Positions 1 through 26,707 of a DNA stretch of 26,707 nucleotides are shown here, piece by piece (within the stretch, counting starts at the first letter, position 1; each line of letters starts with the position of its first letter). Below the pieces are notes generated by a model. That model saw nothing but the letters and a program-made list of their open reading frames with translations, was not told the DNA's origin and did no database searches. The translations under genes were made by a program, and so were the position numbers. The DNA lies in IMG/VR virus record IMGVR_UViG_3300025108_000319, positions 1 to 26,707 of that record; one strand, given 5' to 3'. This DNA is from a virus.

Positions 1-41
1 ACAAAAAAATTGCCCGTGAAGAATTTGGATTTGTAATGTAA
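1..41 (+). CDS. 3' end of an unidentified upstream gene (partial)
   Basis: The frame beginning at base 3 reads KKIAREEFGFVM and then a TAA stop at 39-41, whose last base is the first base of the uvsX ATG. This TAATG coupling is the same type seen at many other junctions here, which supports a real upstream gene. Only 12 residues are visible, so no family can be assigned. In T4-like phages the region before uvsX belongs to the replication cluster. Confidence 0.55.
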   Translation, partial: KKIAREEFGFVM

Positions 42-1048
42 TGGATTTTTTAAAAGAGATTGTAAAAGAGATTGGGGATGAATACACAAAACTCGCATCC
101 GATATTGACGACACTGAAAACTATGTGGACACGGGTTCTTACATCTTTAACGCATTGGTTTCAGGTAGTATATTTGGTGGTGTTTCTGGGAATAAGATTA
201 CTGCCATTGCTGGGGAGTCTTCTACTGGCAAGACTTTCTTTTCTCTCGCTGTCGTCAAAAACTTTCTTGATTCTAATCCTGACGGATATTGCCTTTATTT
301 TGACACCGAGGCAGCAGTTAATAAATCTCTTCTCGAAAGTAGAGGAATTGATCTCTCACGTTTGGTCGTCGTTAATGTAGTAACTGTCGAAGAGTTTCGT
401 CAAAAAGCACTGAAGGCAGTAGACATATACCTAAAAAAATCTGTAGAAGAACGCAGACCCTGTATGTTTGTGTTAGACTCTCTTGGGATGCTTTCCACAG
501 AGAAAGAGATTACTGATACGCTAAACGAAAAACAAGTTCGGGATATGACTAAATCCCAACTTATTAAAGGTGCGTTCAGAATGCTCACACTTAAGTTGGG
601 TCAAGCAAACATTCCAATGATCGTTACTAATCACACTTACGATGTCATCGGTGCATATGTTCCAACCAAAGAGATGGGTGGCGGTTCTGGTCTTAAGTAT
701 GCGGCGTCCACGATTATTCACCTTAGTAAAAAAAAGGAGAAGGATGGAACAGAAGTCATTGGAAATCTTATCAAGGCAAAGACTGCTAAGTCGCGTTTAA
801 GTAAGGAGAACCAAAATGTTACGGTGCGTCTGTATTACGATGAGCGTGGTCTTGATCGATATTATGGTCTTCTTGAACTCGGTGAGATTGGCGGACTTTG
901 GAAAAATGTTGCTGGTAGATATGAAATAGATGGAAAGAAGGTTTATGCGAAAGCAATCCTGAAAGACCCTGACACATACTTCACCCCAGAGGTGATGGAA
1001 AAACTTGACACCATTGCAAAAGAAAACTATTCCTATGGAGCGAATTGA
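41..1048 (+). CDS. uvsX: UvsX, RecA-like recombinase
   Basis: This is the RecA/RAD51-type strand-exchange ATPase of T4-like phages. It forms filaments on ssDNA and drives recombination-dependent replication and repair. Visible motifs are Walker A GESSTGKT (residues 58-65), the catalytic-Glu region YFDTE (E90), Walker B CMFVLDSLG (141-149), and a Gly-rich DNA-binding loop-like stretch KEMGGGSG (210-217) followed by hydrophobic strands. The 335 residues are somewhat shorter than I recall for T4 UvsX and in the range expected for cyanophage homologues. The ATG at 41 overlaps the preceding TAA by one base. The gene overlaps the gp41 helicase gene by 14 bases, so the two are likely translationally coupled. 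Identity is secure from motifs and context. Confidence 0.95.
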   Translation: MDFLKEIVKEIGDEYTKLASDIDDTENYVDTGSYIFNALVSGSIFGGVSGNKITAIAGESSTGKTFFSLAVVKNFLDSNPDGYCLYFDTEAAVNKSLLESRGIDLSRLVVVNVVTVEEFRQKALKAVDIYLKKSVEERRPCMFVLDSLGMLSTEKEITDTLNEKQVRDMTKSQLIKGAFRMLTLKLGQANIPMIVTNHTYDVIGAYVPTKEMGGGSGLKYAASTIIHLSKKKEKDGTEVIGNLIKAKTAKSRLSKENQNVTVRLYYDERGLDRYYGLLELGEIGGLWKNVAGRYEIDGKKVYAKAILKDPDTYFTPEVMEKLDTIAKENYSYGAN

Positions 1049-2414
1049 GACAACTATTCTGCGAAACCTTGTTTTCAATGAAGAGTACTCTCGCAAAGTA
1101 ATTCCGTTTATTGAACCTGATTATTTTGAGCAGAGAACTGAAAAAATTATTTTTCAGGAGATTACTGAATTTATTGTAAAATATGGCAATGTTATTACTA
1201 CAGAAGCATTGTCAATTGAGATGGAGGATCGTACAGATCTCTCTGAAACTGAAGTAAAAGAGTCTCGTGAAATTATTGCGGAACTTAATGATTCTCCTGC
1301 CGATAGTAAATGGTTAGAAGATACCACTGAAAAGTGGTGTCGTGATCGTGCCATTTATTTGGCACTTATGGAATCTATCAGTATTGCTGATGGTGCCGAT
1401 AAAGAAAAAAATCGTGATGCTATTCCTTCAATTTTGTCGGATGCTCTTGCAGTTTCTTTTGACAACCATATTGGACACAACTACTTAGAGGATTATCAAG
1501 AACGATATGAGTCATATCATAGAAAAGAGGATCGTATCCCCTTCGATCTTGAGTATTTTAACAAGATTACGAAAGGTGGTCTTCCTAATAAGACTCTTAA
1601 TATCGCTCTTGCTGGGACAGGTGTCGGCAAGTCTTTGTTCATGTGCCATATGGCTAGCTCCATTCTCCTTAACGGAAGTAACGTACTATACATTACAATG
1701 GAGATGTCAGAGGAAAAAATTGCTGAACGCATTGATGCAAATCTTCTGAATGTACCCATTCAGGACCTTTCTGATCTTCCTAGAACTTCATTTGAAAACA
1801 AAGTTACTAACTTGAGTAAAAAAACTCAAGGTCAACTTATAATTAAAGAGTATCCAACTGCGAGTGCTCATAGTGGACATTTTAAAGCACTTCTTAATGA
1901 ACTTGCACTTAAGAAGTCTTTTAAACCTGATGTTATATTTGTGGATTACCTCAATATTTGTGCCTCGTCACGTTACAAAGGATCTGCCAATATTAATTCC
2001 TATACTCTTGTTAAGTCGATTGCAGAAGAACTTAGAGGATTGGCTGTCGAAACCGAGGTCCCTATCGTATCTGCCACCCAGACCACTCGTTCTGGTTATG
2101 GTAGCTCTGACGTTGACCTTACTGACACTAGTGAATCCTTTGGTCTCCCTGCTACTGCTGATCTTATGTTTGCCCTTATTTCTACAGAAGAGTTGGAACA
2201 ATTGGGACAGATTATGGTAAAACAATTGAAGAATCGTTATAACGATATCAATCTATTCAAGAGATTTGTTGTCGGTATTGATCGTGCAAAGATGCGTTTG
2301 TATGATTGTGAACAGACTGCACAAGAGGATATACTTGACTCTGGACAAGAAGAGGAGTATAATTATGATGACGAAAAGAAACCTAAAAAAGCATTCGACG
2401 GATTTAAATTCTAA
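1035..2414 (+). CDS. 41: gp41-type replicative DNA helicase (DnaB family)
   Basis: This is a hexameric 5'-3' helicase working with the gp61 primase at the replication fork. The protein is 459 residues from the ATG at 1035. A longer in-frame start at 1005 would lie deep inside uvsX, and MERIETTILRNLVF is the natural N-terminus. The N-terminal half is helical. The RecA-like motor has Walker A AGTGVGKS (about 193-200), the DnaB-type TMEMSEE segment after it, and Walker B DVIFVDYLN (about 299-307). A later ATQTTRSG stretch matches the DnaB sensor/arginine region. The C-terminus is acidic and lysine-rich. The stop overlaps the next ATG (TAATG at 2412-2416). gp61 lies about 7 kb downstream in a separate transcription unit. 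Confidence 0.94.
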   Translation: MERIETTILRNLVFNEEYSRKVIPFIEPDYFEQRTEKIIFQEITEFIVKYGNVITTEALSIEMEDRTDLSETEVKESREIIAELNDSPADSKWLEDTTEKWCRDRAIYLALMESISIADGADKEKNRDAIPSILSDALAVSFDNHIGHNYLEDYQERYESYHRKEDRIPFDLEYFNKITKGGLPNKTLNIALAGTGVGKSLFMCHMASSILLNGSNVLYITMEMSEEKIAERIDANLLNVPIQDLSDLPRTSFENKVTNLSKKTQGQLIIKEYPTASAHSGHFKALLNELALKKSFKPDVIFVDYLNICASSRYKGSANINSYTLVKSIAEELRGLAVETEVPIVSATQTTRSGYGSSDVDLTDTSESFGLPATADLMFALISTEELEQLGQIMVKQLKNRYNDINLFKRFVVGIDRAKMRLYDCEQTAQEDILDSGQEEEYNYDDEKKPKKAFDGFKF

Positions 2415-2824
2415 TGAGTAAGCAAGTTGATTTTGAAAAGTATCAGAAGTTTGTAGACGCTGTTACTTCTGACCAATCTACAGATTTTGTTGCCCTTGCA
2501 GATCGTCTAGTTGAACTAGATGAAAAAGGTGCAAATATTGAACGTCTTCTAACCGCTGGTGTTGGTATCAATGCTGAAGGTGGAGAGTTCCTTGAAATTA
2601 TCAAGAAACTTATTTTCCAAGGCAAACCTTGGGATGAAGCAAACAAGGAACATCTGTTTATTGAACTTGGTGATCTGATGTGGTATGTTGCCCAAGCGTG
2701 TATGGCACTTGGTGTTTCTCTTGATGAAGTTGTTGCTCGTAACGTAAAGAAACTTGAGAAGCGTTATCCTGGTGGACAGTTTGATGTATACTATTCTGAG
2801 AATCGTGAAGTTGATGATCTATGA
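2414..2824 (+). CDS. mazG: MazG-type nucleoside triphosphate pyrophosphohydrolase
   Basis: This is an all-alpha NTP pyrophosphatase, a family that cleaves (d)NTPs to (d)NMP and pyrophosphate and needs Mg2+. The signature ExxE...ExxD is intact: EGGE at 55-58 and ELGD at 84-87, about 26 residues apart, as expected for the four-helix MazG fold. At 136 residues it is a single-domain form, unlike the two-domain E. coli protein. It is coupled by one-base overlap to gp41 before it and by ATGA to the membrane-protein gene after it, so it belongs to the replication operon. Phage MazG proteins have been linked to nucleotide-pool adjustment; the substrate cannot be read from the sequence. It is not certain that this is the same subfamily as the MazG studied in other cyanophages. 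Confidence 0.82.
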   Translation: MSKQVDFEKYQKFVDAVTSDQSTDFVALADRLVELDEKGANIERLLTAGVGINAEGGEFLEIIKKLIFQGKPWDEANKEHLFIELGDLMWYVAQACMALGVSLDEVVARNVKKLEKRYPGGQFDVYYSENREVDDL

Positions 2825-3846
2825 TAGAATCTATAATTAAAAATGAACTCTACATGGGATACATCTTTGGTATTATGATCCTGGGTGGGTTCATTCGTGA
2901 ATATCATGCACTTGAAGATGTATATTCACTAATAAAAAGATATGTCAGTGATAATCGTCTTATTATTATTCTAACCTCACTTTTAGGTGGCGTACTTCCT
3001 ATTCCAGGACGTGTGGCATTATCTGCACCACTTCTAGATGCTATTGCTCCAGCAGAAAAGAAAAAACGTTCTTATTTTGGTGTAATTGATTATTTGTCTA
3101 CCCATCATTATTATTGGTGGTCACCACTAGAGAAGACAGTTGTCTTACCTATGGCGGTGATGGGAGTATCCTATACGACATTTCTTGGATATACAATCGT
3201 TCCTCTTATCATTACATTATCGTATACTTGGTGGTACATCTTTTCAAAGATTGATCCTGAAAGTGTTAATATTTTAGATAATGTTCGTGAGTTCAATTGG
3301 CGTCGTGCTCTTACAGGATGGGCACCACTAATTGCTACTATTATTCTTCTATTGAATACTGGTAAGGCAGGAGCACCGTTTTTCTTTCCTTGGTTCCTTG
3401 GGATGTCAATCTATTACTCTATTGTATTTAAAGATTGGAAGTGGGGTAAATGGTTGGATGGTAAGTTTGCTATCATTGCTACTATTGTTCTTGCATTTAG
3501 TGGTATTGTTGGGCAAATAAAAGGTCCTGTGATGGAATACTTAAAGACAGCAACTCCTGAAATGTTAATTCCCGCTTCAATTGTTGCTATGATTGCTGCT
3601 TGGATTATGGGTTCATCTGGTAAGTATGCTGGTATGACTTCTGCTCTGGTAGTAATCTTCGGTCCTCAATACTTAGTCTGGTTCCTCTGCACTGAATATT
3701 CTGGGTATCTATTGTCACCTGCACATAAATGCTTGATGATTGGGCAACAATATTTTGGAACTCCTATTAGGAAATATTATAAAGTAATTGGTGGTTTGTG
3801 TGGCATACTTATTGGGTATGCAGCGATTATAACTTTTGCAATCTAA
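2821..3846 (+). CDS. Polytopic membrane protein, DUF401-like
   Basis: The 341-residue protein has roughly nine hydrophobic segments (about 10-25, 46-70, 105-142 which may be two, 164-178, 185-204, 215-232, 247-263, 272-290 and 322-340) with short basic or acidic loops. Two motifs stand out: GVLPIPGRVALSAPLLD (57-73) and YLLSPAHKCL (296-305) followed by a YFG turn. Both recall DUF401, a family of predicted inner-membrane permease-like proteins of unknown substrate. This assignment is from memory of the motifs. No signal peptide is needed; the first segment would act as anchor. It starts by ATGA overlap with the MazG gene, so it is made with replication proteins and would presumably act in the host membrane. 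No function is claimed. Confidence 0.75.
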   Translation: MIESIIKNELYMGYIFGIMILGGFIREYHALEDVYSLIKRYVSDNRLIIILTSLLGGVLPIPGRVALSAPLLDAIAPAEKKKRSYFGVIDYLSTHHYYWWSPLEKTVVLPMAVMGVSYTTFLGYTIVPLIITLSYTWWYIFSKIDPESVNILDNVREFNWRRALTGWAPLIATIILLLNTGKAGAPFFFPWFLGMSIYYSIVFKDWKWGKWLDGKFAIIATIVLAFSGIVGQIKGPVMEYLKTATPEMLIPASIVAMIAAWIMGSSGKYAGMTSALVVIFGPQYLVWFLCTEYSGYLLSPAHKCLMIGQQYFGTPIRKYYKVIGGLCGILIGYAAIITFAI

Positions 3847-4037
3847 TGTACACAATTCTTAATTATACCACAGCATTTTGGACTGTAGTTGTTATGAATT
3901 GTATTCAACCTGTTAATTGGCAACACTGTTATCGGGTTGATCAGTGGTTACTTCCTGAACTTCATGAGGGATGGAAACTATACACTAAAGAAGTAGTCCC
4001 ATATCAAAAAGAGAGGGACTATCTCAAGGGGTTATAG
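3846..4037 (+). CDS. Small hypothetical protein overlapping the tRNA
   Basis: The predicted 63-residue protein starts at an ATG that overlaps the TAA of the membrane-protein gene (TAATG, 3844-3848). A longer in-frame start at 3798 lies inside that gene and is rejected. The N-terminal 16 residues are moderately hydrophobic and the rest is charged and aromatic-rich, with several Trp and Tyr. The TAG stop at 4035-4037 lies inside the 5' acceptor arm of the tRNA-Ala gene, so transcript processing to release the tRNA would cut this message just before its stop. No family is recognised. Confidence 0.6.
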   Translation: MYTILNYTTAFWTVVVMNCIQPVNWQHCYRVDQWLLPELHEGWKLYTKEVVPYQKERDYLKGL

Positions 4038-4100
4038 CTCAATTGGTAGAGCACCTGCTTTGCAAGCAGGGGGTTTGGGGTTCGAGTCCCCATAACTCCA
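4028..4100 (+). tRNA. tRNA-Ala (anticodon UGC)
   Basis: The 73 bases fold into a full cloverleaf. The acceptor arm GGGGTTA pairs with TAACTCC (one G-T), with discriminator A at 4100. The D-arm is GCTC...GAGC. The anticodon stem CCTGC/GCAGG encloses loop TTTGCAA with anticodon TGC. The T-arm TGGGG/CCCCA encloses TTCGAGT. The terminal CCA is not encoded. It is the only tRNA gene found here and sits at the boundary between the early replication run and the first late gene. Confidence 0.96.
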
Positions 4101-4120
4101 TATCCATGCTATAATAGGCA

Positions 4121-4128
4121 CATAAATA
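4121..4128 (+). promoter_or_regulatory. T4-type late promoter (CATAAATA)
   Basis: CATAAATA lies 13 bases before the ATG at 4142. It fits the NATAAATA late element recognised with the gp55 sigma-like factor in T4-like phages. A TATAAT box at 4110-4115 overlaps the same short intergenic stretch but has no convincing -35. Confidence 0.7.
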
Positions 4129-4141
4129 ACCGAAAACGCCA

Positions 4142-4819
4142 ATGGCTGGTCAAAAGGGTTTTGTCTATGAAGAGAAAATCCATAACAAGTTGAAGGCAAA
4201 GGGAATCGCTCCAGCAGGTTTTACTCCCGCAAGAGCAAATCCATTTGCACCTGATGCAATGTTTATGTATAGTGGTTCTTCATATAAACTCGAAGTCAAG
4301 TTAAATCTCTCTACAGACTATGGTCAAGGGACTTTAAATTACGATAACGGTATTTGGAGACTTGGTGGCGCTTCAACTCCAGAGGCAGATATTCTTCGCG
4401 ATATGATGCGTGGAATTGGTATTGAAAAATTTGCAAATTCTGAGTGGGGTCCTAAGGGTGCTCCTTTTAGATCAACTGTTCCTGCAGAGCAGTTTACTCA
4501 GGAAATGGTAACTTCCGATTATGCAAGATTTGGTAATCGTTATAAAGTAATTTCAAGTTCTGCTTTGCATGATTACTATGCGGCAAAAGGAACTTTTTAT
4601 ATTCAGATTGGTGGATATGGTTTGTACTATATGCGTTCAAATCCTTTAGGTCTCTCGATCCCACAATTCAAACCTGGTTTGAGAATACGTCTTCGCACAA
4701 AGCGTGGTGGTAGTGTACCTATTAACAATTATCGGTTTACTACTGCATTGCAAGTTACTACCAAACCTGGAATCTCAGCATATGACCTCGATAAAAGTCT
4801 AGACATTTTAGATTCATGA
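4142..4819 (+). CDS. Putative PD-(D/E)XK nuclease-like protein
   Basis: The 225-residue protein has an N-terminal helix FVYEEKIHNKL (8-18) followed by D38 in NPFAPDAMF, a turn, then LEVKL (E51-x-K53), and Q62 on the next strand. The order Glu helix, Asp, E-x-K, Gln is the arrangement of PD-(D/E)XK nucleases, including archaeal-type Holliday resolvases. The remaining 130 residues are unassigned, with mixed beta segments rich in Tyr and basic residues (RIRLRTKRGG, 181-190). A late promoter precedes it, so it is expressed with virion genes, which would fit a role in DNA maturation, packaging or attack on host DNA. The fold is inferred from motif geometry; substrate and activity are unknown. Confidence 0.6.
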   Translation: MAGQKGFVYEEKIHNKLKAKGIAPAGFTPARANPFAPDAMFMYSGSSYKLEVKLNLSTDYGQGTLNYDNGIWRLGGASTPEADILRDMMRGIGIEKFANSEWGPKGAPFRSTVPAEQFTQEMVTSDYARFGNRYKVISSSALHDYYAAKGTFYIQIGGYGLYYMRSNPLGLSIPQFKPGLRIRLRTKRGGSVPINNYRFTTALQVTTKPGISAYDLDKSLDILDS

Positions 4820-5031
4820 ATTCATACGTCAAAGAATTAATTAACGACTACGATGGTGATAATTACGAACACTTCACCAGATATATCTACATGACTTTTC
4901 AGCGTGAGATTGATTCTAGTGGGGGTAAAAATAAGGATAAATATATAAAGATACGAAATGACATTTTAAAGTACATAGTTATCAATCGTGGTAATGTTAC
5001 TTTAGAACTACGCAAAAACCGATATCAATGA
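4816..5031 (+). CDS. Small hypothetical protein
   Basis: The 71-residue predicted protein is coupled by ATGA overlap both to the nuclease-like gene before it (4816-4819) and to the nucleotidyltransferase gene after it (5028-5031). It is charged, rich in Tyr, Asn and Lys, and predicted helical with no membrane segment. The couplings and lack of a stop over the whole span support a real gene. No family is recognised. Confidence 0.7.
   Translation: MNSYVKELINDYDGDNYEHFTRYIYMTFQREIDSSGGKNKDKYIKIRNDILKYIVINRGNVTLELRKNRYQ
4936..4943 (+). promoter_or_regulatory. Possible late promoter (GATAAATA)
   Basis: GATAAATA inside the 71-residue ORF lies about 85 bases before the ATG at 5028 and could give that gene its own late transcript. 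Since AT-rich coding sequence can produce this by chance, it is listed at low confidence. Confidence 0.4.
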
Positions 5032-6305
5032 AATCCTTTTTTCAATTTCTAAACGAATCTGCAACACAGCAAGCACAACGGCTTGGTTTGGAGGGTGATG
5101 GTCACGGTTCCTGGTATGATAGAAGCACCAAGGAATTTGTAGCAAAAACTGAAAAGGGTAAACTAAAATTTTATAATAAAAGACAGAAGATTGGTAAGGG
5201 TGATCCTGATCAAACGGAATTAGAAAAGAATGTCTCTGATCCCAACTTTACTGATCCTGGTTTAAAACAAGAACAGCAAGTTGCACCGGAACAAGAAGCA
5301 GCACCTGCTCCAGCACAACCCACAGTAGAACTCAATCCAGATCTTACTGCAGGTCCACAAAAAGCAGCAAAATCAAAAGGAACTCTTACTATTGCTTTTG
5401 GTAGATTCAATCCCCCACATATTGGGCACCAGCAATTGATGGATACTGCTATGAAATCGGCAGAGCAAGAACATGGGGACTATATTGTAGTTCCATCTCG
5501 TTCAAATGATCCTAAGAAAAATCCTCTCGACGCTGATACTAAAGTTGCATTTATGAGAGGGATGTTCCCTAAGCACGCTGGTAGAATTCAAAATGATAAT
5601 AATACTAGAACTATTTTTGATGTTTTAAAGAAAGCACATGGTGATGGATATGAGAATGTTAGAATTGTTGGCGGTGCCGACAGAGTAGGTGAATTTAGCA
5701 AACTGGCAAATAATTATAATGGTACCCTCTATCAGTTTAACAATATTGAGGTCGTTTCTGCTGGTGATAGAGATCCAGATGCTGAAGGTGTTGAAGGTCT
5801 TTCAGCATCAAGATTGAGACTTGCTGCATCGGAAAATGACTATAAAACTTTTAAAATGGCAATGCCTGATGGTATGGCACCTAAGGAAGTAAAAGATCTG
5901 TATAATACTCTTCGTGTATCAATGGGTATCAATGAAGAGTGGGGTATTTGGGAAATGGCACCTAAGTTTGATCAGCAAACTCTTCGTGAAAATTATGTAA
6001 GTAAAACAATATATAAAATTGGTGAATGGGTTGAAAATATGAATACTGGATTGGTTGGAAAAATTGTTCGTAGGGGTGCAAATCATCTTATCTGTGTCAC
6101 AGAAGATGATATTATGTTCAAGTCTTGGATTAGAGATGTGAATGAAGCAATTGTCAATGGAACTGAGATCGGTGGAGTTCCTGCAGATCAACGTTTGGTT
6201 GGAACTGACTCACACTTTAACTATGTTTCATCGATGGTTCCAGGCGCTATGTCTAGCGGAATAGCGTTTATAAATAAATATAAGATAGGAAAACGTAAAT
6301 CGTAA
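5028..6305 (+). CDS. Capsid-leader nucleotidyltransferase-domain protein
   Basis: The 425-residue protein begins MKSFFQFLNE-S, which resembles the capsid-targeting leader of T4 internal proteins, cut after a (L/I)-x-E-type site. After a charged segment and an Ala/Pro/Gln linker (about 75-115) comes a cytidylyltransferase-like Rossmann domain. Its core is TLTIAFGRFNPPHIGH (119-134) with the HxGH signature (H131, H134), and a late LSASRLR motif (258-264) corresponds to the family's ISTxxR-type motif. Members such as NMN and phosphopantetheine adenylyltransferases transfer nucleotidyl groups; the substrate here is unknown. A C-terminal region (325-375) reads like a small beta domain containing GLVGKIVRRG. 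ATGA coupling links it to the small gene upstream. A capsid location and delivery to the host cell are inferred. Confidence 0.72.
   Translation: MKSFFQFLNESATQQAQRLGLEGDGHGSWYDRSTKEFVAKTEKGKLKFYNKRQKIGKGDPDQTELEKNVSDPNFTDPGLKQEQQVAPEQEAAPAPAQPTVELNPDLTAGPQKAAKSKGTLTIAFGRFNPPHIGHQQLMDTAMKSAEQEHGDYIVVPSRSNDPKKNPLDADTKVAFMRGMFPKHAGRIQNDNNTRTIFDVLKKAHGDGYENVRIVGGADRVGEFSKLANNYNGTLYQFNNIEVVSAGDRDPDAEGVEGLSASRLRLAASENDYKTFKMAMPDGMAPKEVKDLYNTLRVSMGINEEWGIWEMAPKFDQQTLRENYVSKTIYKIGEWVENMNTGLVGKIVRRGANHLICVTEDDIMFKSWIRDVNEAIVNGTEIGGVPADQRLVGTDSHFNYVSSMVPGAMSSGIAFINKYKIGKRKS
6269..6276 (+). promoter_or_regulatory. T4-type late promoter (TATAAATA)
   Basis: A perfect TATAAATA lies in the last codons of the nucleotidyltransferase gene, 37 bases before the ATG at 6314. 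It has the consensus T4 late element and is well placed to drive the next virion-type gene. Confidence 0.75.
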
Positions 6306-6313
6306 AATCTTCG

Positions 6314-7774
6314 ATGACTAAAAATATATTTGAAGACCTTCCAGTACGTAAGCACGCTGCTGCATCTGCAGTTCCTGCCGCTAAAGAAGGCGCAAAAACG
6401 GAGAGTGGTGAAGGAGGTTCTGAAAAGAAAATCCGTCAGGCAGTCTACGATATTCGTTATCGTGCAAGAAGAGAAGGTGTTGACCTGAGAGCAGCATATG
6501 CTCAGTATATGCAAAATAGTAATCTGAGTGCTCCTGAACAAACGGCAGTTAGAGCAAAACTATTTGGTAAAGATGGTGGCGGAGACAAGAGAGAGGTAAA
6601 AGAAGACTTTCCAAATGTAAAACCATCTAATCGAGCTGGTGATGCTGGATCTGCTGGTTTGACGTTGATTGATACTGGTACTGAACGAGGATATGTAAAT
6701 AAGCACAGTGGGGGTCGTATTATTCCTCCTGCTTCTGTTAATAAAATTATGAGTGGAAAATTGATGGTTAAAGGTGGTAAAAAATCACCTAAGAAAGAAA
6801 TGCAAGTAGCACATTATGACTCTTTAATGTCTGATGGTGCTACCGGAACTGTTGCTAGCGCACTCTTCAAAGTATTTGTCGAGAAGGTTGAAAAAGAACC
6901 AATTCAAGAAGATGAAGGTGCAGAAAGAAAGTATAAGGTAAGAGTCACTGATCCTAAGAGCGACAAGTCTTATGTAAGATATGCTAATCGTTCCAAGATC
7001 ACAGAACTAAGAGCAAAAGGTCTCAAAGTTGAAATGACTGAGCACGGTGAACCTTATGAGGGTGAAAAGAAGAGGGAGGGTAAGATGGATCCTGTCGCTA
7101 AGAATCCTCAAAAAAGAGATGGTGATGTAAACAATGACGGCAAGAAGGATGGTACTGATAAGTACATCTATGCTCGTCGCGATGCAATTAATGCAGCGAT
7201 TGCTAAGAAAAAGGCAATGAAGGAAGAGTTCCTTGTTGATGGAACTACCTCAACTGAAGGTCAGGGGAGAATGGTTCCTGATGGTAAGGTCAATAACTAT
7301 GCAGGTAAAAAACCAGTAGTACAGATCAATCCAGAATCTGAAGTCGGTGGTAAAAATCTCCGTGCTCATAAAGAAGTTGAAGGTGAAATGATTGCTGAGA
7401 AATCAGTAAGCAAAACCCAGCAACGTTTTATGGAAATGATTGCTGAGAAGAAAAAATCAGGCAAGTGTGCTCACACCTCTGAAGGTAAAGATTGCGAAGT
7501 ACATGGTAAAGAGGACTGTTCTAATACTGTTGAAGAACAAGCAGAGAATGGTAAAGTATGTCCCAAGTGTAAAAAGTGTCCCTGTGAATGTGATAGAAGG
7601 GAAAATAGAACTTATAGAGAACTTCTTAAGAATAAGTTGAGAGCGATGGGTATTAAGAACCCAATGATGCTTGGAGCACCTGAAGATGGGGAAGAAGTTA
7701 TGAAAATTATGACTTCTCAAACTGCTAAAATGTCTGCAGAAGGTTACGGTAATAAAAAGAAAAAGAAAAAGTAA
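6314..7774 (+). CDS. Virion-type protein with EF-hand-like loop, Cys cluster and poly-Lys tail
   Basis: The 486-residue protein is largely hydrophilic and probably disordered. Residues 37-65 form a basic helix. At 269-282 a DGDVNNDGKKDGTD loop has the acidic spacing of an EF-hand/dockerin-type calcium site. Two IAEK segments (360-363, 376-379) flank a helix. A Cys/His cluster follows: C385, C394, H397 and C402, then C416xxC419xxC422xC424xC426, able to bind zinc. The protein ends in six consecutive lysines. It has its own late promoter at 6269 and lies in a virion-gene block, so a structural or internal-head role is likely. No enzymatic domain is seen. A recognisable Shine-Dalgarno is lacking before 6314. 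Confidence 0.75.
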   Translation: MTKNIFEDLPVRKHAAASAVPAAKEGAKTESGEGGSEKKIRQAVYDIRYRARREGVDLRAAYAQYMQNSNLSAPEQTAVRAKLFGKDGGGDKREVKEDFPNVKPSNRAGDAGSAGLTLIDTGTERGYVNKHSGGRIIPPASVNKIMSGKLMVKGGKKSPKKEMQVAHYDSLMSDGATGTVASALFKVFVEKVEKEPIQEDEGAERKYKVRVTDPKSDKSYVRYANRSKITELRAKGLKVEMTEHGEPYEGEKKREGKMDPVAKNPQKRDGDVNNDGKKDGTDKYIYARRDAINAAIAKKKAMKEEFLVDGTTSTEGQGRMVPDGKVNNYAGKKPVVQINPESEVGGKNLRAHKEVEGEMIAEKSVSKTQQRFMEMIAEKKKSGKCAHTSEGKDCEVHGKEDCSNTVEEQAENGKVCPKCKKCPCECDRRENRTYRELLKNKLRAMGIKNPMMLGAPEDGEEVMKIMTSQTAKMSAEGYGNKKKKKK

Positions 7775-7788
7775 CTATTAGCGTGCTA

Positions 7789-7794
7789 TATAAT
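7789..7794 (+). promoter_or_regulatory. Possible -10 element (TATAAT)
   Basis: TATAAT in the 39-base gap before the 68-residue ORF is preceded by TGCTA but no clear -35. A late-like TGTAAATA overlaps it at 7794-7801. One of these probably starts transcription of the small gene, but the class cannot be settled by eye. Confidence 0.35.
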
Positions 7795-7813
7795 GTAAAT
7801 ACGTGATAAAACA

Positions 7814-8020
7814 ATGCTTGCATTTCTACTCCCATTAGCGTCGAAAATTATTAAAGATGCTATCAATAACATTCCAGAGAATGAAGAACTCGGTGAGAAG
7901 ATGGTTGAGATCTGTCTTGTTATTCTTTCTAAGGCAGTTAAGCTGACTAAGACTGATATGGACGATCAACTTCTCGAAGTTGTCAAGAAGGCAATGGTGT
8001 CAAGAGAGGGCGAAGAGTAA
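7814..8020 (+). CDS. Small helical protein with hydrophobic N-terminus
   Basis: The 68-residue protein opens with MLAFLLPLASKII, an amphipathic hydrophobic stretch too short for a confident membrane span, then two acidic/hydrophobic helices and an acidic end. It lies between two virion-type genes with promoter-like sequences on both sides. No family is recognised. A holin-like or membrane-associated role is possible from the N-terminus but unsupported by a clear transmembrane segment. Confidence 0.65.
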   Translation: MLAFLLPLASKIIKDAINNIPENEELGEKMVEICLVILSKAVKLTKTDMDDQLLEVVKKAMVSREGEE

Positions 8021-8032
8021 TCCATTACTTTT

Positions 8033-8040
8033 TATAAATA
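8033..8040 (+). promoter_or_regulatory. T4-type late promoter (TATAAATA)
   Basis: A perfect TATAAATA followed by TCT lies 29 bases before the ATG at 8070. It is the same extended form as the late promoters at 13984 and 15158. Confidence 0.8.
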
Positions 8041-8069
8041 TCTTTATACAAGATTCAAAGGTAAAAGAC

Positions 8070-8366
8070 ATGGCACCACTTTGGGGATCTGGAGATGTAT
8101 CCACCGATGAGCCAAAATTCACAGCACACCATGAGGGCATGGATACATCCAACCTCACAGTTTTCGGTGTGGATGAAACTGAACTTGGAGTAGCAAATGC
8201 TGCTTCTGGTGATGCTCGCAAGTATGCCCCCACTCACGGTGGTTGGGTCGGTATTACTACATATAACGATATGCACGGAAATCTTAGAGTTAAAACTGAG
8301 ACTCTCGTTGCAATCGGAATTACTGGACTTGACCAGGCAGACGATACGATTCTTCCAGATAGCTGA
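8070..8366 (+). CDS. Small virion-type protein
   Basis: The start is placed at the ATG at 8070, giving 98 residues beginning MAPLWGSGD. An in-frame ATG at 7980 is rejected because it lies inside the previous gene and upstream of the late promoter at 8033-8040. The sequence is Gly/Thr/Asp-rich with beta-type segments (NLTVFGVDETE, about 29-39, and RVKTETLVAIGITG, about 74-87) and no membrane segment. A dedicated strong late promoter and small compact beta composition suggest a decoration or head/tail structural protein; this is inference from context. Confidence 0.75.
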   Translation: MAPLWGSGDVSTDEPKFTAHHEGMDTSNLTVFGVDETELGVANAASGDARKYAPTHGGWVGITTYNDMHGNLRVKTETLVAIGITGLDQADDTILPDS

Positions 8367-8375
8367 TAATATGGT

Positions 8376-8747
8376 ATGAGATTTAATGAATTGAACGAGA
8401 GTAATTACTTGCTCTTTGCTATAAAATTTTATAATAATCCGCAAGCAGTCACAAGAGATGATTTTGAGTCTGACTTGAAGAGGATTAGGTATATAAAACG
8501 TTTATTGAAGAGATACAAGAATACAGGTGAGCTAAAAGTTCACCTTATATTAAATCATCTTATAATTTTGTTTAATGTATTTGACGAGGCTGCTGTTCCT
8601 CTTCTGTTCTACAATTTAGAAGAAGATCTTTGGCCATCTATAAAAAGTTTTCTTACATTCCTCAATAGAATTCCTGAATATCCAAAAACACATATATCAG
8701 GAATTCCTATTGACTATGATTGCTTACAAGAATTAAAATCGCTCTGA
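8376..8747 (+). CDS. Conserved T4-like phage hypothetical protein
   Basis: The 123-residue protein begins MRFNELNESNYLLFAIKFY and continues with basic helices (RIRYIKRLLKRYK) and hydrophobic helices (HLILNHLIILFNVF). From memory it resembles a small protein common in marine T4-like phages next to the primase region, function unknown. It is coupled to the next gene by TGATG (8745-8749). Its first residues superficially resemble the capsid leader seen elsewhere, but its globular, soluble composition and position make this doubtful. Confidence 0.75.
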   Translation: MRFNELNESNYLLFAIKFYNNPQAVTRDDFESDLKRIRYIKRLLKRYKNTGELKVHLILNHLIILFNVFDEAAVPLLFYNLEEDLWPSIKSFLTFLNRIPEYPKTHISGIPIDYDCLQELKSL

Positions 8748-8953
8748 TGGACATCAATAAAATTATTGGTATTGTTAGAACTCTTAAAGAAGAGATGGTT
8801 GCTGGTGCTGATGGGTTTACAGGTTCTGCTGATCCCAAGGGTCCTGTTGCTGGTTTTGATCCTGTTATGAAGGGTCCAATTCGTAGAAAACCTTGTTTGG
8901 GAAAAGGTAAAATGCCTGGGTGTAGAAAACGATGGAGAACGGGTCAAGTCTAA
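8747..8953 (+). CDS. Small basic hypothetical protein
   Basis: The start is at 8747, overlapping the preceding stop (TGATG), and gives 68 residues. An ATG nine codons upstream is less likely because it lies within the previous gene. An N-terminal helix (INKIIGIVRTLKEEM) is followed by a Gly/Pro-rich segment (GADGFTGSADPKGPVAGFDP) and a basic C-terminus with two cysteines and many Arg/Lys. It is coupled by TAATG to the next gene. Function unknown. Confidence 0.7.
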   Translation: MDINKIIGIVRTLKEEMVAGADGFTGSADPKGPVAGFDPVMKGPIRRKPCLGKGKMPGCRKRWRTGQV

Positions 8954-9342
8954 TGGATGATACTGCTGGCGTAAATGCTGCTATTTTAGAAAGATTGGAA
9001 AGAGTAGTAGAATCTTTGCAGGATAATTCTGTTAAGATGGGCCAACTTCTAGCAGTCCATAATGAGAAGTTAGACAAACAAGATAGAATTGACGCTGTAC
9101 TTTTTGAGAAAGTAGAGAGTGTCCATCGCGAAGTCAATAGAAGAGCAGATGAAATAAAGAAAGGATGTGAAAGGGACATCAAAAAAATTGATGAACGTCT
9201 CCGTCTTATGGAGAAGAAGATGTGGACCATTGCTGGTGGTCTGATCGTCATCTCATTTATTGTCAGTGTGCCAGGTCAAAAAGTAATGGGAAGTTTCTTG
9301 ACGCCCAACGTACCTCAGGTTATAATAGAAAGACAAAAGTGA
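8953..9342 (+). CDS. Coiled-coil protein with C-terminal transmembrane helix (XhlA-like architecture)
   Basis: The 129-residue protein starts at the coupled ATG (8953). A longer start at 8932 would extend into the previous gene. Residues about 8-90 form a charged heptad-rich coiled coil (ERLERVVESLQ, KIDERLRLMEKK). A single hydrophobic segment (WTIAGGLIVISFIVSV, about 91-106) follows, then a short tail. This architecture matches XhlA-type haemolysin/holin-accessory proteins and some spanin-like or membrane-anchored phage proteins. The 3' end of the gene contains the promoter for the primase-RNR operon. A role in lysis is possible but no endolysin lies nearby, so the function remains open. Confidence 0.7.
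   Translation: MDDTAGVNAAILERLERVVESLQDNSVKMGQLLAVHNEKLDKQDRIDAVLFEKVESVHREVNRRADEIKKGCERDIKKIDERLRLMEKKMWTIAGGLIVISFIVSVPGQKVMGSFLTPNVPQVIIERQK
9298..9326 (+). promoter_or_regulatory. Sigma-70 type early promoter
   Basis: TTGACG (9298-9303), a 17-base spacer, then TATAAT (9321-9326). This is a near-consensus bacterial promoter lying within the end of the coiled-coil gene, 26 bases before the primase ATG. It would let host RNA polymerase transcribe gp61-nrdA-nrdB independently of the late genes upstream. Confidence 0.75.
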
Positions 9343-9351
9343 CCTATAGTA

Positions 9352-10323
9352 ATGGATCTGATTGATTCCAAATACGTTGGATTAATTTCGTCACGCCTAC
9401 AAAAATTCAAGAAGGTTAAACCAGACCTATACAACTTCCGTTGTCCTATCTGTGGAGACTCGCAGAAGAACAAGAACAAGTGTCGTGGGTATATGTATGT
9501 TATGAAGAATAACACCAACTTCAAGTGCCATAACTGTGGTGCTAGTTTGTCATTGAATAATTTTATCAAGAAACTTGATACTACTCTGCACAAGCAATAT
9601 ACCCTTGAGAAGTTTAAGGAAGGTCATACTGGTAAAAATTTTACTGTTGAAGAACCTGTGTTTAACTTCAAGAAACCAGTTTTTAGGAAGAAGTTGAATC
9701 TACCTAAAGCATCTGAAGATCCTAATGCAAGCAAATACTTGCTAGAAAGAAATCTCAATCCAGAAAAATTTTACTTTGCTGACAAGTTCAAGGAGTGGAC
9801 AAATAGCAAAAAACAGACGTTTGACACAACATATAGAGATGAACCGCGTATTATTATACCAATGTATGATACTGAAAAGAATCTTATTGGGTTTCAGGGG
9901 AGAAGTCTAATTCCTAACTCTGTTAAATATATCACTGTGATGTTGAATGACCATTCTCCGAAACTATACGGACTTGATAATGTTGATGAAAAACAACCGA
10001 TTTACATCGTTGAAGGACCGTTTGACTCCACGTTCGTGGAAAACGCTGTTGCTATGTGTGGGTCCGATGTTGATATTCGGTCGTTTGGTTGGGGCGATCA
10101 TATTTGGGTTCTTGATAATGAACCACGTAACAGAGAAATCGTCAACCGAATTGCCAAACTCATCGATAGAGGAGAGAAGGTAGTAATCTGGGGAAACAAC
10201 ATCGTAGAGAAAGACATCAACGATATGGTCCTTGCTGGACATGACGTTATGTCTATGATAAAATTGAATACATATGCTGGATTAGAAGCAAAAATCAAAT
10301 TTAACACTTGGAAAAAAGTATGA
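9352..10323 (+). CDS. 61: gp61-type DNA primase
   Basis: This is a DnaG-family primase that makes RNA primers for the lagging strand together with the gp41 helicase. The 323 residues show an N-terminal zinc module with C31xxC34 and C59xxC62. A TOPRIM region follows: YIVEGPFDST (E221, D225) with the acidic pair LDNEP (D255, E257) and downstream acidic residues near DINDM (288-292). Length is close to T4 gp61. The TGA overlaps the nrdA ATG (ATGA at 10320-10323), so primase and RNR are coupled. An early promoter lies directly upstream. Confidence 0.92.
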   Translation: MDLIDSKYVGLISSRLQKFKKVKPDLYNFRCPICGDSQKNKNKCRGYMYVMKNNTNFKCHNCGASLSLNNFIKKLDTTLHKQYTLEKFKEGHTGKNFTVEEPVFNFKKPVFRKKLNLPKASEDPNASKYLLERNLNPEKFYFADKFKEWTNSKKQTFDTTYRDEPRIIIPMYDTEKNLIGFQGRSLIPNSVKYITVMLNDHSPKLYGLDNVDEKQPIYIVEGPFDSTFVENAVAMCGSDVDIRSFGWGDHIWVLDNEPRNREIVNRIAKLIDRGEKVVIWGNNIVEKDINDMVLAGHDVMSMIKLNTYAGLEAKIKFNTWKKV

Positions 10324-12617
10324 GCAACGGGACAAAGGTAATTAAGAGAAATGGAAATACTGAACCTCTTGATCTGAATAAACTTCACGTAATGGTGGAG
10401 GAAGCATGTAAAGACCTGGCAGGTGTTTCTGCCTCTCAGGTTGAAATGCAATCTGGCATTCAATTTTATGATGGTATTACTACTGGAGAGATTCAGGAGA
10501 TCCTGATTCGCTCTGCAAGCGACTTGATCGATCTGGATCACCCCAACTATCAGTTCGTCGCTGCTCGCTTGCTCCTGTTCGCTCTCAGGAAGCAACTCAA
10601 CGGTCGTAGACACGAGACACCTTCTGTTTATGAGCACACTAAACTCTGTGTGGAGAAAGGAGTTTATGATGCGGAAATTCTTGATCTCTATACTAAAGAA
10701 GAGTTTGATAAACTTGAATCATTTATCGACCATCAACGCGACTATCTGTTTACATATGCTGGTTTGCGTCAGGTAGTCGATAAATATCTTGTGCAGGATC
10801 GTAGTACGGGTGCTCAATATGAGACACCGCAGTTCATGTATCTGTTGATTGCTGCCACTATTTTTTCAAAGTATCCAAAAGAAACTCGTTTAGATTACGT
10901 AAAAAAATACTATGAAGCAATCAGCAGACACAAACTCAACATCCCAACGCCAATCATGGCAGGGGTCAGAACCCCACTGCGTCAGTTTGCGAGTTGTGTT
11001 CTCGTTGATATTGATGACTCCCTCGATTCTATCTTTAGCAGTGACATGGCTATTGGTAAATATGTTGCACAACGCGCAGGAATCGGCATCAACGCAGGTC
11101 GAATCCGTGGCATCAACGCTAAAATCAGAGGCGGAGAGGTACAGCACACAGGTGTGGTCCCCTTCCTTAAAAAGTTTGAATCAACTGTACGATGCTGCAC
11201 ACAAAACGGCATCAGAGGTGGTTCTGCTACAGTTCACTTTCCTATCTGGCACCAAGAAATAGAGGACATTATTGTTCTCAAAAACAACAAGGGTACAGAA
11301 GATAATCGGGTACGCAAACTTGACTACTCAATCCAAATTTCAAAGATTTTCTACGAACGTTTCATTGCGAATGGAGAGATTAGCCTCTTCTCACCGCATG
11401 ACGTACCAGGTCTCTATGATGCTTTTGGTACTGATACATTTGACGATCTCTATGTACGCTATGAATCAGATGAGTTTACTCCAAGAAAAACTGTCGGGGC
11501 ACAAGATCTTTTCTTAGATATTCTGAAGGAACGAGCAGAGACTGGTCGTCTTTATATTATGAATATTGACCATTGCAATTCTCACTCATCCTTTATGGAT
11601 AAGATTGAGATGAGTAACTTGTGCCAGGAGATTACTCTTCCTACTAAACCTTTACAACATATTGATGATGAAAACGGAGAAATTGCTCTCTGCATACTTA
11701 GTGCTGTTAATATCGGAAAAATTAGGGATCTGGAAGATCTTGAAATTCTTTGCGATCTTGCTGTTCGCAGTCTCGATGAACTTATTGATTTTCAAAACTA
11801 CCCCATCAGAGCAGCAGAAATCGCCACAAAAGCACGCCGCTCACTTGGAATCGGTTATATCGGTTTAGCGCACTTCCTGGCGAAGCAGGGGTTCAATTAT
11901 AGTGAAGAAGGTGCCTGGGATGCAGTTCATAAACTGACTGAATCTTTTCAATATTATTTGATTTCTGCTACAGTAGAACTTGCCAAGGAAAAAGGTGCCT
12001 GTGAATACAGTAACCGAACAAAGTATGGAAATGGAATTCTTCCAATCGATACATATAAACATGACGTGGATGAAATAATCTCCAATGAGCTTCAGTATGA
12101 TTGGGAAGATCTTCGACAACGGGTACTTACCCACGGAGTTAGGAACTCAACATTGTCCGCACAGATGCCTTCAGAGAGCAGTTCCGTTGTGTCAAATGCG
12201 ACCAATGGAATTGAACCGCCTAGAGGATACTTGTCCATTAAAAAGTCCAAAAAAGGACCTCTTAAGCAAATTGTTCCACAGTATGCAACATTGAAAAATA
12301 ACTATACTTTGCTATGGGATATGGAATCCAATCGTGGTTATATTAATATTGTTGCTATAATGCAGAAGTTCTTCGACCAAGCAATTAGTGGCAATTGGAG
12401 TTATAATCCAGAGAACTATCCTGACAATGAAGTTCCAGTTTCAGTAATGGCACAAGATCTTTTAACTACATACAAATACGGTTGGAAGACTTCATATTAT
12501 CAGAACACATACGACTTCAAGACTGACGAGGTAGAAGATACTAAGGAAAGTCTTGATAATCTAATCACTCAACTAGAAAACGCCGAGGAGGAAGACTGTG
12601 AGTCTTGTAAAATTTAA
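10320..12617 (+). CDS. nrdA: Class Ia ribonucleotide reductase large subunit
   Basis: It reduces ribonucleoside diphosphates to deoxyribonucleotides with NrdB. The 765 residues start at the ATG coupled to gp61; an ATG at 10308 would need a longer overlap. An ATP-cone is present at the N-terminus (KVIKRNGNTEPLDLNKL). Catalytic features match E. coli NrdA: RQFASCVL (active-site Cys), NLCQEITLPT (Asn, radical Cys and Glu), EIALCILSA (second redox Cys) and KTSYYQNT (the tyrosine pair of the radical pathway). The C-terminus ends EDCESCKI with a CxxC pair for thioredoxin/glutaredoxin reduction, a closer spacing than the CxxxxC of E. coli. It appears complete and functional. It supplies dNTPs for the phage replication genes in this window. 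Confidence 0.95.
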   Translation: MSNGTKVIKRNGNTEPLDLNKLHVMVEEACKDLAGVSASQVEMQSGIQFYDGITTGEIQEILIRSASDLIDLDHPNYQFVAARLLLFALRKQLNGRRHETPSVYEHTKLCVEKGVYDAEILDLYTKEEFDKLESFIDHQRDYLFTYAGLRQVVDKYLVQDRSTGAQYETPQFMYLLIAATIFSKYPKETRLDYVKKYYEAISRHKLNIPTPIMAGVRTPLRQFASCVLVDIDDSLDSIFSSDMAIGKYVAQRAGIGINAGRIRGINAKIRGGEVQHTGVVPFLKKFESTVRCCTQNGIRGGSATVHFPIWHQEIEDIIVLKNNKGTEDNRVRKLDYSIQISKIFYERFIANGEISLFSPHDVPGLYDAFGTDTFDDLYVRYESDEFTPRKTVGAQDLFLDILKERAETGRLYIMNIDHCNSHSSFMDKIEMSNLCQEITLPTKPLQHIDDENGEIALCILSAVNIGKIRDLEDLEILCDLAVRSLDELIDFQNYPIRAAEIATKARRSLGIGYIGLAHFLAKQGFNYSEEGAWDAVHKLTESFQYYLISATVELAKEKGACEYSNRTKYGNGILPIDTYKHDVDEIISNELQYDWEDLRQRVLTHGVRNSTLSAQMPSESSSVVSNATNGIEPPRGYLSIKKSKKGPLKQIVPQYATLKNNYTLLWDMESNRGYINIVAIMQKFFDQAISGNWSYNPENYPDNEVPVSVMAQDLLTTYKYGWKTSYYQNTYDFKTDEVEDTKESLDNLITQLENAEEEDCESCKI

Positions 12618-12639
12618 GACAAACAATGAGGATAGACCA

Positions 12640-13782
12640 ATGGTCGAATCCATGACTGTTTTTAATTCAGAAGTGGTTGATACCAAAAAGCAACCAATGT
12701 TCTTTGGTAAACCTTTGGGTATTCAGAGATACGATTCTTATAAGTATCCAATCTTTGATAAACTCACCACACAACAACTAGGATACTTCTGGAGACCTGA
12801 AGAGGTATCTCTCCAGAAAGATCGTTCGGATTATCAAACTCTTCGTCCAGAGCAGAAGCATATTTTTACTTCTAATTTGAAGTATCAGATTATGCTAGAT
12901 TCTGTACAAGGGCGTGGTCCTGGTATGGCATTCATTCCTTACTGCTCACTGCCTGAGTTAGAAGCATGTATGGAAGTCTGGGGATTTATGGAGATGATCC
13001 ATAGTCGCTCATATACTCATATCATCAAAAACATTTATGCAGATCCTTCAGATGTGTTTGATCACATTCTGACTGACGATCGCATTGTTGAACGTGCTAT
13101 GAGTGTCACAGAAGCATATAATGACTTTATCAATGCAGCACATCATTATGATAGTACTAATGATTGGCAACACGCAATAGAAGGAGTTCCTTATGCACAA
13201 AGTTCAAGATATGAACTCAAACGCAAATTGTTTAAAGCAGTTGCAAACGTTAATATTCTTGAAGGTATTCGTTTTTACGTATCATTTGCATGCAGTTTTG
13301 CTTTTGGCGAACTCAAACTTATGGAAGGAAGTGCAAAAATCATCTCACTGATTGCTAGAGATGAGAACCAACACCTTGCCATTACTCAGAATATTCTGAA
13401 GAAGTGGAAAGAAGGTGATGATCCTGAGATGGCACAAATCTTCAAAGAAGAAGATCGTTGGTTGTATTCTATGTTTGAAAAGACCGTAAACGAAGAAAAA
13501 ATTTGGGCAGAGTATCTGTTTAAAGATGGATCTATGATTGGTCTGAATGATAAACTGCTCCAGCAGTATGTCGAATGGATTGCCAATCGTAGAATGAAAG
13601 CAATTGGACTTAAACCGATTTATGACATACCCGCAAAGAATAACCCACTCCCCTGGACGGAACATTGGATTTCGTCGAAGGGTCTTCAGGTCGCTCCTCA
13701 GGAGACTGAGGTTGAGTCTTATATCGTCGGAGGAATTAAGCAAGATGTCAAAAAAGATACCTTCTCAGGATTCCAACTTTGA
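12640..13782 (+). CDS. nrdB: Class Ia ribonucleotide reductase small subunit
   Basis: This subunit carries the diiron-tyrosyl radical. Iron ligands and radical site align with E. coli NrdB: MLDSVQGR (Asp), EVWGFMEMIHSRSYTHI (Glu, His and the radical Tyr), ILEGIRFYVSF (Glu) and ARDENQHLAI (Glu, His). The start is uncertain. The ATG at 12640 is preceded by GAGGA at 12628-12632 with good spacing and gives 380 residues. A GTG at 12598, preceded by GAGGAGG inside the end of nrdA, would give 394. An ATG at 12652 best matches the length of the E. coli N-terminus. The gene follows nrdA closely and overlaps the next small ORF by 38 bases. Confidence 0.94.
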   Translation: MVESMTVFNSEVVDTKKQPMFFGKPLGIQRYDSYKYPIFDKLTTQQLGYFWRPEEVSLQKDRSDYQTLRPEQKHIFTSNLKYQIMLDSVQGRGPGMAFIPYCSLPELEACMEVWGFMEMIHSRSYTHIIKNIYADPSDVFDHILTDDRIVERAMSVTEAYNDFINAAHHYDSTNDWQHAIEGVPYAQSSRYELKRKLFKAVANVNILEGIRFYVSFACSFAFGELKLMEGSAKIISLIARDENQHLAITQNILKKWKEGDDPEMAQIFKEEDRWLYSMFEKTVNEEKIWAEYLFKDGSMIGLNDKLLQQYVEWIANRRMKAIGLKPIYDIPAKNNPLPWTEHWISSKGLQVAPQETEVESYIVGGIKQDVKKDTFSGFQL

Positions 13783-13960
13783 AGAAGTATGGAAGGAGAT
13801 GGATGAGATAGAACCTCTTACTCCACCTCCTCCTTCAAAAAAAGAATTATCAGATGAAGCACTAAAAGCATATAGGGAAGCGGCATTATCCGATTCCTAT
13901 ATGTTTGGTGAATATAATGGATATGATGCATATCAAGACTATGGTGATATTCCAGATTGA
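13745..13960 (+). CDS. Small acidic hypothetical protein
   Basis: The start is set at the ATG at 13745, which has GGAGGA about 10 bases upstream and gives 71 residues overlapping nrdB by 38 bases. A longer open frame begins at 13604 within nrdB and is rejected. The protein is strongly acidic, has a Pro-run (TPPPPSKK) and a Tyr/Asp-rich tail, and is probably disordered. It is the last gene before the intrinsic terminator at 13961-13984. No family is recognised. Confidence 0.6.
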   Translation: MSKKIPSQDSNFEEVWKEMDEIEPLTPPPPSKKELSDEALKAYREAALSDSYMFGEYNGYDAYQDYGDIPD

Positions 13961-13984
13961 GAGGACTTAGGTCCTCTTTTTTTT
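13961..13984 (+). terminator. Rho-independent terminator of the gp61-nrdAB operon
   Basis: The six-base stem GAGGAC/GTCCTC with a TTAG loop is followed by eight T residues. It begins on the base after the stop codon of the acidic ORF. The T-tract ends on the first base of the next late promoter. Confidence 0.88.
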
Positions 13985-13991
13985 ATAAATA
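13984..13991 (+). promoter_or_regulatory. T4-type late promoter (TATAAATA)
   Basis: A perfect late element, extended to TATAAATATCTAAAAA, lies 22 bases before the ATG at 14014. It shares its first base with the T-tract of the terminator upstream, so early transcription stops exactly where late transcription starts. Confidence 0.88.
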
Positions 13992-14013
13992 TCTAAAAAA
14001 GAAGTGGATATAA

Positions 14014-15156
14014 ATGAAAAGATTTAATGAGTTTATGAATATGATTAAAGAAGACGTTGACGTTGCTACAATTAAAAAGATGACTGAGGATCAGTTTAAA
14101 GAACTCCTCAAGAGATCTACTGCCTCTAGAAGGAATCAATTGAATGCAATGCGTCAATCTAATTCAATGAGGATAAAACCTCAAGCACAACCACCAAGAG
14201 TTGCTCCTAGATTGCCAACAGCACCACCACCATCAGCAGCAACAACTACTACAAGACCATCTCTTTTGAAAAGAGTGGGTGGGGGTGCATTAAAACTTGG
14301 TGCTTTTGCTGCGGCAGATACTGCAGCAGAAATAGGAATCAGTAATATAAAAGATCCAAAAGCTCAGAAAACTGCGAGAGTTGCAAAAGACTCTGCAATA
14401 AATACTGTCGCTTTGTATGCAAATCCAATCACTTCTATTGCTCTAGGTGGTGCTGGATCCAGTTCCGCAGCACCGAGGGGTAGAAGGCAATATGGGGACT
14501 ATACTATTAGTAAAAGAATTGATACTTCTGGTGGAGAATCTAAATTAGATCAGTACTTGGCAACAGGGAGAAATAAAAAGGGATATACTTATAATGATCC
14601 TAAAGCCGAAAAAATTTACGCTAATAAGACAGACAGATCTGAAAAGGATGAACCTTTTAGAATTGGAGTAGCAAAATATAAAGGTGAAGTACGGCCAGTT
14701 GAATGGGGTTCTGTTGCTGGTGAAAAGAAAGTTGGAACACCTAAGGACGTTGCTGCAGTCAAAGCAAGACAAAAAGCAGGTCAGCAAGGTGCCTACGGAT
14801 CTAGACAGGGTGTTGGCATCGTCGGCACTGGCGGCAAAATGGATGTAGATAAAAAAAATAATACTATTACTAGTGGAGGTAAAACTGCAAAACTTCCTAG
14901 CACTAAAATTCTTTCTGGTGGTAGAGTTGGTGATCTTGCTTATAAAAACGGTAAACCTGTTTACCTTGCAAGAGCAAGTATGGCACAAAGAGGCAATCAA
15001 AATCTTTTCTCCAGACTTTCTAGAGCAACTGGTGTTGGTGGACAAAGAGAAAGAGACGCTGCAGCACTTGCAAAAGAGCGTCAACAAGCAACAAAAAATA
15101 CTATCAAATATAGAAAAGAGATTGGTACGAGTGGAGGATCTATAAGTGCAAAGTGA
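14014..15156 (+). CDS. Putative internal virion protein with capsid-targeting-like leader
   Basis: The 380-residue protein starts MKRFNEFMNMIKED, resembling a T4 capsid-targeting leader with a possible I-x-E-type cleavage site (IKE, 11-13). A basic helix (15-50) and a Pro/Ala/Thr linker (57-82) follow. Next is an Ala/Gly-rich hydrophobic hairpin-like region (about 89-149: LKLGAFAAADTAAEIG, then ALYANPITSIALGGAG). A Lys/Gly-rich region leads to a module RVGDLAYKNGKPVY (304-317) shared with the 583-residue protein two genes downstream. The C-terminal helix is basic. A strong late promoter precedes it. Composition suggests a disordered DNA-associated head protein that may be ejected; no enzymatic motif is seen. 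Confidence 0.75.
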   Translation: MKRFNEFMNMIKEDVDVATIKKMTEDQFKELLKRSTASRRNQLNAMRQSNSMRIKPQAQPPRVAPRLPTAPPPSAATTTTRPSLLKRVGGGALKLGAFAAADTAAEIGISNIKDPKAQKTARVAKDSAINTVALYANPITSIALGGAGSSSAAPRGRRQYGDYTISKRIDTSGGESKLDQYLATGRNKKGYTYNDPKAEKIYANKTDRSEKDEPFRIGVAKYKGEVRPVEWGSVAGEKKVGTPKDVAAVKARQKAGQQGAYGSRQGVGIVGTGGKMDVDKKNNTITSGGKTAKLPSTKILSGGRVGDLAYKNGKPVYLARASMAQRGNQNLFSRLSRATGVGGQRERDAAALAKERQQATKNTIKYRKEIGTSGGSISAK

Positions 15157-15157
15157 T

Positions 15158-15165
15158 TATAAATA
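15158..15165 (+). promoter_or_regulatory. T4-type late promoter (TATAAATA)
   Basis: TATAAATA, again extended to TATAAATATCTAAAAA as at 13984, begins two bases after the preceding stop and 19 bases before the ATG at 15185. Confidence 0.88.
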
Positions 15166-15184
15166 TCTAAAAATAGTGTGAGTA

Positions 15185-15532
15185 ATGAAAACATATAAAC
15201 AATTTGTTATTGAATCAAATCAATCAAAGTTGATTGTTGAAGGTTGGGGTGCTGTATTTAATGTTTTGAGGGGTGGATCTAAAGCTGGTGCCTTCACAAG
15301 CGCATTTAATACTGCAATGGTAGGACAAGCTGCTTTGAGAGGATTTGAATCTGCGAGAGATGGTGACAAATTTGGTGTGTATAATGCTGTTGCACAAGGA
15401 CTGCCAGCGACAAATCCATACACTACTGCTATTAAACTTGGTGCCATAGGTGTTGATCAGATGAGATTAAAAAAACGTGATGATGAAAGAAAAAAGAAAG
15501 AAAAAGCAAAACTTGAAATCCTTAGAAAATAA
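15185..15532 (+). CDS. Small putative internal virion protein with capsid-targeting-like leader
   Basis: The 115-residue protein begins MKTYKQFVIE-S, the closest match in this window to the T4 internal-protein capsid-targeting sequence as I recall it (MKTYQEFIAE). The likely prohead-protease cut is after residue 10. The mature part has an Ala/Gly-rich hydrophobic region in two halves (about 24-58 and 72-97, including ATNPYTTAIKLGAIG) separated by a charged loop. It ends in a very basic helix (LKKRDDERKKKEKAKLEILRK). The ATNPYTTAIKLGA segment resembles YANPITSIALGGA in the protein upstream, pointing to a common origin. It has its own late promoter. Confidence 0.78.
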   Translation: MKTYKQFVIESNQSKLIVEGWGAVFNVLRGGSKAGAFTSAFNTAMVGQAALRGFESARDGDKFGVYNAVAQGLPATNPYTTAIKLGAIGVDQMRLKKRDDERKKKEKAKLEILRK

Positions 15533-15560
15533 TTTAAGAAAAAACTACAAAGTATCTGAA

Positions 15561-17312
15561 ATGGCATCACTAAACGAAGGAAGAAAAAAATCAAATTTTG
15601 GCACTAAGAGTAGTGTTGGTAATGTTGATATAGAGACTTCCCGTTCAAAGGTGCAAGATCCTGCCAATACTACTGTAAACCCAAAGAAGGGATCACCTAA
15701 AAATAGTGGTCAGGGATTTAATCCAACCAAAGATTCCGCAGCACGATATGCCGGTAAACCAGATATTAAACAGCAGATAAAAGTTGCTGATGATATTAGA
15801 TCTCGTGTAGGAGCAGATCCTACGCCAAGAAAAGCAGCTTCTAATATTATTGGTGGTGGTAAAGGTCCTGATGCTGATGACATTAAAGTTGGTGGAGAAA
15901 CAGCAAAACCTGGAAGAGGTCAAAGATATCGCCAAGCAAGACCGTCAGATGTAAAGTCTACTGGTATTGGGACTAGAAGAAATCCAGCATCAGTATCTAA
16001 ACCAACAGCAGTTAAACAGTCTGAGGTATCTAAGAGGGCAGCAAGATTTAGACAGTCTTTTGGTACGCCTACTGGTGCAAACCCCCTTACAGGGGCACCA
16101 ACGTACAGATCACTTCCTGCAACGACTAATCTACCAAAGGGTGTTGGTGGAAGAGCACCAAGTTCAAGGCAGTATAGTAAAGTAAAAGTTGGTGACCTAA
16201 ATGCAAAGGAAATCCTTAAAAATATGGGTACCGGAGCATCTAGTTCTACTGCGACTTCTGGATCAAAACTTCCAAAAATCAAACCTATTCCAGTTAAAAC
16301 TATTGCTAAAGTGAAGCAATCCCTACCGGCACCAAAACCATCTTTCACAATTTCTGGTACCACAAAGACAAAAACTCCAGCAAAATTACCATCCACTTCG
16401 AGTACTGTGGGTACTCCCGGTAAGACTTTGAAATTTGGACAGACTAGCAGCGGATCGTTCTCATACAAACCAGGCAATAACCCAGTATCAGTATCTGCAA
16501 ATCCAACAAGAAGAAGAGTAAGTGGTGCTGCTGGTCCTTCTAGTAGAATTGATAGTGGTCCTAAACCCCCCTCAACTAAAAAAAATCCGGTAACACCACA
16601 ACAAGCAAGACAAAAAGTAGCAAACACTCCTCCAGATTTAGGACGAAGATCTACTAGTATAAGGAAGGGCAGTAGTACATATAAACCACCAACAGTCAAA
16701 AAGGCAAGTAGTGGTGCAGGTTCGGGTGCTTTCTATGGTGCTTTTAACGCATATGGTGCAGCGGAAAGAGAAAAAGCACGAGGACAAACTGCTGAAAGAC
16801 AAACAAATGCAGCACTTGCTTCTGGTACAGGTTCTACATTAGGATCTATTGCCACCACTGCATTATTACGTGGTGTTATTGGAAAAAGAGCATCAGCGTT
16901 TCTTGGACCAGTTGCTGGTTCTCAACTTGGTGATGCTGCTTCTGGTTATGTAATGGGAGCAAGTGCTTCCGATAAAAAGTGGATGGCAAAAGCAAATCGT
17001 CAGGTACAAACTGGAACTCCTGCTCAATCTGCTACTTCACGAAGTGGAAATAAGGCAATTGTTCGTGATGCTAATAATAAAGAACGAGTTGGATATCGTG
17101 CTTTTAAGGATGGTAAAGCAGTATACAAGCATGGTAACGATCCTTCTTCACTTGCATATACTTCATCTAATCCTCTTGAGAGAATTGGTAGAAGAACTGC
17201 TGGTGCAGGAGTTCCATATGTCTCTGATTATTTGAAGGGATATTATAATAGAAGGGATAATGAAACTAGAAAGGCAAATGTTGCTGCTCAAAGATCTAGA
17301 GCGGGCAACTAA
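15561..17312 (+). CDS. Large basic disordered virion-type protein
   Basis: The start chosen is the ATG at 15561 (583 residues). The open frame extends back to 15477 but this would overlap the previous gene. The first 380 residues are low-complexity, rich in Ser, Gly, Pro, Thr, Lys and Arg, with no clear fold. Residues about 383-470 form an Ala/Gly-rich hydrophobic region (FYGAFNAYGAAE, LGSIATTALLRGVIG, AFLGPVAGSQLGDAASGYVMG), the sort of sequence that could insert into a membrane. RVGYRAFKDGKAVY (509-522) and the following RRTAGAGV match a module in the 14014 protein. No late promoter is visible directly upstream, so it is probably co-transcribed from 15158. The start codon lacks a clear Shine-Dalgarno. 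Confidence 0.75.
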   Translation: MASLNEGRKKSNFGTKSSVGNVDIETSRSKVQDPANTTVNPKKGSPKNSGQGFNPTKDSAARYAGKPDIKQQIKVADDIRSRVGADPTPRKAASNIIGGGKGPDADDIKVGGETAKPGRGQRYRQARPSDVKSTGIGTRRNPASVSKPTAVKQSEVSKRAARFRQSFGTPTGANPLTGAPTYRSLPATTNLPKGVGGRAPSSRQYSKVKVGDLNAKEILKNMGTGASSSTATSGSKLPKIKPIPVKTIAKVKQSLPAPKPSFTISGTTKTKTPAKLPSTSSTVGTPGKTLKFGQTSSGSFSYKPGNNPVSVSANPTRRRVSGAAGPSSRIDSGPKPPSTKKNPVTPQQARQKVANTPPDLGRRSTSIRKGSSTYKPPTVKKASSGAGSGAFYGAFNAYGAAEREKARGQTAERQTNAALASGTGSTLGSIATTALLRGVIGKRASAFLGPVAGSQLGDAASGYVMGASASDKKWMAKANRQVQTGTPAQSATSRSGNKAIVRDANNKERVGYRAFKDGKAVYKHGNDPSSLAYTSSNPLERIGRRTAGAGVPYVSDYLKGYYNRRDNETRKANVAAQRSRAGN

Positions 17313-17318
17313 TAAATA
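17311..17318 (+). promoter_or_regulatory. Late promoter variant (AATAAATA)
   Basis: AATAAATA overlaps the TAA of the 583-residue protein gene and precedes the ATG at 17342 by 23 bases. It fits NATAAATA. Confidence 0.65.
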
Positions 17319-17341
17319 ACAATATAGGATAGTAACTAGAG

Positions 17342-18295
17342 ATGCATTACAATCTTTCTGAAGAGCAAAAGACATTTTTGCATATATCTTACTCTATGCT
17401 TGAGGAAGGTTATGATGTAGATCAGATCATGGAATTTTGGAATTTAAATGATGAATCTAAAGTATTAGAAATTTGCGAATCGATAACTTTAAGTGAGACA
17501 ATTGATACAAGTAATCCTGACTTTTTACTTATATGTGAAAAAGGAGGTATGGGTATGTCGGGATTCTTGATGAGACTTTTTGGTAGAGGTGGAAAGGTAC
17601 GTCTCCGCAAACCTCCCTCAACAACTAAAGGTGGAAGACCTATTACCAGTAGTGCAACAAGACCAGGTGCCAAAGTGGATCCTACTAAACCACCATCACT
17701 GATTAGAAAAGTTAAAGATAAGATACCAGCTGCTCAAAAAACAAAGATCAAACAAGGTGCTGCAGTTGCGGGTGCTGCAGGTCTTGTTACTCTTGGTACA
17801 AAAGTCGCTTTGGATAACAAGTTAATTCCTGGCATATCAGATCCTAGTACTGATTCAAAGGCAGATACATCAGATCCAGAAGAGAGAGCGGAAACGCCGG
17901 AAGAAAAAAAATCTAGAGAGCAAAGAGAAGCAGAAAAAGCAGCGGCAGATAAAGCAGCGGCAGATAAAGCAGCAGCAGATGAAGCAGCAAAAGCAAGTTC
18001 ATCTTCAAATAACAAATCTCCTGGTTGGTGGAGATTGCAAAATCAACCAAAAGATCTTTATAAGAACAGTCCTGGATATCGGGTAAGTCTTAAAGCATAT
18101 AAGAATATTAGGGCAAATCCCACTCCTTCAATTTATGATCACTATGAAGTGATCGCAGACTATCTGATCAAAGAAGGACATGCTTCCGATATTAAAGAAG
18201 CAGACTACGTAATGAAGCAATTGGATGAAGAGTTCATCCAAAGCATTATCGAATCTTCTTGTGGATCACATAAGAAGAAAAAGAAGAAGAAGTAA
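17342..18295 (+). CDS. Virion-type protein with helical end motifs and poly-Lys tail
   Basis: In this 317-residue protein, residues 7-47 form a helical motif including SYSMLEEGYDVDQIMEFW. A basic Pro/Thr/Lys linker follows, then one Ala/Gly-rich hydrophobic stretch (138-156). An acidic-to-Ala/Lys region carries a KAAAD repeat (199-213). A C-terminal helical motif follows (269-303, IADYLIKEGHASDIKEADYVM) and seven terminal lysines. The two end motifs share the pattern Y-x-L-x-x-E-G and may be duplicates. I recall the C-terminal motif type from other cyanophage virion-type proteins, function unknown. The stop codon is adjacent, without a gap, to the stop of the convergent minus-strand gene. Confidence 0.75.
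   Translation: MHYNLSEEQKTFLHISYSMLEEGYDVDQIMEFWNLNDESKVLEICESITLSETIDTSNPDFLLICEKGGMGMSGFLMRLFGRGGKVRLRKPPSTTKGGRPITSSATRPGAKVDPTKPPSLIRKVKDKIPAAQKTKIKQGAAVAGAAGLVTLGTKVALDNKLIPGISDPSTDSKADTSDPEERAETPEEKKSREQREAEKAAADKAAADKAAADEAAKASSSSNNKSPGWWRLQNQPKDLYKNSPGYRVSLKAYKNIRANPTPSIYDHYEVIADYLIKEGHASDIKEADYVMKQLDEEFIQSIIESSCGSHKKKKKKK
17936..17980 (+). repeat. Three tandem 15-bp repeats coding for KAAAD
   Basis: Three copies of AAAGCAGCGGCAGAT lie in tandem, the third with one G-to-A change, followed by a degenerate fourth. They code for a helical Lys/Ala segment in the poly-Lys-tailed protein. Confidence 0.85.
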
Positions 18296-18640
18296 TTATC
18301 TAGTAACTGATTTCTTAACTAAAACAGTCCCCTCTACTGCTCTTGTAGTAGAACCAGTGGGACTGTTTAATATTAGGTCGTAAAAATATTTTCCAGGTTT
18401 TAGATTTGTAGTGTCTGCTGCAAGTAGAGATAGTGTGACTCTACCTGTTTTTCTATCGTTAGCAAATGATATTGTAAAATCGGCAGTCTTTAATGACGAC
18501 TCATATCTCTTCATCTGAGCACATCCATTAAATCCAGTCAAGTCTTTTACACTATTAGACTGAGCATCTTCTAAAACGAACGTTTGATCAAAGTCTGTTC
18601 CAGTGTATAATACTAAATTACTAACGTATGTGACTGCCAT
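18296..18640 (-). CDS. Single-domain BppU-like virion protein
   Basis: The 114-residue protein is essentially one beta-sandwich domain. It has an N-terminal strand pattern YVSNLVLYTGTDF, a LTGFNGCAQMKRYESS turn, and the end LKPGKYFYDLIL...VEGTVLV. The same pattern forms the N-terminus of the minus-strand genes at 23643-24263 and 24268-25644, so the three are paralogues. The layout recalls phage baseplate upper protein N-terminal (BppU_N) domains, which anchor receptor-binding modules. Here nothing follows the domain. It is the last gene of the seven-gene minus-strand run and has its own CATAAATA late promoter. No Shine-Dalgarno is visible and the leader would be very short and A-rich. Confidence 0.78.
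   Translation of the reverse strand: MAVTYVSNLVLYTGTDFDQTFVLEDAQSNSVKDLTGFNGCAQMKRYESSLKTADFTISFANDRKTGRVTLSLLAADTTNLKPGKYFYDLILNSPTGSTTRAVEGTVLVKKSVTR
18322..18368. terminator. Nested inverted repeat at convergent gene ends (possible plus-strand terminator)
   Basis: A perfect ten-base stem, AAACAGTCCC/GGGACTGTTT, encloses an inner six-base stem TCTACT/AGTAGA. It lies 27 bases past the stop of the plus-strand late operon, inside the 3' end of the minus-strand 114-residue gene. The A-rich 5' and T-rich 3' flanks fit an intrinsic terminator for plus-strand transcripts. For minus-strand transcripts it would cut before the stop codon, so a bidirectional role is doubtful. Confidence 0.45.
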
Positions 18641-18655
18641 CGTTTTTTTTTTAAA

Positions 18656-18663
18656 TATTTATG
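18656..18663 (-). promoter_or_regulatory. T4-type late promoter, minus strand (CATAAATA)
   Basis: On the minus strand CATAAATA overlaps the stop codon of the 723-residue gene and ends 15 bases before the ATG of the 114-residue gene. It gives the last gene of the cassette a separate start of transcription. Confidence 0.72.
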
Positions 18664-20830
18664 GTAAATCAACCAAGAACGGAGTAATCCAATCTTCGCT
18701 AGAATTTGTTACTGTAGTAATGGTAATATTTTTTTCATTTAACTTGGCAACAAACGCATCATAAGATGCTCTAACTGTTTGAAGTGTCATACTTCCAGAT
18801 CCATCAATAAACAGAGCGATAGAAGAACCTTCTGGAAGATCATCTATCTTACAAATCTTGTACCAATCAGTTGCATTTGTAGCGGTTCCATTATCTCTAT
18901 TTACAATTACTGGTCCAAAGGTCAGTCCATTTGCATTTGTTCCAGGTATGGTTGATGTATCATTGATAGTGATATCTGCAGATCTTGCAAAAATTGGATT
19001 TGTATAACTACCAGCTCTAAATGCAACATAAAAAGTTTCAAGACCTTCTGATGTAAAGTCTGCATATATTGGAATTGTAAAGGTGCTAGAATTTCCATAT
19101 CCAGAATGATATCCAGTTTGAACTAATGTCTTGAGATCTGCCCAAGGATATGAGAAATCTTCTGGAATATTATTAACGCCAATGGGGAATGTTCCACTAA
19201 CTGCTTCTAGTGTCGCATAAACCGGACCACTTGGCATGAATGTACCAATACCAGTTACTGGATGTCTAGGATTTCCAAATGTAACTGTTAAATCATCACC
19301 TTCATCTACTAAAGTTTTATCCGTTGTTACATCAAATAATAAGTTTACATCTGTTACTTGTAATGTTGCAAATATAATTGCAGGATCATTATTGCTATGA
19401 TATCTTTCGCGAAGTATTATTCTAAAAGTATCATTCTCATCTTCACGGAAGTCATTGGCTGCTCCTATTCTAAATGTAGTTGCAGATCCTACTATGGTAA
19501 TAACATGAGAATTACTGGTATAGAGTATGCCATCTTGTTCGTTATAAAAACCAAAATCTCTAGGATCTTTATCACTATTAGTTCCAGGTTCTTCATCAAA
19601 CCATATTTTAAATTCTGTACCTGTAGCAATATTTGTTGTGTTTAATGTAACTGTTACTAATTCTCCTTCTTCGGCAATATTTGTTACTATACCAGATTGA
19701 TTTGTTAGTATAAAATTATAAGATGGAAAAATATCATTGACAGTAATAGTTGGTGTTGTTGTTACTGCCGCACCAGAAGTAGAACCAGTTCTAATTGTGA
19801 CATTAAAGTTTTCAGTTCCTTCGGATCCAGGAGGTTCTGCTACTAACGCTCGGGAGAATGTAGCAATACCACCAGTTGTGGTACCATTACCAACAATATT
19901 GAATGATCCTGTTAAACTATTATCTGTAAAGTCTGCTGCTACAGTTGTTCCAGAAGTGCTAAAGTACAGCGTAGTTCCAGATGCTATACCTGTTGTATTA
20001 ACAGTAAATTCAACAGACGATCCTTCATTTACAACTGTTGTTGATACTCCAACAGAATACGATGCTACAACATCATTAACTGTAATATCATCAGTTCTTG
20101 TGACAACTCCAGCAGTTGTTGAGTCTGTTAAAATGACAGTACGGAATGTCTCTGGACCTTCCGTTACACCATCCAGTACAATCGTTCTGGTTACTGTTGC
20201 AATACCGCCACTAGAAGTTCCATCACTAACAATGGTAAATGATCCAGAGTTTGGTGATATTAAATCGGATCCAGTGGCACTTGTCCCAGTACTTCCAACT
20301 TCAGTGTTGTAATATAATGTAGTGCCAATATTTACACCTTCAGTTGTGACTACGAAATTGATTGTACCACCTTCATTTACATTTTTTGAAGAAGGTGTTA
20401 CTTCATATATTGGGACACTAGAACTTTGTAGTAATGCACCACCAAGACCTTTAATTGTTAATGCCCTTCCGCGAGCAATAGGTATATTTTGATTTAATGT
20501 ATATGTTGATCCATCTTTAGTGACACCTTGATCTTCACCAACAAATGTAAGTAGTACTGATGTAGATCCAAAACTTACAGTTACTCTGTCGTTTGTTAAT
20601 GCAGGTAAGTAAAATAAGGTTTCATTTGCTTCATCATTAGAAATATCAACAGTTTCAAAGTTGTCAAAAGGTATTACTCTAACGTCATCTGACGTACTAA
20701 TCCCAACTGCCTTTTCAGATAGAATTGCATCAATATAAAATTCAGGTATAGTTGTATTTGCAAACTTGGATTTAAATTTCCTTAACCAAGTTTTAAAACT
20801 AGTTCTTTGTGCTAATGTTGGTTTTGACAT
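18659..20830 (-). CDS. Calx-beta-like repeat adhesin with short vWA-type end domain
   Basis: The 723-residue protein has an N-terminal anchor region (1-135, unassigned). Four beta-sandwich repeats of Calx-beta type follow (about 140-254, 256-367, 368-495 and 496-626). Each has an early NEG/EEG/DEG motif (NVNEGGTINF, VVNEGSSVEF, VDEGDDLTV), a late E-G-x-E-x-F-type motif and an I-x-V-N-D-like terminal strand. The C-terminal part has a vWA-type metal site SIALFIDGSGSM (D676, S678, S680), but only about 45 residues follow, so the vWA domain is much shorter than usual. Such repeats form elongated rods in surface proteins and bind calcium. Three bases separate it from the gene upstream; AGGTGG precedes its ATG. 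It is probably a tail-fibre or whisker-like virion protein. Confidence 0.8.
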   Translation of the reverse strand: MSKPTLAQRTSFKTWLRKFKSKFANTTIPEFYIDAILSEKAVGISTSDDVRVIPFDNFETVDISNDEANETLFYLPALTNDRVTVSFGSTSVLLTFVGEDQGVTKDGSTYTLNQNIPIARGRALTIKGLGGALLQSSSVPIYEVTPSSKNVNEGGTINFVVTTEGVNIGTTLYYNTEVGSTGTSATGSDLISPNSGSFTIVSDGTSSGGIATVTRTIVLDGVTEGPETFRTVILTDSTTAGVVTRTDDITVNDVVASYSVGVSTTVVNEGSSVEFTVNTTGIASGTTLYFSTSGTTVAADFTDNSLTGSFNIVGNGTTTGGIATFSRALVAEPPGSEGTENFNVTIRTGSTSGAAVTTTPTITVNDIFPSYNFILTNQSGIVTNIAEEGELVTVTLNTTNIATGTEFKIWFDEEPGTNSDKDPRDFGFYNEQDGILYTSNSHVITIVGSATTFRIGAANDFREDENDTFRIILRERYHSNNDPAIIFATLQVTDVNLLFDVTTDKTLVDEGDDLTVTFGNPRHPVTGIGTFMPSGPVYATLEAVSGTFPIGVNNIPEDFSYPWADLKTLVQTGYHSGYGNSSTFTIPIYADFTSEGLETFYVAFRAGSYTNPIFARSADITINDTSTIPGTNANGLTFGPVIVNRDNGTATNATDWYKICKIDDLPEGSSIALFIDGSGSMTLQTVRASYDAFVAKLNEKNITITTVTNSSEDWITPFLVDLP

Positions 20831-20833
20831 ATG

Positions 20834-21559
20834 TTACCACCTAATCAATACTGCAAGTGCGACCATTGCAACTAATAAATCTAGAGAGTTATCCAGATAT
20901 GCATTTCCGTCCAATCCTGGATAAAAATCATCATCACCAGTACCAATATAATCATATGCAACTTCAACTTCTACAGTTGGATTCCCTATAACATCTTCCC
21001 ATTGAGCAAAAACGGTTGCTTTTGATGCATTTTCCCACCATTCTTTCCAGGTATCCCAGTTGGCACCTTGACTATTCCAATATGCAGTATCAAAGTTTCC
21101 TTCATCTTGTCCATGCCAGTCCATCAATCTAAATCCTACTACATTTCCATCACCTATTCCAAGCCTACCAAATAGACCAACTTTGCACTGATCATCTCCC
21201 CCATTCGATGAGTCACATTCATCGACACAAGTATCATCAAAATTAATATTATTGTTTATAGAAACTATCCTAGCAAATGGACCTATAGTAGATCCATAGG
21301 ATGCATCATTGAGTCTTTGTTGAGCACCTCTCCAAGGTTTTGGATATGTATCTGATGGACCTATTGGAATATTTCCAGTAGGATCAAATGAAAAAATTAT
21401 TGGTGGGTGTGGTCCTCCCAAAAATCCTTCAGCTAGACGATTTGTAATTGGACCACCTGGTGATAATCCTCCTACTTCACTGTATGATATTTTACCTCTA
21501 CATATACCATCAAACCAAAGTTTAGGATTAAAAGTTTCTAACTCATTAAAAGTTGCCAT
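20834..21559 (-). CDS. Virion-associated hypothetical protein with hydrophobic C-terminus
   Basis: The 241-residue protein starts MATFNELETFNPKLWFDG. It is rich in Gly, Asp, Trp and Asn, has a cysteine group (TCVDECDSSNGGDDQC, about 109-124) and an aromatic region around WNSQGANWDTWKEWWENA. It ends in a hydrophobic segment LLVAMVALAVLIRW that could be a membrane-interacting or packing helix. The stop is three bases from the 723-residue gene, and the start abuts the preceding stop with no gap. It belongs to the minus-strand late cassette; no family is recognised. Confidence 0.75.
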   Translation of the reverse strand: MATFNELETFNPKLWFDGICRGKISYSEVGGLSPGGPITNRLAEGFLGGPHPPIIFSFDPTGNIPIGPSDTYPKPWRGAQQRLNDASYGSTIGPFARIVSINNNINFDDTCVDECDSSNGGDDQCKVGLFGRLGIGDGNVVGFRLMDWHGQDEGNFDTAYWNSQGANWDTWKEWWENASKATVFAQWEDVIGNPTVEVEVAYDYIGTGDDDFYPGLDGNAYLDNSLDLLVAMVALAVLIRW

Positions 21560-22354
21560 TTAAGTAAAATATAAGTGAAGATTATTGCTAGTTCCACCCC
21601 ATCCCACTTGTATTGATGATATTCCGACCACTGCTGTTGTTGGAGTGTTTATACCAACATTTTGATATGCAAATGTATTTGCATCTATAATTTTTATAGG
21701 GACACCATTTGGATAGGTTGATGTTGATATATTGAAAGAAGTTGCTATACCAGTATTTAGATTCATAATAACACCCCAATCATCATATGAGGTGCTTAGT
21801 CCGTGTGCCGGAGTGGTAGTTACGATAGCAACATTGTTTGATCTAGAAACTGATGTTGGCGTACAAACTCCCACAGAATCATTCCAGTTTGACCAAGGTT
21901 TTAAACTATAATCTTTATATCGATCTACACGAAGAGTATTATAAAATATCTGTTTTTTAGCACCACTAGTTCCTATACCAACAGATGAAGTTCTTTTCGA
22001 GTCCCCATCTAAAATAGCAAGTAACATTGCTTTTGTAACACTATCAAGATAGTGGGAAAGTTGCTTCTCTCCAATATCAAGATATCCAACTGTTGAAACA
22101 CCAGTAGGTTCTTCTTCAAAATGAACATAATCATCACCACCAACAAGTTTATTGATAGCGATATTGTAGTTTGCAGTTTTTTTGTTTATCTTACCATAAG
22201 CATTTGCATCCATAACATCATTAAATTGGTGAATGTTATAGATTGCTAAACTAGATCCGATGCTTACACCAACTCCAGGAAGACTATCTTGAATAAAGTT
22301 TGGTGTTGCGCCACCATTATAATGTTTTAGTATTAGTGAGTACGAATTTTTCAT
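21560..22354 (-). CDS. Tail-fibre-type protein with FCCH-like beta domain
   Basis: The first half of this 264-residue protein is mixed helix/coil (KQLSHYLDSVTKAMLLAILDGDS). After NWNDSVGVCTPTSVSRS comes a beta region VAIVTTTPAHGLS ... NGVPIKIIDANTFAYQNVG. This pattern recurs in phage tail and neck proteins and is sometimes called FCCH-like. The identification is from memory of the pattern. The protein ends in hydrophobic beta strands (IQVGWGGTSNNLHLYFT). Its ATG overlaps the upstream stop by one base. It is probably a baseplate/fibre accessory protein; receptor contact is possible but unproven. Confidence 0.75.
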   Translation of the reverse strand: MKNSYSLILKHYNGGATPNFIQDSLPGVGVSIGSSLAIYNIHQFNDVMDANAYGKINKKTANYNIAINKLVGGDDYVHFEEEPTGVSTVGYLDIGEKQLSHYLDSVTKAMLLAILDGDSKRTSSVGIGTSGAKKQIFYNTLRVDRYKDYSLKPWSNWNDSVGVCTPTSVSRSNNVAIVTTTPAHGLSTSYDDWGVIMNLNTGIATSFNISTSTYPNGVPIKIIDANTFAYQNVGINTPTTAVVGISSIQVGWGGTSNNLHLYFT

Positions 22355-23643
22355 TATTCTTGTAAGTTAATATTAATAGGTACTGGTTGCCCTTTGCCTC
22401 CGCCATTTAGAATGTTGTCTGCAACAATATTTCTTCCAATTTCGGTGGGACTAGTCCAGTTTTGAGTATTGTTAATATCTGAAATTTCAGTTACTGGTGG
22501 ATAAATCTGAGATGAAATTGCAGAAGGATCTCCAATTGGGACAGGATTTCCCCATCTATCTTTTTGATGTCCTGCAGATTCAAAATATGTTCCTGGTTTT
22601 TGTCCTGGATTTGGTTGTCCAGTGTAACTTGCATCTGGTCTGTCTGCTTGATTGCCATATACAAAATCAAAGTCATCTAATATTCTTAAAACTTGGTCAC
22701 TAGAAGTTGTAATTACTATTGCTGTTCCGAATATTGTTTGAAGACATAATCTTGGTCCAGGATCTGCATAAAATGATACCTGATGAATTTTATCAGTAGG
22801 TCCAGCACTAAGCCTTGCTTTTCCTTCTGCAGAAAAGTCACTTGTTATATCTGACCTTTTAGTAATACAACCATTCAAAGCACATTGTCTTTGATTATTA
22901 GAAGTACTATCAAAAAATTCTTGTACGTTTTCCCTTAAATTAGGCATTTTATTCTGCATATCATTTTCAGTAAACACCGTATCATTGCAAATAAGATATC
23001 GATCCAATAATTTTGCTTTAACATCTCTAAAACAAGAACTAAACGGTCCAGGAGTGTTTGCTAAACCTATTAATGCATTCTCTCTTAAATTTTTATCATC
23101 ACAAGGTTTTGGTGGATCATTGGGATCATTTGGTGGAGTGTTTGGATCATCTGGATCTAAATCATCAGGATTATCTTGAATACCACCATCCTGCAAAACA
23201 TTATAAGGGTCTCCCAAATCTACTGGAGGATTTTTACCATCATTATTATTTCTATGAGCACACTCCATTGCTTCTTTTGTAAATACACACCCCAAATCTT
23301 TGAATAACTCCAGTCTTTGTCCGATTGACATACCTGGTGAAAGAGGACTATTACCTAATTCAAAATCGGTTCCTGGACCAGAATTACCTGCTCTTTGTTT
23401 TACAATGAATGCTGCATACACTAAACCATTCTCTAGAAGTATTTTTATTGTGCTTCTTCTTCTAAACGGTGCTTTTAAAAGTGGAATTGGCAAGTCCACA
23501 CCACTCGGATCAAAATCATAAATTCTCATCTCACTATCATCATCCCATTCATCATAAATGGTTTGTGCAAGTGCCTTGTACTCAACTACAAAGGCATCAA
23601 CTTCTGTTCCCGAAAACGGTATGTCTGGCCAGTTAAAAGTCAT
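22354..23643 (-). CDS. Large virion-type protein with Asp/Pro linker
   Basis: The 429-residue protein has an N-terminal domain (1-115: NWPDIPFSGTEVDAFVVEY..., MRIYDFDPSGVDLPIPLLKAP) and a short Cys pair (GCVFTKEAMECAH). An Asp/Pro/Asn-rich linker (about 157-180, DDLDPDDPNTPPNDPNDPP) follows. A second domain has several Cys (CALNGCITKRSD), then strands (CLQTIFGTAIVITTSSDQVLRILDDFDFVYG) and a Pro-rich C-terminus. The linker is encoded by imperfect short repeats around 23110-23170. One-base overlaps tie it to both neighbours. No family is recognised; a cassette role in fibre or baseplate assembly is inferred. Confidence 0.75.
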   Translation of the reverse strand: MTFNWPDIPFSGTEVDAFVVEYKALAQTIYDEWDDDSEMRIYDFDPSGVDLPIPLLKAPFRRRSTIKILLENGLVYAAFIVKQRAGNSGPGTDFELGNSPLSPGMSIGQRLELFKDLGCVFTKEAMECAHRNNNDGKNPPVDLGDPYNVLQDGGIQDNPDDLDPDDPNTPPNDPNDPPKPCDDKNLRENALIGLANTPGPFSSCFRDVKAKLLDRYLICNDTVFTENDMQNKMPNLRENVQEFFDSTSNNQRQCALNGCITKRSDITSDFSAEGKARLSAGPTDKIHQVSFYADPGPRLCLQTIFGTAIVITTSSDQVLRILDDFDFVYGNQADRPDASYTGQPNPGQKPGTYFESAGHQKDRWGNPVPIGDPSAISSQIYPPVTEISDINNTQNWTSPTEIGRNIVADNILNGGGKGQPVPININLQE

Positions 23644-24263
23644 TAGTCTCCATCCTCCGAAATTAATCTACCTGTGTTGATAGTAGTTTCATTAGCAAAA
23701 TTTTGTGGCATCCGAATGTCACCGTATTCCTTAGGATCTACCTGATGCCCAAATCCTTCACCTTTTGGCATTAAAAGATAAAAAGTTCTGTTAGGATATG
23801 TAGAACGGAACTGTGCCCACTTCGTAGACATACCTGGTTGTGTTTGACTATCACTTTCATCAATCACAGCAATACAAAGTCTTTGAGCACTACCTGGTAG
23901 TCCATTAGTACTAGTACCAAAACAACCAGTTGAAATACCTTGTTTTACTCTTACAGTCCCTTCAAGAACAATCTCTTTTGCTCCACCTGGTTTTGTAAAA
24001 AGAATATCGTATATGTATCTACCAGGTTTAAGAGCAGAAGTTATATAACTTGGAATGGTTAGTTTGATTTTACCTTTTACTCTATCAGGAAAACCAACAA
24101 TAAAACTAGTAGAAGTTTGACTATCTCTATGTTTTCTTAGTTGTGCTTTAGCAGTATAATTTGCAAGATCAACTACTTTACCACCAACCTCAAACATATC
24201 ATACTCTTGCTCATAGTCGGTATTACTATCTATAGTAATATTATGAACGTATACTGCCGACAT
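23643..24263 (-). CDS. BppU-like domain protein with short vWA-like C-terminal part
   Basis: Residues 1-112 of this 206-residue protein form the same beta domain as in the 114- and 458-residue proteins (VYVHNITIDSNTDYEQEY, LANYTAKAQLRKHRDS, LKPGRYIYDILF, IVLEGTVRVKQG). The C-terminal 90 residues contain RLCIAVIDESDSQTQ, whose D-x-S-x-S resembles a vWA metal site, then helix and strand (TFYLLMPKGEGFGH). This part is too short for a full vWA domain. It starts four bases after the upstream stop, with no clear Shine-Dalgarno. It is probably a virion adhesin or anchoring component. Confidence 0.76.
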   Translation of the reverse strand: MSAVYVHNITIDSNTDYEQEYDMFEVGGKVVDLANYTAKAQLRKHRDSQTSTSFIVGFPDRVKGKIKLTIPSYITSALKPGRYIYDILFTKPGGAKEIVLEGTVRVKQGISTGCFGTSTNGLPGSAQRLCIAVIDESDSQTQPGMSTKWAQFRSTYPNRTFYLLMPKGEGFGHQVDPKEYGDIRMPQNFANETTINTGRLISEDGD

Positions 24264-24267
24264 TTTT

Positions 24268-25644
24268 TTAACTATTTAGAACCAATGCACGGAGAGCATT
24301 ATAATAATTTTCTGGATATGATGGTCCATTGAAAGTATTAGTATCCCCACTTACATATAGAATTCCCTGACCTATTTTTTCATATGTAGTGATAGTATTA
24401 GTGCCATCGACGAAAACTGGTGTTCCACCTGAAAATATTACAGAGGCATTTTGTGATTGCGTTGCCGGAAAATTAGAGTTTATAACACTAGTTTCAGTCG
24501 ATCTTGTAGAACCTTGTATAGGATCATCATCAATTGCTCTGATTTCAGTTCCAAGCAAAGTAAGCATTGCATTGATATTACTTCTATCGGAACAACTCCG
24601 TTCATCAGTACTACCATTCCACCATTCAACATTTAACCATACCACACCCCCTATATTCATATAATCAATAAGTTTTTGTCTTTGTGTAGCATCTTCAAGC
24701 ATATCTCTTGTGGAACTACTACCAATATCAAAAGTGCTACATTGATTGAAGTTAACACCTATGTGAATGACTCCATAAGTACTAATATTGTCAATACTCA
24801 CTCCACTGGCAGCACCACCAGTTTCTTCAATGATACCGACTTCTTCATTATCATAAACAGTAATAATACAAGATGGTGTGATATCTGGTGTTGCTAATAC
24901 ATTGCCTTCTATAACAATACTCTTCTTTCCATATCCAGTACCACCAACATATGTAATACTGACTGCTAAACCAACTGGATTATCATCGAAAGATCCTAGC
25001 CCATTATCCGCATTCTGTTGCGATAGTGCAACAGTATGATCACCTCTATTAAGAGATATGGTTCCTACTCCAACATTTGTTGCATTTAATGCTGCAGCAT
25101 TGAATGATGTTCCATTGATTGTTACAGAACCAACATTATCAGCAGCAGCATCTATTTGATAGACTCCATCATATGGGAAAAATACTTGATATGAGTCTTG
25201 TTTAACACCATAGGGATCACTATCATCACTAAGATTTCCTGATTGTGGAACTCTAGAATACGCATAGGTATTCATAAAAGTAGACCAAGAACTATTTGTA
25301 TATCCTCTATATGATCCATAATTATTTGCTTCTAGTGTTGTCCAAACTGAACTATTTCCAGAAGGATTTGATTCACTAAACATTACATCCCAGACATAGC
25401 GTCCAGGTTTTACTAACCTTGTTTTTTTAGTTGCTAATGATACTCTTATTCTCCCATTTGTTCTGTCTATAAATCCAACATTAAAATCTGCTGTTGCATT
25501 GACACTTTCTGGGTGTTTTCTCATTTGAGATGCTGCCGTATACCCAGACAGATTTAATGGAGTGCCATTAATATTATCCAGATAAAAATCTCTGGAAAAA
25601 TATTCTCCTGTGTTGAGAGTAATATTATTAACGTAGACTGCCAT
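24268..25644 (-). CDS. Modular adhesin: BppU-like domain with inserted lectin-like domain and amidotransferase-like end
   Basis: In this 458-residue protein, residues 1-96 match the shared N-terminal beta domain. The final strand of that domain (KKSIVIEGNVLATP) reappears only at about 240-253. The intervening about 140 residues form another beta domain (SYQVFFPYDGVYQIDAAADN, TISLNRGDHTVALSQQN) resembling carbohydrate-binding/PA14-like folds. The last 200 residues are alpha/beta: GVIHIGVNFNQ, YMNIGGVVWLNVEWW and GQGILYVSGDTNTF, ending YNALRALVLN, a pattern of class I glutamine-amidotransferase-like (ThuA/DUF4350-type) domains without an obvious catalytic Cys triad. It is the first gene of the minus-strand operon, behind GATAAATA at 25664-25671. 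A host-receptor-binding role is inferred. Confidence 0.78.
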   Translation of the reverse strand: MAVYVNNITLNTGEYFSRDFYLDNINGTPLNLSGYTAASQMRKHPESVNATADFNVGFIDRTNGRIRVSLATKKTRLVKPGRYVWDVMFSESNPSGNSSVWTTLEANNYGSYRGYTNSSWSTFMNTYAYSRVPQSGNLSDDSDPYGVKQDSYQVFFPYDGVYQIDAAADNVGSVTINGTSFNAAALNATNVGVGTISLNRGDHTVALSQQNADNGLGSFDDNPVGLAVSITYVGGTGYGKKSIVIEGNVLATPDITPSCIITVYDNEEVGIIEETGGAASGVSIDNISTYGVIHIGVNFNQCSTFDIGSSSTRDMLEDATQRQKLIDYMNIGGVVWLNVEWWNGSTDERSCSDRSNINAMLTLLGTEIRAIDDDPIQGSTRSTETSVINSNFPATQSQNASVIFSGGTPVFVDGTNTITTYEKIGQGILYVSGDTNTFNGPSYPENYYNALRALVLNS

Positions 25645-25663
25645 ATTATATGACTTTATTGAT

Positions 25664-25671
25664 TATTTATC
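25664..25671 (-). promoter_or_regulatory. T4-type late promoter of the adhesin cassette (GATAAATA)
   Basis: On the minus strand GATAAATA lies 19 bases before the ATG of the 458-residue adhesin gene. It is the only clear promoter before the first six minus-strand genes. Confidence 0.75.
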
Positions 25672-25677
25672 AAGGGC

Positions 25678-25706
25678 TTGACAATACTTGATTCCATGAG
25701 TAGAGT
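25678..25706 (+). promoter_or_regulatory. Sigma-70 type promoter for the rightward genes
   Basis: A consensus TTGACA is followed after 17 bases by TAGAGT, which matches four of six -10 positions. It leads into the GIY-YIG-like gene at 25766. Confidence 0.55.
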
Positions 25707-25765
25707 TGGTTTGTTAGGTTTGAAGATAAATAATAGCTCATATAATACAATAGTATGAGTTATAC

Positions 25766-26212
25766 ATGAGTTATGAAAATCCTTGGATATACCTGGAACG
25801 AACTTTTAATACTGATGATGTTGGGGACTACTTTGGTTTTGTTTATAAAATTACCAATCTCTCAAACAAACGACAGTACATTGGGAGAAAGTATTTTTGG
25901 TCATTCAGAACACCACCAGGTAAGAAACGAAAGGTAAAACAAGAATCTGATTGGAAAAAATATTATGGATCTTGTCCCGAATTAAAAGATGATGTAAAAA
26001 AATATGGCAAAGAGATCTTCAGTAGAGAAATACTAAGTTTACATAAAACCAAAGGTACTTGTAACTTTGAAGAAACAAAACAATTGTTTCTTAATAATGT
26101 ATTATCTGAGGCACTTGACGATGGTTCGCCAGTGTATTATAATAGTAATATTCTAGGACGCTATATGCGAAAAGACTATGGTAACTTTAGAATCAACTCT
26201 AAAGAAAATTAA
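25766..26212 (+). CDS. GIY-YIG nuclease-like protein
   Basis: The 148-residue protein has a degenerate GIY-YIG start: FVYKITN (25-31), then QYIGRKYFW (37-45), the conserved Arg/Tyr helix, and a later KEIFSREIL (about 82-90) carrying the Glu of the family. The basic loop FRTPPGKKRKVKQ and DWKKYYGS (62-69) are typical of a small stand-alone phage subgroup often called Seg- or homing-type endonucleases. No DNA-binding NUMOD module follows, so target choice is unclear. It is the first gene of the rightward unit behind an early-type promoter. It may be a free-standing homing endonuclease or a T4 DenA-like host-DNA nuclease; the sequence does not decide. Confidence 0.75.
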   Translation: MSYENPWIYLERTFNTDDVGDYFGFVYKITNLSNKRQYIGRKYFWSFRTPPGKKRKVKQESDWKKYYGSCPELKDDVKKYGKEIFSREILSLHKTKGTCNFEETKQLFLNNVLSEALDDGSPVYYNSNILGRYMRKDYGNFRINSKEN

Positions 26213-26396
26213 TGATTGGTCAATAGACCGCATTCACCATTTGTCTGAAAATCATCCAGGTTCTGAATTATATGAGAGTCTGGAAGACGCATATTCTATT
26301 CACCAAGAATTTGCTGAGTGGTTAGATCCTAATAATAAGGATCATGATGTAATTTCACTAGAATACATAGGAGATGAGGATGAAGGAAACATCTAA
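26178..26396 (+). CDS. Small acidic hypothetical protein
   Basis: The 72-residue protein overlaps the GIY-YIG-like gene by 35 bases. No later in-frame Met exists. An ATG at 26212 is in another frame. It is helical and acidic (DRIHHLSENHPGSELYESLEDAYSI...) with an acidic end (YIGDEDEGNI). No family is recognised. The continuation into the next small gene by overlap supports it as part of an early operon of small host-takeover-type genes, which is inference. Confidence 0.6.
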   Translation: MVTLESTLKKINDWSIDRIHHLSENHPGSELYESLEDAYSIHQEFAEWLDPNNKDHDVISLEYIGDEDEGNI

Positions 26397-26496
26397 AATC
26401 TTTAAGAAAAAAATTCTTGATAGAATTAAATATCTTACAAACCACGGTAAACATCTTGAAGCATCTGCTCTTTATAACAAATTTTTTAAAGTATGA
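26380..26496 (+). CDS. Very small basic hypothetical protein
   Basis: The ATG at 26380 has AGGAG at 26369-26373 with six-base spacing and opens a 38-residue frame that ends in TGA at 26494-26496. Translation begins MKETSKIFKKKILDRIK and ends ALYNKFFKV. It is basic and helical. It overlaps the upstream ORF by 17 bases and its stop overlaps the ATG of the exported-protein gene (ATGA). The good ribosome-binding site and double coupling support it despite its size. An in-frame ATG at 26374 is closer to the AGGAG than usual. Confidence 0.6.
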   Translation: MKETSKIFKKKILDRIKYLTNHGKHLEASALYNKFFKV

Positions 26497-26707
26497 AAAA
26501 AATTATTGCCTCACTGGTTGCTGCGGCGGCGGTTGCCCTACCTGCCCTTTCAGACCCCCTAAAAGATAACGAATATTATACCAATCATTCGATGGGATGT
26601 ATGTTACTCAGAGAGTGTAAGGATGAAGTTAAAGAGGTCTTCAGTCTTTTGGATGTTTCTAGTGAGTATCCCAATACTGACGATTTTTATTCTGTTGCTA
26701 ACGAATT
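26493..26707 (+). CDS. Exported protein, 5' part (cut by window end)
   Basis: The visible 71 residues begin with a classic Sec signal peptide, MKKIIASLVAAAAVALPALS-DP, with cleavage expected near residues 20-22. The mature part reads DNEYYTNHSMGCMLLREC, with two cysteines in GCMLLREC, then an acidic helix. The gene runs off the window. From memory it resembles small periplasmic proteins of unknown function shared by marine cyanobacteria and their phages (DUF6554-like). The GC-rich signal-peptide codons contrast with the AT-rich neighbours. It is coupled by ATGA to the 38-residue gene. Confidence 0.78.
   Translation, partial: MKKIIASLVAAAAVALPALSDPLKDNEYYTNHSMGCMLLRECKDEVKEVFSLLDVSSEYPNTDDFYSVANE

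Follow-up and report, generated by a model that had tools for sequence, protein, structure and literature searches.

A shared C-terminal module links two neighbouring basic proteins to a family of probable internal head proteins in T4-like cyanophages

The window, by which we mean the whole stretch of DNA analysed, comprises 26,707 nt of one strand (IMG/VR record IMGVR_UViG_3300025108_000319, positions 1–26,707), and carries the genes for P0001, P0003 and P0002 in close succession, with that for P0005 further upstream (Table 1). P0002 has an alternative GTG start at 15477 that would give a protein of 611 aa. The first-pass annotation had noticed that P0001 and P0002 have a short motif in common, and this is so: RVGDLAYKNGKPVY in P0001 (residues 304–317, DNA 14923–14964) and RVGYRAFKDGKAVY in P0002 (residues 509–522, DNA 17085–17126) are identical at 9 of 14 positions and similar at 11. 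The trailing segments that it described are also there, SRATGVGG and RRTAGAGV lying 22–25 residues after the motif and being followed by a basic helix, and across the wider family the sole invariant residue of this segment is one arginine.

Table 1. Positions in the window of the genes, protein segments and promoter motifs discussed in the text; a hyphen within a peptide marks the putative cleavage site.
Feature	Coordinates	Strand	Description
P0005	5028..6305	+	425 aa; CTS (MKSFFQFLNE-S) and NMNAT-like nucleotidyltransferase, PF01467 E 1.2e-6
T4-type late promoter motif TATAAATA	13984..13991	+	30 nt before P0001
P0001	14014..15156	+	380 aa, pI 10.4; CTS, disordered linker and C-terminal module (clade 1)
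P0001 CTS-like N-terminus MKRFNEFMNMIKE	14014..14052	+	F4 and F7 present; Glu at 13, not 10
P0001 module beta-strand core, with RVGDLAYKNGKPVY	14839..14970	+	residues 276-319; AlphaFold2 pLDDT about 70-80
P0001 module long basic helix	15043..15123	+	residues 344-370; AlphaFold2
T4-type late promoter motif TATAAATA	15158..15165	+	27 nt before P0003
P0003	15185..15532	+	115 aa basic protein; full CTS (MKTYKQFVIE-S; Y4, F7), no module
P0002	15561..17312	+	583 aa, pI 10.9; clade 2 module protein
P0002 Gly/Ala-rich stretch	16704..16964	+	directly before module; conserved in clade-2 relatives
P0002 module beta strands, with RVGYRAFKDGKAVY	17037..17132	+	residues 493-502 and 508-524; AlphaFold2
P0002 C-terminal basic helix	17214..17306	+	residues 552-582; AlphaFold2

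Taken as a pair, the two proteins are only borderline similar, because the best local alignment of the full-length sequences is not significant (score 53 against a shuffle mean of 62), their best ungapped 14-mer, which is the common motif, scores 44 where the maximum is 44 over 400 uniform shuffles and 46 over 400 local ones, and BLASTP gives an E value of 0.068. Homology of the modules is nevertheless secure through intermediates: a profile HMM built from 16 S-SRM01-type sequences matches P0001 at 8.8e-19 and P0002 at 1.8e-15 among 925 ORFs, where the best unrelated ORF reaches 0.025. When the P0001 type is compared directly with the P0002 type, only a weak signal emerges (HMM E 0.0011; hhalign probability 0.9).

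Spanning 110–140 residues, the module is a C-terminal domain larger than the roughly 60 residues originally proposed, and is present in 44 IMG/VR loci and three named freshwater cyanophages. Module proteins are encoded by S-SRM01 (gp270), DSL-LC02 (WJZ48284.1) and DSL-LC03 (WJZ47875.1). Its tree consists of two old clades with 100/100 support, and the window holds one member of each, with P0001 and P0002 falling in different clades; this supports a C-terminal domain common to two late genes and derived from a duplication. The companion suggestion of shuffling is not supported, as the module was not seen in unrelated architectures and forms the C-terminus of one family. According to the tree, the module gene has switched between two genome sites at least five times, with site labels set by hand from the neighbouring genes (15 nrdB, 14 ligase-ThyX and one unknown; the ligase is the sole basis of three ThyX labels, and adjacent late genes are the sole basis of two nrdB labels). 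Among cellular genomes, 143 stretches fit the pattern and none of these is a relative, and comparison of the module with Pfam-A and PHROGs gave no convincing match, the scattered weak matches falling mostly in low-complexity parts.

In AlphaFold2 models the two segments share the last beta-hairpin, short helices and the long basic helix, in agreement with the proposal of a discrete folded module, although the mean pLDDT values are 61 and 55. We consider a discrete folded unit likely and no more than that, because the confidence of the models is moderate (about 70–80 in the core). The only significant viral structure match to the P0001 and P0002 models is the S-SRM01 protein A0A879R456; among solved structures, Foldseek found no match under E 0.46 and VIA-align gave Z scores of only 2.0–2.3, values that do not imply a new fold. 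The description of the remainder of the proteins as low-complexity is adequate in part, as it overlooks a conserved Gly/Ala-rich stretch and the N-terminus of P0001.

This N-terminus belongs to a pattern that is widespread in the family. Of the distinct module ORFs that include a 5' end, 32 of 36 begin with MKx[FY]xxF, the pattern of the T4 capsid-targeting sequence (CTS), and in one of the four exceptions (L015) a CTS lies just upstream in another frame. In T4, targeting maps to residues 4 and 7 of the CTS and processing to residues 8 and 10, according to PMC9026906, and the conserved positions in the module family are these same positions 4, 7, 8 and 10. The processing residues, a hydrophobic residue at 8 and Glu at 10 making an (L/I)xE site, are present in P0003 (V8, E10) and in most relatives, with L038 lacking E10; in P0001 both positions are Met, and the first IxE ends at residue 13. 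A CTS scoring matrix trained only on 22 distinct module-family N-termini, when applied to 1577 T4 frames, places 61.1, ipIII, ipII and ipI first to fourth, with the fifth frame scoring 4.4 compared with 10.1 for ipI. The P0001 start scores 22.7, second of 617 starts in the window, though it is part of the training set, whereas P0003, which lies outside that set and has homologues in L009, L010 and L056, scores 18.6. For module proteins the test is partly circular, so the matrix was trained again with only one clade at a time; the T4 top four held, and the held-out N-termini of the other clade all scored at least 11.1. Points against the CTS reading are the Met at position 10 of P0001 and the low ranks of T4 Alt (149th) and gp24 (18th) among the 1577 frames.

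The motif TATAAATA lies at −25 to −30 in 22 of 34 CTS-type ORFs compared with 23 of 148 other ORFs in the window and loci, and its positions before P0001 and P0003 lead us to predict late expression of both. The pI is 10.0–10.9 for P0001–P0003 and 10.2–11.2 in all 32 module proteins with a CTS. P0002 has no CTS and begins MASLNE-G, with an LxE-G site near the N-terminus; its orthologues in L009 and L010 likewise have no CTS and begin MASLSEG. Because it has no CTS, we place P0002 as a relative, and not a member, of the CTS-loaded group. P0005 is predicted to be a second kind of head cargo in the same window, and the CTS is kept (score at least 8) in 70 of the 73 scored homologous NMNAT loci, a count for which 80 of 204 relatives were kept, an ORF was found by motif in 73, and the start was taken as the highest-scoring Met upstream of the active-site motif.

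Published virion protein lists provide a further line of evidence. In S-CREM2, all five annotated CDS scoring at least 5.8, a cut chosen after the result for this phage was known, are in the 52-protein virion list (219 CDS; p = 6.5e-4), compared with one of two CDS above the cut in S-SCSM1 and none of three in S-SZBM1, where the list has 30 proteins. The S-CREM2 products with a CTS include ORF6, 13, 14, 136 and 154. Pooling the three phages gives 6 of 10 (p = 0.0035), or 5 of 9 at a cut of 8 (p = 0.012). An HMM of the N-terminal half of the family, made from residues 12–75 of six members with the CTS excluded, has a single match at E < 0.1 when run against the 3459 ORFs of four phages. That match, S-CREM2 ORF136 (E 3.4e-6), is virion-detected and has the family's N-terminal half without the module. 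In addition, a virion-detected Cas9-like protein of S-CREM2 has a CTS-related motif at residues 18–25.

The reading that we favor, at a probability of about three in four, is that P0001 and P0002 are paralogues in a family of late internal head proteins that are strongly basic and that T4-like cyanophages (Kyanoviridae) load by a T4-type CTS. Transcription would be driven by T4-type late promoters, and the N-terminal 10–13 residues, equivalent to the T4 CTS, would attach to the prohead core, loading the protein ahead of DNA packaging. A prohead protease of the gp21 type would then cut after the Glu of (L/I)xE, leaving a mature basic protein, mostly disordered, that would remain with the packaged DNA and go into the host along with the genome. 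The C-terminal module, with its small beta-sheet and basic helix, may be the part that binds DNA or the core, which for the module itself is a guess. For P0002, loading might depend on a short propeptide like that of Alt, or on contact with a partner.

Head cargo is equally what would be expected if these were ejected pilot proteins, in which the Gly/Ala-rich stretch enters the host membrane after ejection and helps DNA to cross, as in podophage ejection proteins, with the module as a head anchor. Clade 2, along with several clade-1 proteins, does have a conserved Gly/Ala-rich segment ahead of the module. We consider this unlikely, though worth keeping in view, as the hydropathy is weak (a value of 1.6 over 19 residues is reached by one of 32 proteins), AlphaFold2 confidence is low, about 35–50, over much of the P0002 stretch, and the tail of T4-like myoviruses itself spans the envelope. 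It is improbable that the proteins are ordinary tail or neck components whose N-termini resemble a CTS for another reason: they are encoded by late genes, the module gene adjoins other large basic late genes, and CTS-scoring genes overlap the virion lists poorly in two of three phages, but in T4 the matrix picks out internal head proteins, with no tail gene in its top four, and every tail and baseplate protein in all three virion lists scores below 0. A programmed frameshift that joins P0003 to P0002, and so gives P0002 the CTS of P0003, is very improbable; the gap is only 28 nt and the P0002 reading frame stays open 5' of its ATG, but the start-to-start step is 376 bases in the window (remainder 1) and has remainder 2 in L009, unequal frame steps that speak against a fusion, and the P0002 start MASL(N/S)EG is conserved. 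Finally, a chance match of the 14-mer between low-complexity proteins, which the borderline pairwise statistics would permit, has next to no probability, being refuted by the profiles through intermediates and opposed by the conserved order beside nrdB and the two supported clades.

More broadly, we lean slightly toward the view that the T4 CTS is an old general loading code common to cyanobacterial T4-like viruses, marking a set of genome-accompanying proteins that includes the NMNAT-like enzyme in many lineages, the SAM hydrolase and kinase of S-CREM2, and the large basic family whose C-terminal module would be a second signal holding the protein on DNA or core. The data suggest that cyanobacterial viruses pack helper proteins in the T4 manner. 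If so, the CTS would allow likely injected cyanophage proteins to be listed from sequence; such a recognizable loading peptide would yield candidate injected proteins for very abundant cyanobacterial viruses, and would widen the T4 loading rule, drawn from enterobacterial phages, to include Kyanoviridae. No account of a cyanophage CTS came to light in our literature search, which covered mostly listings.

P22, T7 and SPN3US keep ejection proteins in their heads and deliver them to the host, as is proposed here for the head cargo. A further comparison is offered by the NMNAT-like, SAM-hydrolase and kinase proteins detected in the virions of S-CREM2, S-SCSM1 and S-SZBM1, enzymes without the module, for which the portions of PMC10665884, PMC9602691 and PMC9146016 available to us report the detection and do not mention a targeting peptide. 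The three S-CREM2 proteins and the S-SCSM1 NMNAT carry the CTS found here, and in the S-SZBM1 counterpart the pattern is one residue short. T4 Alt, an injected ADP-ribosyltransferase with a short propeptide, offers a model both for P0005, as enzyme head cargo, and for the MASLNE-G start of P0002; it differs in that no Alt-like domain was found here, and in its low rank by the matrix. The T4 internal proteins IPI, IPII and IPIII are smaller and less basic (95–193 aa, pI 8.9–9.5, compared with 344–498 aa, or 583 aa for P0002, and pI > 10), and the module family has a conserved C-terminal module to which T4 ORFs give no clear HMM match (best E 0.025). The likeness to these internal proteins lies in the common pattern of the N-terminal targeting peptide, in their basic character, and in bodies that are poorly conserved between phages, the last as described in PMC9026906.

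The 14-mers shared by P0001 and P0002 lie where the first-pass annotation placed them, the first starting at 14923, not 14925, and 9 of 14 residues are identical. The pair by itself would not convince: by BLASTP it reaches E 0.068, Smith-Waterman alignment of the full-length proteins scores under the shuffle mean, and the 14-mer score of 44 only equals the highest from 400 uniform shuffles and is less than the highest from 400 local ones (46). Matches to the C-terminus of P0001 or P0002 occur in proteins of the Synechococcus phages DSL-LC02, DSL-LC03 and S-SRM01, and 44 loci turned up when IMG/VR was scanned with a profile. The relation is settled by an HMM of 16 S-SRM01-type members, which in 925 ORFs finds both P0001 (8.8e-19) and P0002 (1.8e-15) as well as S-SRM01 gp270 and both DSL proteins, with no further match below E 0.025.

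In 30 aligned C-termini the invariant core is a hairpin (G..VY) and a single arginine downstream; the P0002 hairpin turn is longer in two of the fetched loci, L009 and L010 (RVGYASKLTGSDGVTRTVY), as expected for a beta-hairpin. AlphaFold2 places six strands at model residues 38-81 and a helix at 106-132 in 142 residues of P0001 (27 sequences; pLDDT about 70-80 over strands and helix, mean 61), and strands at 130-161 followed by helices in 220 residues of P0002 (30 sequences; mean pLDDT 55). The predicted P0002 strands end in the same hairpin as those of P0001. Among viral structures, both models match only S-SRM01 A0A879R456 significantly (E 5.1e-8 and 2.8e-6); none of the solved structures compared with them matched convincingly, and Pfam and PHROG searches with the window proteins and ten relatives gave no family covering the module.

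The module had been described as duplicated or shuffled, and of these duplication holds: the 30 modules placed in a tree fall into two clades (support 100/100), with P0001 in one and P0002, a long branch, in the other, and shuffling into other architectures was not seen. Module genes occupy two genome sites, one following nrdB and the other flanked by DNA ligase and ThyX, and since each clade is present at both, with at least five site changes forced by well-supported branches, the gene relocates.

The window, an IMG/VR virus record of 26,707 bases, represents part of a T4-like cyanophage, and its features are listed with those of other records in the table. P0004 shares a second recurring module, YDxVxxYLxxEGxADTxxEAxxIMxxM, with S-SRM01 gp269 and gp271 (window versus gp271, 47.5% identity, E 2e-7).

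Coordinates of features in the window and in other records
Record	Feature	Position	Strand	Remark
Window	P0005	5028-6305	+	NMNAT-like nucleotidyltransferase
Window	nrdA	10308-12617		upstream of P0001-P0004; named from the same order in annotated S-SRM01
Window	nrdB	12598-13782		upstream of P0001-P0004; named from S-SRM01 order and NrdB identity (81%)
Window	P0001	14014-15156	same as P0002-P0004	
Window	P0003	15185-15532	same as P0001, P0002, P0004	
Window	P0002	15561-17312	same as P0001, P0003, P0004	
Window	P0004	17342-18295	same as P0001-P0003	
Window	second module	18134-18250		
Window	723-aa protein	18659-20830	minus	repeated TTxGxxxGTTLYY-type segments; faces late cluster
Locus L003	second module	3815-5011, 6475-8073		
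Locus L015	second module	upstream of 1551		
T4 (L052, NC_000866)	gene 61.1	18966-19130	minus	54 aa, hypothetical
S-CREM2 (L060)	ORF15, ORF14, ORF13, ORF12	7704-13331	minus	four adjacent virion-detected genes
S-SZBM1 (L066)	191, 192	22311-23125		short CTS-type proteins near virion genes
S-SCSM1 (L152)	30	44215-44535		short CTS-type protein near virion genes

The key to the module family is the N-terminus. The 50 module ORFs comprise 40 distinct ones, 4 of them cut at the contig start, and 32 of the remaining 36 begin with MKx[FY]xxF, the pattern of the T4 capsid-targeting sequence (CTS). The other four are P0002, L015, with a CTS just upstream of the ORF in another frame, and two ORFs of the error-rich contig IMGVR_UViG_3300050343_000191. 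That contig (L004/L006/L008) is a close relative of the window, and its errors include an nrdB-P0001 fusion losing the CTS and a G run in P0002. In T4, mutational mapping (PMC9026906) assigns CTS residues 4 and 7 to targeting and 8 and 10 to processing.

With 22 distinct module-protein N-termini as its training set, a 10-position matrix ranks 61.1 (22.3), ipIII (19.5), ipII (19.5) and ipI (10.1) first to fourth among 1577 T4 ATG frames, the fifth scoring 4.4. Training on a single clade leaves the same four genes on top, and the other clade's held-out N-termini all score at least 11.1. Alt ranks 149 and gp24 18, so the matrix detects the IP-type signal only. Gene 61.1 (MKTFKEFIKED), on which the papers listed by a literature search showed nothing, scores like the known internal proteins and could be a head protein that has gone unrecognised. 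Applied to the window's 617 starts, the matrix puts P0005, P0001 and P0003 in the top three places; P0005 and P0003 were outside the training set.

P0005 combines a PF01467 match with a T4-type CTS and has relatives in 529 phage records; 73 of 80 IMG/VR loci fetched for them hold the ORF, 70 of these with a CTS-scoring Met start. The CTS of the NMNAT-like protein is also found in P-SSM2, S-SM2, S-SRM01 and S-SCSM1 (15.2-21.9), and NMNAT-like proteins appear in three published cyanophage virion lists.

In the case of S-CREM2, Table 3 of PMC10665884 lists 52 virion proteins, among 219 CDS. All five annotated CDS with a matrix score of at least 5.8, a cut set after this result, are listed there (p 6.5e-4): ORF154 (cytidylyltransferase, 14.2), ORF6 (SAM hydrolase, 10.0), ORF14 (kinase, 9.5), ORF136 (9.2) and ORF13 (5.8). 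Four frames without gene annotation also pass (11.7, 7.3, 6.2 and 5.9). For S-SZBM1, none of the three genes above the cut (191, 192 and 64) is among the 30 virion proteins, of 218, in Table 1 of PMC9146016; the cytidylyltransferase listed there starts MRFRQFIIEA, a CTS pattern one residue short, and scores -14.9. For S-SCSM1, with 48 of 282 CDS marked as virion proteins in the record (45 according to PMC9602691), two genes are above the cut, of which the NMNAT is listed and gene 30 is not. Pooled, 6 of 10 proteins above the cut are virion-listed versus 130 of 719 overall (p 0.0035), and 5 of 9 at a cut of 8 (p 0.012). At 70-165 aa, the CTS-scoring proteins missing from the lists are short, and their size may or may not explain the absence. 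S-SZBM1 191 and S-SCSM1 30 have MK(S/T)FKxFxSESVNISGDFNGNLY in common and, like S-SZBM1 192, are absent from these lists.

An HMM of residues 12-75 of six P0001-type proteins, CTS excluded, has S-CREM2 ORF136 as its top match (E 3.4e-6; second-best, 0.19) in 3459 ORFs of S-CREM2, S-SZBM1, S-SCSM1 and T4. ORF136, detected in the virion by 8 unique peptides according to PMC10665884, has the family's CTS and following stretch, without the module. Elsewhere in S-CREM2, ORF15 (MNFSEFNES), the CTS-bearing ORF14 and ORF13, and ORF12, a Cas9-like nuclease carrying PLRFASFMAE|A close to the N-terminus, together resemble a cluster of cargo genes, among them one for a packaged Cas9-like protein.

The pI is 10.2-11.2 in 32 of 32 CTS-bearing module proteins. 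Of 34 CTS-type ORFs, 22 have the T4-type late-promoter motif TATAAATA at -25 to -30, compared with 23 of 148 other ORFs (at least 200 aa, same loci) that have it anywhere within 100 nt; in the window it precedes P0001 (-30) and P0003 (-27), and not P0005. Most likely, these basic proteins would be made from late genes and carried into the prohead core by the CTS, which the prohead protease, by analogy with T4, would cut off; location and delivery in T4 suggest that the protein would then remain on the DNA and be delivered with it. P0002 stands apart: in L009 and L010 as in the window it starts MASL(N/S)E|G, which resembles a very short propeptide that carries a protease site; S-CREM2 ORF160, detected in the virion according to the published list, starts MSSLSER, a likeness that is a lead.

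In the literature retrieved for capsid targeting sequence together with cyanophage, cyanophages are named solely in a cited title. A CTS-type loading mechanism is already known in T4; what appears to be new, as far as the literature searched goes, is the putative use of the CTS in cyanophages, together with the protein family that has this C-terminal module and two clades.

Follow-up and report, generated by a model that had tools for sequence, protein, structure and literature searches.

The window, by which we mean the whole stretch of DNA analysed, is a 26.7-kb piece of a marine T4-like phage in which uvsX, a DnaB-type helicase gene, a primase gene, nrdA and nrdB are followed by a block of minus-strand genes. 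The minus-strand gene at 24268..25644 encodes a 458-aa protein consisting of a split LtfC-like anchor, an inserted PA14-like domain and a C-terminal GATase/GIFT-like domain, as delineated from the open reading frame, AlphaFold2 (AF2) modelling and structure matches. The N-terminal part of the anchor (residues 1-91, 25372..25644, closing with strand 81-91) was assigned by its match to PHROG 3304 (E 1e-24), by BLASTP to two shorter paralogues and by the AF2 model, and is followed by the inserted jelly-roll domain (residues 92-239, 24928..25371), by KKSIVIEGNVLAT as the final anchor strand (residues 240-252, 24889..24927) and by a Rossmann-like domain (residues 265-458, 24271..24852), all on the minus strand. 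The paralogues, a 206-aa protein (23643..24263, minus strand) and a 114-aa single-domain protein (18296..18640, minus strand), were assigned by PHROG 3304 and BLASTP and carry the same anchor with a short loop; the 114-aa protein also scored 23.1 bits against Pfam LtfC, below the cut-off of 27. The common N-terminal anchor of the three proteins spans about 105 aa, and its homology is above chance (BLASTP E 9e-22 for the 458-aa against the 206-aa protein and 4e-17 against the 114-aa protein), bearing out the original prediction that three paralogues share an anchor. A search of the whole window record returned exactly these three copies.

The gene for the 458-aa protein belongs to a separate cassette that comes after nrdAB, an arrangement also seen in P-SSM2. 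A simpler form of the same neighbourhood was found in P-SSM2 (a Prochlorococcus phage) and in AG-345-F15, a single-cell virus, neither of which has the 458-aa gene. In several Kyanoviridae, single-domain relatives of the anchor are flanked on one side by neck genes and on the other by a large structural gene of VrlC type or by baseplate genes. A literature search for papers naming the P-SSM2 genes found none. Elsewhere in the window, a 723-aa protein (18659-20830, minus strand) has a vWA-like end with a MIDAS-type motif (LFIDGSGSM) and no Pfam vWA match, a similar end occurring in other structural proteins (phrog_29022), and three cassette genes (20834-23643, minus strand; 241, 264 and 429 aa) are without a PHROG match or a significant Pfam match. 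The plus-strand gene at 25766-26212 is called 'NAD synthetase' in relatives (phrog_447), also matches homing-endonuclease PHROGs and is GIY-YIG-like in look; a phrog_447 gene lies beside the adhesin cassette of AG-345-F15 and a gene with the same label near that of P-SSM2 (PSSM2_218). The 'NAD synthetase' label looks wrong.

The AF2 model of the 458-aa protein was built on a 53-sequence alignment (mean pLDDT 82), from which bare insert fragments were left out since they aligned to the anchor; because the alignment included insertless proteins, the model is not fully independent of the orthologue evidence given below. Strands 81-91 and 241-252 flank the insert in this model, the latter with a pLDDT of about 92, and residues 92-145 are poorly modelled. 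Model residues 2..257 aligned with LtfC of DT57C (8hqz_T 4..140) at VIA Z 12.6, and p132 of T5 (7qg9_L) gave Z 12.5, each over 115 residues with an rmsd of 2.6-2.7. As 115 aligned residues cannot all lie within residues 1-91, residues past the insert are needed for the LtfC match, and in the model they complete the anchor domain. The original prediction had been staked on residues 239-255 completing the N-terminal domain, and the strand at 241-252 and the full-length LtfC alignment agree with it. The anchor HMM re-matches after the insert, weakly (E ~0.04-0.09). The same two structures were matched by sequence with a profile of 44 anchors (8hqz_Q, E 1.1e-6; 7qg9_R, E 2.9e-6), which aligns the last two p132 strands (YDVIIT...FRIMEGKVYIS) with the last two strands of the anchor. 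With profile matches at E 1e-6 and Z 12.6, what had been called an adhesin anchor can now be specified as LtfC/p132-like. Pfam LtfC was matched at E<=0.01 by 15 of the 44 anchors, the window proteins scoring under the Pfam curated cut-off, and no solved-structure sequence was close to the whole 458-aa protein at E<=1.

When viral contigs were searched with the 458-aa protein as query, orthologues were recovered both with and without some 145 extra residues. In the window protein the end of the PGRY strand falls near residue 91 and the start of KKSIVIEGNVLA at residue 240. Four orthologues (L008, L009, L010 and L012) align straight through the site with nothing inserted, only FTDSSN or FTDNTT standing between their PGRY strand and KKSIVIEGNVLA (for example FTDSSN joined to KKSIVIEG). 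Counted from F89 to the KK, the loop has 151 residues in the window protein and 6 in the insertless orthologues, a net gain of 145 that fits the separation of about 140 residues first proposed. Several of these orthologues are close to identical to the window protein on both flanks, and those of L008, L009 and L010 occupy the same gene position, directly upstream of the 206-aa orthologue. Because same-locus orthologues have near-identical flanks and an empty 6-residue loop, the loop insertion that had been read from the window is proved, and because eleven more contigs, of which two are partial and one spans 231 kb, also carry the insert-bearing gene, the insertion is not an assembly artefact. 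No target-site duplication or mobile-element signature was obvious by eye at the insert junctions in the orthologue alignment.

Modelled alone from 24 relatives, the insert is predicted by AF2 to be a jelly roll (pLDDT 80.5, pTM 0.81). Among solved structures it most resembles CBM6, CBM35, CBM36, the DesR PA14 domain and the sugar-binding domains of GH2, each with Z ~7 (DesR PA14, Z 7.1 over 93 residues; CBM6/35/36/16, Z 6.5-7.1); this level is generic for jelly rolls, so the matches indicate a fold class and are not proof of function. Pfam PA14 was matched by 16/24 members of the insert family (best 8.4e-7), the window's own insert being without a match. These structure and family matches agree with the carbohydrate-binding-like beta fold originally assigned to the insert, and its dN/dS of 0.05-0.31 indicates purifying selection. 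Besides the anchor loop, relatives of the insert were found in other settings: following a tail-tube domain plus vWA-like segment in L128 (and in L018, whose upstream part is truncated), N-terminally in proteins with Ig repeats (L129-L135), and as repeats within large structural proteins (L138). Three tail-tube proteins (L128:3990-6014, L174:1679-3310 and L173:2381-4066; phrog_45, E 1e-33 to 1e-35) are fused to vWA-like and GATase-like domains, that of L128 also carrying the same PA14-like domain; adhesin heads thus ride on a second, unrelated anchor, the tail tube, in related marine phages. In L019, L137 and published cyanophages such as NC_015289 and NC_021072, PA14-domain structural proteins bear the label 'major head protein' (phrog_773), probably because an annotation error has been propagated.

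The insert is an exchangeable cassette, with sister genes either empty or filled with a different version. Two insert-bearing genes, L003 and L004, agree at 100% over the initial 240 nt and at 98-100% past the insert, and within the insert their identity is 60-88% per 60-nt block, about one quarter of the sites differing. The L004 insert is about 90% identical to the inserts of a divergent anchor clade, clade II (L121, L122, L126), with which it groups in the insert tree (99/99; p-AU 0.014 for grouping with the others), whereas the anchor tree places L004 in clade I with the window. No second insert copy that could serve as donor was present in the same genome, as judged from the 231-kb relative, which has only one copy. 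The C-terminal domain, which was defined by a structure match (Z 10.5) and a table of mosaic identity, matches the IFT52 N-domain and GH42 domain B at VIA Z ~10.5, and is swapped independently of the insert, the window and L003 being 95-96% identical in anchor and insert and 75% identical in this domain. No cellular relatives of it were found in genome contigs.

Two anchor-profile scans of viral contigs, together with published phages, yielded 241 distinct anchors, of which 231 were continuous, 7 carried this insert family and 3 were cut by a contig end (L011 within the insert). Filled anchors were confined to one gene lineage and always held one domain family; the search for other inserts in the same loop, as the original prediction had proposed, found none besides the PA14-like family among the 241. 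The suggestion of an exposed display site therefore stands in part. The loop tolerates and swaps a domain on near-identical backbones, but the evidence covers one lineage and one domain family and does not extend to a general display platform.

Two alternative histories of the site were weighed. If the first 100 or so residues made up a complete domain with further domains in tandem behind it, the IEGNVLA motif after the insert would be a chance resemblance; the motif is indeed short when judged by sequence alone, and the anchor HMM matches again only weakly past the insert (E 0.04-0.09). The empty-site orthologues, however, align KKSIVIEGNVLATPDI exactly on either side, and the whole-chain match uses 115 residues when only about 91 are available before the insert, so that this tandem-domain reading, already refuted by the orthologues, retains next to no credibility. 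An insert that is ancestral and has repeatedly been lost, the short loops being deletions and not empty sites, is also very improbable, if slightly less so. In the anchor tree the insert occurs in two separate clades nested among insertless relatives, which forces two state changes, and change counts on the tree cannot tell gain from loss; but the 231 continuous anchors among the 241 include those of distant Synechococcus, Pelagibacter, Methylophilales and Streptomyces phages, the loop of T5/DT57C LtfC is also short, and very many losses would be needed as against two gains, or one gain and one transfer.

Taken as a whole, the data are likely to be best explained by an anchor-docked virion adhesin with an exchangeable, probably glycan-binding loop insert. 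In a marine T4-like phage akin to P-SSM2, the 458-aa protein would serve as a virion adhesin, putatively of the tail or the baseplate/neck. The Ig-like sandwich at its N-terminus, a relative of p132/LtfC, probably docks the protein to the virion, by analogy with those proteins; the PA14/CBM-type jelly roll sits in the loop between the last two sandwich strands (F-G in a seven-stranded count), the last strand completes the anchor after the insert, and a second head, the GATase/GIFT-like Rossmann domain, hangs off the C-terminus. By the usual layout of an Ig-like sandwich, the loop head and the C-terminal head may leave the anchor at opposite ends. Through homologous recombination within its conserved flanks (PGRYxWDVMF ... 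KKSIVIEGNVLA), the insert would be added, removed or replaced with the anchor undisturbed. From its fold and family, the likeliest job of the insert is binding to surface glycans, in which case swaps would retune attachment. The insertion itself, closure of the anchor in the model, exchange of the cassette and purifying selection on it have been demonstrated; virion location, exposure, glycan binding and the effect on attachment are features that we infer. A bolder form of the proposal makes the F-G loop a dedicated recombination slot in which glycan-binding cassettes (empty, type A or type B) are swapped independently of the C-terminal head, giving two separately exchangeable receptor-binding modules at opposite ends of the anchor; to this we give somewhat less than even credence.

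The main rival to glycan binding is that the insert is a structural spacer or a protein-protein interface, such as a collar contact or a fibre-docking site, and its exchange ordinary mosaicism of structural genes. The loops of T5 p132 mostly make subunit contacts (PMC10038345), the jelly-roll match of the insert is generic (Z ~7), and related domains occur in large structural proteins, where they are possibly spacers. The two insert types nevertheless occur on backbones identical outside the loop, and near-identical backbones exist that lack an insert, which fits an accessory head better than a needed interface, and the insert family is related to PA14/CBM, so we consider a spacer or interface unlikely as compared with the glycan-binding adhesin head.

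Modular exchange of phage adhesin heads is already known, as are cyanophage structural proteins with PA14-like domains. The open-licence literature yielded no report of an LtfC-type anchor with a domain inserted in its loop, nor of naturally empty or exchanged alleles of one, and a literature search for earlier reports of LtfC in cyanophages likewise found none. For marine T4-like phages, most receptor-binding parts have yet to be identified, and the locus offers natural, near-isogenic genes whose main difference is a single inserted head (empty, type A or type B), which make the role of the insert directly testable and its domain boundary precise and naturally proven. The locus further links a collar fold of T5 type with adhesin display in marine T4-like phages, and reveals a module that moves between unrelated anchors (LtfC-like and tail-tube-like).

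Among known systems, LtfC of DT57C and p132 of T5 (PF23926, PHROG 3304) are like the 458-aa anchor in having an Ig-like sandwich with the same final strands (YDvi...EGkVyi). They form a dodecameric collar round the tail, onto which side tail fibres are grafted (PMC10713586, PMC10038345), with most p132 loops buried in subunit contacts (PMC10038345). Unlike the 458-aa protein, they are single domains with a short loop, lacking both the insert and the C-terminal head, and they belong to siphophage tail tips. The authors of the T5 work link the p132 fold to the N-terminal domain of BppU (PMC10038345). This domain (TP901-1 ORF48, PF10651; also in the 80alpha baseplate) has the same fold as our anchor and is likewise a baseplate anchor, the anchor model matching BppU-type folds at Z 8.7 over 108 residues (4v96_AL) and Z 7.7 (3uh8), with Pfam BppU_N scores of 15.4 bits for the 458-aa protein and 19.5 bits for the L008 orthologue, under the gathering threshold of 23.1; no insert comparable to that of the 458-aa protein was seen in it. 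PA14 genes are mentioned in Synechococcus phages (PMC3037559), and homology with the insert (tblastn E 7e-6 to 2e-4; PHROG 773/32965) extends to the PA14-type domains in structural proteins of marine T4-like phages such as S-SSM5, Syn30 and S-P4. Those domains are tandem or terminal in large proteins, and that of the window lies instead inside the loop of another domain. A further architectural parallel is one of analogy without homology: bovine antibodies with an ultralong CDR-H3 have an Ig fold whose F-G loop bears an independently folded knob, the diversity of the antibodies arising somatically and that of the phage protein by exchange between genomes.
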